The notes under the pieces were generated by a model. That model had not been told where the DNA came from. It did not search any database and worked only from the letters and a program-made list of their open reading frames with translations. A DNA stretch of 64,000 nt from Polynucleobacter sp. (GTDB lineage: Bacteria; Pseudomonadota; Gammaproteobacteria; Burkholderiales; Burkholderiaceae_D): NCBI GenBank assembly GCA_021737945.1, contig JAIPCX010000008.1, positions 1 to 64,000 of the forward strand. The letters run 5' to 3'. The position numbers and the translations under genes were made by a program. Below, piece after piece: positions 1-64,000 of the stretch; positions within the stretch are counted from its first letter, which is position 1; each line of letters starts with the position of its first letter.

Positions 1-334
1 CACCACCGGCTGCGCCGCCTTTGACACCAAACACGGGGCCAAGCGAGGGCTCACGCAAACAGATCACGGTTTTTTTACCAATACGATTTAACGCATCACC
101 TAAACCCACGGTGGTAGTGGTTTTGCCTTCACCTGCAGGGGTTGGACTAATCGCTGTCACAAGCACTAGCTTGCCGTCGGGCTTACCCTTCAATGAGTCG
201 ACATAGTCGAGTGAAATTTTGGCCTTGTAATGGCCGTAAGGCTCTAGATAATCATCCGCGATACCAAGACGGGAAGCCACCTCAGTAATTCGCTTCATCG
301 TCGCTTTTTGCGCGATCTCGATATCGCTTGCCAT
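1..334 (-). CDS. fhs: formate-tetrahydrofolate ligase, 5' part (runs off left edge)
   Basis: ATP-dependent ligation of formate to tetrahydrofolate, giving 10-formyl-THF for one-carbon metabolism in the cytoplasm. Only the first 111 or so codons are in the window; the remainder lies to the left. The translation starts [20 protein letters not shown] and contains the family's P-loop region [18 protein letters not shown] (about residues 62-79) followed by [20 protein letters not shown], a hallmark of Fhs. The ATG at 334 is preceded by GGAGAC about five bases upstream, a good ribosome binding site. It is divergent from corA, with 223 bases between them. Identification is firm because the N-terminal Fhs motifs are nearly invariant. 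Confidence 0.95.
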
Positions 335-362
335 GTTGTCTCCAAAATTTATAGTGATATGA

Positions 363-381
363 AACAGCCGTTTAGGCTGTT
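363..381. other. 7-bp inverted repeat in fhs leader
   Basis: AACAGCC and GGCTGTT flank a 5-base loop, about 30 bases upstream of the fhs start codon. It would form a small hairpin in the fhs 5' leader. It has no T-run, so it is not a terminator. I see no conserved core of a THF riboswitch. Role unknown. Confidence 0.35.
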
Positions 382-557
382 GTGCCATTTAGGCCAGTTC
401 AAACCGTATTTTAACGATGTCTGAGGAATGCATACAAAAGTGCCCAACAAATCTATACTCAGATTACTGTCTATTTGGTAACGACTTCATAGAATGAGTC
501 TAAGTTGTTCTATAGTCTAGGGAATTCCTGTTTCGAATTTGTCAAAGGTGTGACCCC

Positions 558-1523
558 ATGCTTATCAATTGTGCGGTGTACCAAGAAGGTCAAAAACTAT
601 CAGACATACCCGTTGAAGATATCAGCAACTGGCTAGCTAAGCCTGGCTGTTTGACCTGGGTCGCCTTACGTGATGCATCCCTGGTAGAGATGACACAAAT
701 GCAGGAAGAATTTGATCTGCATCCGCTGGCGATTGAAGATGCGACACACGGCCATCAACGTCCAAAAATTGAAGAGTACGGTGATACTGTTTTCGTTGTG
801 ATGCACTTACTAGAGGTGCATCAGGACGAAATCAAGGTGAGCGAAGTGGCGATTTTTGTTGGCCCTAACTTTGTTCTCTCAGTCCGTAATGGCAGTAAAC
901 AAGATTTTTTAGGTGTGCGTGAGCGTTGCGAACGCGAGCCAGAATTACTCAAACTAGGTTCGGGATTTGTCTCGTATGCCTTAATGGATGCGGTCGTTGA
1001 TCGTTATTTCCCATTAGTTGAGGCGCTCGAGTCTGATCTGGAAGATGTGGAAGCTCAAATTTTCGAGCGCGGTTCTGCTCGTTGGAATATTGAACGACTG
1101 TACGCACTAAAACATCGTTCATCCATGCTACGCCACGCAGTCGTGCCCTTACTTGAAGTGGTTGGAAAATTACATGGTGGACGCGTCCCTGCCGTCTGTA
1201 TGAATAGCCAAGAATATTTTCGCGATGTTCATGACCACTTAGCACGCATCAATAGCGCGCTCGATACCATTCGTGACACCATTACAACTGCCATTCAAGT
1301 GAACCTATCGTTAGTCACGATAGAAGAATCCGAAGTCACTAAACGTCTTGCTGCTTGGGCGGCGATTTTTGCCGTATCTACTGCATTAGCCGGCATTTGG
1401 GGGATGAACTTTGAGTTTATGCCCGAAATCAAATGGAAGTACGGCTACCCCATGGCCTTGGGTATCATTGGATCGATTGCAGGTATCTTGTATTGGCGAT
1501 TCCGCCGCCAAGGTTGGTTATAA
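558..1523 (+). CDS. corA: CorA-family magnesium/divalent cation transporter
   Basis: Inner-membrane pentameric channel for Mg2+ (some relatives carry Co2+ or Zn2+). The 321-aa protein has the usual CorA plan: a long cytoplasmic N-terminal domain (about 1-255) and two C-terminal membrane segments. The signature GMN lies at the end of the first segment in GIWGMNFEFMPE (near residue 283). The second segment (about 295-312) is followed by a basic tail, RFRRQGWL. Length is typical of the family. Start ATG follows GGTGTGACCCC, only a modest Shine-Dalgarno match. The gene stands alone, convergent with ltaE, with 29 bases between the stop codons. Cation specificity cannot be read from sequence. Confidence 0.95.
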   Translation: MLINCAVYQEGQKLSDIPVEDISNWLAKPGCLTWVALRDASLVEMTQMQEEFDLHPLAIEDATHGHQRPKIEEYGDTVFVVMHLLEVHQDEIKVSEVAIFVGPNFVLSVRNGSKQDFLGVRERCEREPELLKLGSGFVSYALMDAVVDRYFPLVEALESDLEDVEAQIFERGSARWNIERLYALKHRSSMLRHAVVPLLEVVGKLHGGRVPAVCMNSQEYFRDVHDHLARINSALDTIRDTITTAIQVNLSLVTIEESEVTKRLAAWAAIFAVSTALAGIWGMNFEFMPEIKWKYGYPMALGIIGSIAGILYWRFRRQGWL

Positions 1524-1552
1524 ACGTATGAAAAATCGAACGACGATCAACC

Positions 1553-2599
1553 TCAACTCGTAAAATACTCACGAATGGCCTGCACCGCTTGATGAATACC
1601 AGGGGCGTCCACATCAAGATGCGTTACAAAACGTAATCGATACAAGCCCGTAGCTAAAATCCCGCGCGAACGTAAATAATCGAGTAAGCCCGCTGCACGA
1701 TCGCGCGCTGGGCCACTCAGCTCAATAAATAAAATATTGGTGTGCGGAGATTCCATATGTACTCCTGGAATTCCGTCTAGCCCCGATGCTAATTCGCGCA
1801 TCAAAGCATGATCGTCAGCCAATCTATCGATGTGATGATCGAGTGCATAAGTGGCCGCTGCAGCTAACAAACCTGCCTGACGCATACCTCCACCAGCCAT
1901 TTTGCGAATTCTGTGTGCGCGGTAAATAAAGTCTTTAGAACCACACAAGGCCGAGCCCACAGGTGTTCCAAGACCTTTACTAAAACAAACGGACACGCTG
2001 TCAAAGCATGATGCAATAACTTTGGCTTCTTTACTTGCATTAGTGCCGCGCTGCTCAGCTTGAGCTACTGCGGCATTAAATAAACGCGCTCCATCCAGAT
2101 GGGTAGCTAATCCTTTACTGTGAGCAAATTGCGTTGCTTGCTCTATATAAGCCATAGGAATCAGCTTGCCACCGATAGTGTTTTCTAATGCCAGCAAACG
2201 GGTACGCGCGAAATGCGCATCATCGGGTTTGATCGCTGCTTCAATATCGTCAAGTGCGAGCGATCCATCCGCTTGATGATTCAAGGGCTGCGGTTGCACA
2301 CTACCGAACACCGCTGCACCGCCCCCTTCCCACAAGTACGTGTGCGCTTTCTGTCCGACGATGTATTCATCACCGCGTTGGCAGTGCGCGAGTATTCCGC
2401 ACAGATTGCTCTGTGTTCCCGTGGGCATGAACAAAGCGGCTTCAAAGCCCAACATGTCGGCGATTTTTTCTTGCAAATGAATGACGCTGGGATCATCGCC
2501 CAACACATCATCGCCCAGTGGGGCCGAAATCATGGCTTCACGCATGCCTGCCGTAGGCTGAGTAACGGTATCACTACGCAAATCAACTAATCGTGTCAT
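1553..2599 (-). CDS. ltaE: low-specificity L-threonine aldolase
   Basis: PLP enzyme splitting L-threonine or L-allo-threonine into glycine and acetaldehyde. The 348-aa translation has the fold-type I aldolase pattern: DLRSDTVTQPT at the N-terminus, GDDVLGDDPSV, AHTYLWEGGG with the cofactor-stacking His (H86), HLDGARLFNA with the PLP-pairing Asp, and the Schiff-base lysine K208 in VCFSKGLGTPVGSALCG. It is the last gene of a five-gene minus-strand run and starts 19 bases after the otnI stop, so it is probably co-transcribed with the threonate genes. Its presence there is unusual; other beta-hydroxy amino acids may be the actual substrate. The enzyme class is clear. Confidence 0.93.
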   Translation of the reverse strand: MTRLVDLRSDTVTQPTAGMREAMISAPLGDDVLGDDPSVIHLQEKIADMLGFEAALFMPTGTQSNLCGILAHCQRGDEYIVGQKAHTYLWEGGGAAVFGSVQPQPLNHQADGSLALDDIEAAIKPDDAHFARTRLLALENTIGGKLIPMAYIEQATQFAHSKGLATHLDGARLFNAAVAQAEQRGTNASKEAKVIASCFDSVSVCFSKGLGTPVGSALCGSKDFIYRAHRIRKMAGGGMRQAGLLAAAATYALDHHIDRLADDHALMRELASGLDGIPGVHMESPHTNILFIELSGPARDRAAGLLDYLRSRGILATGLYRLRFVTHLDVDAPGIHQAVQAIREYFTS

Positions 2600-2618
2600 G
2601 TGAATGCTCGCTACGAAA

Positions 2619-3425
2619 TTATTTAAGATAAGGACGAATCCAGCCTAGATTTTCTGACGTTCCCGCACGCGGATTGTATTCACATCCTACGTGGCCGTTA
2701 TAGCCAAGCTCATCGAGCACAGTAAAAAGGTAAGGGAAATTGACTTCACCCATATCAGGCTCATTACGTTTTGGTACACCTGCGATTTGGACATGACCGA
2801 CATTGGCAAAATGCTTGCGCAGCCGCATTTCGATGTCGCCCTCCATGATTTGCACATGATAAAAATCCATCTGCACTTTTAAATTTGGTTCAGCTACTTC
2901 ACTCAGAATGTCGTGCGCGTCTTGCTGATAATTTAAAAAATAACCTGGGATATCGCGATTATTAATGGGCTCAATGAGCGTTGTAATTCCCTGTGCCTGA
3001 CACGCACGCGCAGCGAGCTTAACATTAGCAATATACGACTTATGCATCGCCGCACGATCTGCATCGCTAATAGCGACCTGCTGCTGACTATCGAGCGGCA
3101 TACGACCCGCCATCACATGCAATCGTTTACACGCAGTGGCGTCGGCATACGCGAGTGCCTTCTCCAAACCCGCAGCGAATTCTTTTTCACGCCCCGGCAA
3201 GGCGGCGATACCTCGCTCGCCTTTATCCCAATCGCCCGGCGGAAGATTAAACAATGACTGTGTCACCCCCGAAGCTTTGAGGCTACCTGCAATCTGTTCA
3301 GGTGAAAAATCATACGGAAAAAGATATTCAACAAAACGAAAGCCATCGCTTGCGGCGGCAGCAAAACGATCAAGAAACTCATGCTCCTTGTACATCATGC
3401 TGAGGTTGGCGGAAAAAATAGGCAT
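2619..3425 (-). CDS. otnI: 2-oxo-tetronate isomerase / hydroxypyruvate isomerase family
   Basis: A 268-aa TIM-barrel sugar isomerase of the Hyi/OtnI family. In acid-sugar pathways OtnI interconverts 2-oxo- and 3-oxo-tetronate. Visible family marks are FSANLSMMY at the N-terminus, the metal-ligand Glu in [15 protein letters not shown] (about residues 148-162), [10 protein letters not shown] (about 188-197), and the C-terminal [10 protein letters not shown] with a second acidic ligand. Length matches the family. The flanking otnC, otnK and ltnD genes favour OtnI over a glyoxylate-pathway hydroxypyruvate isomerase. It starts 35 bases after the otnC stop in the same orientation. Confidence 0.88.
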
Positions 3426-3460
3426 GTGTTTCTTTCGTGCAGATGTAAAGAAAAAGTAAA

Positions 3461-4117
3461 TTAATAACGTAAATTAAAGCGAGCTATCAATTCATTGATT
3501 TGTTCATCTGATAGAGCAGATACAGACCGATTACTCAGCAGCCATAGCTTCGCCGTTTCTTCTAACTCTTCTAAGGTTGCCATCGCTGATGCTAATGATT
3601 GGTGCCATACGTTCGGACCTAATCGCTCTATCATCACCGCCCGCAAAGGTTTTGCGCTAGCTGAAGTAATTAATGTCGACACGATCTCTGCGACTGCCGG
3701 ATCACCGGGACGATGGTAAGGCACTAGCGGCACATGCCCTACTTTCATCACGTAATAAGGAGTTATCGGCGGCAGTATGTCATCTGACTTCCATACCCCT
3801 TGTAAAGTCAGCGCCACCAGATGGGTGGAGTGCGTATGAATGACACAGCGCGCCGATGAATCAGCATGATAAATCGCCTGATGCAATGACAATGTTTTGC
3901 TAGCTGGCGCACCACTCAGCTGATTACCATCAAAATCAACTAAAGCGATGTGCTCTGGCTGCAAAAATCCTAGGCTGGCATCGGAAGGCGTAATTAAAAA
4001 ACCGATATCGGTACGAACACTGATATTGCCTGCGGTGGAATGTGCATAGCCGCGATCGAACAAAGATTTTCCGACGCGACAAATGTCAAGTCGCTCTGCG
4101 TTTAGTTGATCACTCAT
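3461..4117 (-). CDS. otnC: 3-oxo-tetronate 4-phosphate decarboxylase (class II aldolase fold)
   Basis: A 218-aa class II aldolase/adducin-family protein. With OtnK it converts 3-oxo-tetronate 4-phosphate to dihydroxyacetone phosphate and CO2. Seen: TAGNISVR near the N-terminus, the zinc-binding [13 protein letters not shown] (about residues 91-103), and [11 protein letters not shown] (about 162-172) in place of the more usual NHG segment. Length fits OtnC. It lies 30 bases after otnK and 35 before otnI on the same strand. Only a weak ribosome binding site precedes the ATG, so translation may depend on coupling. Operon context decides the specific name; the fold itself is clear. Confidence 0.88.
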
Positions 4118-4147
4118 TTGGTCTGAAGTCGTAGTCTACTCATTACT

Positions 4148-5449
4148 TTATTTCACCGAAGCTAGTGCTTTGGAAAAGAAATCTTCGCTACCAAAATTAC
4201 CTGACTTGAGCGCTAGCAAAATCGATTCAGGCGCGCTGATTAAAGGTGCAGAAACAGATCCCGCTGTCCACGGTACGCCGGGATCAATCGTGGCACCAAT
4301 CTTCAATGACTGCACACCCAGTGAATTAACGACAGCACCCGAGGTCTCGCCGCCAGCAACAACAAAGCGGCGCACGCCTTGCTTAATCAGGCCAGAAGCG
4401 ATTTGCGCCATGCAATGTTCGATCTTCTCACCAAGAGCGCTTGCACCAAATTCTGTCTGTAGAGCGGCGACTTCATCAGGCTCTGAGGTCGCGTAAATTA
4501 AGCAGGTATCTTTTTGTTGTGCATGCCACTCAAGTACTTGCAGTGCTACCGGCTCATTCGCAACCAATCGTCGCGGATCAATACGCATCGCTGCACGACC
4601 CGCATTAATCCAATGCTTTACTTGCGCATTGGTTGCGACCGAACAGGAACCAGACAACACAACTGCCTTGGCCGTCGTTGTTGGTAGTTGCGCTGCATGG
4701 ACATCAGCGGTTACCAAACCACGTTGAATATAGGCAGCGGCTAAACCTAACGCTAAACCAGAGCCAGCTGTTACCAGCGGAAGATCGGCTAGTGCTTCAC
4801 CCAGAGTCATTAAATCAGTATTAGTAACGGCATCGGCGATATCAATTTCACCGGGTGTGGCTGATGAAGCAGAAGCGATCCGTTGCTGGACGACTTGTCT
4901 CAGGCTAGTTACACCCTGCGCTGCCTGCGTATGACTTAACAAACCTACTTTACATTTTGTTTGAGCGCCGAGCACGCGAATGAGATTGGCATCAGTCATT
5001 GGTGTGAGTGGATGGTGGCGCATGCCAGAATCAGACAATAGCTGATCACCAACGAACAAATGTCCTTTAAAAATCGTACGTTGATTTTCAGGAAACGCGG
5101 GACAAGCAATCGTGTAGTGGGTCTTTAACGCCAGCATCAACGCATCAGTCACAGGGCCGATATTGCCTTTAGCCGTTGAATCAAACGTTGAGCAGTATTT
5201 AAAATAGAAACGCTGTGCCCCTTGATGCTGCAACCAACGCAAGGCATCAAGCGACTGCTCTACGGCTTCTGCAGGATCAATGTTGCGCGATTTAAGCGCA
5301 ACGACCACAGCATCGATCTCTTGCAAATCAATCGCGGCGGATGCGAGCGGCACACCAATTATTTGTACAGTACGTAAACCTGATCGCACCAACATGCTTG
5401 CAACATCGGTCGCGCCGGTGTGATCATCTGCAATAACACCGAGCATCAT
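4148..5449 (-). CDS. otnK: 3-oxo-tetronate kinase (four-carbon acid sugar kinase)
   Basis: A 433-aa kinase of the DUF1537/four-carbon acid sugar kinase family, phosphorylating 3-oxo-tetronate at C4. The N-terminal domain opens with GVIADDHTGATDVASML, the family's substrate-binding DDxTGA motif, and also contains YFKYCSTFDSTAKGNIGPV (about residues 102-120). The C-terminal nucleotide-binding domain carries VVLSGSCSVATNAQ and RRFVVAGGETSGAVV. Length is normal. Its start overlaps the end of ltnD by four bases (ATGA), a strong sign of translational coupling. Confidence 0.92.
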   Translation of the reverse strand: MMLGVIADDHTGATDVASMLVRSGLRTVQIIGVPLASAAIDLQEIDAVVVALKSRNIDPAEAVEQSLDALRWLQHQGAQRFYFKYCSTFDSTAKGNIGPVTDALMLALKTHYTIACPAFPENQRTIFKGHLFVGDQLLSDSGMRHHPLTPMTDANLIRVLGAQTKCKVGLLSHTQAAQGVTSLRQVVQQRIASASSATPGEIDIADAVTNTDLMTLGEALADLPLVTAGSGLALGLAAAYIQRGLVTADVHAAQLPTTTAKAVVLSGSCSVATNAQVKHWINAGRAAMRIDPRRLVANEPVALQVLEWHAQQKDTCLIYATSEPDEVAALQTEFGASALGEKIEHCMAQIASGLIKQGVRRFVVAGGETSGAVVNSLGVQSLKIGATIDPGVPWTAGSVSAPLISAPESILLALKSGNFGSEDFFSKALASVK

Positions 5450-6381
5450 GATTTATCTGCCTTCTCTGGCAATTTGATACCTGTCATTTGTGCATACAGC
5501 TTGATAACGGCACTGTCATCCTCCTGACCAAAACCTGCACCTGAAGCACCCAAATACAACTGATGGGCCGACGACGCTAAAGGTAAGGCCATGGTGAGCT
5601 TTTGCGCTGCATCCAGCACGATGCCCAAATCTTTAACAAAAATAGTGACAGCTGAAAGCGGTGTGTAATCACCAGCCAATATGTGCGGCACACGATTTTG
5701 AAACATCCAACTCATGCCAGCTGAATTACAAATGACTTCGTAGAGCTGATGCGGATCAGCACCGGCTTTGATGCCGAGTGCCATCGCTTCACATGCGGCC
5801 GCAATGTGCACACCCGCCAAATGTTGATTGACCATTTTGACGGTTGAACCGGGGCCAGCATGATCACCCAATCGATAGACTTTGCCGGCATAAGCCTCTA
5901 GTACATCGTGCGCGACTGCAAAAGCTTCTGGTTTACCGGACGCCATAACAGTCATCTCACCCGCTTCAGCTTTAACAGCACCACCAGAAACCGGGCCATC
6001 AATAAAATGCAGGCCACGATCGTTTAGCTGTTTTTCCCATACTGGAGGTAGCGAAGGATCAACCGTGGCCGCAGCGATGATGACGCTTCCTGGTTTGGCG
6101 TGAGCAGCCAGACCGTTATCGCCAAATAAAACGGCTTCGGTCTGAGCGGCATTCACCACGAGGATTAGGAACGCATCGCATTCGGCAGTCAGCGATGCGA
6201 TGTCGCTTGCGACTTTGCCGCCGGTATCGGTAAAACGTTTGATGTTGGCCGGACTGATATCCAAGCCCACGGTAGAGAAGCCACGACGTTGTGCACTGAT
6301 CGCCGCGCCATAACCCATAGTGCCCAAACCAATAACGCCCAGGCAACGAGCTTTCGTAACTGGAGTATTCACTCTCAGCAT
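5446..6381 (-). CDS. ltnD: L-threonate dehydrogenase (beta-hydroxyacid dehydrogenase)
   Basis: A 311-aa NAD-dependent 3-hydroxyacid dehydrogenase. In this operon it should oxidise L-threonate to 2-oxo-tetronate. Seen: Rossmann motif GVIGLGTMGYGAA (about residues 15-27), substrate-loop FIDGPVSGGAVKAE, and the catalytic Lys region GSTVKMVNQHLAGVHIA (about 178-194). It leads the operon ltnD-otnK-otnC-otnI-ltaE. The SD-like GAGGAG directly abuts the ATG at 6381; a GTG three codons later (6372) has better spacing from it and may be the true start. Choice of substrate (threonate or erythronate) is inferred from neighbours. Confidence 0.9.
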   Translation of the reverse strand: MLRVNTPVTKARCLGVIGLGTMGYGAAISAQRRGFSTVGLDISPANIKRFTDTGGKVASDIASLTAECDAFLILVVNAAQTEAVLFGDNGLAAHAKPGSVIIAAATVDPSLPPVWEKQLNDRGLHFIDGPVSGGAVKAEAGEMTVMASGKPEAFAVAHDVLEAYAGKVYRLGDHAGPGSTVKMVNQHLAGVHIAAACEAMALGIKAGADPHQLYEVICNSAGMSWMFQNRVPHILAGDYTPLSAVTIFVKDLGIVLDAAQKLTMALPLASSAHQLYLGASGAGFGQEDDSAVIKLYAQMTGIKLPEKADKS

Positions 6382-6502
6382 CTCCTCATTTTTGATTATT
6401 TATTTTTCGAGAGAGGAGTGACATGGTCAAACCCATCAGGATTACCTGAGGATTCTACCTGCGAAAGCTGCCCGATTTGAGTTAGAAGAAGGACTTCCAA
6501 AA

Positions 6503-6529
6503 CAAAAAAGGCCCGCTAATTAGCGGGCC
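6503..6529 (-). terminator. rho-independent terminator
   Basis: A perfect 20-base palindrome (GGCCCGCTAA / TTAGCGGGCC, 6510-6529) is followed on the minus strand by six T. It lies 47 bases past the stop of the 64-aa gene at 6577 and upstream of ltnD, so it insulates the threonate operon from upstream transcription. Confidence 0.85.
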
Positions 6530-6576
6530 AATCCCATACCCTCATTGGCTAAAGACACGGGAGGAGACATTAACTA

Positions 6577-6771
6577 TCAGTAGTGCAACGGAACTCGATC
6601 TGCTGTGGTCCTGAGCGTTGCTCTGAAATCCTTGCGACTTTCGGTTGGCGGCACCCAGCCATATTTGCGCCAGATGTCCTGCACATTGTCTGCATGCGAA
6701 CGGCGACGAAACTGCGCGAGCGTATCCATGGAGGGCATTGCGAAATCAATAACAGTATTTTGCTGATTCAT
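6577..6771 (-). CDS. small hypothetical protein (64 aa)
   Basis: Not a family I recognise. It encodes a soluble, basic 64-aa protein, MNQQNTVIDFAMPSMD at the N-terminus, with RRRSHADNVQDIWRKYGWVP in the middle. There is no signal peptide or membrane segment. Support for a real gene: ATG preceded by AAGGAAG at good spacing, and a strong terminator 47 bases downstream. That makes a complete monocistronic unit between divergent neighbours. Confidence 0.65.
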   Translation of the reverse strand: MNQQNTVIDFAMPSMDTLAQFRRRSHADNVQDIWRKYGWVPPTESRKDFRATLRTTADRVPLHY

Positions 6772-7100
6772 GTCGACTTCCTTTCAAAATCAGGTGAAGT
6801 GAAGTAATTCGAGCAAATACTGTGCCTGAAAATGTGTCGGAAATCCGTAACGATTCAAACTGCATAGCTATAGTGGGAATGAAGCGAACTCAAATTATTC
6901 GAAAACCTAGTCATAGCAAGGCCCTTGCAAGGGTGTGGCCAACATCAGAATTGTCGACAGCGCTGGCACGACAGATGCAAAGCAAGACTTATCGGAAAAA
7001 AATTTGTGCGAAACGGTTCAAAAACTGTCGGAAAAACCGATAACCCTATGGACGAAGCTAGGTGTAACGCTAGTAAGACCTTTAGCAGAGGGGCACCATC
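6772..7100. other. intergenic region between divergent small genes
   Basis: About 330 bases with no convincing gene. It contains a perfect 12-base palindrome CCCTTGCAAGGG (6922-6933) and a distant inverted repeat TTATCGG...CCGATAA (about 6990-7043). The right copy ends in ACCGATAA (7036-7043), close to a sigma-28 -10 element, but no matching -35 is seen. It must hold the promoters for both flanking genes. Confidence 0.4.
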
Positions 7101-7484
7101 ATGAACATTGAAATGGGGATACGCATTAACTCATCCGGTTCGGGTCGTAAGGATCAAGAACCGGCAGGTAACAGCCGTCGTCAGCAACATCAGCAAAAAC
7201 TGAAAGCACTGATCGCTGCGCTGGAGGCTGGCGACTTGATCCAATCAAAGTTGGCCTACCGCCAGTTACTCGAGTTCAGCCCTGGATTAGAAGCGACTAA
7301 TTTCGGTCGTGTAGGAAACGCCATAGATGAGGCGAATCTCAGCCTGGCCAAACGCATCATTAAAGAAATTTACGGTCAGAGCCAAGCTATATTCAAACGG
7401 TCCCCCAATGGGTCCGTACCGGCGGGAATAGCGCATAAATCAACGCGCGAAAATTTTGGTGTGTTAGTGGATTATTCAGCTTGA
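7101..7484 (+). CDS. hypothetical protein (127 aa)
   Basis: Unrecognised cytoplasmic protein. The N-terminal 35 residues are polar and rich in Ser, Gln and Arg. Residues about 36-95 look helical (KLKALIAALEAGDLIQSKLA and FGRVGNAIDEANLSLAKRII), as in a small helical-bundle or TPR-like hairpin. GAGGGG sits about 7 bases ahead of the ATG, a good ribosome binding site. Its 3' end overlaps the convergent DCC-family gene by nine bases. Confidence 0.65.
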   Translation: MNIEMGIRINSSGSGRKDQEPAGNSRRQQHQQKLKALIAALEAGDLIQSKLAYRQLLEFSPGLEATNFGRVGNAIDEANLSLAKRIIKEIYGQSQAIFKRSPNGSVPAGIAHKSTRENFGVLVDYSA

Positions 7485-7892
7485 ATTTTTCATTGCCCGT
7501 GACTGAGCAATCAGTACCCGACCACGCAAAGCTAACCAAATGCGTCGACCTAGTTTGAGCAGCGGATAAAGCCAATTAGCTAGCCATCTGCGTTTAAAAA
7601 TAAAGCCGTGCATCGCTTCAAAAAAACCTGCTCCGGAGGTATGGAGCGACAGCCAGTGCATAGCAGCTGCACCTGCGTAAATTTCGTTATGAGTCACTAC
7701 CAACATACCTTCATCAAGATCGTATCCACGATCTACGTAGTGCTGAACTCGCACATCGTCAGAGCGCGCACTGAGTAATTCAACCTCACCTACAGATTGC
7801 TGCAATGTTAGTCGCTTCGTATAGGCATTACAAAACGTGCACTCGCCGTCATAAATAATCAACACATCGACCGCTGGCTGCGAAGTGTCCAT
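7476..7892 (-). CDS. DCC-family (DUF393) thiol-disulfide oxidoreductase
   Basis: A 138-aa protein of the DCC family, named after the N-terminal YDGxCxxC motif, seen here as IIYDGECTFCNAYTKRLTLQ (about residues 13-32). The family is predicted to have a thioredoxin-like fold, but its physiological partners are mostly unknown. Later segments AAMHWLSLHTSGAG and LYPLLKLGRRIWLALRGR also fit the family. It starts just after the modC stop on the same strand and may be carried on the mod transcript. No molybdate role is established. Confidence 0.88.
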   Translation of the reverse strand: MDTSQPAVDVLIIYDGECTFCNAYTKRLTLQQSVGEVELLSARSDDVRVQHYVDRGYDLDEGMLVVTHNEIYAGAAAMHWLSLHTSGAGFFEAMHGFIFKRRWLANWLYPLLKLGRRIWLALRGRVLIAQSRAMKNSS

Positions 7893-7893
7893 A

Positions 7894-8961
7894 TCAAGTA
7901 AGTGCCACCGACTTGACTTGTATCCATACTGACTGATCTAGCTCCAGTTTCAATTCCGCAACCGAGCGCTGTGTAACCCGCGCAATCAGTGCTGATTCAC
8001 CGACGATGACACGAACTACTATAAATCCATCCTGTTCATCATTCACCATGTCAGTGATACGCGCCGACAGAACGTTTTGTATAGTACTGGCGGTGGGTTT
8101 TTCACGAGCGATGCTTACATCACGTGCCAGTACCCTAACACGCACGGCATCACCGACGACTAGCTGCTGCGCACGCGTCCAAAAAATACCACCGGTAAAA
8201 TCAAGTCGCGCGAGCTTCCATTGCGAGTCAATGTCAGCCACCTTCGCTTGTAACACTGCACCTAGATCGTCACCCAAGCGAATCGGCAAATCGACTCGCG
8301 ACAAGGTATCAACTAATGAGCCACTAGCCACCACCCTACCCGCATCTACTACAACGATGTGGTGCGCTAACCTGACTACTTCATCCGGAGAATGAGTGAC
8401 ATACAGCACCGGTAATTTCAATTCACGATGGAGTCTTTCAAGATAAGGAAGTATCTCCTGTTTGCGCGCCAGATCGAGTGCCGCCAAAGGCTCATCCATG
8501 AGTAACAAGTGCGGATTCACCGCTAACGCACGCGCAATACCCACTCGTTGACGCTCGCCACCCGAAAGCGACTCTGGCTTACGCTGCAGCAGCGGCGCAA
8601 TCCCCAGCAAATCAATCAATGCATCCAAATCGATTTGTGCTTTCGCATGGCTGCGCTTACGTCCAAATTGCAAATTACCCAGCACTGATAAATGCGGAAA
8701 TAAACTCGCTTCTTGAAACACGTAGCCTAATTCACGCTGATGCGTGGGAATGGAATGCTGATCGTCTTGCCACACCTCGCCGTTAATGCTGACATGACCA
8801 CGCGCGGAAGGTTCTAATCCTGCAATGCTTCGCAACAGTGATGTCTTGCCACATCCTGAAGAACCAAACAACGCAGTGATGCCCTGCCCCGGCGCTTCGA
8901 ATGCAGCATCGAGTGAGAAATTTGGCCAGTTAATTTGCAGCTTTACCTGTATGCCTGACAT
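7894..8961 (-). CDS. modC: molybdate ABC transporter ATP-binding protein
   Basis: ATPase that powers molybdate import with ModA and ModB. The 355-aa protein has Walker A GSSGCGKTSLL, a Q-loop in ELGYVFQEASLFPHLSV, signature LSGGERQRVGIARALA, Walker B LLLMDEPLAALD and the H-loop YVTHSPDEV. A C-terminal Mop/TOBE-type domain (about 285-355) binds oxyanion. I place the start at the ATG at 8961 (MSGIQVKLQINWPNF), one base after the modB stop. A longer reading frame to 9132 only adds a Cys-rich out-of-frame shadow of modB. Order modA-modB-modC is the classic one. Confidence 0.95.
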   Translation of the reverse strand: MSGIQVKLQINWPNFSLDAAFEAPGQGITALFGSSGCGKTSLLRSIAGLEPSARGHVSINGEVWQDDQHSIPTHQRELGYVFQEASLFPHLSVLGNLQFGRKRSHAKAQIDLDALIDLLGIAPLLQRKPESLSGGERQRVGIARALAVNPHLLLMDEPLAALDLARKQEILPYLERLHRELKLPVLYVTHSPDEVVRLAHHIVVVDAGRVVASGSLVDTLSRVDLPIRLGDDLGAVLQAKVADIDSQWKLARLDFTGGIFWTRAQQLVVGDAVRVRVLARDVSIAREKPTASTIQNVLSARITDMVNDEQDGFIVVRVIVGESALIARVTQRSVAELKLELDQSVWIQVKSVALT

Positions 8962-8962
8962 C

Positions 8963-9640
8963 TCAAACCTCACGCTTAGTTTGTGGCCGCCACATTTGCA
9001 AGGCAAGCAGCACGAGGAATGAGAACAACAACAAGATGGCAGAGAGACTATGTGCCTGCGAATACTCCATAGCCTCAACGTAATCGTAAATTTGTACCGA
9101 GGCCACGCGTGTTTGGCCGGCGATATTCCCACCGATCATAAGTACGACACCGAACTCACCAACCGTATGAGCAAAGGTCATGATGGAAGCGGTTACAAAA
9201 CCAGGCACAGCCATTGGTAAGGCCACGCTAAAAAAGGCATCGAGAGGTGAGGCACGCAAAGTCGCTGCAACTTCCATGGGTCGTTTACCAACGGCTTCAA
9301 ATGCCGTTTGCAAAGGCTGCACCATGAATGGCAGCGAATAAAAAACGGAGGCGATCACCAAACCCCAAAAGGTAAACGGTAATTGCTCAATACCTACTGC
9401 GCGCGTGAATTGACCTACCGGACCTTGCGGCCCCATCGCTAACAAAAGATAAAAACCCAAAACAGAGGGAGGCAAAACGAGCGGTAGCGCAACCAGTGCA
9501 CCGATAGGTCGCTTTAGCCAACTACGAGTCTGCACTAACCACCATGCGATAGGTGTACCTATCACCAGCAAAATCAATGTGACGACAGTCGATAGCTGAA
9601 GCGTAAGCCAGAGAGCTTGAAGTGCTTCAGCTGTGAGCAT
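8963..9640 (-). CDS. modB: molybdate ABC transporter permease
   Basis: A 225-aa inner-membrane permease with about five hydrophobic segments, forming the molybdate channel. The EAA-like cytoplasmic loop that contacts ModC is visible as [20 protein letters not shown] (about residues 122-141). Other ModB marks are [24 protein letters not shown] and [17 protein letters not shown]. Its start codon overlaps the modA stop by one base (TAATG), so translation is coupled. Length is typical. Confidence 0.95.
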
Positions 9641-10389
9641 TATTTATAACCATAGGAGGACTTCATTTTTTTAATTTTTTCGGATTTCAAATAATCCATC
9701 AATGCCTGACACGCCGAGGTATTCTTGCATGACTGAAGTACCACGGCATCTTGTTTTAATTGTTCATGCATTTCTTCTGGAACTATCCAGGCTGAGCCTA
9801 TTTTAATTTTTCCATTTTCAAAAATTTGTGACAGTGCCACAAATCCTAACTGCGCGTTACCTGTTGATACGAATTGAAAGGTTTGCGCAATACTTTCGCC
9901 CTGAACCACACGTGGCTCAATTTTAGAAAGGACACCTAATTTTTGCATAGTCTGCACCGCCGCCTGACCATAGGGAGCTACTTTTGCATTGGCAATCGCT
10001 ATGTATTTGAATTTATCTGTTTTGAGTATATCGGCGTTTTTATCAACCAAGTCAGGACTGGGAGACCATAAAGCCAATCGACCAATGGCATAGGTAAATT
10101 GTGATGCTGCGATCGCTTTGCCTTCTTGGGCTAACTTGCGCGGAGTTTCGTCATCGGCGGAGAGAAATACATCAAACGGAGCGCCATTACTAATTTGTGC
10201 GTAGAACTTCCCCGTCGCACCTGGTGTTATGGCTAATTGATGGCCTGTATCTCTCTGAAATTCGACAGCAATCTCTTTAAGCGTATTAGCAAAATTAGAC
10301 GCGACGGCGACTTTGATTTCAGCTGCTTGCGCGTTTGCAGCCACCACAAAAATCCCATAAGTGCACAAATGAATGATATGTCGGATCAT
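9640..10389 (-). CDS. modA: molybdate-binding periplasmic protein
   Basis: Periplasmic solute-binding protein for molybdate/tungstate. The 249-aa precursor begins with a signal peptide ([20 protein letters not shown], cleavage predicted after AQA near residue 22). It continues with [17 protein letters not shown], the usual ModA start, then [15 protein letters not shown] and [15 protein letters not shown], the last being a strong ModA motif. It is first of modABC and starts 25 bases after the porin stop, so the porin and modABC may be one transcript. Confidence 0.95.
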
Positions 10390-10413
10390 GATGTTTAGCT
10401 TTAGTAAGAAATA

Positions 10414-11811
10414 TTAAAATCTATAGAGCGCGCCAATCGATATACCTGACTGACTTTTTTTACTTTCAGAATATCCTACTGAGGCAGAGGCGTTACCACC
10501 CGTTCCCGTGTCGGGCACCCATTTATCATAAATAGTAAAAGCTCCTGTCGCACCTGATTGACGAGTCGCCTGCGCATAATCAATAAAGACATCCATTTCT
10601 TTGTAAGGCGACCAGGTGAGTCCTGTCGCTACCATCGTCAGGTCATTATTTTTATTAGCGACTGTTTGCGTGGTCTGATCCTTGACCTGATACCAGCCTC
10701 CGTTCCAACTGAGCGATGGCGTGAATCGATATACAGCCCCAGCAAACCACGTATCGGCATTCACTTTACCTGCCGTTTTTAATGTGTCGAAGCTGCCGCC
10801 TGAAGAAAGTGATGGATTACGGGTCATTACGTAACCAGCGTTCACCGTCCACGAGTCAAGTGTGTATTTCGCCGCAAAAAAATCTACGCGATTGGTCACT
10901 TCTGTTTGCGAAGTCGGTGCGCTGGCACTACCTAATTTTACTTCTGCATGGTTGTATCCCAGTTCAAGATTACCGTTTTTATAGCGACCACCCACATAGT
11001 AGTTCGTACCTTTGTCCTCATCACCCGCGACTCCGCCAAATGAAATGCCTGTATCAAGATTAAATCCTTCATACACAGGTGAGATATAGCGAATCAATTT
11101 ATCAGCACGATTGACTCCGGAAGCGCTATGAAATCCTACGTAACGACCGATCGGTTTCAAACCACCAAAATTCCAATTCTGGCGTGAATCAAACGCCCCG
11201 CTTAAATCATTCTGCAGATTAGGCCCTCGTCCTAAAATTAGGGTACCGTAAGTTTTTGAAATGACGCGAACATTCGCTTCACGATCAAAGACGCTGGCAG
11301 CGTTACCACTGGCTGCTACTCCATAACCTGCGGCATCGCGCCCTAGTGCGCCGGTTCGTGCAGAGAAATTCGATTCCAGCGTCACCATCGCGCGCAAATC
11401 GGAGTCAAGCTCACGCGAGATTTTTAAGCCTACGCGGTTGTTTACCTTGGGTTGATCGCTCATTCCTGAAGCATCAAGATTGGCAGACGTCATATTCGAC
11501 GCTTGATAATAACCAGCAGATAACTGACCATAAATTTCAGTTTTAAATTTTGCTTCGTCCTGAACTCGCTTTTCAATTGCGGCGCTGGCTCGTCGCACAT
11601 CTTGTGCTTCATTAAAGGCACGAATTTCTTCGATTTCCTGGGCTTTCTTTATTTTCTTATCGTACTCATCGTGAGTAATGATGCCTTTCTCAAGCAGCAG
11701 CTCTAACAACGCCTTCACATCATCGGCAGCTCGCACAGACGTAGTGACATTAGTTAGACCAACAAACACGGCCGCACAGGTGGCCGCATGCATCAATACT
11801 CCTAGCTTCAT
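10414..11811 (-). CDS. outer membrane porin, linked to molybdate uptake
   Basis: A 465-aa outer-membrane beta-barrel of the Gram-negative general porin class. It has a signal peptide (MKLGVLMHAATCAAVFVG, cleavage after VRA). A short helical, charged N-terminal region follows (about residues 28-85, KKIKKAQEIEEIRAFNEAQ), then FKTEIYGQLSAGYY and alternating strands with RVGLKISRELDSDLRAMVTL. It ends in a terminal aromatic strand, SGISIGALYRF. I chose the ATG at 11811 because GAGGAG precedes it; the longer frame to 11844 lacks a signal peptide. It lies 24 bases upstream of modA and faces modE across a ModE-like operator. Molybdate specificity is inferred from context only. Confidence 0.85.
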   Translation of the reverse strand: MKLGVLMHAATCAAVFVGLTNVTTSVRAADDVKALLELLLEKGIITHDEYDKKIKKAQEIEEIRAFNEAQDVRRASAAIEKRVQDEAKFKTEIYGQLSAGYYQASNMTSANLDASGMSDQPKVNNRVGLKISRELDSDLRAMVTLESNFSARTGALGRDAAGYGVAASGNAASVFDREANVRVISKTYGTLILGRGPNLQNDLSGAFDSRQNWNFGGLKPIGRYVGFHSASGVNRADKLIRYISPVYEGFNLDTGISFGGVAGDEDKGTNYYVGGRYKNGNLELGYNHAEVKLGSASAPTSQTEVTNRVDFFAAKYTLDSWTVNAGYVMTRNPSLSSGGSFDTLKTAGKVNADTWFAGAVYRFTPSLSWNGGWYQVKDQTTQTVANKNNDLTMVATGLTWSPYKEMDVFIDYAQATRQSGATGAFTIYDKWVPDTGTGGNASASVGYSESKKSQSGISIGALYRF

Positions 11812-11914
11812 GAATAACTCCTCAGAGCAAAACCAAACATTCAAAATTAGTTTTATATATTTTGCATACCAAAAAAGCCCTTAAATGGAATTAATTGAGC
11901 AATATGGGTAAGAA

Positions 11915-11944
11915 TATCTAAATATAGCAAAGTATATTTTGATA
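11915..11944. promoter_or_regulatory. putative ModE operator
   Basis: A 30-base palindrome: TATCTAAATATA, a 6-base spacer GCAAAG, then TATATTTTGATA. Eleven of twelve arm positions are complementary. The architecture resembles the E. coli ModE box (ATCG-type ends and TATA cores facing each other across a short spacer). It lies 104 bases upstream of both the porin start and the modE start, so it could repress both when molybdate is bound. Confidence 0.7.
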
Positions 11945-12048
11945 CAAAATTTACTTGTGTTTATTTTGCATGTCAACCCAGTTATGATCCCAGGTCAGTG
12001 AAATAAAGCCTTTTATTATCAAGTTAGCACGCCAGCATGGACTAAACG

Positions 12049-12846
12049 ATGGACAGCATTCATTACAACCTCGATGCAGAACTCCACTTACGCGTGGGTA
12101 ACGAGCTACTCGCCAACCGCAAGCGTATAGAGCTGCTCAAACAAATCGAGCAACTCGAAAATTTAACCAAAGCCGCCAAACTGGCTGGCTATAGCTATAA
12201 GGGTGCGTGGGACGCAATGGACCAAATGGCCACCCTATCGGGCGGCGAATTAATCGAGCGTTTTGCGGGCGGTAAAGGTGGCGGCCGAACGAAGCTGACG
12301 CCACGCGGCACACAACTAATCAAGAATTTCATGTTGATACAGGAAGAGCATCAACGCTTTATTCAGCGCTTGAATACTTTGGCGAACGGACTTTCAGCGG
12401 ATTACGCAACACAAGCTGACATTGCAATGAAAACCAGTGTGCGCAATCAATTCGCAGGCCTCATTGTGTCGATATTGCAGGGCCCGGTGAGTGATGAAAT
12501 TGAATTGCTGATCAAAGGATCACACACAATAAAAGCCGCGATTACGCACGAGAGTTGTCGTGAACTTCAACTCGATATTGGATCTAAAGTCTTTGCGCTA
12601 ATTAAGGCATCGGGCGTAATGATTAGTCGCGACCAAATAAGCACCACCAAAAATAATTTTGAGGGAATTATCCAAACCCTGATTCAGGGTGAGAAAAAAT
12701 CAGAAATCACTTTACGTTGTGACGAGGGACTAGAGCTAGTTAGCACTCTGCCGAATGATGAACTAAATAGGCTAGCGCTAAAAAAAGGCGAGCGAGCTTT
12801 TGCGCACTTTGATGCATCAAGCGTCATCATCGGTATTGCTGCTTAA
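12049..12846 (+). CDS. modE: molybdate-responsive transcriptional regulator ModE
   Basis: Molybdate-sensing regulator of mod genes. The 265-aa protein is full length. An N-terminal winged-helix domain (about 1-115) carries LTKAAKLAGYSYKGAWDAMD and GGGRTKLTPRG, both ModE hallmarks. Two Mop (TOBE) domains follow, about residues 124-190 (SVRNQFAGLIVSILQGPVSD) and 196-262 (ISTTKNNFEGIIQTLIQG). Only the GGACTAAACG region precedes the ATG, so the SD is weak. It is divergent from the porin-modABC run and shares the palindromic operator between them. Confidence 0.95.
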   Translation: MDSIHYNLDAELHLRVGNELLANRKRIELLKQIEQLENLTKAAKLAGYSYKGAWDAMDQMATLSGGELIERFAGGKGGGRTKLTPRGTQLIKNFMLIQEEHQRFIQRLNTLANGLSADYATQADIAMKTSVRNQFAGLIVSILQGPVSDEIELLIKGSHTIKAAITHESCRELQLDIGSKVFALIKASGVMISRDQISTTKNNFEGIIQTLIQGEKKSEITLRCDEGLELVSTLPNDELNRLALKKGERAFAHFDASSVIIGIAA

Positions 12847-12887
12847 GATTAGCCCACTTTTTTTATTATAGAAGTATCAGACTAATG

Positions 12888-15050
12888 TCAGGCTAATGTA
12901 TTAGCCACTTCGCTAGATGAAAGACTCGCCTGAGCCCAGGCCGCCTGTAATGAGTTTTCAGACATCTGTGATCGCAACAATGACGCGATATTTTTAGCGT
13001 AGGAATTACTATTACTACCGGTCAAAGAGCGATTGATGCTCTGGGTCGACAAGGCTAACTTTTCTACTGCTGCCGTTAACTGCACCCCTGCGATACCTAT
13101 CGTGTTGCGTGTATCCGCTAATGTTTGAAGTACGATATCAATCGAGGCCGTCATCGAGCTGGCAGCTTCCTGTGAATTGATATTGCCATTTTTTAGTAAC
13201 GATCGCATTGGATTGGCTGGCTGCACATCCAGTATTGCCAACTGACTCACCGGACCATACGTTTTCCAAGTGACGTTTAGGTAACCTGGCGTGTCTTGCG
13301 ACAAGGTAAATGGAGCTAAATCGTAATTAGCATTCGCCGTGAATGAATCGACCATCTGCTGCAGACTGGTATCACTGCCAAGCTGACCAGAAAACATGGC
13401 AAAATCACCGAATCGTATCTGCACATTTTTACCAGCAATTTTGCTGGAACTAACAGCGATACGTTGCACCTCGGTCGTGCCATCGCTGGTATTGGTATCG
13501 CTCCCCGCCTGAATTTGACTTGCACTCAGCGTTGATGGAGTGGTGGTGTCTAAAATAGACAGGCTAGCCAGATCATCGACAGCCGCTACTGAAGTCCAGC
13601 TCAACATCAAACTTCCGGTCGTTCCATCGACCGACTCTAGACTCAGCTCAAACCCAGCTGACGCGTAATTTGAATCCGATTGAAGTGCCGTTAGAAAATC
13701 GCTCAAGCTAGCGTCGCTGGCCATCTGGCCGGACGACAGCGTTGTTCCATTCGCGGTAAGCGTGATCGTTTGCCCTTGTATGTCTGAATCACTCAACGCA
13801 AAATTTTGTATTTCTTTTGTTCCCGCAGTGGCGCCCACCACGCTCTGTGATGCATCAAAGACTGCGGTTGAATAGGAGTCATCGGTACTATCGTAAGAAG
13901 AAACAACTATCGATGCCGTTCCCGATTGCTCACCTGTCGCATTCCAATTCAGGCGTATGCCATCGGATTCAGCCGAAAGCGTAAACGGCATACTGTCAGC
14001 GTAATTGGTATTGAATGCTTCGACTAAGGAACTGATCGTCGCAGTGCCGGCTTCAAAGGAAATGCCGTAACTGTTCTCCGATTCACTGCTATCAGTAATC
14101 ACCACCGAAGTGGCTGTTGCTAAATTGGTGTCACTCAAGGCAATGAACTGCTGCTCCGCGACTGCAGGTAAATCATCTTCTGATAGTCCTGTCGTGCTGC
14201 GCGTGGAGGACACTGTTTGTTCACTCGCTGTCAATTGCAATTCTGCTGTACTACTAACGACACCGCTATCGTTCCAAGTGACTACCAATGTATTTGATCC
14301 GTCGTCAGTAATGGTAAACGGTGCGTCGGCGTAATTGGCATCGCTAGTTAAGCCACTAATTAAAGCGGAGACACTTGCACTCGCCCCCAAATCACCTGAA
14401 CTGAGGCTAATATCGCCAACCGACAACACGGCTGATTTATTTGCAAGATTTGCTGCACTGGTATCGATAGTCTGAAGCTCGGATAAACCGGTCGCATAGC
14501 TACCCTGCACTTCACGCAGACCGGACATGCGAACACTGTCTAGACGTAAGTTGGGCAAGGACACATCCAGCTGCCCGCTACTTCCCGAGCCCACCTGAAA
14601 GCTAAACGTTCCGTTGCGTTGGGTGCCAGCGCTGCCATCAAACAGGCGTGTGCCATTCCAGCGCGCGCTCTGAGTCATGTTCAGAAGACTTGTACGCTTA
14701 CCTTGGAACTCAGCACTTAACAAGGCGCGCTCGGAATCTGAAAGGGAATCATTGGTCGCCTGAACGGCCAGCTTACGCAGATCTTCCAATCTTGTCGTCA
14801 TCGACGAAGCGGCTTTATCAGCGGTTTGCAGCATAGACTGAGCTTTGTATGCGGTGCTCAAGTAGCGCTGATTATTTAAGGTATTGGTCGCTGCTTGACT
14901 AAGCCTGACGGCGTCGGTGACAACTGACGAGCCAGCCGTCGATGCTTGTGTACTGGAAGCCCGATTGGAGTTTTGATTGACCGAGCCCGTGGCAGCCGAC
15001 TGGGTCAGCGCGATTTTCAGTGCAGCGAGGCTGGAATCCAAGGTGACCAT
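12888..15050 (-). CDS. flagellin-like protein with four internal repeats
   Basis: A 720-aa protein with flagellin-type ends and an unusual middle. Residues about 60-145 match the flagellin N-terminal helical domain (LRKLAVQATNDSLSDSERAL, then NMTQSARWNGTRLFDGS). The last 90 or so (NTIGIAGVQLTAAVEKLALS and later) resemble the C-terminal D0/D1 helices. Between them lie four divergent repeats of about 85-110 residues (about 195-640). The first 40 residues do not match the conserved flagellin start, and no other flagellar gene is adjacent. It may be a minor flagellin, a hook-associated protein or a filament-like surface protein. A perfect TAAAGTTT lies upstream at 15217-15210 without a clear -10. 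Confidence 0.75.
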   Translation of the reverse strand: MVTLDSSLAALKIALTQSAATGSVNQNSNRASSTQASTAGSSVVTDAVRLSQAATNTLNNQRYLSTAYKAQSMLQTADKAASSMTTRLEDLRKLAVQATNDSLSDSERALLSAEFQGKRTSLLNMTQSARWNGTRLFDGSAGTQRNGTFSFQVGSGSSGQLDVSLPNLRLDSVRMSGLREVQGSYATGLSELQTIDTSAANLANKSAVLSVGDISLSSGDLGASASVSALISGLTSDANYADAPFTITDDGSNTLVVTWNDSGVVSSTAELQLTASEQTVSSTRSTTGLSEDDLPAVAEQQFIALSDTNLATATSVVITDSSESENSYGISFEAGTATISSLVEAFNTNYADSMPFTLSAESDGIRLNWNATGEQSGTASIVVSSYDSTDDSYSTAVFDASQSVVGATAGTKEIQNFALSDSDIQGQTITLTANGTTLSSGQMASDASLSDFLTALQSDSNYASAGFELSLESVDGTTGSLMLSWTSVAAVDDLASLSILDTTTPSTLSASQIQAGSDTNTSDGTTEVQRIAVSSSKIAGKNVQIRFGDFAMFSGQLGSDTSLQQMVDSFTANANYDLAPFTLSQDTPGYLNVTWKTYGPVSQLAILDVQPANPMRSLLKNGNINSQEAASSMTASIDIVLQTLADTRNTIGIAGVQLTAAVEKLALSTQSINRSLTGSNSNSYAKNIASLLRSQMSENSLQAAWAQASLSSSEVANTLA
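13140..14470 (-). repeat. four tandem protein repeats inside flagellin-like gene
   Basis: Four diverged copies, approximate limits. Each opens with a strand like IQNFALSDSDIQGQTITL or VQRIAVSSSKIAGKNVQI. Then come a GQxxSDxSLxxxxxxL helix, a NYxxAPFTLS segment and a closing LxVTWxxxGxxSxxAxLxV strand. Copies are alike in pattern, not in DNA, so the duplication is old. They resemble an Ig-like or IN-type insertion domain in the variable part of flagellin. Confidence 0.65.
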
Positions 15051-15262
15051 AGCAATTCAGTAATAGGCAAAGTAACGCGACCCCTGAACATACCGGCCTA
15101 AGGCCCTAATTACCAAGCAATTACTGTGTAAACGGACGCAAGTCTTATGACTTAGTGTCGATAAATAGGGAGTCAGAAGGTGATGGCATCAAACCTTAAG
15201 CTTGGCGGCAAACTTTAAGGTATTTTTTTGCTAACTCATCCGATCTTCTCCCACCTCCTGAT

Positions 15263-15289
15263 TAAAGTTCGAAATTTCTACGCCGATAA
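15263..15289 (+). promoter_or_regulatory. sigma-28 (FliA) promoter
   Basis: TAAAGTTC, exactly 11 bases, then GCCGATAA. The enterobacterial FliA consensus is TAAAGTTT-N11-GCCGATAA, so 15 of 16 positions match. The start codon of the 72-aa gene is 30 bases downstream of the -10 element. Confidence 0.85.
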
Positions 15290-15318
15290 CTACTTCACAT
15301 CATTAGGGGGCACTCGCC

Positions 15319-15537
15319 ATGTTGATCGAGCGCGTAGAACTAAGCAAAATTAAATTGCAGGACGATCTGGTAACGCTGGAGATGCTTCAGGTTGGTGAGA
15401 GCATTTTCTGCTCAGACTTTAAGAAAGCCCAAAGTCTGCGCAGTCTCTCTTACTATCTGATTCGCTCACGCAAACTGGAATGGAAATTTACTTTCCGTAA
15501 GATGGATCACGGCTGGAGAATCATCCGTATCCGTTAA
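15319..15537 (+). CDS. small protein (72 aa) under a flagellar-type promoter
   Basis: I do not recognise the family. The 72-aa product is basic and soluble, with a first half MLIERVELSKIKLQDDLVTL and a strongly basic C-terminus (LEWKFTFRKMDHGWRIIRIR). There is no signal peptide. The gene has a near-perfect sigma-28 promoter (15263-15289), a GGGGG ribosome binding site and its own terminator, so it is real and monocistronic. It probably belongs to the motility or late-flagellar regulon; a DNA- or RNA-binding or regulatory role is possible from the charge alone. Confidence 0.75.
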   Translation: MLIERVELSKIKLQDDLVTLEMLQVGESIFCSDFKKAQSLRSLSYYLIRSRKLEWKFTFRKMDHGWRIIRIR

Positions 15538-15563
15538 TACCGTTTTGCTTTAGCTATCATTTT

Positions 15564-15600
15564 CAAAGCCTGCGTCAGTTTGATGCGGGCTTTGTTTTTT
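15564..15600 (+). terminator. rho-independent terminator
   Basis: CAAAGCCTGC and GCGGGCTTTG pair around an 11-base loop (one G-U pair), followed by six T. It lies 26 bases past the stop of the 72-aa gene. Confidence 0.88.
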
Positions 15601-15831
15601 CTGATTTGAACTGTCTGCTTTGTTTTGCCTTCTTTGGTTTGCCTGGTTTTAGTCAGACTATACTCCCCAACATCAGACCAAATTTCTAGTCATTCAACAT
15701 GCGCACTCGTCGCGTGCATCGAAGCCCAACTAGTTATCTATAAAATATCTTTTTTGCCTCAAGGCCATCATCCTCAGTGGCAGGAACCCTAAAAGCCTCT
15801 CAATTGAGCGACTTAATCGAGTTTTTTTTAA

Positions 15832-15857
15832 TAAGTATTGCATTTATGCAACACTTA
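15832..15857. promoter_or_regulatory. 26-base imperfect palindrome, operator-like
   Basis: TAAGTATTGCAT, 2 bases, ATGCAACACTTA: 11 of 12 arm positions pair. It lies in the 458-base gap before the FimV-like gene. The AT-rich, odd-centred form suggests a dimeric regulator site; no regulator can be named. The rest of the gap (15601-15996) shows no gene. Confidence 0.45.
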
Positions 15858-15862
15858 TAATG

Positions 15863-15880
15863 CCGGCAAGAAATTGCCGG
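15863..15880 (+). other. perfect hairpin with GAAA loop in fimV-like leader
   Basis: CCGGCAA, GAAA, TTGCCGG: a 7-bp perfect stem closed by a GNRA tetraloop, about 117 bases before the FimV-like start and just after the 26-base palindrome. There is no T-run, so it is more likely an mRNA leader structure than a terminator. A further palindrome TCCCGGCCGGGA lies at 15945-15956. Confidence 0.5.
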
Positions 15881-15996
15881 ACTAAAATGACAATTTACAC
15901 TTTCACTCTCGAAAGTTGTTAATAGCTGCTAGCTCGTTAGCGAGTCCCGGCCGGGAATCGGACTTACCGCAGGCCAAGGCTCAGGAGGCCAGACCC

Positions 15997-17367
15997 ATGT
16001 CATCTGAACAACAAAGCTCCATCGCTGGACTCGGAATCACCAGCGTCTTTCGCGCACTTTCACTCAGCTTGGCCTTGGCCATACCTTCATTGGTTGGTGC
16101 TGTAACACTGGGGCCTATTAACGTACTGTCGAATCTCGGTGAACCCCTGAAAGCGGTCATCGAGGTGTTCGATCTTCAGGGAGAACAAAATCTCACTGTC
16201 GCTCTCGCACCAGCGGAAGAATTCAGCAAAGCCGGCAATACGCGTAGCATCCTGATGCAAAGCCTAAAACTAGGCATCGTCCAGCAAGGTCGTCGCAGCT
16301 TGATATCAGTCACAACCGACAAAGCCTTAGATCAGCCTATCTATGGTTTGCTGCTGGAGTTTAGTGCCAATGGCGAATCCAAGATTGCTGAATTTGCTGT
16401 ACTACCGGAAGAAGCCGTAAAAGTTGCAGAACCTACGGCGGCGGCAGAACCCGCGGTTGCTGAAGAAAAGGTAACACCCTCGCCTGCACAAGTGGCGGTG
16501 GATACACCCACGAAGCAGAGAACTCCGACAGCGCCATCAACGCAAAGCGCTGAGGCCAGTGCAGAAGATCAACCTGTTGCAGTCATCCCAGGTGCTGATC
16601 CAACTGAGCTTGCGCCCAAGCCAGCAGAAAATCTGAGCTTGGTGGAATCTCAACAAAGCTCGCGCCAGCATTCGGTTCAACGAGGACAAAATCTAACCGT
16701 CATCGCTCGCCAGTACGCAGTAGCTGATGCAGATTTGAATAAATTTATCGCGGCCACCTTCAACGAAAATCCTGAAGCGTTTATCAAAAATAATCTGCAT
16801 TATTTGAAAGCAGGCGCCGTGTTGGCACTGCCGTCAGAGGAAGCTATCAGCATGGTTGATGATCGCGCAGCGCGCACGACGATTACTACCCAATGGCAGA
16901 CATTTAAAGACCTAGTTGCAGCGATGGATCCTACCAGCGGCAAAGCAACGGATGCTCAACCAACGCGATCGATTAGTCGCAAGGTCTCGAAAGCTAATAG
17001 TGGCTCGGATAAAGCTAGTGGCGATCAACTGACTTTATCTGCTCTGACACGCTCAGAAAATGCGGCGAAGAGTAAGACTGAAGAAGAAGCTATTGCCGCT
17101 AAAAAAGCAGCGGAAGAAGCGAGCGAACGCGTACGCTTGTTAGAGAAAAATGTGCGCGATCTCAAAACAGCCCTTCAGCCTAATCCGCTAACTGTCGGCG
17201 AAAGTAAAAAAACCGATACCAAGGAAGTCGCTAACAAAGAAGAGAACATCTGGGGAGTTCTGTCTTCTCCAGCGCGAGATCTGATGATGCAAGGTGCCAC
17301 CGTGCTCTTGTTAGCGGCACTCGTATTAATTGCATTAATCCGCCGTAACAAAACAGCCGCCTTATAA
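15997..17367 (+). CDS. short FimV-like protein with LysM region
   Basis: A 456-aa inner-membrane/periplasmic protein resembling the N-terminal part of FimV, which in pseudomonads and betaproteobacteria supports type IV pilus assembly and polar localisation. After a long signal peptide (ALSLSLALAIPSLVGAV, mature start near residue 36) comes the FimV N-terminal motif LGPINVLSNLGEPLKAVIEV. Next are an Ala/Pro-rich linker, a LysM-like segment (QHSVQRGQNLTVIARQYAV, about 222-275), a coiled coil (about 365-400) and one C-terminal membrane segment (ATVLLLAALVLIALI). It lacks the long acidic region and TPR tail of full FimV. AGGAGG, 8 bases before ATG 15997, fixes the start against an upstream TTG. 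Confidence 0.82.
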   Translation: MSSEQQSSIAGLGITSVFRALSLSLALAIPSLVGAVTLGPINVLSNLGEPLKAVIEVFDLQGEQNLTVALAPAEEFSKAGNTRSILMQSLKLGIVQQGRRSLISVTTDKALDQPIYGLLLEFSANGESKIAEFAVLPEEAVKVAEPTAAAEPAVAEEKVTPSPAQVAVDTPTKQRTPTAPSTQSAEASAEDQPVAVIPGADPTELAPKPAENLSLVESQQSSRQHSVQRGQNLTVIARQYAVADADLNKFIAATFNENPEAFIKNNLHYLKAGAVLALPSEEAISMVDDRAARTTITTQWQTFKDLVAAMDPTSGKATDAQPTRSISRKVSKANSGSDKASGDQLTLSALTRSENAAKSKTEEEAIAAKKAAEEASERVRLLEKNVRDLKTALQPNPLTVGESKKTDTKEVANKEENIWGVLSSPARDLMMQGATVLLLAALVLIALIRRNKTAAL

Positions 17368-17389
17368 AGCGACTCTTACGCTGCACCCC

Positions 17390-17423
17390 TTGATCAGGGC
17401 AACGAGCCGTTTGCCCTGATCAA
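17390..17423 (+). terminator. strong hairpin, terminator of fimV-like gene
   Basis: TTGATCAGGGCAA and TTGCCCTGATCAA form a perfect 13-bp stem around an 8-base loop, 23 bases after the FimV-like stop. The following CTTTCCC is a poor T-run, so it may terminate weakly. Confidence 0.65.
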
Positions 17424-17595
17424 CTTTCCCTAGCAAAACCCCTCACCGCTCGGTCCCTTAAACAGGGCCAATGGTCCTCCTTTATTCAATCGAATGTTCG
17501 AACAAAAGATATTCGTTCGATTATCGTGAATCTTTTCATGCTTTTTGTTACTCATCTTGCGGTTAGAACATTAATCGACATGCTTGGAGGGGAAA

Positions 17596-17991
17596 ATGCG
17601 TGGAGAAAACTACACCCGTGTAATTCAAGAATGGTGTTCAACGACGGGCATGTTGGCCTGGGCAGATAGCGACGACAAACACGTAGAAATTGATGATGCA
17701 GTGGTCGCCCTAATTCCCGGCGGCGATAACGAACCCGACTGCCTACATGTGCTGATTGACTTGGGCCACTACGAATTCCCTGATCTTGAACGCAGCCTGT
17801 TAGAACATAACGTCCCGCTGGATTCACCCGGTCATGGCTGCTTCGGCATTCACCCAACCACAGGCTCCGTCGTCTATCGAGTGATGATGAATTTGGGAAG
17901 TGAAACTGACGGCCATTTCTTACCCCATCACATCAGCCAGCTGATTCAAAACGCCAGAGCACTACTGGCGACTTCCCTCATTCTGTACTAG
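17596..17991 (+). CDS. CesT/Tir-type type III secretion chaperone
   Basis: A 131-aa acidic protein with the size and pattern of class I type III secretion chaperones (CesT fold). These bind the N-terminal region of a partner effector. Features: an N-terminal helix (NYTRVIQEWCSTTGM), a central strand/loop VVALIPGGDNEPDCLHVLID, and C-terminal HISQLIQNARALLATSLILY. The next gene starts 9 bases after the stop, the usual chaperone-effector arrangement. GGAGGGG precedes ATG 17596. An inverted repeat TCGAAC...GTTCGA (about 17498-17520) lies upstream and may be regulatory. No type III apparatus genes are in the window. Confidence 0.7.
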   Translation: MRGENYTRVIQEWCSTTGMLAWADSDDKHVEIDDAVVALIPGGDNEPDCLHVLIDLGHYEFPDLERSLLEHNVPLDSPGHGCFGIHPTTGSVVYRVMMNLGSETDGHFLPHHISQLIQNARALLATSLILY

Positions 17992-18000
17992 GAGAACATC

Positions 18001-19563
18001 ATGCATATCAATCAGCCTGGTCGTTTGCCGGTGCAAGAAAATACACCGACCACACCCGCTACTCCATCAACCACCAACAACACCTCAGTAAAACCTACTA
18101 AGCAAGACTCATTTTCGTCAGCTCATCGAACCCAAAGCCAAGGCGCGGAAAAGTCAGCTTCAACTCCCACAACGCCTAAAGTCAGTGAAATCAACCACTC
18201 GAGTATTTTTAGTTCACGCGCGTTTTCACCTGAGTTTAAAGAAGCCTACATCGTGGCGCGCGTTGCCATTGAGTCTCCTGAAAACAAATACTACGAAAAT
18301 CAATTAGGTTGGCTCTCGCCCACTGCCGAGGCCGCTGTTAAAAAATTAGCGTCTGTCGTAGCAAACAAATCGGCAAATACACCCAGTGCCGTAGCAGCCC
18401 GTACTGCTTTCAGCATGAGCGGATTAACTCAAAACGAACAGAATGCTTGGGCAATGCTGGCTGACAAACTACCTCCGATTTACAAAACGTACCTGCCGAC
18501 ATGCTCACCTTGGCGAAACGTAGAAAAAAATGAAGTCGCGACTGCACTGGCCGCTGATTCTGCAATGGCCGACATGATCAAACGTCCTGAGGGCGAAAAA
18601 TTTCTTGAGGGTTTAGTCAATATACTGAATGAGAAAACGCAAAGCATGACACCCACCGAACACGGCATGGCGATCACCTTTCGATTTCCTGAGTGTTATG
18701 GAACAACGGGACATATTGCACTTGCCGGTGTTTGGCGCGATGAAACAGGCCGCTTAAAGATAAGTATCTGTCACCAAGAAAGCGTTCCTATAGACAAAGA
18801 AGAGAGTAACTACAAAGGCGTGGTCTACGATCATTTTGATACATCATCAGAATACCCAGGCCAGGTTTCACCGACAGTTGAATGCATGCGACTTGCGGGT
18901 CCACCCTCTGCCAACGTCTTTCCCTGTCCCCATCCAGAAGCGATTATCAAAGCGACTCGAGATATCGCAGGCCAAGAAAATGCACGACAGTACGCTCCAA
19001 CCTATACATGGTTACCTAAGCGCGGCATTCAACCGCAAGGAGCACCGCCAGAAACCTGCTTCAATGTGACGCATAAAGTCCTCGCAGCCATGTATTACGC
19101 CACACCACATGATGAACAACTGCTGCCAGACATTCTCATGAAAATGGCTCCTTTCAGTAGCTACACGCATCAACAGTTTGAAACATTAAAGCTACCCAAC
19201 AATCGAATGGTTAATGTCAAAGATATTCCCTCGCTTGAATTTTCTGAGCAAGCATTTCTGTTTTTAAGTATCGGCGGTAAGTGGGGGCTTGATATGCCAT
19301 GGGATGTCCCTATACAAACCAAATCCCAGCCAATTAATGTCACGATGAAACCAGGACAAACGGGTATTACCTTGCCACGAGAATCTCGCGGCATTAAGTT
19401 TTCCAAACCCCCAATCGGTTTGACACTGGATGGAATGCGCGTCAAGCACCGAAAAACCTACAGCACTACTGAGGCTGCACGTATGGTCTATACGGGTACT
19501 GGCAAAGACGGCAAATTTATCGGGGTGACATCGGTTTCATTGGGTTCGCAAGCAAAAATCTAG
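18001..19563 (+). CDS. candidate type III secreted effector (unknown family)
   Basis: A 520-aa protein not matching a family I can name. Residues 1-62 are Thr/Ser/Pro-rich and low-complexity, typical of a secretion and chaperone-binding region. The body is soluble. It lies 9 bases after a CesT-like chaperone gene with AGGAG before its ATG. One region suggests a CE-clan (YopJ/Ulp1-like) thiol catalytic site: H238 in GHIALAGVWRDETG, E260 at the end of the following strand (LKISICHQES), then Q344/Q346 and C353 in QPQGAPPETCFNVTH. Order and spacing are like His-Glu/Asp-Gln-Cys of YopJ, but the match is by eye and speculative. It could be a protease, acetyltransferase or something else. Confidence 0.6.
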   Translation: MHINQPGRLPVQENTPTTPATPSTTNNTSVKPTKQDSFSSAHRTQSQGAEKSASTPTTPKVSEINHSSIFSSRAFSPEFKEAYIVARVAIESPENKYYENQLGWLSPTAEAAVKKLASVVANKSANTPSAVAARTAFSMSGLTQNEQNAWAMLADKLPPIYKTYLPTCSPWRNVEKNEVATALAADSAMADMIKRPEGEKFLEGLVNILNEKTQSMTPTEHGMAITFRFPECYGTTGHIALAGVWRDETGRLKISICHQESVPIDKEESNYKGVVYDHFDTSSEYPGQVSPTVECMRLAGPPSANVFPCPHPEAIIKATRDIAGQENARQYAPTYTWLPKRGIQPQGAPPETCFNVTHKVLAAMYYATPHDEQLLPDILMKMAPFSSYTHQQFETLKLPNNRMVNVKDIPSLEFSEQAFLFLSIGGKWGLDMPWDVPIQTKSQPINVTMKPGQTGITLPRESRGIKFSKPPIGLTLDGMRVKHRKTYSTTEAARMVYTGTGKDGKFIGVTSVSLGSQAKI

Positions 19564-19686
19564 TTGGTGCGCAAGCCTCTCAAAAATATATCACCATGTA
19601 AATGAGTGCCCATACTGACAAATGTCAGGCGAAAGGATCAGGTGGTGGTGGTACTTATTATGGGCAATTAGCGGGCCCGATTGGCT

Positions 19687-19941
19687 CTAAGAATCGTGAG
19701 TATGAGTCGATTCGTCTACTTTACGCTTAGACAGAATACGCAAAGAATTCAAGCCAGTTAAAACCAAAATGGGCCAGAGAAATGTGCAGATAAGCATCCA
19801 CATTACTCGGCTGCCTAAGTTGTTATCGTCTGGAGATTCATCAACTTGTTTGGGACCCTCACTAAACAAATGACGCTTTCTAAACGTGACAAGGCCAAAG
19901 ACCGCGCCGAACAATAAAAACATGGCGATATAAATTGTCAT
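19687..19941 (-). CDS. small inner-membrane protein (84 aa)
   Basis: Unrecognised 84-aa protein with two predicted membrane segments, MTIYIAMFLLFGAVFGLVTF at the N-terminus and MWMLICTFLWPILVLTGL (about residues 47-64). A polar acidic loop sits between them and the tail is basic then His-rich. I start it at ATG 19941, preceded by TGAGGT at good spacing, rather than the upstream TTG at 19953. It ends the unit begun by the giant repeat gene, 25 bases away, and is convergent with the effector gene. Confidence 0.65.
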   Translation of the reverse strand: MTIYIAMFLLFGAVFGLVTFRKRHLFSEGPKQVDESPDDNNLGSRVMWMLICTFLWPILVLTGLNSLRILSKRKVDESTHTHDS

Positions 19942-19966
19942 GCGTAACCTCAAATAAAATCTAGAT

Positions 19967-22900
19967 TCAGAATAAATTTATTTGAACTTTATCATTAATG
20001 AGAAGCTGAGCATGGGTATTCACATACACCATATAAGAATCCGCCCCATCCTGTACGCTGCCGGCGGAACTCCAGCTAGTTGAGTCCGCCCCCAGATAAA
20101 TCGAATCTCCCAAATCGCCGTTGATCGTGACGCGTGTTTTGCCAAAAAAGATATCTGGCTGTCCTGCGACCAATACATCGTTTAGCGATAGCTTCAATCT
20201 GTCTGTCTGTGAATTTCGAAGGTCAATATTACCTGTACCCATTGATTTTTTAGCGGCTGAAAGATCAAACGAAGGTGACTGCCCCGTATCTGTCTGGAAC
20301 CATACCTCCTCCTTCATGCGACTCATTTCATCCTGAATTGTGTAGTTACCCATCAGCCCGATTAAATTACGATTTTTAATCTCTTTCGCTGCGTTTGTGA
20401 TGGCTGACATATCAAACATGTTCGCACTAGCAGCGTCGGTCTGGAACCACACGTCGCCCATGCTATGGGACTTGCCGTCGATAGTCGTGTAATTACCCAT
20501 TAATCCAATCAGATTGCCATTGTTGATCTGATCAGACTTGGTTGCATTCAGCGACAGAGACTTAATATCCAAGCTCGCGAGCCTCGTCAATTCTTTCGCT
20601 TCACTGATACCGTTATTGTTCTTGTCCGCCCAAACCATCAACTCTCCGAATGCAGCATCTTTCGCATCCAAGACGCCGTCATTGTTCGTATCGAGAGCAC
20701 TCATGGCTACATAACCATCAGCGGCTGTTTTGCCGTTTGGAAGTACGGTTGCCGAACCAAACAGTTCACTACCGTTATTAATCTGACCGTCGTGATTAAT
20801 GTCACGCACTAGCAAGCCATCGCCTCGTGCGGCCCATGCTGTTTGATCAGATTTTCCATCGTTGTCGATGTCGAAGCTCACACCATTTTGCATCGTTGTG
20901 GTTTGGATGCCGTCGCCGTTCAGATCCAACACGACCGGCGTCACAAAACCAAATTTTGTCAGCATCGTGGCGGCAGTTGTCGTAATCGCCCTGATCTGCT
21001 GACTAAAAATATAGTCGAGCTGAGTCGATGTATTCGCAGCAAACGCCGTACCCAATGCATTGATACCCGCCGTCGATAATCCAATCAACTGTGTGGACTC
21101 CATATAGGCGTATGAATTAGACGTAAGGTATGAGAGCTGCATCGTAGAGAACGCGCCCATCTGCACCGACGTCATGGCTCGGAGCTCTTGTGAGGTCATA
21201 CCCACCATTTGCGCATTAGCGATGGATGCCAACTGCGCAGTCGAAAAAGCTGTGAAGTCAGCACTATCAATATATGAGATTTGGGCTGAATCTAGAATCG
21301 CCATCTGCGCCGTGGTAAAGGCACCCAACTGCTGGCTTGCCAAGGTCACGATGGATGCGTTACTCAGTAGATCAACCACACTCACATTTAAGGCCGCTAT
21401 CTGTGCCGTGCTGAAGTAAGGTAAATCTATCGCAGAGAGGCCATAAGCTAAAGAGGCCGTCGTAAAGGCTCCAATCTGTGCCGTAGAAAACCCACTCCAG
21501 TCTGCAGCATCCATGGCATAAATTTGGGTCGAATCCAAGATAGCAATCTGCGCCGTCGTGAAGGCTGCAAGCTGCGTGCTTGAAAGGGCTGCCATGGTGG
21601 CCGTCGAAACGAGATCAATCACACCCACGCTCAACGCCGCGATCTGCGCCGTGTTCAACGCCGTAAAGCCAGCCGTGCTCGCCCCATACCCCATCGCCGT
21701 CGTGCTGAACGCCGAAATCTGAGCAGTCGATAAAGCAGTGAAGTCATTGCTATCAATCGCCGCAATTTGTGCAGACGAAACACTACTTAGCTGGGCCGTC
21801 GAAAAAGCGCTGATCTGAACGCTGGTCAACGCCATAATTTTTTGTGTTGAGAAACCAAAGAACAGATCGGCAGTTTCTAACGCCACTAACTGAGTCGTGG
21901 TCAGTCCCGTGACCTGAACCGAAGTAAGGCCAGCATACTGAAGCGTTGTCATGGCAAAAATCTGATCCGTAGTCAAAACAGCCAACTGTGCAGTCGTTGC
22001 TCCGTTGGTGAATTGATCCGAGGTCAGCGCTGCGATATCACGCGTTTCAATCGCGGCCCATTGATTGGTCGTCAGACCGCCTAACGATTGCGAATCTAAA
22101 GCAGCTACCTGCGTCGTCGTCAGAGCAATGATCTGCGCTGTGCTCAGACCTCTCATATCTTGCGAGCTAATCGCGTTCAACTGATCGGTCGTCAAAGCAG
22201 TAATGAATAAGGTACTAAATGCTCCCACTTGCGATGAGTCTAAATTGTCGATATTTTGGCTAGTCAGCCCCAAGACCTGCGTTGTCAACAAGGTGCTAAG
22301 TTGATCCGTCGTGAAAGCGCGAACGTCATCACTGTTGATCGCTGACAGCTGCTGACTAGTAACTACAAGGATCTGGTTTGTCGTCAACGCAGCAATCTGC
22401 ACGCTGCTCATGAAGTTAATATTTACCGAGCCTATTTGTGTCAGATCGCGTGTCTCAATCGCTGCAATTTGGTTGGTCGTAAAACCAAACATCATCTGCG
22501 ACACTACAGCCGAAAACTGAGCGGTGCTAAGCGCTGTGACTTGCGCGGTTGTCATGGCTGCAGCATCCCTGGATTCAATCGCCGCAATTTGGGTCGTTAA
22601 CAGGCTCGCAATGGTTAGAGTGCTGAAACCTGCAAACTGCGCCGTCGTCAAACTAAGAATATTTTGTGTAGTGATACCAATAACCGATGTCGTGGTAATC
22701 GCACCTAATTGATCCGTCGTCATACCAGTAATGTCGGCGCTTTCAATAGCCGATAGCTGTTGAGAGGTCAACTGCGCTACCTGAGCAACGCTAAGGATAG
22801 ACAGCTGAGCACTACTCAATCCAGCAATACCGGAACTCGCCACTTGAATCAAATCACGCGTTTCAATGACCACTAACTGATCTGTCGTCAGGCTGGAAAA

Positions 22901-25900
22901 TTGATTAGTGCTCATACCGATAAATTGCGCAGTACCCAGCGCCACGATGGCATCTGTGGTCAGACCAATGATTTCAGAGCTAGCAATGCTAAAAACCTGC
23001 TGCGTCGTTAATGCTGCAACTTGTGCTGTGTTCATAACAGCGAATGCAGTACTTTTCAACGATGCCATTGACGCCGACGGTGCCAGCGCTAGGTCCGCTG
23101 TTTGTAAGGCAGCAATCTGAGCCGTAGTAAATTGGTTAAATTGAGCCGTCACCAAGTTACTCATATGATCGGTTGTCAACGCAATGATTTGCGCAGTCGT
23201 TAAACCGATGATGTCGCTCGACAGCGCGTAAATTTGCTGCGTTGTCATGGCAGCTATTGTGGCAGTACTTATTACGCCAACTTGAACGCTATCAAGAGCA
23301 ATGAGTGCAGAAGACAAAAATCCGGAGACATCCTGAGTCTCAATCGCAACGACCTGATCCGTGCTAAGTAGTGACCAATTGCTAGTAGCAATGTTCTGCA
23401 ACTGAGCTGTGGTCAACGCCACCATTTGTCGTGTGTTAAGCGCCTGAATTTGACTCGACTTTAAACCGGCTATCGCGTTGGTAGTCATCACCATGACATC
23501 CGCCGTAGACAGCGCGCCAATCTGAGCAGTAACGAGTGAGCTAACTTGAAAACTAGTAAAAATTGATACTTGCGCTGTCGTTAATGTAGCAACCTGATTT
23601 GTCACCAATGCACTCACTTGCGCCGAAGTGATCGCAGAGACTTGCTGGGTAGTCATCGCAGTCAATTGATAGGTTGTCAGCGAAGAGATTCCCGCCGTCG
23701 TAATATCGTCAATGGTTTCACTACCCAATGTAATTAGCTGCGCCGTCATCAGTGAAGCGATCTGACTGGTGGTGATCGCAGCGACTTGGCCAGAATCGAG
23801 TAATTTGACCTGCGTAGTTGTTAGTGCGGCGACTTGGGCGGTTCCGAAAGAAGAAATTTGTACGCTACTCAGCCCGACATCAATGGCGGCTGTGGAAAAA
23901 AATATGACTTGCGATGTCGCCAAAGAGACCATTTGGTCGGTGGTCAAATAACTTACCTGTGCCGTGGTCAGATTCGCCATCTGCGCCGTAGTCACCGCGC
24001 GTATTTCAGCCGTCGTCAAACTTTGAAGTAATGAAGAACTAAGACCCTGAATCTGTGCAGAACTAAACGAAGCGACCTGATTAGTATTCAGGTTGGAAAC
24101 CTGTGCCGTCGACATGCCTGCAACAGCTGCGGTGGTCAAGGTAAGGACTTGCAAAGTACTGAGAGCCCTGACTAAGGCCGTATCAAGGGCAGAGACTTGA
24201 ACAGAATCGATTACGGCGACCTGCGCCGTCGTCAGCGCCGCTACCTGAGTCGTTTTAAATGACGCAATCTGTGCACTCGTTAACGCTAAATCGATGGTAC
24301 TCGTACTCAACTGCACCAGCTGTGCAGTCGTTAGTAGACCGACCTGGTCTGTCTGTAAATAACCGAATTGTGTAGAAGTCAGTGCCACAATCTGCGTCGT
24401 AGTCAACGCTGAAATATCATTCGTTGGAAAATTCTGCAACGTCGCTGAAGATAAACTTTGAATTTGGTTCGTCGATAAAACAGCAATTTGTCGAGTACTC
24501 ATGCTGGCAAATTGCGCCGTGCCTAATGTCGCAATACTTGCTGAACTTAATGCAGTCAAGGCGCTCGTAGCAAGTGCTGCAATTGATAAAGTAGTCAACG
24601 CGGCGGTTTGAGCTGTAGAAAAAATAACGAGTTGATCCGTCGTGATAGCAGAAATTTGCGAAGAATTAAATGCAGATACTTGGTCTGTACCCAGATTTTT
24701 TAATTGCGACGTCGTCAAAACACGAAAAGCTGCAGTAGTTAGACTAGCGATGTCTTGAGTTTCTATCGCTGCTATCTGCGCCGACATAAAGTTAATGACT
24801 TGAAGAGTCGTCAGGCTCGCAAATTGTTTAGTGGTTATACCCACTATTTTGTCAGTCGTAAAAACAGCCAAACTAGAGGTCAGTAGCGCTGGCACTTGGG
24901 TAGAGGTCAAGCTGGCTACAGACGCCGTTGGCAGCGCGCTAAATTGAGAACTGGATAAATTAATTAACTGTTGCGTAGTTAATGCGACCATCTGCGACGC
25001 ACTTAACACGGCCACGTCATCCGTCGTCAATAACGACATCGCTGCAGTCTTTATCGCACTGATTTGCTGAGACTTAAATGCCACCATTTGATCAGTACTG
25101 ATACCAATTACCTGCAAGGTACTCAATGAAAAAATCTGTGCCGTAGACATTGCATAAATGCCCGCTGTACTGATAGTGCTGATTTGCTGAGTATTCAAAG
25201 TCATCAACTGCAATGTACTCATCCCATTGATTTGGGACGCTGTCAATGCACCGATTTGAGTAGTTCCCAACGCTGCAAAATCAGCCGTTTTAATCGCTGA
25301 AATTTGCGTGCTTCCAAGGGTGGCAAATTGACTCGTCAGCAGCGCTGATAATTGCGTCGTACCCAACGAAACGATCTGCGCTGTGGTCAGTGCTCCGGTG
25401 GTGCGCGTGCTAATGGCTACGATAGCCGCCGTATTTAGTGCGGCTAATTGCGTGGTTGTGAGTGCACTAAACTGCGCCGTTTTCAAGGCCGCCATCTGGT
25501 CGGTGGTTAACGTTAGATCGCGCGCCTCTACCGCAGCGATCTGCGCCGTGCTCATGGCTGCTAGCGCAGCGGTGGTGAAATTTACAAACTGTGTCGTGTT
25601 GAGCGCAACCATCTGCGCAGTAGTCAAATTACTCGCTTGTGAGTTTGATAGGCTCGCAATTTGATCTGTGGTCAGTACGAAAAAATCACTAGTCTCAATG
25701 GCTTTTATTTGAAGTGTATTCAACGCTGCCATCTGCGTAGTCAACATCGCCGCGAACTGATTAGTCGTTAATGCGACCAAATGATTGGTTTTCAACGCAC
25801 TGATATCACGGGTCTCAATGGCAGCGAGTTGGTTGGTATTTAAAAGTTGAATCTGCTGCGTTGTAAGCGCTGCCACCTGCAGCTTTGACCAAGCTTCAAC

Positions 25901-27361
25901 ATGAGCTGTAGTCAATCCCAGCGATATCGCCGCCGTCGACAAGACCGAGATTTGCGATATTGTCATGGCGGAGATTTGCTTTGTAGACATAACACTCAAT
26001 GCATCAGTACCCAAAGCTCCTACTTGAGTCGATACAAATGCAGCCAACTGCGAGCTCTTCAAAGCAACCCAATTATCGGTCGTCAGAACCGCGATGTCGC
26101 GGGTCTCCATGGCCTTAATTTGTAAGGTGGTTAGCTGTTCAATCTGAGCAGTCATCAAGCCTTGAAACTGAGCTGTAGTTAACTCACTAATCTGTGCTGT
26201 GCTCAAGCCAGAGATATCGGCCGTGTCAATCACAGAAAACTGCGTTGTGCTCAGGCTGATGATTTGGGCTGTACGCATGGCGGCGATTTGAGCCTTAGTC
26301 AACGCAACGATCTGATTCGTCGTCAAGCCTGTAGCAATGTCGCTCGTCTCTAAGGCCGTGATTTGCAATGTCGATAGCGCTGCGATGCTTGCCGTACCGA
26401 GATTACTTAGCTGATCGGTTGTCAGCGCAACGATCTGTGCGCTGGCCAGCCGTACGACTTGGGCCGTCGTTAAGACGGCAACTTGGTCTGTTGTGAGCGA
26501 CTGGATATCAGCCGTTTCTATAGCAATGATCTGGAGCGTCTTAAGAGCATTGACCTGACTGGTCGCCATCACCCGGAATTGATCGGTGGACAAGGCAGCG
26601 ATTTGTGCTGCTTTTAATCCGGCAATACTCGCGGCTTTCAATACGGCTATCTGATGTGTACCAAGACTAAGTATTTGGGCAGACGAAAATGAGGATACCT
26701 GCGCTGTTGATAGCGCAGCCATCGACTCAGTACTGATACCGCTTTTTACATCCGCGGTTTCAATTCCACCTAATTGAGCTGTGCTAAGTGCTACCAGCGA
26801 ATTGGTACTCAGTGAGGCGATCTGTTCCGCACTTAATGCAGCGACCTGCACTGGCATAAAGCCACGAACAGACAAGGTCGTCAAACTACCAAATTGCGCT
26901 GTACTCAGCGTTGCTATATTTGAAGAGCTGATGCTTCCTAAATTACTCGTCGAGATACCCGCCATCTGAGCTGAGGTAAGTGAGCCTAATTGCGCTGTCG
27001 TCAGCGCAGCCATTTGAGCAGTAGTAAAGGCCCTAAACTGTTGGGTATACAAACCAGACAATGCTGCCGTTGCCAAGCTCCCCATACTCGAGGGTGGAAT
27101 ACCCCCAACCTGGGACACAGATAAGACACGAATTTGATCGAACGACAATGCGGCTATCTGATCACTTTTCACACCCTTCAAACTTAGGCCTGGCAAACCA
27201 GCGGACGTCATCGCACCGATCTGAGTCGCGCTCAAAAAGCCAACTTGCGCCATACTCAATTTAGCAAGTTGAGACTGGCCAAAAGCAGCCACGTCGGCCG
27301 TACTCCAGGCCGAAATAGTCACTGAATTCAGCACAGTGGTGGTTGATGAGCTTGTTGCCAT
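19967..27361 (-). CDS. giant octapeptide-repeat protein with Ca2+-binding C-terminus
   Basis: A 2464-aa secreted-type protein. From about residue 20 to 2130 it consists of some 260 copies of an eight-residue repeat, consensus Q-[IV]-x-A-L-[TS]-T-x, for example QIAALSTD and QVAVLTTA. Every five to seven repeats an IETRDI-type variant appears. The C-terminal 330 residues hold several EF-hand/RTX-like calcium loops (DLNGDGIQ, DIDNDGKSD, DINHDGQINNGSELFG, DTNNDGVLDAKD, DKNNNGISEAKE) and a duplicated NLIGLMGNYT...VWFQTD unit. There is no N-terminal signal peptide, which with the calcium C-terminus suggests type I secretion as a large adhesin. No transporter is nearby. The SD before ATG 27361 is weak. 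Confidence 0.85.
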   Translation of the reverse strand: MATSSSTTTVLNSVTISAWSTADVAAFGQSQLAKLSMAQVGFLSATQIGAMTSAGLPGLSLKGVKSDQIAALSFDQIRVLSVSQVGGIPPSSMGSLATAALSGLYTQQFRAFTTAQMAALTTAQLGSLTSAQMAGISTSNLGSISSSNIATLSTAQFGSLTTLSVRGFMPVQVAALSAEQIASLSTNSLVALSTAQLGGIETADVKSGISTESMAALSTAQVSSFSSAQILSLGTHQIAVLKAASIAGLKAAQIAALSTDQFRVMATSQVNALKTLQIIAIETADIQSLTTDQVAVLTTAQVVRLASAQIVALTTDQLSNLGTASIAALSTLQITALETSDIATGLTTNQIVALTKAQIAAMRTAQIISLSTTQFSVIDTADISGLSTAQISELTTAQFQGLMTAQIEQLTTLQIKAMETRDIAVLTTDNWVALKSSQLAAFVSTQVGALGTDALSVMSTKQISAMTISQISVLSTAAISLGLTTAHVEAWSKLQVAALTTQQIQLLNTNQLAAIETRDISALKTNHLVALTTNQFAAMLTTQMAALNTLQIKAIETSDFFVLTTDQIASLSNSQASNLTTAQMVALNTTQFVNFTTAALAAMSTAQIAAVEARDLTLTTDQMAALKTAQFSALTTTQLAALNTAAIVAISTRTTGALTTAQIVSLGTTQLSALLTSQFATLGSTQISAIKTADFAALGTTQIGALTASQINGMSTLQLMTLNTQQISTISTAGIYAMSTAQIFSLSTLQVIGISTDQMVAFKSQQISAIKTAAMSLLTTDDVAVLSASQMVALTTQQLINLSSSQFSALPTASVASLTSTQVPALLTSSLAVFTTDKIVGITTKQFASLTTLQVINFMSAQIAAIETQDIASLTTAAFRVLTTSQLKNLGTDQVSAFNSSQISAITTDQLVIFSTAQTAALTTLSIAALATSALTALSSASIATLGTAQFASMSTRQIAVLSTNQIQSLSSATLQNFPTNDISALTTTQIVALTSTQFGYLQTDQVGLLTTAQLVQLSTSTIDLALTSAQIASFKTTQVAALTTAQVAVIDSVQVSALDTALVRALSTLQVLTLTTAAVAGMSTAQVSNLNTNQVASFSSAQIQGLSSSLLQSLTTAEIRAVTTAQMANLTTAQVSYLTTDQMVSLATSQVIFFSTAAIDVGLSSVQISSFGTAQVAALTTTQVKLLDSGQVAAITTSQIASLMTAQLITLGSETIDDITTAGISSLTTYQLTAMTTQQVSAITSAQVSALVTNQVATLTTAQVSIFTSFQVSSLVTAQIGALSTADVMVMTTNAIAGLKSSQIQALNTRQMVALTTAQLQNIATSNWSLLSTDQVVAIETQDVSGFLSSALIALDSVQVGVISTATIAAMTTQQIYALSSDIIGLTTAQIIALTTDHMSNLVTAQFNQFTTAQIAALQTADLALAPSASMASLKSTAFAVMNTAQVAALTTQQVFSIASSEIIGLTTDAIVALGTAQFIGMSTNQFSSLTTDQLVVIETRDLIQVASSGIAGLSSAQLSILSVAQVAQLTSQQLSAIESADITGMTTDQLGAITTTSVIGITTQNILSLTTAQFAGFSTLTIASLLTTQIAAIESRDAAAMTTAQVTALSTAQFSAVVSQMMFGFTTNQIAAIETRDLTQIGSVNINFMSSVQIAALTTNQILVVTSQQLSAINSDDVRAFTTDQLSTLLTTQVLGLTSQNIDNLDSSQVGAFSTLFITALTTDQLNAISSQDMRGLSTAQIIALTTTQVAALDSQSLGGLTTNQWAAIETRDIAALTSDQFTNGATTAQLAVLTTDQIFAMTTLQYAGLTSVQVTGLTTTQLVALETADLFFGFSTQKIMALTSVQISAFSTAQLSSVSSAQIAAIDSNDFTALSTAQISAFSTTAMGYGASTAGFTALNTAQIAALSVGVIDLVSTATMAALSSTQLAAFTTAQIAILDSTQIYAMDAADWSGFSTAQIGAFTTASLAYGLSAIDLPYFSTAQIAALNVSVVDLLSNASIVTLASQQLGAFTTAQMAILDSAQISYIDSADFTAFSTAQLASIANAQMVGMTSQELRAMTSVQMGAFSTMQLSYLTSNSYAYMESTQLIGLSTAGINALGTAFAANTSTQLDYIFSQQIRAITTTAATMLTKFGFVTPVVLDLNGDGIQTTTMQNGVSFDIDNDGKSDQTAWAARGDGLLVRDINHDGQINNGSELFGSATVLPNGKTAADGYVAMSALDTNNDGVLDAKDAAFGELMVWADKNNNGISEAKELTRLASLDIKSLSLNATKSDQINNGNLIGLMGNYTTIDGKSHSMGDVWFQTDAASANMFDMSAITNAAKEIKNRNLIGLMGNYTIQDEMSRMKEEVWFQTDTGQSPSFDLSAAKKSMGTGNIDLRNSQTDRLKLSLNDVLVAGQPDIFFGKTRVTINGDLGDSIYLGADSTSWSSAGSVQDGADSYMVYVNTHAQLLINDKVQINLF
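20990..27310 (-). repeat. about 260 x 24-bp (8-aa) tandem coding repeats
   Basis: In-frame 24-bp units, strongly diverged in DNA but conserved as [QD]-[IVLM]-x-x-[LIMF]-[TS]-T-x. A second level of order is seen: IETRDI-type units (Glu at position 6, Asp opening the next repeat) recur about every 5-7 repeats (roughly 40-56 aa). The period suggests a solenoid with one short element per octad. Antisense open frames in this span are a by-product of the repeat. Confidence 0.9.
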
Positions 27362-27476
27362 AAAATTAATTCAATCGTAAATACAGTTACCTAAGGTGAT
27401 AGCACAGTCTTGGTCGTCAGTTATAAAGTTTTGCACTTCTTGCATCTAATGGGCGCACGACATGAGCCAAATTAGA

Positions 27477-27503
27477 TTATCGATTTGGCGGCAACTACCT
27501 TTA
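27477..27503 (-). promoter_or_regulatory. possible sigma-28-like promoter for giant repeat gene
   Basis: On the minus strand: TAAAGGTA, 11 bases, ATCGATAA. That is 6/8 and 6/8 against TAAAGTTT-N11-GCCGATAA with exact spacing, about 115 bases before the start codon. Weak on its own, but notable because a near-perfect sigma-28 promoter is in the same block. Confidence 0.3.
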
Positions 27504-27603
27504 ACTACATCCTGAATTAATGACCTGTTTATGAATTTAAAGTAGCGACCTGATGGGTCGATTTACAGTGGTTGAATGATAGGTGCATTTATAGCAATTA
27601 AAA

Positions 27604-28509
27604 TTAATCACCAAAATGATCAAACACGAGACTGCGGAACCATTGATTACCGGGTTCTTTGTGAAACCGCGAATGCCAAAACATATTGATACCAATCTCA
27701 GGTAACTTTACTGGCAACGCGGTGTAATGAAGATCAAATGGAGTCACGCAATACCGCGCAAATCTCTCCGGTACGGTAGCGATCATGTCGGTAGTCGACA
27801 GAATATGACCTACCGCTACAAAATGCGGAACGGTCAATACAATCTTACGATTGACGCCTAGTTTGCCTATCGCCGCATCGACCGTGGCATGGCCGGTTCC
27901 GGCTGCTGAGACCACCACATGGTCGGCCTGCTCGAATTCATCCCGACTCAGCGATGATTCTTTATCCAACGGATGTCCACGCCTGAACATACAGACATGC
28001 TGCTGCACAAAAAGGCGGCGCTGAAAAAAACCTGATTTCAAATGGGGCAACCAGCCAATAGCCATATCGACCCTACCTGCTTCCATGTCGTCGGCCAAGT
28101 TGGCACCGGTTGTTCTTATAGTTGCAACTGAAATACCGGGTGCCACGTGCGCAAGCATCCTCATCAATGCAGGCAAAAAATAGATCTCACCGATGTCGCT
28201 CATACCGACTATAAATTTACGCTGACTGGTCGTTGGATCAAATCGCGTAGTTTGATTCAGCGTTTCTTGAATCGCCGCCAGTGCATAACCGATCGGCTCC
28301 GCCAACTGCATCGCATAGGCGGTTGGCTCCATGCCCTTAGAGGTGCGCAAAAATAAGTCGTCACCGAGCTGCTGCCGCAAACGATTCAGCGCGTTACTAA
28401 CCGTCGGCTGGGTTAAGCCGAGATTGACAGCTACCGCCGATACTCGCCGCTCTTGCAGCAGCTGTTGAAAAATTACTAACAGATTGAGATCAATATCTTT
28501 GAGATTCAT
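27604..28509 (-). CDS. nagR: LysR-family regulator of salicylate/gentisate genes
   Basis: A 301-aa LysR-type activator of the NahR/NagR/DntR group, which respond to salicylate. The N-terminal winged helix (about 1-65) contains DLNLLVIFQQLLQERRVSAV and GLTQPTVSNALNRLRQQLGD. The ligand domain has FIVGMSDIGEIYFLPALM, FVAVGHILSTTDMIATVPER and INMFWHSRFHKEPGNQWFR, all typical of this group. It is divergent from nagAa with a 106-base gap containing a LysR-type box. A small inverted repeat (CGACC...GGTCG, 27546-27560) follows its stop. Confidence 0.9.
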   Translation of the reverse strand: MNLKDIDLNLLVIFQQLLQERRVSAVAVNLGLTQPTVSNALNRLRQQLGDDLFLRTSKGMEPTAYAMQLAEPIGYALAAIQETLNQTTRFDPTTSQRKFIVGMSDIGEIYFLPALMRMLAHVAPGISVATIRTTGANLADDMEAGRVDMAIGWLPHLKSGFFQRRLFVQQHVCMFRRGHPLDKESSLSRDEFEQADHVVVSAAGTGHATVDAAIGKLGVNRKIVLTVPHFVAVGHILSTTDMIATVPERFARYCVTPFDLHYTALPVKLPEIGINMFWHSRFHKEPGNQWFRSLVFDHFGD

Positions 28510-28517
28510 TGAGCATT

Positions 28518-28532
28518 ATTCAAATTATGAAT
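28518..28532. promoter_or_regulatory. LysR-type (T-N11-A) box between nagR and nagAa
   Basis: ATTCA, AATTA, TGAAT: a perfect 5-bp inverted repeat with T-N11-A form, 9 bases from the nagR start and about 85 bases upstream of nagAa. The location and shape fit the recognition site of the adjacent regulator. Confidence 0.6.
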
Positions 28533-28615
28533 GAAGTGAATTCATCAGATTCTATATCGTAATTTTGCTCGACTTCCTATACTGCTCGCTAACTTTTATA
28601 AGAAACGTGGAGACT

Positions 28616-29605
28616 ATGGAGCTTGTCGTCCAACCGCTGGATCGAATACTGCAGGTGCCGCACGGCGCCAACTTACTCGAGACCTTACGCGCCAATGATG
28701 TACCTATCTCGTACAGCTGCATGGCTGGGCGTTGTGGTACCTGTCGCTGCAAAGTGATTAGTGGCCACGTGTTTGAGACGGGACGCGAAGAAAAAATCAC
28801 CAATCCATCGGAAGGTGACTACGTGCTGGCGTGTACCAGCGTCTTGACAGAAAACTGTGCGATCGAAATTCCTGAGCCTGATGAAATCGTGACTCACCCT
28901 GCCAGAATCATCAAAGCGACGGTAGCGGCAATTGATAATGCCACGCACGACATCAAAATTATTCGGCTTCAACCGAGTAAGCCTTTATCTTTCTCCCCCG
29001 GCCAATACGCCACGGTGCAATTCACACCAGAACATAGTCGCCCCTACTCTATGGCGAGTCTCTGCACCGATCAACAGCTCGAATTTCACGTTCGCTATGT
29101 ACCGGATGGTCGCGTCAGTGGTTATGTATTTAATCAACTCAAGGTGGGGGATACCGTCCGTGTCAGTGGCCCTTTAGGTACGGCGTATCTTCGTACACGT
29201 CATCAAGGCTCGATGTTGTGTGTAGCGGGTGGTACCGGATTAGCGCCTATTTTGTCTATCATGCGCGGCGCGATTGCTGATGGCATGCAGAATCCTATTC
29301 ATCTTTATTTCGGCGTTCGCTCACCTCGCGATATTTATGGCTTGAATCAGCTGCAAGCTCTGCAAGCCGCTCATTCTTCGCTAAAACTTGAGATCGTTGT
29401 GACCACAGATGATGAAGGTGGAAACAAACATCGGACGGGTCTTATTACCGATGCTATCGCACAAGACATCCCCAATTTAGAGGGATGGCGCGCCTATGTT
29501 TGTGGTGCGCCACCGATGGTTGAAGCAACCGCTGCGTTAATTAAGCAACGCGGCATAGAAGAGCAGCACGTCTATGCCGACGCGTTCTATGCCAGCGGTA
29601 CCTGA
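28616..29605 (+). CDS. nagAa: ferredoxin reductase component of salicylate 5-hydroxylase
   Basis: A 329-aa electron-transfer protein passing electrons from NAD(P)H through FAD and a plant-type [2Fe-2S] cluster to the Rieske ferredoxin. The N-terminal ferredoxin domain has C35, C40 and C43 in [12 protein letters not shown] and C73 in LACTS. The FAD domain has RPYSMAS, and the NAD domain [16 protein letters not shown] and [11 protein letters not shown]. Start is ATG 28616, after GTGGAGA; an upstream in-frame start at 28565 lacks support. It opens an eight-gene plus-strand catabolic run. Confidence 0.92.
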
Positions 29606-29617
29606 TTAGGAGAGAAT

Positions 29618-30676
29618 ATGACGACGACAACTGCCACAGCCGATGCAAACGCTAGCCAAATAAATCAACGGCAGCAGTACTACAATCGCATAGCACAAGA
29701 TCACATGACTCCCTTGTGGGAAGTACTCGGCGCATTGGTACCTAAACAACCGAATAGTCCCGCACTACCTGCGCTGTGGCGCTATGCCGATCTACGCGAA
29801 AAAGTCATTGAAGCGGGTCAATTAATCACAGCGGAACAAGCCGAGCGTCGCGTTCTCATATTAGAAAATCCGGGTCTTGCAGGTCAGTCAGCTGTTACAC
29901 AATCGCTCTACGCTGGTCTGCAACTAATATTACCTGGAGAGGTCGCACCCGCTCATCGACATACACAATCAGCCCTTCGATTTGTGATGGATGGTGAAGG
30001 CGCGTATACCGCCGTTGATGGAGAGCGCACCACCATGCATCGCGGTGACTTCATCATCACACCGTCATGGACATTTCATGATCATGGCAATTTGGGGAAT
30101 GAACCCGTCGTTTGGCTCGATGGACTCGACATTCCCGTAGTGCGTTTTTTAGATGCCGGTTTTGCTGAGCATGCGCAGAGCGCTTCACAAGATGCTGTGC
30201 GTCCCGAAGGCGATGCATTGGCACGCTATGGCAATAACATGTTGCCTGTCGATTTTTATCAAACACCTGCAGAACCGACGCGCGTCTTTGTGTATCCCTA
30301 CGCGCGCACCACAGAATCGCTTAATCAGATCTCTTCTGGAAAACCCGATCCTCACTTCGGCCACAAGCTGCGCTACGTTAATCCCGCTACCGGTACATCA
30401 CCTATGCCAACGATAGGCGCATTCGCTCAACGCTTACCTGCAGGTTTTGAAACAAGTACGTATAAAAGTACGGACGGTACGGTGTATGTCTGTCTCGAAG
30501 GTGAAGTAACCGTATCTGTCGGCGATAAAGAATGGCAATTACAACGCGATGATATTTTTGTTGTCCCGTCGTGGCAGCCACTCAAGTTTTTAACGCAACG
30601 TGACACAACATTATTTAGTTTTTCAGATCGCCCTATCCAACAATCATTAGGTCTGTGGCGCGAAGCTCGTCTTTAA
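29618..30676 (+). CDS. nagI: gentisate 1,2-dioxygenase
   Basis: Fe(II) ring-cleaving dioxygenase converting gentisate to maleylpyruvate. The 352-aa protein is a bicupin. The N-terminal cupin has the metal-binding PAHRHTQSALRFVMDGEGAY (H113, H115) and PSWTFHDHGN (H154, H156). A second cupin (about 260-345) has TVYVCLEGEVTVSVGD and FVVPSWQPLKF. Length is typical. AGGAGA precedes the ATG, 12 bases after nagAa. Its place between reductase and hydroxylase genes differs from the order in Ralstonia U2. Confidence 0.95.
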   Translation: MTTTTATADANASQINQRQQYYNRIAQDHMTPLWEVLGALVPKQPNSPALPALWRYADLREKVIEAGQLITAEQAERRVLILENPGLAGQSAVTQSLYAGLQLILPGEVAPAHRHTQSALRFVMDGEGAYTAVDGERTTMHRGDFIITPSWTFHDHGNLGNEPVVWLDGLDIPVVRFLDAGFAEHAQSASQDAVRPEGDALARYGNNMLPVDFYQTPAEPTRVFVYPYARTTESLNQISSGKPDPHFGHKLRYVNPATGTSPMPTIGAFAQRLPAGFETSTYKSTDGTVYVCLEGEVTVSVGDKEWQLQRDDIFVVPSWQPLKFLTQRDTTLFSFSDRPIQQSLGLWREARL

Positions 30677-30714
30677 TTAGTTAACCGTTCATCATTTAAT
30701 CTACAGGAATTACT

Positions 30715-31413
30715 ATGAAATACGCTATTCCCTTACCTCCCACCTACGCATTAGCAATTGCTAATAGTGATGAATTTTTTCCTGTTAACCGTGTATTTTG
30801 TGTGGGCCGAAATTACGCAGCACACGCACGTGAAATGGGAAAAGATCCTGATCGCGAACCGCCTTTCTTTTTCATGAAACCGGCTTGTGCTGTCGTTCAG
30901 GCCGGTGAAAAAGAAATCACTATTCCGTATCCACCCATGACGAGTAATTTTCATCATGAGATAGAGCTAGTGGTCAGTATTGGCAAAGCTGGTAAAGATA
31001 TTTCAATAGAAAATGCGCTGGAGTATGTGCATGGCTATGCGGTAGGTTTGGATATGACGCGTCGCGATCTTCAATTAGATGCCCGCGACAAAGGCCGACC
31101 ATGGGAATTCGGTAAATCATTTGCAGGTTCGGCTCCGATAGGCCCGATTCACCTAGCTAAACAAATAGGTCATCTTTCAGCAGCAACCATTTCGTTAACC
31201 GTGAATGATCAACCACGACAGTCATCTGACATCGCCAAATTAATTTGGTCAGTTGCTGAATCGATCTCGTACCTATCGCGCTACGAAACCTTAGAACCCG
31301 GCGACATCATCATGACAGGCACACCCGAAGGCGTGGGTGCTGTGGTACCTGGCGATGTTATGCATGGACATATCGACAAACTGGGCGACATCATTGTTCG
31401 CGTAGCTAAGTAA
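30715..31413 (+). CDS. nagK: fumarylpyruvate hydrolase
   Basis: A 232-aa member of the fumarylacetoacetate hydrolase family, hydrolysing fumarylpyruvate to fumarate and pyruvate, the last pathway step. Seen: VFCVGRNYAAHAREMG, PPFFFMKP, the metal ligands in NFHHEIELVVSIGK, GLDMTRRDLQLDARDKGRPW and the C-terminal PGDIIMTGTPEGVGAVVPGD. AGGAATT precedes the ATG. Context with gentisate dioxygenase and maleylpyruvate isomerase sets the substrate. Confidence 0.94.
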   Translation: MKYAIPLPPTYALAIANSDEFFPVNRVFCVGRNYAAHAREMGKDPDREPPFFFMKPACAVVQAGEKEITIPYPPMTSNFHHEIELVVSIGKAGKDISIENALEYVHGYAVGLDMTRRDLQLDARDKGRPWEFGKSFAGSAPIGPIHLAKQIGHLSAATISLTVNDQPRQSSDIAKLIWSVAESISYLSRYETLEPGDIIMTGTPEGVGAVVPGDVMHGHIDKLGDIIVRVAK

Positions 31414-31433
31414 TTTCAGACAGGGAGCATAGG

Positions 31434-32696
31434 ATGGGCAATTCACCCGAGGTGTTCAAACAACCGCATGTCTGGGAAGCCGAGGGTTCTAGCCGCATTC
31501 CCTTTTGGGCGTACACCGATGAAGCTATATATAAAAAAGAACTCGATCGTCTTTTTTACAAAGCACACTGGAGCTATATCGGCCTAGAAGCGGAGGTACC
31601 TAACCCGGGCGACTTTAAGCGCACGGTTATTGGTGAGCGTTCGGTAGTCATGACACGCGATATGGATGGCTCACTCCATGTCGTAGAAAATGTCTGCGCA
31701 CATCGTGGCATGCAATTTTGTCGCGAGCGCCACGGCAATAAAAAAGAATTAGTCTGCCCCTATCATCAATGGAATTACTCACTCAAAGGTGATTTGCAGG
31801 GGGTGCCGTTTCGTCGTGGCGTAAAACAAGACGGCAAAGTCAATGGAGGCATGCCTAAGGAATTCAAAACTGAAGACCACGGCCTGAACAAACTTAAGGT
31901 CGCAACACGCGGCGGTGTGGTGTTCGCTTCATTCGATCATGAAGTTGAGTCATTCGAAGACTATCTCGGCCCAACAATCTTGGCTTATTTTGATCGTCTT
32001 TTTAATGGCCGCAAGTTAACGATACTTGGTTATAACCGTCAGCGTATTCCTGGTAACTGGAAGCTGATGCAAGAGAACATCAAAGACCCCTACCACCCCG
32101 GCTTGCTACACACCTGGTTCGTGACTTATGGGCTCTGGCGCGCCGACAATAAATCAGAGCTAAAAATGGACGACCAATTTCGCCATGCAGCGATGATTTC
32201 TACTCGTGGCACAGGCGGCGTAAAAGACGATGTTACTCAAGGCGTCACCAGCTTTAAAGAAAATATGGAAATTCAGGATAAACGGCTGATCGACATTGTT
32301 CCTGAAGCCTGGTGGAACGGCCCAACCGCTGTGATGATGACTATTTTCCCGAGTGTGATTTTTCAGCAGCAAGTCAATAGCGTATCAACACGGCACATAC
32401 AACCGAATGGCCATGGCTCTTTTGATTTTGTGTGGACGCACTTTGGCTTCGATGACGATACCGAAGAAATGACACAACGCCGTCTCATTCAAGCTAATTT
32501 ATTCGGCCCCGCAGGATTTGTGTCAGCCGACGATGGTGAGGTCATTGAATTATCACAATTTGGGTTCGAACAAAAACCCTCACACCGCGCAGTCGCTGAA
32601 CTCGGCGGCTATGGATGTGAAAACACCGATCATATGGTCACAGAAACTCTCATTCGCGGCATGTACAACTACTGGCGCAAAGTGATGGAGGTATAA
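31434..32696 (+). CDS. nagG: salicylate 5-hydroxylase, large (Rieske oxygenase) subunit
   Basis: A 420-aa alpha subunit of a ring-hydroxylating oxygenase that hydroxylates salicylate to gentisate. The Rieske domain has C88 and H90 in [11 protein letters not shown] and C108 and H111 in [10 protein letters not shown]. The catalytic domain has the bridging Asp and iron-ligand histidines in [16 protein letters not shown] (D218, H221, H226). GGGAGC precedes the ATG. nagH follows 5 bases after the stop. Assignment to salicylate rather than another aromatic acid rests on the gentisate genes around it. Confidence 0.93.
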
Positions 32697-32701
32697 CGAT
32701 C

Positions 32702-33184
32702 ATGACAACCCAAGCTTACAGCCAAACCCTGTTTGATCTAATTCATTTGTATAGCGACTATGCCGCTGCTGTGGATAGCGCTCAGTGGGACAAATGGATA
32801 GAATTTTTTACGGATGAATGCGAATACAAAATTCAACCGCGAGAAAATTATGAGCGCGGATTTCCTCTAGCGACGTTGGCTCTATTAAGTAAAAATATGC
32901 TAAAAGATCGCGTCTATGGCATACACGAAACGCTTTACCACGACCCTTACTACCAGCGTCATGTGGTTGGCCTGCCTATTATCCGAGAAGAAAAAGATAA
33001 CGTGATTGTCGCGGAAGCAAATTACGCAGTATTTCGCACGAAATTATCAGGCGAATCGACCGTTTTTAATGTCGGACGCTACCTCGATCGCCTCACGCGC
33101 GACGCTACCGGATTGAAATTTATCTCCCGTTTGTGTATTTACGACAGCGAGATGATTCCAAACTCAATCATCTACCCAATTTGA
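32702..33184 (+). CDS. nagH: salicylate 5-hydroxylase, small subunit
   Basis: A 160-aa beta subunit of the ring-hydroxylating oxygenase, SnoaL/NTF2-like cone fold, structural partner of NagG in the hetero-oligomer. Typical features are [40 protein letters not shown] and [18 protein letters not shown] at the end of nagG, about 10 bases before the ATG, serves as ribosome binding site, so the subunits should be made together. Confidence 0.93.
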
Positions 33185-33195
33185 AAGAATAAACG

Positions 33196-33507
33196 ATGAC
33201 TACACAATGGATAGATTTAGCAGCAATCGATGACATACCTGAAGATGATGTGATTGGTGTGGACTCAGCGGGTAAAAGCATCGCCCTGTATCACGTGGAA
33301 GGCACCATCTACGCAACGGATAACATCTGCACTCATGGCAATGCACGCTTATGTGATGGCTTTGTTGAAGGCCATGAAATTGAATGCCCGCTGCATCAAG
33401 GAAAATTTGATATCCGTAACGGCAAGGCTTTATGTGCCCCTCTCACAGACGACCTCAAAACCTATCCGGTCAAAATTGAAGGTAGCCGGGTCTTTATTGA
33501 AATGTAA
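33196..33507 (+). CDS. nagAb: Rieske [2Fe-2S] ferredoxin
   Basis: A 103-aa Rieske ferredoxin shuttling electrons from NagAa to NagGH. Cluster ligands are C45 and H47 in [14 protein letters not shown] and C64 and H67 in [12 protein letters not shown]. Length is standard. It starts 11 bases after nagH. With nagAa, nagG and nagH it completes the three-component hydroxylase. Confidence 0.94.
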
Positions 33508-33591
33508 ACGCATCAATTCGTATGGCTGCAAATGACTGTGAATGACTAGATATTAAATCCGTATTTACTAAGTATTGACTGACTATTGATT

Positions 33592-34257
33592 ATGACCATG
33601 ACATCCAAAAAGCTTGTCTTACACAACTACTTCCGGAGTTCAGCAGCGTATCGCGTGCGCATAGCGATGAATCTTAAGGGCTTAGATTACGAGTATCTTT
33701 CTGTTCACCTGACGCGTGAAGGTGGCATGCAATTTAAAGATACCTACACCGCACTAAACCCTCAGCAATTAGTTCCATTACTTGATGACGACGGCTTTCA
33801 ATTAAGCCAATCGCTGGCAATTATTGAATACCTAGATGAAAAATATCCTGCGATTCGCTTGCTTCCTGATTCACTACACGGTCGTGCACGCGTGCGCCAA
33901 CTGACACTCGCGATTGCTTGTGACATTCACCCTCTACAAAATCTGCGCGTACTGAAATACCTTACCGGTAAGCTTACCTTAACTGAAGAAAATAAAGCTG
34001 AATGGATTAAACACTGGCTGGAGCTGGGCCTTACAGCACTTGAAGCCGATCTGGCTCGCGCACCAACACGGGGTAAATTCTGCTTCGGCGATACACCCAC
34101 TATGGCTGATTGCGCACTCGTTCCACAACTATTTAGTGCGGCACGATTCAACGTGGATATGCAACCCTATCCAACACTGCGCGCTATATACGAAGCCTGT
34201 GAAGCACTGCCAGCAATCGCTGCAGCTCATCCAGCGCGACAACCAGATTCTGAATAA
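33592..34257 (+). CDS. nagL: maleylpyruvate isomerase (zeta-class GST)
   Basis: Glutathione-dependent isomerase taking maleylpyruvate to fumarylpyruvate. The 221-aa protein has the zeta-class active-site motif YFRSSAAYRVRIAMNLKGL near the N-terminus, NPQQLVPLLDDDGFQLSQSL and AIIEYLDEKYP in the GSH-binding domain, and CFGDTPTMADCALVPQLFSA in the helical domain. Start is uncertain: a TTG at 33586 and ATGs at 33592 and 33598 are possible, none with a good SD. Confidence 0.92.
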   Translation: MTMTSKKLVLHNYFRSSAAYRVRIAMNLKGLDYEYLSVHLTREGGMQFKDTYTALNPQQLVPLLDDDGFQLSQSLAIIEYLDEKYPAIRLLPDSLHGRARVRQLTLAIACDIHPLQNLRVLKYLTGKLTLTEENKAEWIKHWLELGLTALEADLARAPTRGKFCFGDTPTMADCALVPQLFSAARFNVDMQPYPTLRAIYEACEALPAIAAAHPARQPDSE

Positions 34258-34346
34258 TTTTTATAATAAACCGCGTTAAACCTTAGAAGCCAAGCTGCAC
34301 CATTATTAAAACAATGAGCCACCAAAAATTGGCCATAGGAGACAAC

Positions 34347-35708
34347 ATGACAGAAGCTACAACGCAGGCATCACAGACACACTTTGATGTGAGCCAAGCC
34401 ATCGATGACGGTGGCTTCACTACACTTCAAAAAATGGTGTACGTGTTCGCCGCATTAGCGATCGTATTAGATGGATTCGACGGTCAAATGATTGGTTACG
34501 CTATCCCCGTCATTATCAAAGAATGGGGTGTCACACGCGCTGCATTTTCAATTGCGGTTGCCAGCGGATTGATGGGTATGGCCATCGGCAGCCTGAGTGC
34601 TGGCGTACTGTCTGATAAGGTCGGTCGTAAGCCTGTGCTAATTGGAAGTATTTTTATCTTTGGCTCGGCAACTATGTTGATAGGATTTGCGCCGGACGTC
34701 ACCACCATTGCCGTGATTCGTTTTTTTGCTGGCTTGGGTATCGGTGCAGCATTGCCGGCTGCAACTACATTAACCGCTGAATTTATACCCTTCCGATTCC
34801 GCACGATGGCTGTCACCACCGCCATCGTCTGTTATCCGCTGGGTGGCATGCTTGCTGGACTCGCAGCGAGTCAGATTTTGCCTGCGTATGGATGGCGCAC
34901 ATTCTTTTTTATTGGTGGCAGCTTACCCATCATTTATGCCTTAGTGTTGATAGCCATTTTGCCTGAATCACCTAAATACTTGGCTCGTCTTTCGACACGT
35001 TGGGAAGAATTACGCGCACTAATGACCCGCATGATGCATGAAGTAGCTCACGTTAGTGAGTTCACCGATGGCGTAATCGAGTCGGCCAAACGCGGCAGCA
35101 TTAGCGATTTATTTACGCACGGGCGCGGAGCAGATACCACCTGGCTTTGGATAAGTTTTTTTGCTATCCAGTTATCGCTGTACACAGCATTTAGCTGGTT
35201 ACCAACGATGCTAACTACAGAAGGTCTATCGCCAACACTCGCTGGCATGGGTCTAACTGCCTATAACTTTGGTGGCGTCATCGGTGCCGTACTCTGCGCG
35301 TTAGCTATGAATCGTTTTGGCTCACGCTGGCCTATGGTGTTTTGGGCAGCGATGTCGGCTGCCACTGCGTTTGGCCTAAAGCTCGTGAACATCACTGCAG
35401 CACCAGAGACTTTTTTGTGGGGCTTAGGCTTTCACGGTTTATTCGTCACTGCTCTGCAATGTGCATTGTTCGCTCTCTGCGCACACATGTATCCCACCTT
35501 GATACGCGCAACCGGTGCTGCATCGGCTATGGCAGTTGGTCGTATGGGTGCATTCGTTAGCTCATTCGCAGGCGCTGCCATGATTACAGTGGGCGGAGCA
35601 AATGCTTATTTGAATCTATTAGGTGGCGCAATGATTATTGTAATAATTAGTTTAGCGATGATACGTGGTCATATTGGACCGAAAGAACCACAAGCAGGAA
35701 CCAGCTGA
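34347..35708 (+). CDS. MFS aromatic acid:H+ symporter (AAHS family)
   Basis: A 453-aa inner-membrane transporter with 12 predicted membrane segments, of the PcaK/BenK/GenK type. The AAHS signature is clear: DGFDGQMIGYAIPVI in the first segment with the essential acidic residues, then GVLSDKVGRKPVLIGS in the loop between segments 2 and 3, and FIPFRFRTMAVT. AGGAGA precedes ATG 34347, which I prefer to an upstream ATG at 34314. As the last gene of the nag run it probably imports gentisate or salicylate. Confidence 0.9.
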   Translation: MTEATTQASQTHFDVSQAIDDGGFTTLQKMVYVFAALAIVLDGFDGQMIGYAIPVIIKEWGVTRAAFSIAVASGLMGMAIGSLSAGVLSDKVGRKPVLIGSIFIFGSATMLIGFAPDVTTIAVIRFFAGLGIGAALPAATTLTAEFIPFRFRTMAVTTAIVCYPLGGMLAGLAASQILPAYGWRTFFFIGGSLPIIYALVLIAILPESPKYLARLSTRWEELRALMTRMMHEVAHVSEFTDGVIESAKRGSISDLFTHGRGADTTWLWISFFAIQLSLYTAFSWLPTMLTTEGLSPTLAGMGLTAYNFGGVIGAVLCALAMNRFGSRWPMVFWAAMSAATAFGLKLVNITAAPETFLWGLGFHGLFVTALQCALFALCAHMYPTLIRATGAASAMAVGRMGAFVSSFAGAAMITVGGANAYLNLLGGAMIIVIISLAMIRGHIGPKEPQAGTS

Positions 35709-35724
35709 GTGAAGTCTGACGAAC

Positions 35725-35759
35725 AAATTCTTTGATCAAATGAGTTGATCAAAGAATTT
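35725..35759. terminator. bidirectional terminator hairpin
   Basis: A perfect 15-bp stem (AAATTCTTTGATCAA / TTGATCAAAGAATTT) with a 5-base loop lies between two converging genes, 17 bases after the transporter stop and 12 bases before the aldolase-family stop. It is low in GC and has short A/T runs on both sides. Confidence 0.75.
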
Positions 35760-35770
35760 TAAAATGGAAA

Positions 35771-36490
35771 TCAGAGCGTCCTGCGTAGAGCTTCAAAAAA
35801 CAAGCTGGACTGCAGGCGCTCTCCCTCAAGCTGTAACGCTACCTCATCTACTAAAGCACGGTTGACTGGCGCAAGAGGAGCGCCACTACGAGCTGCTAAC
35901 ACTTCAACCATGCAAGCACGCTCAAGATAGTAAAGATCGTCATAGGCATAAGCAACACTGGGTCCGCAGACCACGACACCGTGGTTGCCTAGAAAAGCAA
36001 TATCCGCGCTTTGCATGACACTAGCAATTCGCTCGCCTTCCGCATGACTAAGTGCTACACCGTTGTAGTTTTCATCAATCGCAATCCGCCCATGAAATCG
36101 CATCGCATTTTGCGATAGCGTCGTATCCAATGCACGTTGCGTGGTCAGCGTTAATGCCGTCGCAAAAGGCATGTGCGTGTGAAGTACGCAAGCCTTGCGA
36201 CAGATTCGATGAATCGCAGCATGGATATACATAGCCGTTGGCTCAATGTCGTGATGACCCGCTAAACGTACGCCCTGCTCGTCAATCATCACAATATCGT
36301 CTGCTTGTATTTCAGCCCACAAGAAGCCACGTGGATTGATCAGAAAACGCCCCGATCCATCGGGAAGCTCAACACTAAAATGATTGCAAATACCCTCACC
36401 CAAACCGTGATGCGCCGCGGCGCGTAGCGCAAGCGCGAGGTCTTCGCGTAATTGTTTGACTGCGCGTGATTTATAGTCTTTTGCGTGCAT
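35771..36490 (-). CDS. class II aldolase/adducin family protein
   Basis: A 239-aa zinc-dependent class II aldolase-fold protein. Seen: LGEGICNHFSVELPDG near the N-terminus, the zinc-ligand segment VLHTHMPFATALTLTTQRA (about residues 101-119) and IAFLGNHGVVVCG (about 169-181). GGAGAAA precedes the ATG. It is convergent with the transporter and divergent from the alcohol dehydrogenase, so it stands alone. Substrate is unknown; relatives act on sugar phosphates, oxo-acids or other hydroxycarbonyls. Confidence 0.85.
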   Translation of the reverse strand: MHAKDYKSRAVKQLREDLALALRAAAHHGLGEGICNHFSVELPDGSGRFLINPRGFLWAEIQADDIVMIDEQGVRLAGHHDIEPTAMYIHAAIHRICRKACVLHTHMPFATALTLTTQRALDTTLSQNAMRFHGRIAIDENYNGVALSHAEGERIASVMQSADIAFLGNHGVVVCGPSVAYAYDDLYYLERACMVEVLAARSGAPLAPVNRALVDEVALQLEGERLQSSLFFEALRRTL

Positions 36491-36705
36491 TGGCTTTCTC
36501 CATTAAATACAGCTGGTCGGAAGCTAAAAAACATTCAACATTACCAACGAACCAAGCTGCTGACCTACCTCGTGCTGACGTTAAATTAGTTTGAAGATTC
36601 TTTCTTGGGTAACGAAGTGGATAATACAATTACTTATTCTACTGACGTACCAAATAGTTAATTTTTTTGAAACGCCATGTTTCAAACTCTGACAGGAATT
36701 CATAG

Positions 36706-37755
36706 ATGACGACAGCTTCTTGTTTCGCCGCGCATGCCTCCGACTCGCCATTGGTTCCGCATCAAGTTACACGCCGAGCTCCTGGAGCAAATGACGTGCA
36801 TATTGATATTGAATTTTGCGGTGTGTGTCACACCGACATTCACTACGCTCACAATGACTGGGGCAGAACCGTTTATCCCATCGTGCCCGGTCATGAAATC
36901 GTCGGCACCGTCAGAGCCCTAGGTTCATCGGTGAAGGACCTACACATTGGTCAACGAGTTGCTGTTGGCTGCTTTGTCGACTCGTGTCACCACTGCTCGT
37001 CGTGTGATAACGATATGGAGCAGTACTGCCTGTCAGGATTTACACCCACCTACAACGGCTCAAGCGCTGATGAAGGTGGCGTAACGTATGGCGGGTATTC
37101 AAAAAATATCGTCGTTGATCGACATTTTGTATTGAAAGTCCCTGAAAATCTCGACCCTGCAGGCGCGGCTCCGCTGCTTTGTGCCGGTATCACTACCTAC
37201 TCACCACTAAAACATTGGGGCGTGAAAGCAGGTATGACAGTCGGAGTGATTGGTTTGGGTGGCCTGGGACACATGGGGATTAAATTTGCACGCGCAATGG
37301 GTGCACGCACCGTCATGATTACCAACTCTGCGCACAAAGCCGCCGACGCAAAACGCTTGGGTGCTGACGACGTGCTGCTTTTTACCGATCAAGCAGCCGT
37401 AGCAAAGCAGGCGGGGCAATTTGATTTTTTATTGAACACCATACCTTCGCCGCATGATGTCACTAGCTACATGAATCTTTTAAAAATTGATGGCACGATG
37501 TGTATTGTTGGTTCTATCGGCCCTACGTCTGAGCTTAATTCCAGACCACTCATTTTTGGGCGTCGAAGTATTGCAGGTTCGCTCGTTGGTGGAATCAAAG
37601 AGACACAGGAAATGCTAGACTTTTGCGGGCAGCATCAGATCGTGTCTGACATTGAAATCATTAAGATGCAAGACATCAATCACGCATACGAGCGTATGCA
37701 AGCCAGTGATGTGAAGTACCGATTTGTTATCGATATTGGTCAGTCGCTGAGTTGA
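36706..37755 (+). CDS. zinc-dependent NADP alcohol dehydrogenase
   Basis: A 349-aa medium-chain dehydrogenase of the YahK/cinnamyl alcohol dehydrogenase group, reducing aldehydes with NADPH. Catalytic zinc ligands are in FCGVCHTDIHYAHNDWG and VPGHEIVGTVRALG. Structural zinc cysteines are in DSCHHCSSCDNDMEQYC, and the cofactor motif is VIGLGGLGHMGIKFARAMG. Length is typical. AGGAATT precedes the ATG. A role for the neighbouring aldolase product is possible but not shown. Confidence 0.9.
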   Translation: MTTASCFAAHASDSPLVPHQVTRRAPGANDVHIDIEFCGVCHTDIHYAHNDWGRTVYPIVPGHEIVGTVRALGSSVKDLHIGQRVAVGCFVDSCHHCSSCDNDMEQYCLSGFTPTYNGSSADEGGVTYGGYSKNIVVDRHFVLKVPENLDPAGAAPLLCAGITTYSPLKHWGVKAGMTVGVIGLGGLGHMGIKFARAMGARTVMITNSAHKAADAKRLGADDVLLFTDQAAVAKQAGQFDFLLNTIPSPHDVTSYMNLLKIDGTMCIVGSIGPTSELNSRPLIFGRRSIAGSLVGGIKETQEMLDFCGQHQIVSDIEIIKMQDINHAYERMQASDVKYRFVIDIGQSLS

Positions 37756-37859
37756 TATGCGAGTTAATTAATACGTGCATCTAGAGTATTGCCTCTGCGC
37801 CATTCAAATAAATGGCAAGGATCAATTTTCATACCTTTGATACTCTTCATCGTCTTTAA

Positions 37860-38681
37860 ATGAATCGTTACTTTGTATACTTAACCTGTTTTTTGCGTAA
37901 CCACCTTTCAAAATCTAGTGTGGTTGATTCATCATCGGGTGTCGTCGTAACGCTAACGTCACACTCCAAGCGTATAAAACATGCTTTTGCAGCTATCGAA
38001 AGTATTGGTAATGGATCGCTAAAACCTGCACGCCTCATTCTTTATCTGGGTCGCGAACAGGAACACCTCTCACTTCCAGCCACGTTAAAGCGACTCGTTA
38101 ATCGAGGTTTAGAAATTCGTTTTTGTGACGATGTTGGACCACACACTAAATATTACCCGTACCTTGTGGCTGAGAAAAAATTAGAATTACCATTGGTAAC
38201 AGCGGACGATGACACGATGATGAGCCGCGACTGGCTCGCCATATTAATGTCGCGATGGCGCCAGGAGCCAGAAATAATTCACTGCTTCCGCGCCAGAAAA
38301 ATCAGACTAAGTGACGATAGTATCGAACCGTATAACAATTGGCCGTTATGCCAATCAGATCAACCATCGATAAAACACTTCGCAACGGGGGTCAGTGGAG
38401 TAATTTATCCTCCCGCATTTCAAAACTATTTAAAATATGCAAAAGACGAATTTCTAAACTGTTGTCCTCGTGCAGATGATATCTGGCTCCACGTGATGGC
38501 ACTGCGTCATGGCTATCGCATTCGCCAAATAACCACGCGCAGTTTGGAGCATCCAAGCATTCCGGGAATGAGCCGCTTTGGTCTTAGACGCTCGAATGTT
38601 GATGGATCAGGTAATGATGATCAGATTAAAAAAACCTACAACAGCGACGATGTTGAACGGTTGTTAGCAGTAGCAGATTAA
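37860..38681 (+). CDS. glycosyltransferase-like protein
   Basis: A 273-aa protein with a likely GT-A-type nucleotide-sugar fold. Seen: VVVTLTSHSKRIKHAFAAIE near the N-terminus (first beta strand and helix), a DxD-type motif in LPLVTADDDTMMSRDWLAIL (about residues 111-130), an FATGVSGVIYPP acceptor-loop-like segment and CCPRADDIWLHVMALRHGYR. There is no signal peptide or clear membrane anchor. The SD is weak. Sugar and acceptor are unknown; it is not in a polysaccharide cluster. Confidence 0.72.
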   Translation: MNRYFVYLTCFLRNHLSKSSVVDSSSGVVVTLTSHSKRIKHAFAAIESIGNGSLKPARLILYLGREQEHLSLPATLKRLVNRGLEIRFCDDVGPHTKYYPYLVAEKKLELPLVTADDDTMMSRDWLAILMSRWRQEPEIIHCFRARKIRLSDDSIEPYNNWPLCQSDQPSIKHFATGVSGVIYPPAFQNYLKYAKDEFLNCCPRADDIWLHVMALRHGYRIRQITTRSLEHPSIPGMSRFGLRRSNVDGSGNDDQIKKTYNSDDVERLLAVAD

Positions 38682-38730
38682 TAAATCTACTGCCTGATCT
38701 CTTGTTACTATTTATCTCTCAGGAGAAAAA

Positions 38731-38994
38731 ATGAATTATGAGCGTATACCGAAATCATCGCATGAGAATAGCAGCACCAGAGGCTAAGAAAATCTAGGTA
38801 AAACTAACAGTATTCAAAGACTCAACGATATGAGTAACGGAATTGATCACAAAAATTTAAACGAAGCCAAAGGGACCAACTCTAAGGAATCCAGCGACAG
38901 AGAGGGTGAACGACCAACTAAAGCAACGTCCTTCTTGATTAAGGTAGTTTGGTTTTTTATCTTATGGGGAACTCTGCACTGGCTATTCAGTTAA
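38731..38994 (+). pseudogene. small tail-anchored protein interrupted by TAA
   Basis: CAGGAG followed by ATG 38731 opens a frame that reads 18 codons to a TAA at 38785-38787. It then stays open in the same frame for another 68 codons to TAA at 38992, ending in a membrane segment (FLIKVVWFFILWGTLHWLF). The downstream part has its own ATG at 38830 (54 aa: a polar charged stretch then the anchor). Most simply a nonsense-mutated 87-codon gene; the 54-aa part could still be made. Family unknown. Confidence 0.5.
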
Positions 38995-39105
38995 AGCAAA
39001 AAAATCCAAACTGTATTTACAAGACCATCTGAAACAAACGACTATTTTTCAAGTGCGGAAAAAGTCATACCTCTCATCAAGCTAAAAGAAATTCCTGCGG
39101 TGCAT

Positions 39106-39525
39106 ATGACTGAATTTTTATATTTGACTACCGTGCGATTGATAATCATCAGCTTCCTAATAGCGATTTTTCCAGTTCATGCCGAAATCTTGAAAGATTA
39201 CCGATTGACAAACAGAGTCATCCTAACCTTTTCAAATTCTGAGGAAAATCCAGATCGTCAATTACTAATCCAGCAGATAAAACAGTATCCGTGCGAATAC
39301 ATGAAGAGAGATTTGGTGCACATAGATTTGATCAAAGGCACCGATCAGTACAACCGCCTAAGTCAGAAATTCTTGCTCCCTGAGAGTACTTCGTTCAAGT
39401 TACTTCTTCTGGGAAAAGACGGTGAAATAAAATTAAGCACAAACCGTGTTGAACTTAACGATGTATTTTCGTTGATAGACACGATGCCCATGCGAAAACG
39501 AGAAATGCAGAGTGAAAAATGCTAA
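39106..39525 (+). CDS. DUF4174 domain protein, periplasmic
   Basis: A 139-aa exported protein with an N-terminal signal peptide (TVRLIIISFLIAIFPVHAE, cleavage after VHA). It then has the DUF4174 pattern: LKDYRLTNRVILTFSNSEEN, a middle strand RDLVHIDLI and a C-terminal FKLLLLGKDGEIKLSTNR with a conserved KDG turn. The family has a thioredoxin-like predicted fold and no settled function. ATG 39106 or GTG 39100 could be the start; neither has a good SD. Confidence 0.7.
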   Translation: MTEFLYLTTVRLIIISFLIAIFPVHAEILKDYRLTNRVILTFSNSEENPDRQLLIQQIKQYPCEYMKRDLVHIDLIKGTDQYNRLSQKFLLPESTSFKLLLLGKDGEIKLSTNRVELNDVFSLIDTMPMRKREMQSEKC

Positions 39526-39649
39526 AAATTTTCTACATTGAGTAATGTTCTGAAAGTATCGAAATACATAAATAAAGCTACTGACTCACAAGAAATCAGA
39601 CCTTACTATCAGAATTGGCGTCGCGATTAATTACCGCAACTTCCATCTT

Positions 39650-40105
39650 CTAAGAGGGAGTTCGATCCCTGCCTCGGCGGTCAACGCCGGAAAACGGCGA
39701 TTTTACCGATCTCAATATTTTTACCCCAACGATGGCTTCACTGTGCATATCAAGTACGTTAATGGCAATACTGATATCTCTACTGACGACTCCTGCCTCT
39801 AACAAAACCTGACGTAGCAATCGTATTTTTTCTTCGTATGTGTCAAGCGTTATACGATTTTGAACCAAGATATCTCTGACGAGAGAAAAATCATAATTTA
39901 CTATCGGGTGTCCAAGTAAGAAAGCTATCAACGCACAGTTGTATTCAATTACCTGCTCAGTCGATAATCCCGCAAAACAGCGTCGAATACTCGGTACCAG
40001 CAGCTGACGCGCTGTCAACGCTGATATTGATGGCTTGAATTTTTGCAGACCGCCGTATTTTTCGAGCACATCCGGAATCGGATAATTCAATGTAAGAATC
40101 GCCAC
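39650..40105 (-). CDS. hypothetical protein (151 aa)
   Basis: Not recognised. A 151-aa soluble protein, with LSTEQVIEYNCALIAFLLGH and EEKIRLLRQVLLEAGVVSRD suggesting a mostly helical domain and a basic tail. The only available start near the N-terminus is a GTG at 40105 with a purine-rich stretch upstream. The frame is open and its composition is coding-like, but the start and the gene's reality are only moderately supported. Confidence 0.5.
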   Translation of the reverse strand: MAILTLNYPIPDVLEKYGGLQKFKPSISALTARQLLVPSIRRCFAGLSTEQVIEYNCALIAFLLGHPIVNYDFSLVRDILVQNRITLDTYEEKIRLLRQVLLEAGVVSRDISIAINVLDMHSEAIVGVKILRSVKSPFSGVDRRGRDRTPS

Positions 40106-40367
40106 GTTTTTTTATTTTCTTTAAAGATAATTCGGATTTTTCAGCGTAAACCTTCAGCAGGTTAGGAACTGACTGTCGAACCCGAGCCTTAACTCTTAGG
40201 TATTAGTGATAAAAATCATACTTGCAGTATATAACTTCACTCAAATTCGCGTTGATTGAACTATCAATTTTCACAGATACTCCCATTGTGGCGTTGCCAA
40301 TTGAGAAATTAATTATTGGCTCGTGACACATCAACTTACACGAAACGTTACCAAAAAATCTAGAGGC

Positions 40368-41081
40368 TCAGAACCTCTCATGTGCCATCAGATAACGCCA
40401 TTGACCAGCGGCCAATCCTGCCATTGGTATGCGGCCTATCCGAATACGCTTGATGGATACGATAGACAACCCTGCCCTGGTGCAAAGCAGCGTGATCAGC
40501 CTTGAAGAAAGTTCTTTACGTGCGAAGCGGAGACGCGTTTCATTTTGCCAGCTGACCTTGGCCGGCTCAGAGGGCTTGCCATTGAAGACGATGCTCTGGT
40601 TCAGAAGCTGCAGGCCACCTTCAACAATCTGACCGCTGACCTCGACCACAAATTCCTGCTCTACTCGATACAAGTCATCAATCAGTTTGCGCTTTACGCG
40701 CCAGTCTTGCGTAAAGATCACCAACCCACTGGCAGCATTTTCTAGCGGATCAAGCATGACCAATTCTTTCAGATGTCGTTTCAGAAAACGCAAACCCGAA
40801 CGGTCTTCCGCCGAATGATTTTCGGCCACAATCAAATCAATCACATTTGCTACTGGCATACCTGCCGGCTTATGTAGCTGGATGGTGACCGCTTCAATCG
40901 GCGTCAAATCAGCGTCAGGCAGCAAGGCGATCTGCTCCTGCCCTGTCACTCGATAACCGGGTTCTTCGACAACAACGCCATCAACTGTGACCGCAGCGCC
41001 TTCGATGTACAGAGTCGCCTCTCCTCGAGAACAATTGAAGAGCTCGGCAACGCGTTTAGCAAGACGGATGGAATCAGACAT
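40368..41081 (-). CDS. RsuA/RluF-like pseudouridine synthase
   Basis: A 237-aa protein with an N-terminal S4 RNA-binding domain (RLAKRVAELFNCSRGEATLY, about 6-25, and VTVDGVVVEEPGYRV) and a pseudouridine synthase domain (LHKPAGMPVAN, about 69-79). The catalytic Asp is D111 in VMLDPLENAASGLVIFTQD. The usual GRLDxxTxGLLLLT is changed here: Arg before the Leu-Asp pair is Met and the Thr/Ser three residues after Asp is Asn or shifted. Relatives modify a uridine in 23S or 16S rRNA; target here is unknown. Start ATG 41081 is chosen over GTG 41090. Confidence 0.82.
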   Translation of the reverse strand: MSDSIRLAKRVAELFNCSRGEATLYIEGAAVTVDGVVVEEPGYRVTGQEQIALLPDADLTPIEAVTIQLHKPAGMPVANVIDLIVAENHSAEDRSGLRFLKRHLKELVMLDPLENAASGLVIFTQDWRVKRKLIDDLYRVEQEFVVEVSGQIVEGGLQLLNQSIVFNGKPSEPAKVSWQNETRLRFARKELSSRLITLLCTRAGLSIVSIKRIRIGRIPMAGLAAGQWRYLMAHERF

Positions 41082-41560
41082 GAATACCACGACAAATAAG
41101 ATTTTCTATTTTAAAGCCTTTGTTGGTGGTGGCCAGATAAGCTTGCCGAGCATTCGTTATCACACAAAATGGTGAGGTCAGCTTGGTGAATAAAGCGTCC
41201 AGCAATTCCAGGAAAATGAAACACTTATTGCGGCCCTGAAAATAATCGACCTAGGTGAAAAAGATCGTCAGGAAAATAAACGCCTGGCCGCTGACGAATC
41301 TCGCACACATTTTCGTGCTGCCCATTAGCGCAGGAAATAACCCATTTCCATATTTGCACATCCATCACTTATTGAACTGATATTCAAATCATTCTCAGTC
41401 AGTTTACCAATTAGACTTTCTGAACCCGCTTTCCATATTCGTTTTTGTTTTTAATCTATGAACACATTCTTTTGGTACTATTTATTCTTAAGAATTGTTA
41501 TTGAAAAATATTCTCAAATATTTTTAAGTTGTTAATTATTAACTGTTAAGGCTTTATCAC
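41082..41560. other. intergenic region with a coding remnant
   Basis: Open frame 41194-41328 on the plus strand reads 44 codons of coding-like sequence (ENETLIAALKIIDLGEKDRQ and ENKRLAADESRTHFRAAH) between two stops. It has no start codon, so it looks like the 3' remnant of a lost gene. The rest (41329-41560) is AT-rich and presumably carries the promoter for the MORN gene. Confidence 0.4.
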
Positions 41561-42529
41561 ATGAGTCACTTTAAATTTCATACAATTTTGGTTTTGCTAC
41601 TAATTAGCGGTTGCCAAACTATAGGCAATTGGAAACCTGATGATTCAAAATATAAAGGTACAGCAACGGTTAGCGACGGCAGTAAATATCAAGTAACGTT
41701 TTTAGATTATTTGCTTTACGAAACGAAAATAGCGGACTTCAGAGACAGCAAATACAACGGCTTGGGCGCTTATACAAGTGCCAATGGTGATAAGTTCGAG
41801 GGGGAATTCAAGGACGGAATACTTAACGGCAAAGGTACGCAGTCTTTTGCTAACGGTAACAAATTCGATGGTGAATTCAAGAACGGAAAACTTAACGGCA
41901 AAGGAATGCAAATCTTTGCTAATGGCGACAAATTCGAAGGACAGTTCACGGATGGAAAATTAAGCGCTAATGGTGTGCAAATTTTTGCTAATGGCGACAA
42001 ATTCGAAGGACAGTTCACGGATGGAAAATTAAGCGGTCATGGTGTGCAAATTTTTGCTAATGGTGACAAATTCGAAGGACAATTCGCCGATGGTCGATTA
42101 AGTGGTAAGGGTATCCAATCCTATGCTAATGGTAATAAATTAGAAGGAAATTTCGAAGACGGCAGAGCCAGTGGCAAGGGTACTCATACTTTTACCAATG
42201 GCGATAAATACGAAGGACAATTTCAATCAGGATATTTTAATGGCCAGGGTATATACAGTTTTGCTGATGGCAGTATATATGTAGGTGAATTCGAAAACGA
42301 TAAGCGAAGCGGTATGGGCACTTACACCGACAGCAATGGTACTAAGCACGTTGGGCAATATAAAGATAATAAACGTAATGGGCAAGGCGTAATTACGTTT
42401 GCCAATGGCGATAAGTACGTAGGAGATTTCAAGGCAGATAAACAAAACGGGCTGGGGACTTACACTACGCCTGATGGACGAATTTTTAAAGGTGTTTTTA
42501 AGAACGGTGACTTTATTAGTTCAAATTAA
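41561..42529 (+). CDS. MORN-repeat lipoprotein
   Basis: A 322-aa protein with a lipoprotein signal (FHTILVLLLISGCQ, lipid attachment at the Cys near residue 18) followed by about eleven MORN repeats of 23 residues (pattern NGKGxxxFANGDKFEGxFxDGKL). MORN arrays form elongated beta hairpins that bind lipids or proteins; in bacteria the role is mostly unknown. Sorting to the inner or outer membrane cannot be read. Repeats 3 and 4 are nearly identical in DNA. The SD is weak (AAGG). Confidence 0.88.
   Translation: MSHFKFHTILVLLLISGCQTIGNWKPDDSKYKGTATVSDGSKYQVTFLDYLLYETKIADFRDSKYNGLGAYTSANGDKFEGEFKDGILNGKGTQSFANGNKFDGEFKNGKLNGKGMQIFANGDKFEGQFTDGKLSANGVQIFANGDKFEGQFTDGKLSGHGVQIFANGDKFEGQFADGRLSGKGIQSYANGNKLEGNFEDGRASGKGTHTFTNGDKYEGQFQSGYFNGQGIYSFADGSIYVGEFENDKRSGMGTYTDSNGTKHVGQYKDNKRNGQGVITFANGDKYVGDFKADKQNGLGTYTTPDGRIFKGVFKNGDFISSN
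41909..42046 (+). repeat. two near-identical 69-bp MORN units
   Basis: 41909-41977 and 41978-42046 differ at three of 69 positions. The next unit (42047-42115) is clearly more diverged. This is a recent in-frame duplication of one MORN repeat. Confidence 0.85.
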
Positions 42530-42619
42530 TTAAATCAGAAAAGATTTGAAAACAATTTTCTCAAAAAATATTTTTAGTTCAGAAAGTGTCGAACTAATTC
42601 AATCATCGGAGCAAGTAAT

Positions 42620-42656
42620 AATGCGGGCTTCCTAAGTTCAGAAAGTCCCGCATTTT
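42620..42656 (+). terminator. probable terminator of MORN gene
   Basis: AATGCGGG and CCCGCATT pair around a 19-base loop, ending in TTTT-like sequence, 90 bases after the MORN stop. A 12-base direct repeat AGTTCAGAAAGT occurs at 42576-42587 and 42635-42646. Confidence 0.5.
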
Positions 42657-42896
42657 GATGTTCGAAGAAAAATGATTTTTGTCGATACATCATTATGTTG
42701 ATTCAAATATATTGCGTTATTTTGAAGTGATGTATTGCAACTGAATTAAATAGACATATTTTTAAAGCAGCAACAGCGACTATATACGCTGAATTTCACG
42801 CTTATGACAGCATGAACACGTCGCACCTTGAATTCGCGATCCCAACCTCTGTCCAAGAGATCCCACACAGTTAGAGCAAGACATTTCAAGCAAAAC

Positions 42897-42944
42897 ACCC
42901 CCCGTACAAGTGGAAGAATTTCCACCCCGGGGGTATATATTTTT
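42897..42944 (+). terminator. nested hairpin with T-run
   Basis: An outer ACCCCC/GGGGGT pair encloses an inner GTGGAA/TTCCAC hairpin, and is followed by TATATATTTTT. It looks like a terminator on the plus strand, although no plus-strand gene lies just upstream. Confidence 0.45.
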
Positions 42945-42968
42945 AGATAAAGGAAAAAGTTATCAAAC

Positions 42969-42996
42969 GGGTATCTGTAAGTTCTTACAGATACCC
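42969..42996. repeat. 28-base near-perfect palindrome at island edge
   Basis: GGGTATCTGTAAG, TT, CTTACAGATACCC: 13 of 13 arm positions pair. It lies about 160 bases beyond the stop of the last island gene. Could be a terminator for that minus-strand operon, a dimeric protein site, or part of a mobile end. Confidence 0.6.
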
Positions 42997-43156
42997 TCTT
43001 GACATCATTATGAGGATATTACTTACAAATCAGCCGATGACAAGATAGTTAGTCGGTCCGGTAGTGCCATAGCACCCACCCCGGTAACCTGTTTCAAACC
43101 CTGTTTCGTCTCAGGACCCTCTGACTTTTTGTCCGTGGATCGGTAGGAGGAGGTTG

Positions 43157-44059
43157 TCAATAATCCGGGGTTCTAGTGCCGAAAAGATTGGTGGGTACAA
43201 AGCACCGTTTGCATTGGTTGCCGTCGCAGGTTCGGCTCGTGGCCTGAGGAAGGGTCGCAGGACACGCTCGTCCGTCGCCGAACTGGGTAAGGTGGCTGTG
43301 GCGGTGGTGCTCCAGGAAGTTGACCTCAGCGGTTGAGGAGGTCTTGCCACCAAAGGCTGAGTAGACGATTCTGGCGTGAGACGGGGCCCAAGACTTTCGA
43401 TCCTCGCTGACAGGGTCTAGCGTGAAGTTAACGATCCAGAGGTCTGAATCGAGCTCTACCGCCCTCTTGTGACGGGTGTACACCACGCAGTCAACATCCC
43501 CCCCAGATTGATCCTGAACCATCCGCGCCAGATCATTGGCGAAGTTCGGCGTGTATACGATCTCGCCAACGTGGCTGAAGCGAATGAACGCACGGCGTGT
43601 GAAACCATCTGAGAGGTTCTTAAGCTCACTCTTGGCGCTCTTGATGCCCCGTTTTACGTGAGGCCCAAGCCGGTTTGCGAGTTCGGCGCGAAGCTCTTGG
43701 TCTCCGCTTTCGTACCGTTCAGCGATCCAGCCATTAATTGCGCCTCGAACTACGGCGGCAGGGGTGGCGTCCAGAACGTCATGTGCGTAGCAGCCTCCCG
43801 CGCAGAGCTTTGTAGGGGTGCAAGTCCGGAGAGGGAGTCGGAGGCTTGTACCTTGCTTCTTACTGAAGCCGAAGAAGCTTCCCTCAAACAATGCATCGAG
43901 CCTAACGCTGGGATTCACGGGTGCCTGAGAAATGGCACGCTGCAAGTTGCCTTCCAAAATCGCTCTTACTCGAAATAGAAGTGTGTGCGCTCGTTCGGAA
44001 AGATCTGGAACGGCTGTTTTACTTCGGGCCAACATTCCTAGCCGCCAATACTCCTTCAA
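43157..44059 (-). CDS. Cys-rich protein resembling phage gp88 family
   Basis: A 300-aa protein with two Cys clusters: C80, C86 and C90 in RTCTPTKLCAGGCYAH, and C266, C278, C283 and C286 near the C-terminus (TSRTCDGNQCKRCF). This layout recalls the mycobacteriophage gp88-like family, whose function is unknown; a metal or Fe-S site is plausible. It is the last gene of the minus-strand methyltransferase module. The first start codon is a TTG at 44059, but coding-like sequence in the same frame (WGERFKGAKYSLVGLPTAG) continues upstream to the dcm-type gene's stop without ATG, GTG or TTG. The true N-terminus is therefore unclear. Confidence 0.6.
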   Translation of the reverse strand: MKEYWRLGMLARSKTAVPDLSERAHTLLFRVRAILEGNLQRAISQAPVNPSVRLDALFEGSFFGFSKKQGTSLRLPLRTCTPTKLCAGGCYAHDVLDATPAAVVRGAINGWIAERYESGDQELRAELANRLGPHVKRGIKSAKSELKNLSDGFTRRAFIRFSHVGEIVYTPNFANDLARMVQDQSGGDVDCVVYTRHKRAVELDSDLWIVNFTLDPVSEDRKSWAPSHARIVYSAFGGKTSSTAEVNFLEHHRHSHLTQFGDGRACPATLPQATSRTCDGNQCKRCFVPTNLFGTRTPDY

Positions 44060-44165
44060 TTCGAAATCGAATACGCGAGCAAGAGCTCCGGCCGTTGGTA
44101 GGCCGACAAGGGAATACTTTGCGCCTTTAAAACGTTCACCCCAGGCAACGACCCGAGGGTGGTGG

Positions 44166-45407
44166 TCAGGCCTGCATTTGCCGCCGATAAGCCTCTACCT
44201 CCTCGTCAACCGTAATGTCGCCAGCTGCGCGACGGATCTCCCAACCGATGGCTCTTCCTAGAGGAGGAGGTACCGCGTTGCCCACTTGAGCATAACGCGC
44301 CCTCAACGGCCCGTGGAAGCGGAAGGAGTCGGGGAAACCCTGGGCCCGTGCACATTCCCTTACTGACACGACCCGCTGTTGCTCTGGGTGGAAGAACCTG
44401 CCCCAATAGGGTTCGGGCTTGTTGGTGATCGTCGTGAAATAACCCTCCCAGTCTAACCTACCAAACCTTGAGAAATACCTCTTCTCCCCAAGTTTAGCCA
44501 AGTTCTTGGGCTGAAGTTCAGTAGGAAGATCAACCCAGCACGAACCGGTTTTGAAAGGCAGATGTTCCAATCTCTCTTGATTTGCTTGTCCAAGCCGGAT
44601 TGTGTCGTGGTCAGTCACTTGCTTCGAGCCCGATCTGATACGAACCTGCCAGGAACGAGATGCTTCTAAATCATATGGTCCTTGAAAGGAGCCTCCATTT
44701 TCGATCCTGGGTAGATCTCCGATTGCGTCTCTGACGGTGACAGCGGGAAGCAGTGTTTCAAAGAAATCGCTTTCCAAAGAGGATACTTTAATGATGTTGG
44801 ACTTGAAACTACCTACGTCTAGGGGCCGGTTTTTAGGAAACGCGTGCAAAGGCGTAGGATAGGTGAGACGCAGTTCAACATCTCGTGAGCCCAGAACAAA
44901 TACACGCCATCGTGTCTGGGCAACCCCGTAAGTTCCAGCCTGAAGCACAAAGAGATCGGCTTGATAGCCTATTTCCCTCAGCGAAGCTAACAACTCATGT
45001 ACCGCTTTTCCTTGCTCTAAAGACAAAATTCCACTCACGTTTTCCATCACGACAAACCGAGGCTGAAGCACTTCCACGATTCGAAAAAAGGTCTCAACAA
45101 GCGAGTTGCGAGGATCATCGACATCACGAAAACGATTTATGCCGCAAAAGCCCTGGCAAGGAGGGCCACCAACCACAACATCCACATCACCTCTGCTCGG
45201 GAGTAATGAGTCGCGGTCCAGCATCCGCTTTAGGAGCTGATTGGCATCATCCTGAAAAATTAAGGTTTGGAGATGGTTGTAAGAGTAGGTTTGCGCAGCC
45301 GGAGTCCAAAACTCGTTGGCCCATCGTACATCGAGACCGACTTGCTCAAGTCCAACCGAGAGTCCCCCGCAGCCTGCGAAGAGGTCCAGAACAGAGAGCC
45401 GCTTCAT
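44166..45407 (-). CDS. DNA (cytosine-5-)-methyltransferase
   Basis: A 413-aa C5-cytosine DNA methyltransferase. Conserved motifs are in order: I, VLDLFAGCGGLSVGLEQVG (AdoMet binding); IV, VVGGPPCQGFCGINRFRD with nucleophile C84; VI, VVMENVSGIL; VIII, QTRWRVFVLGSR; and X, YAQVGNAVPPPLGRAIG at the end. The target-recognition region (about 215-320) is unassigned. Its start overlaps the upstream adenine methyltransferase stop by four bases (ATGA), so it is part of the same operon. It probably marks self DNA for the helicase-nuclease module. Confidence 0.95.
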   Translation of the reverse strand: MKRLSVLDLFAGCGGLSVGLEQVGLDVRWANEFWTPAAQTYSYNHLQTLIFQDDANQLLKRMLDRDSLLPSRGDVDVVVGGPPCQGFCGINRFRDVDDPRNSLVETFFRIVEVLQPRFVVMENVSGILSLEQGKAVHELLASLREIGYQADLFVLQAGTYGVAQTRWRVFVLGSRDVELRLTYPTPLHAFPKNRPLDVGSFKSNIIKVSSLESDFFETLLPAVTVRDAIGDLPRIENGGSFQGPYDLEASRSWQVRIRSGSKQVTDHDTIRLGQANQERLEHLPFKTGSCWVDLPTELQPKNLAKLGEKRYFSRFGRLDWEGYFTTITNKPEPYWGRFFHPEQQRVVSVRECARAQGFPDSFRFHGPLRARYAQVGNAVPPPLGRAIGWEIRRAAGDITVDEEVEAYRRQMQA

Positions 45408-48400
45408 GTCTCAGCAATCTCCTCGTCCGTGGTATCTCCGAAAGGCTGTCCAGAAGCAACCCAGTCATCATAAGATTGCCGGGCTTCGCGAGTGTTGCCA
45501 GCTTTGGCTTGGCGGCTCCAGGCCATTCGGCAAGCTTGCTCCTGCAATACATGCAGGACCTCTGCTCTTTCGGACGGATCATCAAAGCCAATACAAGTTA
45601 GGAACGCATCATCGAGTCGACGACGGTCTTCCCGCATAACCTCGTCGTAAATCATAAGAATCGGGCGATCACAAATCGCCATGAAAGCATCCATCAACGC
45701 GTCAATGCCGGGAGCATTTGAGGTTACGATCGGCAAGCGCTTTGCCTCATATACCTTCAGGTCAAGCATCCCTTGTCCAAAGTTTGCTCGGCCGTGCACT
45801 TCACGCGCAACCATTCCGAAAGTCGAGATGAGACTGGCCGTAATCAATGGACCCGCAGTAGGATCTTTCGAAGCGTTAAGCGGGTATACAGCGTACAGGC
45901 GATTGTCGATGTGTACATCTCCGTCAAGCCATGCAGCAACTGATCGTCTCTTATAGGCCATAGGCATCGCGACACTTGCGTGCTCATGGATGCCTAACTG
46001 ATACCAAGGGTTTCTACCCCTTGTAGTGGGACGTAGGTGGAATCCTTCATTCTCACCCCAATGCACGTATGCTGATGTACTGAGATCATTAACTCTTTGA
46101 GGGTTGATCCGAACCAATCTGTAGGCAGCGTGTTCTGGTTTCAGCCTTGGCTGAACAACCTCTCGGGACTTAACAAAAACCGGTTCCATAATACAATCCA
46201 AACCAATTTGTCGAGTGTTGCCGTCATCGCATCTAACAACAGCGGCATTGCCGCTAAATGACAAGACGCGAACATAGAAGAAATCATTCGCGCCAGTTGT
46301 ATAACCTCTCTTCACAGTAGCGACCTGCCCAAGAGGAACGAGAGAACAATCAGCTTGCCTCAATATACGCTCGTAAACATCTGGAGCACGGAAGTACTTT
46401 CCGCCCCACTTATCACCCACAAAGTCTTGTGCTCCCCGGCGATCTGGATCTCCTAGGCCATCGCGCCAGAGATCGGCTCTGGTCTTTAGAATTTTCCGAC
46501 TAAGTTCAGGCACAGCAACCGCGTCATCAAACTGAGCTTTTAACTGCACGAAGGCTGTTTCTGCCGCGTCGCTTGGGCGCCCCTTTTTGCAAAAACTGAT
46601 AATCGTATTAATTTCCGCGCTCGTAAACTGCTTCTCGTATGCACTGTCGAGAATAGTAAGAATTTGTGTCTCCAACAAGAGGTGCCGCTGCAGGTCTCCT
46701 CCAAAGTCAACGTCCAACCAGCTGTTTGAACAAACGAAGACATCGATTCCACCAGGACGGGTTAGTTGCAGCGCCCTCGCATAGAACGAGCAATAAAGAT
46801 CTGACCGCCTCGTCACAACTCCTGAATACATTCGCACGTACTCTGCCTTTGCGGTCTCCTCAATTTCCTCGTTTCGAACGTATGGCGGATTAGCCAAAAT
46901 GACATCAAAGCCGCCTGCCCTACCATCCCGTTCAACAAATACCTCTGCAAACTCGACACGCCAATCGAAGGCACTTGGCGGGCATGGAGCATTTTGCTCT
47001 GCTGTAAACCGAAGTGCATCGAGATTCTCATCGATTTGCCTTTTTAGGTCGGCCTTGTTCGAGGTGTCATATGGATCAGAATACTTAGTTTTGAGTTGCG
47101 CAAGTCTGTCAGCTTCTTCGTGGATAGCTTTTAGGAATAGGTCTCCAGCGCTGCTTGGATCCGGAGCCAAGAGCGTATCTCCCGCCGCAATTTTGTATTC
47201 GAGATTCGGCAAGGGCTCGGACTCAACCATGTCTACCGCGACAGAGAGCCAGAATCGAAGGCGTGCCATGTTGGCGGCGAACTCTTGAAGATCGACCCCG
47301 TAGATGGCGTTTTGAAGTAAAAGGAGTTTGCGCTTATAGTCGGACCGGGCCGCATCGGTGCCTTCGGCGACCTTACTGTCGAGGACTTTGAGCACTTCGT
47401 TCAACTCGTGCAGCATACCGACAAGATAGGCCCCAGAGCCGCAAGCCGGATCACAAACCTTCACATTTTCGACCGCGTGCTTTAGCTTAGCGAGTGGGAT
47501 GTCCGTTCCTGAGAGGGTGTGACGATCAACGAGTGCTTCAACATCGACGCGGCCGGCGAAAGGTTCGAGATAGACTTTGAGCGCTTCGCGGCACATGAAC
47601 CGTACGATATTTCGGGGGGTGTAATAAGACCCAGTTGCATGGCGTGGATCTTCCCCTCGGCGCCGAGATGTCTCCTGCGACTCACGAAGGGTCATCAACT
47701 CCTCAAAGACGAGACCAAGCATTTCGGGATCGACCGCGACTTCGACGTCATCGGGAGTCGATTCGCTGATCGTAAAATTGAACCGACGGAACACTCCATC
47801 GGGGCCAATCAGTTCCCTATAGAATGAGTTTGGGAGTTTGGTCCAGCCGAGGTTGGCGTATTTCCCGCTCTGCTGTTCATACTTGCCCGCCTCAAAGAGA
47901 CTCCCGTGCAGATACGGCACTGTGCCGATTCGTTGGAGGTTGGCGTCGCTATTCCGTATCTTGTCATCCGGCTCGCAAAGCCCCTGAAAGAAGAGTTGCC
48001 GCATCCGTTCGTGAAAGTCGAAATCATTTCCCCGAGGGTCGGCCTCGTCGTAGAGCGCGAACAAGTACTCCTTTGCTCGGCCTTCGCCCCGGGGGCCAGG
48101 AGGAATTAGCCAACCCTTCTTCTGCATGAGAGCCAGGAAGAGTAGCCGGTTGACGACGGTCTGGAGCATGAGCCGAGCCGCCTCCTCACCTTGATCGACA
48201 AGCTTCTGGTCCTTTCTTGTCTCACTGACCAAGATGATTGCGTCCAGGTACTTTTCGAACACTGCCTTGATCCCTTGGAAGAACTCCTTCTGGACCTTTT
48301 CGACGTTCCAGGCGTCCTGCCAAGTCTTGGCGTCCCAGTCCCAACCACCGGTTGAACGTTCCGACGGCATCTTAAGGGCGGGTAGATTGAGTTCACGAAG

Positions 48401-48781
48401 CGTACGAGTCGCGTCTTCCTCTCCATTAGCCCATCCGAATGCTTGGAGCTTGGGCTGACGACCCTCCTGCTCAACAAAGCGGCAAAAGCGCATGTCTAGA
48501 TAACCGTTGGAGGCGACAATGAAGACAATGTCAGAGATGGTCTTGCCCTGGAACCGGGCACGGTTACGCATGACGGCCCGTATGCCCCGCAAGATCTCTC
48601 GAAGCCGCCCCCTCTTGAAGTCACCATCTGTCTCGACGAGCATGACGGGATGCGGATCGTCGGCCCCGAATGGAACAATCTGACTGACATTTGCCTTAAC
48701 ATCTCGCTCGTCAAGCCTAATGTCGTATGTGAAAGGGTCTTGGGGATCTACAGACGGCCACCCGAGCTTATGACGAAGCAA
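45404..48781 (-). CDS. Eco57I-like N6-adenine DNA methyltransferase (PglX/type IIG-like)
   Basis: A large class I adenine methyltransferase, 1125 aa from a TTG start. Motif I is VCDPACGSGAYLVGML (residues 444-450) and catalytic motif IV is ANPPYVRNEEI (631-634). The N-terminal 440 residues are helical and family-typical, with HATGSYYTPRNIVRFMCREA just before the catalytic domain. The C-terminal third has TaqI/Eco57I-type target-recognition character. I see no PD-(D/E)xK site. The 4-base overlap with the 5mC gene shows one operon. An ATG at 48847, one base after the helicase stop, would be the expected start, but that frame hits TAA at 48823-48821; see findings. Confidence 0.88.
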   Translation of the reverse strand: MLRHKLGWPSVDPQDPFTYDIRLDERDVKANVSQIVPFGADDPHPVMLVETDGDFKRGRLREILRGIRAVMRNRARFQGKTISDIVFIVASNGYLDMRFCRFVEQEGRQPKLQAFGWANGEEDATRTLRELNLPALKMPSERSTGGWDWDAKTWQDAWNVEKVQKEFFQGIKAVFEKYLDAIILVSETRKDQKLVDQGEEAARLMLQTVVNRLLFLALMQKKGWLIPPGPRGEGRAKEYLFALYDEADPRGNDFDFHERMRQLFFQGLCEPDDKIRNSDANLQRIGTVPYLHGSLFEAGKYEQQSGKYANLGWTKLPNSFYRELIGPDGVFRRFNFTISESTPDDVEVAVDPEMLGLVFEELMTLRESQETSRRRGEDPRHATGSYYTPRNIVRFMCREALKVYLEPFAGRVDVEALVDRHTLSGTDIPLAKLKHAVENVKVCDPACGSGAYLVGMLHELNEVLKVLDSKVAEGTDAARSDYKRKLLLLQNAIYGVDLQEFAANMARLRFWLSVAVDMVESEPLPNLEYKIAAGDTLLAPDPSSAGDLFLKAIHEEADRLAQLKTKYSDPYDTSNKADLKRQIDENLDALRFTAEQNAPCPPSAFDWRVEFAEVFVERDGRAGGFDVILANPPYVRNEEIEETAKAEYVRMYSGVVTRRSDLYCSFYARALQLTRPGGIDVFVCSNSWLDVDFGGDLQRHLLLETQILTILDSAYEKQFTSAEINTIISFCKKGRPSDAAETAFVQLKAQFDDAVAVPELSRKILKTRADLWRDGLGDPDRRGAQDFVGDKWGGKYFRAPDVYERILRQADCSLVPLGQVATVKRGYTTGANDFFYVRVLSFSGNAAVVRCDDGNTRQIGLDCIMEPVFVKSREVVQPRLKPEHAAYRLVRINPQRVNDLSTSAYVHWGENEGFHLRPTTRGRNPWYQLGIHEHASVAMPMAYKRRSVAAWLDGDVHIDNRLYAVYPLNASKDPTAGPLITASLISTFGMVAREVHGRANFGQGMLDLKVYEAKRLPIVTSNAPGIDALMDAFMAICDRPILMIYDEVMREDRRRLDDAFLTCIGFDDPSERAEVLHVLQEQACRMAWSRQAKAGNTREARQSYDDWVASGQPFGDTTDEEIAET

Positions 48782-48848
48782 TCTAAATAGTCCCGCGCGG
48801 TCGCCAACGAGTTTTAGATCTTAGGATGTAATTTCTATGGAGCGCATA

Positions 48849-51800
48849 TCAGTTCTTTACTCTGAGTTCCATCATGCAGCTGAGCATAGGGACAATGGTC
48901 GCGGGTAGCCCGTTACCACCCACCTCAGAAAACTGCTGCCGGATTTGGTTCTTGATCACCTTGAGGGACGACTTTACATATTCCTCTGACGTAGGATCTC
49001 CTGAAGGCTCGCCGGGAGTGGTGTTCCGCAATAAGTTCAGCACTCTCGGGGAATCAAGATCAACCTTGCCATCGGCCCAAAGGATCCCCAAAACCGGGCG
49101 GCCGATAAGGTCCTTAAATCGCTTTCGATCGTCGTCCGTAGTTTCTGCTTTGGCGGTCATAACGTAACATGCAAAAAAGCCGTTCTTTGGTGCGTTGGCC
49201 CAGACACCAAAGGCGCCTTCCGGGATGTCTTCAATCTCCTCCAGAGGAGCCTTGTTCGATTGGGCGGTTAGTTTGACGTAGTCCTCTAGTGCTTGGTCAA
49301 ACGAAGTGACGGCACCTTCGTAGAGAGCGTCCCATTTCTCGATGTCGCTGTTGAATTCTCTAAGATTTCCTGCCGGATCGGTTGGCTTGAAGAAACTAAG
49401 GTCGAGACCGACTGTTTTGCTAATAGCTAGCGTTCGATTCTCGACGGTACCGACGAGGTTAATAATCTTCTCGATCTGCTTTGGCGGAAGTACGTTGAAG
49501 ATCTCGAATTCGTGAGCATGGGGAGTCTTTATAGGGTCAATCCGACGATCGACGCGACCTATTCTTTGGATGAGCCTAACCGGGTTCCAGTGAATGTCGT
49601 AGTTCAAGACGGCATGAGCCTCTTGTAGGTTGACACCCTCCGCCAGAACGTCGGTCGAGATGAGCACGTCGATGCGGTCCGGAACGGAGCGGGCCCAATG
49701 CTCCGGCTTATCATTGTAGCTAGGGCAGAACGCGTGGAGGATTGATGCCCGTGTTCCGACAACGCGAGAGTCGATACGGGCCACATTCCTTCTGGCGAGA
49801 CGCTTCGATAGCTCAATCTGCAGATACTCCGCAGTTCTTTGGCTCTGAGTGAAGACGAGAATCTTATGCCCGTTTTGAGTCTGCTCGTCGATGAGCTTGC
49901 CGATTTGTTCTAGCTTCGGATCTTCTTGCCTTCTGGCTTCGAGAGTCTTGTCGTGAATAAGCTTGAGGTAACCAAGGTCGGCGACAATATCGGTGAGCCA
50001 CTTCTCAGTAAAGAAGTCAGAATCCTTAAATTCCGCCAACTTCTGCCGTAATCCCCGTGAGCGAACCACATGATCAAGCCATGCGTCCACTTCGTCCTCC
50101 GAAGTTGGATCAGCCGTATCAGCTTCCGAATCCGAATCCTCCTCATCTATAAATTCTGCTTCTTGCTTAAAGAGTGGTGTCCTAACCCAGTGGATATGGT
50201 CTTGGATCAGGTTATCGGCTTCCTCGCCAAAGACATGCCGCAGTCGCGCAATCAATCCAGTCCCAAGGCTCTGAATAATCCCTTGGAAGGCAGCTGGGCT
50301 GCTCTCTAACTGCTTAAGCGCATTTGCGAAGACCAACTTGGCCAGATGGACTTCCATATGATAAGTCTTCGTCACACCCGCCGAGCCTGGTCGTCGGTAC
50401 TGCTCGGTCAAGAACGCAGCTAGCTTTAATCCCTTAGTTCCACGCTGTAGTTTGTCAAGGACACTGGATAAGTGAGCCTCCCTGTTTTTCAGCCCTGCCT
50501 TCTCGACGCGCTCCAGCTCATTCCGCATTAACTCGATCAAATGAACCCCGGGACGGAAAGTCTTGTCAGCCGTCTGAATAAGTTCTGCGAATCCACCAGC
50601 ATCATTTGAGAGTTTAACCTCGATGCAGTGCGGCGGTTTTCGATGCGGAAACCTGAGATCTTTACCAACCGACGTAGCGAGACGCCGGCAAGTTTGTCGG
50701 CTTCTCTGGATCACCACACTTTCTAAGATGTCGTTGAGTGACACTGAAGGAGATTTGAACAAGTCAAGCGACATTTGCCCTTCGTCAGGATTGTGGTCAT
50801 CGCGGTTGCCGTCAAGCTCCTTCGCATACCGTCTAATCTGACCGATACTGTAACCAACGAGTGATCCGCTCTCATGCGTTATCAAAGCAAGTTGAGCCGA
50901 AAGATCTTGATAGGCCGTGTTTATTGGTGTCGCAGTTAAGAGCACTATTTTCTTCGCCCTTCCCTCGAATCTATCAACGATTTGGAGTAGGTTTTTGTAA
51001 CGATTCGCGCTCGTCGTCCTGAAGTTGTGGGATTCGTCGACCACGACCACGTTGGATCGCTGAAAAAGTTCTCGAACGAGTTCTTGCTTGTCTTTAAGAG
51101 ATTGCACAACGTTCTCTGCGCCATCAATATAAGGCTCAAATCCAAGCTCCGTCATTGCGATAGCGTGGATCGTCCCAAATGGGGCCAGGTATCGACGAAG
51201 GTATTTCTTAAGGTAACCCTCCCAAGTTGATTTTAGGATGTTTTTTGGAGCGACAAGGAGTATGTTGTCGAGGTTGCCTCGCTCGTCTCCTCGCGCCAAA
51301 GACTCCATCACAGCAAGGGCGATAAAGCTCTTACCGAGTCCGACGCCATCGCACACCATCACACCTTCGTGACGCTCCAGGATTTGCAACGCTCGTCTGA
51401 ATCCTTCGTACTGATGTGGGTCAAGTATTGGAACGATAATAGAGTTATCATAATGAGGATGAGTGCCTTGAGTTTCATCTCCCCAGAGTTTTAGGGCTTT
51501 GCAGTAGATGAGAAATGGCTCGTACATCCGCGTATGCCGCAAAGCCTCTTTGAGTAAATCCTCGGTGACATCGTCTAACTCTGCTTCAAGCCATCTCGCT
51601 TCAAACCACTCGGACAAATGCGCCGCCTGTTCTCGGGAAAGCTCGACATTTAGTTCGATATTCTGCGTTAGCCCAAGCCGAGTAAAGTTGCCGCTTCCGA
51701 TCAGCCCCACTTTTTCTGGAGAGACGGTTCGGTCTATCAAATAGGCTTTTGCGTGAAACTTATCTCTTTTGTAGCAGCGGACCTGAAGTGCCTTTCGCTC

Positions 51801-52109
51801 AATAAGATCTTCTATTACCTTGAGGCGCCACAAAAATGGGTCTTCTTCGCGCCTCGCTTGTAAGTCAATTTCGGACCTTGCACGAAAGGCTGCAATCAAA
51901 AACAGCCTTGATTTCGCACTCGCCTCATCTCCAAACAGTAAGCGAACAGTTTTTAGGTTTCGAAGAGGTGATTCAAGGAGGTTAAAGGCATCTAGCGAGA
52001 AGTAGGCAGAAGCAATACTGATCGAGGTACCAGTTTCTGATAACTCTAGTACAGCTTTTAAAAGCTTGTTCTCTCCAAGATTGTCAACAATGCTTGATGT
52101 TCGGTTCAT
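48849..52109 (-). CDS. PLD-nuclease/SNF2-family helicase fusion
   Basis: A 1086-aa protein fusing an N-terminal phospholipase D-type nuclease domain to an SF2/SNF2 helicase (numbering below from the TTG at 52118). The PLD motif is KFHAKAYLIDR (H122, K124, D129) followed by GSGNFTRLG. Helicase motifs: I, CDGVGLGKSFIAL (about 256-268); II, VVVDESHNFR (361-364); III, LLTATPINTAY (about 393-403); V, DVLAEGVNLQEA; VI, QRIGRVDRRID. Only one HKD motif is seen, so it likely acts as a dimer. It heads a minus-strand operon with two DNA methyltransferases, which indicates ATP-dependent restriction. ATG 52109 is preferred over TTG 52118. Confidence 0.9.
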   Translation of the reverse strand: MNRTSSIVDNLGENKLLKAVLELSETGTSISIASAYFSLDAFNLLESPLRNLKTVRLLFGDEASAKSRLFLIAAFRARSEIDLQARREEDPFLWRLKVIEDLIERKALQVRCYKRDKFHAKAYLIDRTVSPEKVGLIGSGNFTRLGLTQNIELNVELSREQAAHLSEWFEARWLEAELDDVTEDLLKEALRHTRMYEPFLIYCKALKLWGDETQGTHPHYDNSIIVPILDPHQYEGFRRALQILERHEGVMVCDGVGLGKSFIALAVMESLARGDERGNLDNILLVAPKNILKSTWEGYLKKYLRRYLAPFGTIHAIAMTELGFEPYIDGAENVVQSLKDKQELVRELFQRSNVVVVDESHNFRTTSANRYKNLLQIVDRFEGRAKKIVLLTATPINTAYQDLSAQLALITHESGSLVGYSIGQIRRYAKELDGNRDDHNPDEGQMSLDLFKSPSVSLNDILESVVIQRSRQTCRRLATSVGKDLRFPHRKPPHCIEVKLSNDAGGFAELIQTADKTFRPGVHLIELMRNELERVEKAGLKNREAHLSSVLDKLQRGTKGLKLAAFLTEQYRRPGSAGVTKTYHMEVHLAKLVFANALKQLESSPAAFQGIIQSLGTGLIARLRHVFGEEADNLIQDHIHWVRTPLFKQEAEFIDEEDSDSEADTADPTSEDEVDAWLDHVVRSRGLRQKLAEFKDSDFFTEKWLTDIVADLGYLKLIHDKTLEARRQEDPKLEQIGKLIDEQTQNGHKILVFTQSQRTAEYLQIELSKRLARRNVARIDSRVVGTRASILHAFCPSYNDKPEHWARSVPDRIDVLISTDVLAEGVNLQEAHAVLNYDIHWNPVRLIQRIGRVDRRIDPIKTPHAHEFEIFNVLPPKQIEKIINLVGTVENRTLAISKTVGLDLSFFKPTDPAGNLREFNSDIEKWDALYEGAVTSFDQALEDYVKLTAQSNKAPLEEIEDIPEGAFGVWANAPKNGFFACYVMTAKAETTDDDRKRFKDLIGRPVLGILWADGKVDLDSPRVLNLLRNTTPGEPSGDPTSEEYVKSSLKVIKNQIRQQFSEVGGNGLPATIVPMLSCMMELRVKN

Positions 52110-52879
52110 TTTGCTCAATCACCATGATTTGGGCGTTAACCTGAATCTTATGGACAGATCAATTTTTGTTTTTAGCCCTGTTGCTTGGTTTGTGTTCACT
52201 TAGTTTCCTGCAAAAATTCATTTGTGAAAGTCGGCCCAGACTTTAGGCTGATCCGAATGTCTATGTCTCACTGAGAGAACCACCAACTACTAACAGTCAT
52301 GTAGGCTAAAATCTATTTGACCCTCGCCATCCTGTAAATGGATTACTCGGTGGCCTGAGAAAGTAGGCGAATATCCGATGGTCATGATGGCGTTTTCCTT
52401 CAACCCCAGTTACCGCTTTTATACGTCAATCCAAATCTCGATATCCTCCAGCTGAAATCAACATTCTCCAGCAACCATTAAGACCAGAAGCTTGTCATAT
52501 TGGGCGAGTATTAGATTGTCTTTACGTCCGTGCTAGGAACCTTGCAGCTTTGCGGACGGTCTTGACAAGCATTGGCTGTTGGCTACAGACCCTCACTAAA
52601 ACAATGGATTTAAACAGTATAGTAGAAGACTGGGCAAGCAAGTCCATTTTCAGCGGAAAGATTATTTTGTATTCCGGCAGGATCACTATTTGAGCTACTG
52701 GTAAGCTAAGCTGAGCTAATGTTTGAAAATCATCTAGAGTTGGGTCGACGCATATACCAACCTGCCTGCCGGGCAAGGTGAATTACATATCGGTCTTAGT
52801 TTAGCCTGCGGTATGCATTGCTTGCAATAAATTCAACCATAAAACTTAACCATCTATAGAATTAATTTTAAAAAATTAC
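52110..52879. other. 770-base gap within the defence island
   Basis: No confident gene. An 84-codon frame on the minus strand (52522-52776) and a partly overlapping plus-strand frame have no recognised family or good ribosome binding site. The segment looks like decayed coding or insertion-sequence DNA separating the GC-richer methylation module from the AT-rich DUF2130 gene. Confidence 0.45.
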
Positions 52880-54169
52880 TCATTTTCCGTCTTCGGCTCT
52901 ATTACCTTCAATAAGGTTAAATTTATCTGCCATAGTGGGGTTTCCGCGTGTAAGCTTTTTAACTGTAAGATCCTCGGCTTTATCATTAGCAAGACGTAAA
53001 TTATTTGCAGACTTGTGAAGCGCCTCCTTGGTTTTTTCAAGGTCTTTAATAGCTTCGTCAATTCTTTTAATAGCTTCTTCAAAGCCCTCGGAAGCTAGTC
53101 GCCAGTTTCGACCAAATGTTGTTTTGAAATCTTCCAGCTTATCTTCAAATTCAGTGATATCAAGATTTTGGGCTTTGACAAGCGCTAATTCGGTCTTATA
53201 TGACATCGACTTGAGTGCGGCATTTCGTAGCAAAGTAATGATTTGAATGAAAAACTGAGGACGAATGACATACATCTTTGGATAACGATAAGACACATCA
53301 ATGATTCCTGTGTTGAATAACTCACTTTCTGGCTCTAGCATCGAAACCAAAACTGCGTATTCGCAGTTTTTTTCGTTTCTATCTTTATCTAACTCCTTTA
53401 AGAAGTCCTCATTCTTTTTCTTGGTAGCAGTTTCTTCGCCTTCGTTCTTCATTTCAAACATGATCGAAACGATCTCAAGGCCAGAAAGATCGCACTGTTT
53501 AAAGATGTAATCCCCTTTACTACCTGTTCGCGCATCGTTATCTTTTTCAAAATAAGCATTAGGAAATGCAGTTGCCCTTATGAGATTGAACTCCGTCTCA
53601 CAGTGTTGCTCTAGTGTTTCGCCAAGCATCTTTGTTGAGAGCCGAGTCTTCATATCACGAAGCCTTTCAATTTCCTCATTTCGGTCTTTAATCTGAATTT
53701 CATACCTTTCTCTGAGAGAACTTTCCGCGAGCTGCTTCTCTAATTCCAGTTGTTTAAACCCATTTTTGAAGTCATCACGTTCTTTTGTAACGTCATTTAC
53801 AGCCTGAGTTACGGCAATCGTTTGAGCCATTTCCTTTGCTTTAAGTTCTGCAATTAATGCGTCACGTTCCTTTTCAATTGTAATTAAGGCTGTTGTAACT
53901 GCTTGAGTTTGAGCAAGTTTGCTAGCTTCAAGTTGGAAATTTAAATTTTGGATTTCAGTATTTTTTTCATAAGCAGTCCTTTGAATTTCAGCTTGCGCTT
54001 TAGCCTCTGCAAGGTCAACAGCTGCATTTCTTTCTTCCCAAGCAGCATCAAGCCTGTCCTTCAACTGCTTTTCAAACTCTTTATCGTGCACTTGCTTCAA
54101 TATTTCCGCATAACCAGACTCATCAACCTTAAAAGCTTTTGAACAATGTGGGCAGATGATTTCGTTCAT
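52880..54169 (-). CDS. DUF2130 domain protein
   Basis: A 429-aa protein of the DUF2130 family. N-terminal zinc-binding-like CPHCSKAF (Cys6, Cys9 region) is followed by a long coiled coil (about 20-190, rich in Ala, Glu, Gln and Lys). A conserved C-terminal domain has [40 protein letters not shown] and [20 protein letters not shown]. The family's role is not established; the C-terminal domain has a nuclease-like look (RmuC-like arrangement). GAGGAAA precedes the ATG. It is AT-rich like the plus-strand module it faces, and diverges from it. Confidence 0.85.
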
Positions 54170-54696
54170 ATTGTTTTCCTCTAAGGGGTATTTATAGTTT
54201 TGTTAAAATAACTTTAGGTTAATAAGAAGAAATTCCTTGGCCTTAGTCTTGGTATTAATAATTATGACTTTCAAAAAGCGCATTAATCCGCTGAGTAGCG
54301 GCTTTGCGTGGATATCGGCGAAACTCGAGATGTATGGTTAACACCGGCTCTTAGACATATTATTCTTTCATCTAAGCTCAAAAAATGAGCTAGCAGATCT
54401 TTATAATATCTAGTCTATCGAAAAAGAGGTAAAGTAATATTTTACGAAAAATTATTAACCACATCGCTCGAGCAAACGAGAGTAAAACGATCCAAAATTT
54501 GTTCAAAAGAACATATATTTTTGATATCAGTAGTCCTAATATCTTTGTGGATCAACCACAACTTATTCGTGTAAATCTTTTTTTCTTCAAGTTTGTCACT
54601 TATGCTTTATTAGCTGTGATTTTTGTGGCAACACAGATTCAGAAAACGGTGCAGTTTTGGAACGTATTTCAGTTGATAGTTCGATAGGGATTAAAA
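54170..54696. other. divergent promoter region, DUF2130 gene and ATPase operon
   Basis: AT-rich, no convincing gene; a 62-codon frame at 54499-54687 starts only with TTG and lacks a ribosome binding site. A 5-bp inverted repeat TGTTC-AAAA-GAACA (54500-54513) could be a regulator site. Promoters for both directions should lie here. Confidence 0.4.
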
Positions 54697-55218
54697 ATGT
54701 TGGAATCCAAAATAACCAGGGATTTACAAAAAATTACAGACCATGACTTCAACGACATACCTGATACAGCTCGTCAAATACTACGTGACTTGCTAGGTCG
54801 ACTTATACAGCGTGGATTCATGAATATCGAGGATTTATATGCGAATCCCATCATTTCCACAGCTAGCACTTCACCTATTGTTACCAGCGGTGGATTAGGA
54901 GGAAGTTATTTCAATTTAATCCCCTCATCACCCAATCAGCCCGCAACGTGCACACCATTATTGATAGCAATATCTAAGCGGCACCTACCAGGCTTCAACA
55001 TGGGCAGAGTTCTACGCCTGGTCCGTGAGCACTTAGTCGAGTGCGGTACCGGGACTCAGCCATTACTTAACCGAACACTAATTATATTTACTGACCACCT
55101 AGACAGGCGTGCTTTATTCGAAAGTCGACTCGATATTCAGCAACACTCCTTACATGGTGGACTTAAATATGCGCTAGTTGTTTGGGGTGGGCAAAGCTGG
55201 AGGCGTGAATATTTTTAA
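54697..55218 (+). CDS. unknown protein (173 aa), first gene of ATPase operon
   Basis: Unrecognised 173-aa soluble protein. The N-terminal part is helical (TARQILRDLLGRLIQRGFM), a Ser/Thr/Pro-rich stretch follows (about 55-80), and the C-terminal part looks alpha/beta (LVREHLVECGTGTQPL, TLIIFTDHLDRRALFE, LKYALVVWGGQSW). AGGGA precedes the ATG. The giant ATPase gene begins six bases after its stop, so the two are co-translated. A role as sensor, adaptor or effector of the ATPase is inferred from position only. Confidence 0.65.
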   Translation: MLESKITRDLQKITDHDFNDIPDTARQILRDLLGRLIQRGFMNIEDLYANPIISTASTSPIVTSGGLGGSYFNLIPSSPNQPATCTPLLIAISKRHLPGFNMGRVLRLVREHLVECGTGTQPLLNRTLIIFTDHLDRRALFESRLDIQQHSLHGGLKYALVVWGGQSWRREYF

Positions 55219-55224
55219 AAGTAA

Positions 55225-58200
55225 ATGAATATGGCTTCTGATAATTACACATACTCTCACCTCCCCGTATGGGGACTCCCGCGCTCAAGTCTTATTGGTA
55301 ATGACGAATCCATCCCCATTATCGCTCTTATGCAGAGCCAGGCTGGGTTAAACAGAGAATTCAGGCGCAATTTTCGAAATTCGGCTGCAAAAGGCGTAAA
55401 TCTCGAGGATGCTCTAGGAGCAAATATTGCAAAAAATGAATGGGCTTTAATAACGCATTTTTTAAGTGCGGAAGATAGGTTTTTTTGCTTCTGGTATTAC
55501 ATGAAGTGCCTGCAAGAACCTCACAAGTATTCTGGTAAGAAGGTCTACCCGATGGCGCTTAGTCTTCAATTTCTGAAGGCGTACGCTTCCGATTGGTACG
55601 ACATTCCTTACGACGAAACTGTTTTATGTGATAAGTGCTCTGAATGGAAACAGATCCAAAAAAGCTTAGAGAAAAATTTTATCCATAAAAGTAAAAAAAT
55701 ACACCTTGGTGTTTTCATGCTGTGGCCTCGTTTAATAGATGATTTATCTTTTCGTTGGGGTAATAGCACTGAAAGTCAGCGCAGGGTTATATCAAACGCA
55801 ATATTTGCTCTTACATCAATTAGTTACTCTCAATGGTTTATCGAAACTGCCATAAGACTTTGTCCTGAACTGGAATCTGATTTAGGACATCTATTAAAGA
55901 TAGGAATTAGAGCTGTATCAACTCCAACTTCAAAAGTAGAAATTAACAAGCAAGAACTAAAGACTTTCAATGACGGAATGGAGACAACTGACGAGACGAT
56001 AGACCTTTGGAATTCAATTAGCCAACGGCTCAATCAGTTAGTAAAAGATTGGCCCTTAGGCCCATCCAAGCAATCGCTGCAAAGTCTGGCTAATCTAGGT
56101 ACTGAGTCTGCAATACTTGCTGAATCACTCACTGAGAAAAGGGTTGATCCAGCCGAACTTTTTGAGAAAACTCTAGAAGTACTCCAAACACGTCTAGTTG
56201 AAATTTCGTCAGGAAGTGAAAACTCATGGATCACTGAGGATGACGTAGCCAGTATATTAGCTCGCTGGTATGTCGCTCGAAAAAATACTTCAGATTCCAC
56301 AGAACTTGAAAAACTTGAAAAAGATGCACAGCTAGCATTAGTTCGTATAAAAAGTGCTTTGGTTGATCTTAATAATGCGCAAAAAACTTTCTGTGATTCG
56401 ACGCTTGCAGCTTTAAAATTGGAAGAAGAACTTCAGAATGCGAAATCGGCACGTCTACGAGTAACTCTATCAAAACAACAATTGGAATTAAATGAAAAGG
56501 TATTTGCAGAAAAGTCTGACGTTATAGACCTAATGTTATTTCTTATGAGCTCGGCCTCTCCCTGGGGAGAAACTTTTGATCCCGAGGTAAACTACAATGT
56601 AGACACTGCTCCACTTGAAAGTCCTTTAGAAGTTGATACAAGTTTTGCGTGGCCGAGTTCGGTTGAAAACTATGAATTGAAGGATGCTATCAACGCAACG
56701 GAATTACTTGAATTGTCTGCCAATGATGATCTAAGTAATCAAACAATAATCACTCAAGAAAATACTGAAAATTTAAACGAGAGCATACCTAACACCACAG
56801 AAAATAATCTACTTATTGACAAAAGGTTAGGTCTAGACACTCATACTAAGGACAACCCACTAGCCGCCACAATTAATCTCCCAAGTACTTATGTCTTGAG
56901 TGAAGAGACAGGAAGTTCAGGCAGCGCTGAACAACAGCCATTTCAAACATTACAAAACCATAATTGGTTTAACGAAAATGCTGGCCAAAAATGTAAACCC
57001 ATTTGGACTCTATTAAATCAAAGCTATCCTGGCCTAGCCTACCAATTTGCTGAAGCACTTAGTAGCAGTGAGGAAAGTATTCTCATACCTTACCCCGAAC
57101 TTCTTAAATGTATTGCTCTTTCAAAAGGGCTGAATAGAAGTGACGGACAACTTGCTGTTGATATCTCTGAAGCGTTTGATAGCTTTGATCAAGAATGGTT
57201 TAACCCTAAAGGCGCACCCTCAAATTGGCATACTGCTGTTAATTTGCTTTTAATAGCAGCAACAATAAAACCAATGATTTTCGCGCCTGCGTCAAATGCT
57301 TCTAAGGTAGCTAGCTACAGACATTTAGATGGGCGCTATTCTACACTTCTGAAGCTTGTGCAAGAAGTAAGTGAGGTCAGTGAGTCACTAACTGCATTCG
57401 TCATTGGTCCAACAATACTTCAATCAGTTTTAAGCGGAAACAACCAAAAGAGTCAACTTGCAAAGCTGTCAAAGGGTGCCGAAGATTGGTTAATTGAAAG
57501 AGCGCCGCATAAGAAGTTCAGCTACTCTCCAGCTAATAAGGTCTGGCTACATTGGCTCCGTCCCGGGGAGCTGTTGCACAATCTCATGAACCCCATCGCT
57601 TGTGGAAATATCGAATCTAAGGGTAGTGTTAGAACCCAGTTAGATAGAATTTATGACTATCAATTATTTGTAACCCAAGTAAGGGAGTCTGACCGTAGAC
57701 AATTAAGGCGTCGCGGACAAGAGATTCAGGCCACAGCTCTAGATCACTTGTGGAGTGCAACCCAAGAAGCAATTGTCCTTGCAAAAGAGTGGCTTGTGGT
57801 CTTGAGCACCCCGTTAGGCACGAGTGGGCGACTGGTTGAAAATCTTGAGCGATTAAAGGTGACCTTTAGTAAGCATTTCGAACTGGCTTGCGAAGAATTG
57901 AACCAACCATGGGAAGACGAATGGAATCAGGTTCAAGCTGCAAGTAATATCGTTTATTCCCAGCTGAGCTATTTGCAAGATATGTTTGCCAATAAAGTCT
58001 CTTTTCCAATAGCTGAGCTCCAAGAAGCTGAGCTCCAAAAAACTGAGCTACTTGCAAAGGAACTACTATTAGTTGAAACAATCTCAATAGGTAATAGGTG
58101 GGAAATTAGATCTGATTCGAGAGAGATTCTGAGTGCTCTAAAAGAATGGTGCATATCCCCCCCAGAAATAAATTCCACGATCAAGTATAGATTAAAAATT

Positions 58201-61200
58201 GGTGATTTTGCAGGCGCTGAACTACTTATTAAATCTAGAGAAATAACAGTTGAAGACACTTCACAACTTAATGTAGATAAGGCAAGGGACTTATGGCTGA
58301 AAGATATAAAGCAGATCATTCAATGCACTAGAAAGGCCTCAGAAATTGGTCTGGCCTATGGTTATTTAAGTGATGCTGAGCGCGCTGATTACGAGAGTGA
58401 AATCAGCGCAGTAGAGGCGGCTATTAGTGAGAATAACCGCTTTGACGAGCTAGCTAATAGGCTGAAGTCAGTTGAGGCTAAAATAGAGGGTCAAAAATCG
58501 AAGCGAATTGAAGAAGCTTGGAGGCAGTTAAACAACGAAGTTACTGGCCTTTCAAGTGGTGTGGTTGCCCAACTAAAAAAACCACTTGAAAAGTCTGATA
58601 TTCATACATTTAATGAGCTATTACAACGCGTTAGAAACGGTTTCGACCCTTGGCCAGAGCAAGAAACAAAAATAGATATCTTTAAGGATTATTTCCCTGA
58701 ACTTTTATCGGATATCTTAGAGCAACTTAACTCCCTTGATGCTGAAGCAGTACACAAATTAATTAAAACTGGTGGAAGCTTAGGTAGTGTTTCATTTTTT
58801 CTTGACGGAGATGAGCAAGCCCGAACTTCGGCTGAGCAGTGTCATGACTCCTGGGCGAATTCATGCGTAAGGCGTGCAATGAACCGTGAGAACCTCCGCA
58901 AAATTCTTACATTTGTTGGACTAACTCCGCAAAAACTCGATCAAGATCGAAATGGGGTCGGCTGGATTTTACAAACAGCACCTCTGGAGGATAGAGAAAT
59001 TTGTCCCGTGCCGCATTTCGGGTCTCGTGCGAATGGAAGGTATAAAGTCCATGTAATAAATGAAAGACTTACTCCTGAAGATTTATTGAGCCGAATTGGC
59101 GAAGGAACTCAACAAACAGCTACGATAATTTTGTACTGTTCTCGACCGCCTAAGAAGTTCTGGCATGAACTTGCTCTTCTCTCAAAAGAGAGGCAGCGTT
59201 CATTCTTGTTATTGGATGAACCAATGCTTCTATATTTGCTTACCCAGACGGGATCGCGCCTTAAAAGATGGTTTAGCGTTGCCCTTCCATTCACATTCAG
59301 TGAACCCTATGACGCGAGCGCAGGCTATGTTCCTTCTGAAATGTTCTACGGTAGAAGCTCTGAACTTGAACTTATCAAAGAACAGGGTGGCTGCTATTTT
59401 ATTTATGGAGGACGACAACTAGGTAAGACCGCACTTCTTAGAAGAGCTGAAAGGACTTTTAACGACCCTGGAGCTGATCACCACGCGATTTGGGTTGACT
59501 TACTGGCGCAAGGTATTGGGGAAAGACGTCCAGCATCTGATATTTGGACTTCTCTGGGAGACAAGCTACGCGAACTAAAAATACCTGGGCTGGACATACC
59601 AGCAGTAAGTACAGCTAAGCTCGCCACTGTTGATGCGTTTTTGGCAAAACTAAAGAATTTTCTCGATATCAAGCCCAATAGTAGGATTCTTGTTCTCTTG
59701 GACGAAGCGGACAGATTTTTCGAGCAGGATGGCCTGCAAGGTAATGGTTATGCTGAAACTAGACGCCTAAAAGAGTTAATGGATGTTACGCAAAGACGAT
59801 TTAAGGTGGTTTTTGCTGGATTACATAATGTCCTCAGAACTGTTAATACCTCGAACCAGCCTCTGGGCCACCTTAATGAAGCTATACGTATAGGCCCACT
59901 ACTATTGAATGAAAGGGAAATTCGCGCCGCGGAACAGTTAATCACGCAACCTATCGAAGCTTCAGGCTATGAATTTGAGGATCGTAGTCTTGTTATGCGA
60001 ATACTAGCCCAAACCAACTACTACCCAAGCTTGATACAACTTTACTGCTCTCAGCTACTAAGACATGTTCGTGAGTCAAAGTTACGACGACCTAGTACCA
60101 ACGGTCCACGATTCATAATTGAAGAATCTGATATCGAATCTGTATTTTCTGGACGCCCATTAAGAGATGCTATTCGTTCAAAGTTTCGACTTACTCTGCA
60201 GCTCGATGACCGCTATGAAGTTATTGCTAATGCCATTGGTTTAGAGGCTCTAGCTCCCAACTTTGATCAATCAAACGGAATTAACTGGCGCGAAATTCGT
60301 AACGACTGCAGCACTTGGTGGCCTGAGGGTTTTAAAACAACTTCGGAACGTGATTTTTTAGTTTTACTAGAGGAAATGGAGCATCTTGGAGTATTGAGCG
60401 AAGTTAAACCTGCTGAACGATTTAGTCTGCGAAACCCTAATGTTCTACTTCTATTAGGTAGTAAAAAGGAAATCGAAAATACTCTCGAAGCCGAAAGAGA
60501 ACCAAGAGTAGAATTTGAATCGACCATCTTTAGACCTGCGCTAAATGGCCGAATAGATCATCCTGCAAGAAATCCACTAACTTACCGTCAACTTGACGAA
60601 ATTATAAAATCTAAAAATTCGGTTCAGTTTATTGCATCCACAGAAGCTGGAGGTGGGAATAATCTTGCTTTGGGTTTAAAAGGGCATCCAATAAGCGCGA
60701 GCGACCGCCTTTTTGTTCTGATTGATAAAGCAACTGACAAAAGAAGCTTTGTCCAAGAACTTGATAAACAATTCGAAGTACGAAAGGATGGAGTCATGGT
60801 CATCTTTGTACCCGCTAGCACCCCTTGGACGCACGACTGGGTAGAGTCATGCCGAGCAAAGGTAAGCGCGTTGAGATCCTCCACTAAAACAGTATCAGTC
60901 GTTTTCCATGCAGACCCACTTCGGTTATGGTCGTTAAGCGTTACAGCGAATTCAGATTTATTTAAACAACCTTGGATGTCTGTCTTACCTTGGGCTCGAG
61001 GTTTTGTTAAAAAATGGCTCGAAGAGCTTCAGTTACCTGTTGATTCGGTAGATCGACTTTTTCAATATACAGGCTATTGGGGAGGAATTCTTGAATTGGT
61101 GGCTGAAAGTTACCCTGGTGCTGTCGAATTTACAAATAATCTTGATCAATTTTCAACACAGGTTTCAGATCCCCACTGGCGCGAAAGACAACTCAATCTC

Positions 61201-61425
61201 ATAACGGGAGAAATTGAAGAAGCTCAAGAAGTCTTAAAAATGATTCATTACTTAGGCGACGGAGTAACAGAAGATGATCTTGTCGAATTTGGAGAGTTAT
61301 CTCGCGACCTCGTGAAACGAACATTAAGATGGGGTGGGCCTTTGGGGTTACTAATTCCAGAGGTAGGATCAGCGTGGTCAATGAACCCATTTCTAAAACT
61401 CTTATTTAAGGAAACATCGGAATGA
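55225..61425 (+). CDS. giant STAND-like P-loop ATPase (2066 aa)
   Basis: A 2066-aa multidomain protein. Residues 1-470 form an unknown region with a coiled coil at about 360-420; 600-1300 is helical and unassigned. A P-loop ATPase domain of the AAA/STAND type begins near 1370: FYGRSSELELIKEQGGCYFI, Walker A YGGRQLGKTALLRRAERTF (K1401), Walker B RILVLLDEADRFFE (D1493, E1494), and the downstream YYPSLIQLYCSQLLRHV helix and winged-helix region. A second, degenerate P-loop-like module lies at about 1790-2060 (IASTEAGGGNNLALGL). The last gene overlaps its stop by four bases. Size, operon and neighbourhood point to a defence sensor/effector, but no known system is matched. Confidence 0.8.
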   Translation: MNMASDNYTYSHLPVWGLPRSSLIGNDESIPIIALMQSQAGLNREFRRNFRNSAAKGVNLEDALGANIAKNEWALITHFLSAEDRFFCFWYYMKCLQEPHKYSGKKVYPMALSLQFLKAYASDWYDIPYDETVLCDKCSEWKQIQKSLEKNFIHKSKKIHLGVFMLWPRLIDDLSFRWGNSTESQRRVISNAIFALTSISYSQWFIETAIRLCPELESDLGHLLKIGIRAVSTPTSKVEINKQELKTFNDGMETTDETIDLWNSISQRLNQLVKDWPLGPSKQSLQSLANLGTESAILAESLTEKRVDPAELFEKTLEVLQTRLVEISSGSENSWITEDDVASILARWYVARKNTSDSTELEKLEKDAQLALVRIKSALVDLNNAQKTFCDSTLAALKLEEELQNAKSARLRVTLSKQQLELNEKVFAEKSDVIDLMLFLMSSASPWGETFDPEVNYNVDTAPLESPLEVDTSFAWPSSVENYELKDAINATELLELSANDDLSNQTIITQENTENLNESIPNTTENNLLIDKRLGLDTHTKDNPLAATINLPSTYVLSEETGSSGSAEQQPFQTLQNHNWFNENAGQKCKPIWTLLNQSYPGLAYQFAEALSSSEESILIPYPELLKCIALSKGLNRSDGQLAVDISEAFDSFDQEWFNPKGAPSNWHTAVNLLLIAATIKPMIFAPASNASKVASYRHLDGRYSTLLKLVQEVSEVSESLTAFVIGPTILQSVLSGNNQKSQLAKLSKGAEDWLIERAPHKKFSYSPANKVWLHWLRPGELLHNLMNPIACGNIESKGSVRTQLDRIYDYQLFVTQVRESDRRQLRRRGQEIQATALDHLWSATQEAIVLAKEWLVVLSTPLGTSGRLVENLERLKVTFSKHFELACEELNQPWEDEWNQVQAASNIVYSQLSYLQDMFANKVSFPIAELQEAELQKTELLAKELLLVETISIGNRWEIRSDSREILSALKEWCISPPEINSTIKYRLKIGDFAGAELLIKSREITVEDTSQLNVDKARDLWLKDIKQIIQCTRKASEIGLAYGYLSDAERADYESEISAVEAAISENNRFDELANRLKSVEAKIEGQKSKRIEEAWRQLNNEVTGLSSGVVAQLKKPLEKSDIHTFNELLQRVRNGFDPWPEQETKIDIFKDYFPELLSDILEQLNSLDAEAVHKLIKTGGSLGSVSFFLDGDEQARTSAEQCHDSWANSCVRRAMNRENLRKILTFVGLTPQKLDQDRNGVGWILQTAPLEDREICPVPHFGSRANGRYKVHVINERLTPEDLLSRIGEGTQQTATIILYCSRPPKKFWHELALLSKERQRSFLLLDEPMLLYLLTQTGSRLKRWFSVALPFTFSEPYDASAGYVPSEMFYGRSSELELIKEQGGCYFIYGGRQLGKTALLRRAERTFNDPGADHHAIWVDLLAQGIGERRPASDIWTSLGDKLRELKIPGLDIPAVSTAKLATVDAFLAKLKNFLDIKPNSRILVLLDEADRFFEQDGLQGNGYAETRRLKELMDVTQRRFKVVFAGLHNVLRTVNTSNQPLGHLNEAIRIGPLLLNEREIRAAEQLITQPIEASGYEFEDRSLVMRILAQTNYYPSLIQLYCSQLLRHVRESKLRRPSTNGPRFIIEESDIESVFSGRPLRDAIRSKFRLTLQLDDRYEVIANAIGLEALAPNFDQSNGINWREIRNDCSTWWPEGFKTTSERDFLVLLEEMEHLGVLSEVKPAERFSLRNPNVLLLLGSKKEIENTLEAEREPRVEFESTIFRPALNGRIDHPARNPLTYRQLDEIIKSKNSVQFIASTEAGGGNNLALGLKGHPISASDRLFVLIDKATDKRSFVQELDKQFEVRKDGVMVIFVPASTPWTHDWVESCRAKVSALRSSTKTVSVVFHADPLRLWSLSVTANSDLFKQPWMSVLPWARGFVKKWLEELQLPVDSVDRLFQYTGYWGGILELVAESYPGAVEFTNNLDQFSTQVSDPHWRERQLNLITGEIEEAQEVLKMIHYLGDGVTEDDLVEFGELSRDLVKRTLRWGGPLGLLIPEVGSAWSMNPFLKLLFKETSE

Positions 61426-62519
61426 AATGGCTTGACCTCCCGGGTCCAGCACGTTTTATCAACCAAATAACAGACCATCTTCGAGAGGGTCAAAGTACAG
61501 TGGTAGCCACGCCATTACTGGTACTTCAAAATTTTGAGCAAGTAATTTCAGATAAACTAAATCAAGACCGTTGGAGAGTCCATCGTGGCAACGCAGAATC
61601 TGTACTTGATCCTTTGACTTGGCTTACTGATCAGTTATACATAGAGCCCAAATCTTGGATTAATTGGAGTACAGAAGGTCTTTTTGAATGCCTATCTCCA
61701 GGACAGGTTATCGTGATCAAGGGAATTACACCAAAAACATGGGGCGCATGGAGATCATTCATAAAGGACTTTGACATAGTTAGCCGAAGATGCTCATCAG
61801 ACGAACGTCCCGTCCTACTAATATTTGTTCGCGGTGTATCCATAAGGCATCTTCAAATCGATGGCGCCGCACTTAGCCTAGAAGTATGGTCAGGTGTTTT
61901 ATCAGAATTAGACACGTTAACTTACATAGACCAATTCATTAGACGCTCAAAAAAAGCAACCCCTCATCACAAACTAATTGTGCGACAAATAGCAGCCTTG
62001 TCGCTCTGGGATCTGGAGTTTGCTGAGTTTTTAGCAGATCAACCAACCTCTGATTTGTTTGACGTAAATGTCATAGTTCGTAGGGGACAGGAAGCATTGC
62101 GAGTGCGCGACTGCGCTATAACTGGTGAGTGGGAGGATGGAGGCGCAGATAAAGTTGACGAAAACGAACTTATACATTCGTTTGTTTTGATTGATAGCCA
62201 AGACCCTACTAACGAATTAAATCGAAGAGTATGGGCAGCCCAAGCAGCTGAGTTATTACCTGCAATAGAAATACGGCGAAGAGCTAGCCTTGACTCTCTT
62301 CGAAGATACATAACCTGCCCATTTTGGCTTGATGGTCAACGCAAAGTGACTTCGCTGGAAGAACTTGAAATTGGTACATTAGCATTTGCCGCACACCACC
62401 ATAAAGTGCCAAAAGAATTAAGGGACAAGGTCCAGTTGCTTGCGGACTGCCGTAATAGCCTTGCACATCTGAAAGCCTTAAATGCCACAACTGCTCTAGA
62501 TAGGCGGCTTTACGAATAA
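61422..62519 (+). CDS. unknown protein (365 aa) ending in HEPN-type RNSLAH motif
   Basis: A 365-aa protein translationally coupled to the giant ATPase (ATGA overlap). The N-terminal half looks like a P-loop-derived fold without a Walker A (LPGPARFINQITDHLREGQS, then QVIVIKGITPKTWGAWRSFI and RPVLLIFVRGVS). The C-terminal 90 residues are helical and contain LADCRNSLAHLKAL, where R344 and H349 fit the Rx4-6H catalytic motif of HEPN ribonucleases. It may be the toxic effector or a structural partner of the ATPase. No family is recognised. Confidence 0.7.
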   Translation: MKWLDLPGPARFINQITDHLREGQSTVVATPLLVLQNFEQVISDKLNQDRWRVHRGNAESVLDPLTWLTDQLYIEPKSWINWSTEGLFECLSPGQVIVIKGITPKTWGAWRSFIKDFDIVSRRCSSDERPVLLIFVRGVSIRHLQIDGAALSLEVWSGVLSELDTLTYIDQFIRRSKKATPHHKLIVRQIAALSLWDLEFAEFLADQPTSDLFDVNVIVRRGQEALRVRDCAITGEWEDGGADKVDENELIHSFVLIDSQDPTNELNRRVWAAQAAELLPAIEIRRRASLDSLRRYITCPFWLDGQRKVTSLEELEIGTLAFAAHHHKVPKELRDKVQLLADCRNSLAHLKALNATTALDRRLYE

Positions 62520-62934
62520 AAATGAACGAAGCAAATGGAACAAGCTTTAATAAATTTTGAGGTTAAAATGCATTATCTGACGTAAAAGACAAAATGTCGT
62601 CATAAAAAATATTATCTTGTTACTGGACGCAATGCTTAGCACAAAACTTGGGTGTAGCATTATTATAAAAGATGTAACTTAACATAACTGACTGGTAAAC
62701 ACCACCGTAACTTAGTTGATGCTTTCTGCTAGTTGGCGTCGAGATTTAGATTTTAAGACTAGAGCTCTCAACCCACTTTTTACAATATGAAGCATTGTAA
62801 AAATTACCCAATTAGTTATCCGAAAAATCTGATTTTTTAATACTAATTAAAATATTCTTTAATGTTAGAACTGATATTCTTGGTTAAATTTTCGCTATAA
62901 ATACTATTTATTTCTATCAAAATTACCCGGCAAT
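62520..62934. other. AT-rich gap before WYL regulator
   Basis: About 415 bases without a gene. A possible promoter for the WYL gene is TTGGTT, 16 bases, TACTAT (about 62880-62908). No terminator for the ATPase operon is evident. Confidence 0.35.
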
Positions 62935-63489
62935 ATGAATCGCCTCGAACGCTTCTACAAAATCGATCAACTCCTTCAAGACCGCAAAATCGTCAGTCGC
63001 GACGATTTTCTGGCCTTGCTTGAAGTCTCACTCGCCACATTCAAGCGCGATCTTGAATACATGCGCGATCGATTTGCTGCGCCCGTTATTTACGACAACG
63101 ATCTTCGTGGCTATCGATATGAAAACTCCACCACCAGCAAAAACAAATTCTCACTTCCTGGGCTTTGGTTTACAGAGCAAGAGATTTACGCTCTCATCAC
63201 CATGCAACAGCTCCTCGAAAATCTTGATCAGGGCAGCATCATTGGCTCGCACATTGGCCCTTTTCTATCCCGCCTCGACGCCATCATCAGCGAAGGCGAG
63301 CCCTCCTCTAAAGAAATCCGCAAACGAATCAAACTAGTTGATATGGGTAAGCGTGTTCAGGGCCATCATTTCTTTTCAGAGGTGGGTGCCGCTGTTTTTA
63401 AGCGCCATCGTATTGAAATTCAATACTACGCTCGCGCTAAAAATGAAATCACCCTCCGTGAAATCTCCCCCCAACGTCTCGTTCACTAA
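62935..63489 (+). pseudogene. WYL-domain transcriptional regulator, C-terminally truncated
   Basis: The 184-aa translation is the first half of a WYL-family regulator. An N-terminal helix-turn-helix (FYKIDQLLQDRKIVSRDDFL and SLATFKRDLEYMRDRF) is followed by the linker and the start of the WYL domain ([27 protein letters not shown]). It stops exactly where relatives continue with the strand carrying the WYL motif (normally ...RLVHYRENWYL). Full-length proteins are about 320 aa. The stop codon arises at a junction with an inverted foreign gene, so this is a truncation. Such regulators often control defence islands. Confidence 0.8.
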
Positions 63490-64000
63490 ATTGCTCTTTG
63501 TCAGCAACCCTTAACTCAGATGCTTTCAACTTAACTGCATCAATCAAAGTATAGTTATACTGAATTGGTGACAAATTATCATTATTATTGTCGGGGAAAA
63601 TTCCAAGTTCATTTAATTTTGCCAACACTGGTGTAATTGCAGCATCTCTACCCGGGCTTCGATCTTTATAAAAAACAGAGCCTCTAATTCGAACAAAGGT
63701 CCATCCAAGCCTCTCTAGAAGAGCTTGTCTTGACAGATCTTCCTCTGCTTTGTCGTAGTGCCATCTCTCTCCATCACACTCAACAGCGAGGCGCTTACCA
63801 CCACCCACAACTACCAAATCAATTCGATATGCACCAACTTGCCATTGAGGGGTGACCTTAAATCCTTTGGAAGATAAAATCTTAAAGACCTCAGCTTCAA
63901 ATGGGGACTCAGTTTTAGTGAGACCAGCTTCAAGCGTATTCATTAGATTAGAGGGGTCTATAGCATGTTCAATCAATCTTCTGCGAACGTCATTTGGTTT
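63449..64000 (-). CDS. C-terminal part of large protein with Vsr/REase-like nuclease domain
   Basis: The frame enters from beyond the right edge ([17 protein letters not shown]) and runs to TGA at 63449. It contains a PD-(D/E)xK-like domain, the MTES_1575/DUF559-type C-terminal module of DUF4011-type helicases: [40 protein letters not shown] (Asp and Glu catalytic candidates), [35 protein letters not shown]. The last 14 residues ([14 protein letters not shown]) are antisense to the WYL gene, so the original C-terminus has been replaced at a breakpoint near 63489. Confidence 0.8.

Follow-up and report, generated by a model that had tools for sequence, protein, structure and literature searches.

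A HEPN domain and an ORC/Cdc6-STAND ATPase near an N6-methyltransferase and an SNF2 helicase have been reported in the DUF499 'BR' systems/Hma, as described in the consulted portion of PMC12839542, and the locus analysed here has the same combination of a HEPN protein and a STAND-type ATPase near a methyltransferase and an SNF2 helicase. However, judged against that portion of the source, our giant ATPase has no DUF499 match, the HEPN domain is not fused to it, and its ~2000 residues carry the STAND core in the C-terminal half. The Swt1-like HEPN family (PF18731), as treated in the accessible part of PMC3710099, shares the Rx4H motif, in which the arginine is followed by N, D or H in 18 of our 20 gene-3 members, and an association with AAA+ proteins, as for Ava_2192/DUF499. 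In contrast, the HEPN domain here belongs to a separate protein with its own AAA+-like half devoid of a P-loop, and the Pfam matches are weak, with none for the member in the window (the whole stretch of 64,000 nucleotides analysed). The three-gene pPIWI-RE systems were described by computation (Burroughs et al. 2013, PMC3702460); a term search of the text available from that source returned neither HEPN nor STAND NTPase, and no experimental pPIWI-RE paper was found in the literature searched. Among the giant's relatives, some are fused to pPIWI-RE or adjoin it, two of them (L006 and L046) together with PprRE and PprDinG, whereas the window's pair has no pPIWI-RE. Avs and other bacterial NLR-like STAND systems have a STAND ATPase of ~2000 aa that is the likely sensor, and our giant resembles them in size and probable role; it differs in the C-terminal position of its core and in having a separate HEPN gene as putative effector. 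The likeness to Druantia lies in an overlap of DruE with the giant in genome G386 (E 4e-164; one of 27 loci carrying the ATPase) and in a DruE-like remnant, the truncated start of a helicase (E 9.5e-29), that precedes the giant in Accumulibacter, which belongs to the same clade as the window, whereas no DruE was among the matches listed (best 25 per protein) for the eight window proteins scanned. The ATPase-HEPN pair was not found in the literature searched and has no specific model in Pfam, NCBIfam or PADLOC; the first-pass annotation could match it to no named system either.

The locus probably encodes a two-protein STAND-HEPN abortive-infection module with a putative RNase, recruited by different DNA-targeting defences; from sequence comparison, we put the probability of this reading at roughly 60%. 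The coordinates and plus-strand orientation of the three open reading frames, the 6-base gap and the 4-base overlap all proved correct on checking, and the features are as follows.

54697..55218, plus strand: gene 1, a 173-aa open reading frame 6 bases upstream of the ATPase gene; perhaps co-transcribed, not a conserved member
55225..61425, plus strand: ATPase gene, open reading frame of 2066 aa, STAND-type, putative sensor/transducer
58990..60534, plus strand: STAND NTPase core, residues 1256-1770, the most conserved part; profile A5 matches 58993-60534
59407..59430, plus strand: Walker A GGRQLGKT, residues 1395-1402, with K1401; the lysine is invariant in 21/21 aligned cores
59689..59706, plus strand: Walker B, residues 1489-1494, with D1493/E1494 of the LLDEAD stretch; both are invariant in 21/21 aligned cores
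61422..62519, plus strand: gene 3, HEPN protein of 365 aa, putative effector; overlaps the ATPase gene by 4 bases
61422..62096, plus strand: N-terminal half of gene 3, residues 1-225; lacks a P-loop and is modelled as AAA+-like, putative docking adaptor
62097..62516, plus strand: C-terminal half of gene 3, residues 226-365; Swt1-like HEPN domain by profile comparison
62451..62468, plus strand: HEPN motif RNSLAH (R344...H349, Rx4H); R and H occur in 20/20 family members

The neighbours in the window are a type IIG-like methyltransferase, an HKD-SNF2 helicase, a cytosine methylase, a WYL regulator and a helicase-REase. Comparison with the same-genus genome G521 gave only scattered matches and no clean empty site.

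The assignment of the giant as a STAND-type ATPase is supported by its sequence. An open frame of 2066 codons with same-length relatives (four, at 32-35% identity) is far beyond chance. The intact P-loop and Walker B pointed out by the first-pass annotation are borne out in the 21 aligned cores, and the equivalents of K1401, D1493 and E1494 are also invariant in five of five full-length aligned proteins, the window's included. In Pfam, AAA_22 matches just above the cut-off (4e-6) and nSTAND1 below it (0.001), while DUF499 gives no match up to E 1, no nuclease domain is recognised, and the ~1230-residue N-terminal region is without a Pfam domain; the C-terminal region spans residues 1790-2066. 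PADLOC, which includes Avs models, returned no family at E up to 1. The model of the giant's core, on which the helical/winged-helix arrangement typical of STAND C-termini would be judged, is of low confidence (pLDDT 67, pTM 0.35), and Foldseek searches with it retrieved the ATPase 2qen, Cdc6/ORC proteins and NLRs, as well as Avs3 (8dgc) at E 4e-3. The intact Walker motifs thus lie in a STAND/ORC-Cdc6-like domain for which support from the fold is weak.

HEPN is the most likely identity of the 365-aa protein. The first-pass annotation had singled out its CRNSLAHL ending and named, as one finding that would refute its proposal, a predicted structure lacking a HEPN fold together with unconserved R344 and H349; both residues are kept in all 20 family members, a count that includes the window and two near-identical sequences. 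The family comes from proteobacteria, Salinibacter, Streptomyces and one viral-collection contig; locus L003 (with L011; partial giant, short contig) is counted among the 20 but lies outside the 27-row tree of the ATPase. HEPN_Swt1 of Pfam matches 7 of 13 gene-3 relatives with E-values no higher than 5, the best being 6e-4; two members with listed bit scores fall under the Pfam cut-off, and the window protein alone has no HEPN match in Pfam. Aligned by hhalign, the C-terminal profile of the family scored 43.3 against the Swt1-type HEPN (probability 92.9), whereas none of 30 column shuffles exceeded 16.7. The gene-3 model (pLDDT 86.9) has a mostly helical C-terminal half with short strands and an N-terminal half that is predicted to be AAA+-like but lacks a P-loop. 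Foldseek searches with the whole model retrieved RFC, RuvB, ORC and NRC2 (best E 2.9e-5, TM-scores 0.2-0.4). Since the best 50 rows are AAA+-type proteins and none is named HEPN, the HEPN call rests on the profile comparison and the motif. Origin of the N-terminal half as a copy of a domain of the giant was rejected, as hhalign found no relation to the giant's core or C-terminal region.

Relatives of the pair, which include loci in Azoarcus and Roseateles, are rare, patchy and repeatedly associated with DNA-targeting defence. Of the 27 loci carrying the ATPase, 19 have the HEPN gene as the next gene after the giant. The other eight have no HEPN gene within the stretch examined, and in five of these, all from actinobacteria, a different protein is encoded upstream; the link between ATPase and HEPN is thus not universal. 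That this ~770-aa actinobacterial partner hides a HEPN or pPIWI domain was rejected, since hhalign gave no match. The giant is fused to or adjoins pPIWI-RE in seven loci (L006, L008, L027, L028, L039, L045 and L046), and in the closest union a single protein of about 3100-3400 aa comprises both pPIWI-RE and the STAND ATPase; Microvirga and Bradyrhizobium have such fusions. PADLOC was applied to three of these, with PprRE and PprDinG in L006 and L046 (the two loci scanned for both) and PprDinG in L045; for L008, L027, L028 and L039, the assignment comes from the pPIWI profile and the gene layout. In one locus of the 27, that of Brasilonema, the giant is followed by an HKD-SNF2 helicase. Together with the DruE overlap, these neighbourhoods uphold the proposed defence context; confinement of the homologues to non-defence settings, named beforehand as refuting it, was not observed. 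The pPIWI-RE fusion and the DruE overlap are visible only through the relatives, not in the window sequence alone.

In the 27-row tree, the pPIWI-linked rows lie on the opposite side from the window, whose six-member clade has no pPIWI, which rules out pPIWI linkage as a trait of that clade. In a sample of 250 genomes from the order, the core family was found in three, the window's own genome among them, and not in the only other same-genus genome sampled; two of the three are pPIWI fusions, which leaves a single genome of the 250 with the form seen in the window. Given this distribution across the tree and the order, the pPIWI link is not simply transferable to the window. A search of 398 genomes gave eight that pass E 1e-3, of which G000, G386 and G181 were taken as family by strength and extent and the other five treated as generic STAND matches. 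Many relatives are on plasmid records, the plasmid collection having been among the places searched; 27 records matched, and of the 20 listed the loci of 14 were examined, leaving out H21 as well as H7, H12-H14 and H19, which have the same listed scores as an examined record. No relative of the giant was found in 50,697 phage records. Gene 3 as a single query gave no match in genome contigs, and its alignment none in viral contigs; there, the C-terminal part of the giant gave no match as a single query and one with alignment A4.

The two-gene core of ATPase and HEPN protein stands, but gene 1 is not supported as a part of the three-gene system first proposed. No relatives of gene 1 were found in 72,556 plasmids, in 199 further genomes from the order, in the viral collection (by a search sensitive to close relatives only) or in a first set of the relatives' loci, so a three-gene system is unsupported beyond this genome and gene 1 was ruled out as a core part; its one Pfam signal is a weak EcoEI_R_C match below the cut-off. 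A true three-gene system in which gene 1 serves as sensor or antitoxin is therefore highly improbable, despite gene 1 sharing a strand with the ATPase gene across a 6-base gap. We also consider it very unlikely that the pair is an ordinary housekeeping or regulatory one, for instance in RNA turnover, that sits in a defence island by chance. No phenotype is on record to oppose that idea, but the scarcity of the family in the order and the several loci fused to or overlapping defence-family genes speak against it. Unlikely, too, is a role for the giant as an AAA+ subunit that loops or scans DNA for the methyltransferase and HKD-SNF2 helicase nearby, in the way put forward for DUF499 and BrxC, with HEPN as a backup only. 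The presence of both neighbours in the window, the Brasilonema helicase (27% identical to the window's over 930 columns), the DruE and DinG neighbours in other loci and the DUF499-HEPN precedent in the consulted parts of PMC12839542 and PMC3710099 agree with such a motor; however, both neighbours in the window are encoded on the strand opposite to the pair, beyond a DUF2130 gene, and the giant lacks the DUF499 match.

The HEPN protein could instead make guides, cutting RNA for a nucleic-acid-guided system rather than for suicide, and the AAA_33 kinase-like C-terminus found in alphaproteobacterial pPIWI islands could then 5'-phosphorylate HEPN products for pPIWI-RE loading. AAA_33 includes polynucleotide kinases and is matched by 4 of 13 gene-3 relatives scanned, and the four partners that carry this extension in the alignment (L006, L008, L027 and L028) all belong to pPIWI-RE loci. 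However, AAA_33 is weakly matched in Agrobacterium, where pPIWI-RE is lacking, and the pPIWI-fused L039, L045 and L046 carry short partners of 392-422 aa; both findings contradict a strict tie of the kinase domain to pPIWI. The window protein has no kinase match in Pfam, and the pPIWI-RE profile PF13032 has no match in its genome, nor in 14 control genomes, though L006 matches. We regard guide-making as improbable.

In the STAND-HEPN abortive-infection reading that we prefer, the N-terminal region of the giant (in relatives, a fused pPIWI-RE or an adjacent helicase) would detect an invader-derived structure, and the STAND core would open and oligomerise in an ATP-dependent manner. The oligomer may recruit the HEPN partner through its inactive AAA+-like half, and the resulting clustering would allow HEPN domains to dimerise into an active form that cleaves RNA of the host, the phage or both, leading to growth arrest before phage release. 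Various primary DNA-targeting systems seem able to draw on such a module for a second layer of defence that works by suicide. A bolder version, which we advance tentatively and consider rather doubtful, is that the pair is an interchangeable suicide module plugged in by pPIWI-RE, Druantia-type DruE, HKD-SNF2 and DinG-like helicases, and that in the fusions target recognition by PIWI directly switches on the NLR-like ATPase and then the HEPN RNase.

Because the pair recurs in distantly related bacteria, in some cases together with a PIWI-type defence protein, it is probably a plug-in component of bacterial anti-phage immunity that has not been described before. The giant's fusion to pPIWI-RE suggests how such a system could end an infection, through a STAND-controlled RNase besides the REase. 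If the module is common to pPIWI-RE, Druantia-like and stand-alone loci, mutants in K1401, R344 and H349 could show whether they have an abortive layer in common.

Three plus-strand ORFs lie at window 54697..62519 as the first-pass annotation had placed them, with the 6-base gap and 4-base overlap it gave, and a second block lies before them on the minus strand:

44166-52118, minus strand: cytosine methylase, 1125-aa type IIG/PglX-like methyltransferase and HKD-SNF2 helicase (PADLOC C3a139/PLD_Helicase), from profile matches
54697-55218, plus strand: gene 1 ORF
55225-61425, plus strand: STAND-type ATPase ORF
61422-62519, plus strand: HEPN protein ORF (gene 3)

The G+C content is 39–43% in the operon versus 49–53% in the adjoining restriction block, and that of the methylase, methyltransferase and helicase block exceeds that of the operon. 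The genome comprises 2.97 Mb, and the window is the initial 64 kb of a 109-kb contig. A truncated WYL regulator (window 62935-63489) has a complete copy at 68568-69542 of contig C49 (6568-7542 of locus L035), with 181/185 codon positions identical including the stop (97% over 555 bases). Between both copies lie a 1499-aa helicase with an MTES_1575 REase (L035 1449-5948) and a 123-aa ORF, which looks like an insertion or duplication placing a second defence gene next to the operon. Outside the operon, a 2464-aa ORF occupies window 19967-27361 on the minus strand.

In Pfam, the ATPase matches AAA_22 just above the cut-off (4e-6) and nSTAND1 under its cut-off, and it has no match in PADLOC or NCBIfam. 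Accumulibacter, Roseateles, Azoarcus and one Lysobacterales MAG have full-length relatives (2040–2064 aa, 32–35% identity), and that of Paraburkholderia is broken into two frames. The nucleotide-binding site read earlier from the sequence (K1401, D1493/E1494) is intact, and the Walker A lysine and Walker B D/E do not vary across 21 aligned cores. The predicted structure of residues 1230-2066 is poor (pLDDT 67, pTM 0.35); its Foldseek matches include 2qen, Cdc6/ORC and plant NLRs, with Avs3 further down.

The proposed Rx4H residues of gene 3, R344 and H349, are conserved in 20/20 family members (the window and 19 others; two near-identical). A348 and E316 are each kept in 19/20, and the position after R344 is N, D or H in 18/20 and R in 2/20. 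Of 13 members scanned, seven match Pfam HEPN_Swt1 (lowest E 6e-4); the window's own protein has no such match. As an independent test, a profile from five HEPN_Swt1 matches in 80 genomes was compared with the gene-3 profile, giving a probability of 92.9 and a score of 43.3 over 58 columns with the RN..AH motifs aligned, against scores ≤16.7 for 30 column shuffles. AlphaFold models the protein with good confidence (pLDDT 86.9, pTM 0.81); Foldseek with the whole model returned AAA+-type structures (RFC, RuvB, ORC, NRC2; TM-scores 0.2–0.4) and no HEPN structure among the matches listed, which leaves a gap in the fold evidence for the suggested HEPN protein. We read the AAA+-type matches as probably reflecting the N-terminal half, in which a P-loop is absent. 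In this it would resemble the inactive STAND proteins that PMC12839542 describes for BREX.

A gene-3 relative lies directly behind the ATPase in 19/27 loci, and its likely start is ≤12 bases from the ATPase stop in 17 of these 19. The Methylocystis parvus relative (357 aa, L031 14487-15560) is an open frame, and the plasmid gene table has its second part only (14967-15560). No gene-3 relative was found in the fetched stretch of 8/27 loci, namely five actinobacterial loci, Bosea, Brasilonema and genome G386, where the ORF following the ATPase is presumably transposase-like; among them, the L025 stretch stops 0.9 kb past the ATPase. All five actinobacterial loci (L024, L025, L026, L032, L034) carry a ~770-aa protein immediately upstream of the ATPase, divided over two ORFs in L034, with no match in Pfam (L024, L025 scanned) or PADLOC (L025 scanned).

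Some relatives are associated with defence genes. The Microvirga ATPase occupies the C-terminal portion of a 3394-aa protein that begins with ~960 residues of pPIWI-RE (PF13111, PF18157, PF13032), within an island carrying PprRE and PprDinG. With a pPIWI profile derived from four loci, those of Microvirga and Bradyrhizobium and the two of Azospirillum, the fusion is also detected in genomes G493 and G510 and one viral-collection contig, giving 7/27 pPIWI-linked loci; the A. ramasamyi pPIWI is broken into two ORFs. PADLOC identifies PprRE in G493 and PprDinG in both G493 and G510. The viral-collection fusion (IMG/VR contig, L039 2891-13608; 3177 aa) is accompanied by a HEPN gene and may be prophage cargo, because a nearby ORF resembles, as we take it, Mu gp16. 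A DruE helicase overlaps the ATPase in G386 (E 4e-164); complete Druantia is unproven there because the preceding 1073-aa gene matches nothing in profile scans. The ATPase is preceded in Accumulibacter by the truncated start of a DruE-like helicase whose P-loop is altered, is followed in Brasilonema by an HKD-SNF2 helicase, and has a DinG-DEAD helicase two genes upstream in actinobacterial L024 and L025. Adjoining the Agrobacterium STAND-HEPN pair, genes annotated as ThiF-family and patatin-like (L029 16150-20658) are reminiscent of a CBASS operon.

A tree of 27 ATPase cores groups the window with five proteobacterial relatives in a clade of six rows (100/99), all carrying the ATPase-HEPN pair. 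A split with 99/98 support separates the seven pPIWI rows from the five actinobacterial rows; with all rows considered, the pPIWI rows belong to a side of ten that also includes Bosea, Agrobacterium and genome G653, which retains a 67-aa pPIWI-like fragment upstream, and the split of this side from the window's side has 90/86 support only. In our reading, the pPIWI link arose once, early, and was later lost in places; two separate gains are a possible alternative, and in either case the link is not common to the window's line. The core profile matches 3/250 genomes of the order (own included; the other two are pPIWI fusions), with no match in the sole other same-genus genome of that sample, and 2/289 in the class of G386 (G386 included). 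Gene 3 occurs in 2/299 genomes of the phylum, own included.

Within the literature searched, which covers few subscription journals and preprints, and the profile libraries, the ATPase-HEPN pair is undescribed. Only PMC3702460 treats pPIWI-RE by name in that literature; a term search of this paper found neither HEPN nor ATPase, and "stand" solely within "standalone". HEPN-STAND and HEPN-DUF499 fusions appear in part of PMC3710099, DUF499 systems and HKD-helicases in portions of PMC12839542, and the accessible text of PMC7159879 and PMC5303251 contains no description of the pair.

The ATPase site and the HEPN motif are conserved, the two genes are adjacent, and relatives occur in defence contexts. 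The N-terminal region of the ATPase, or a fused partner, would act as sensor, and ATP would drive assembly of the ATPase, onto which the HEPN protein may dock via its inactive AAA+-like half. The HEPN protein would then cleave RNA and cause growth arrest, a course of events to which, taken as a whole, we assign a probability of roughly 60%.
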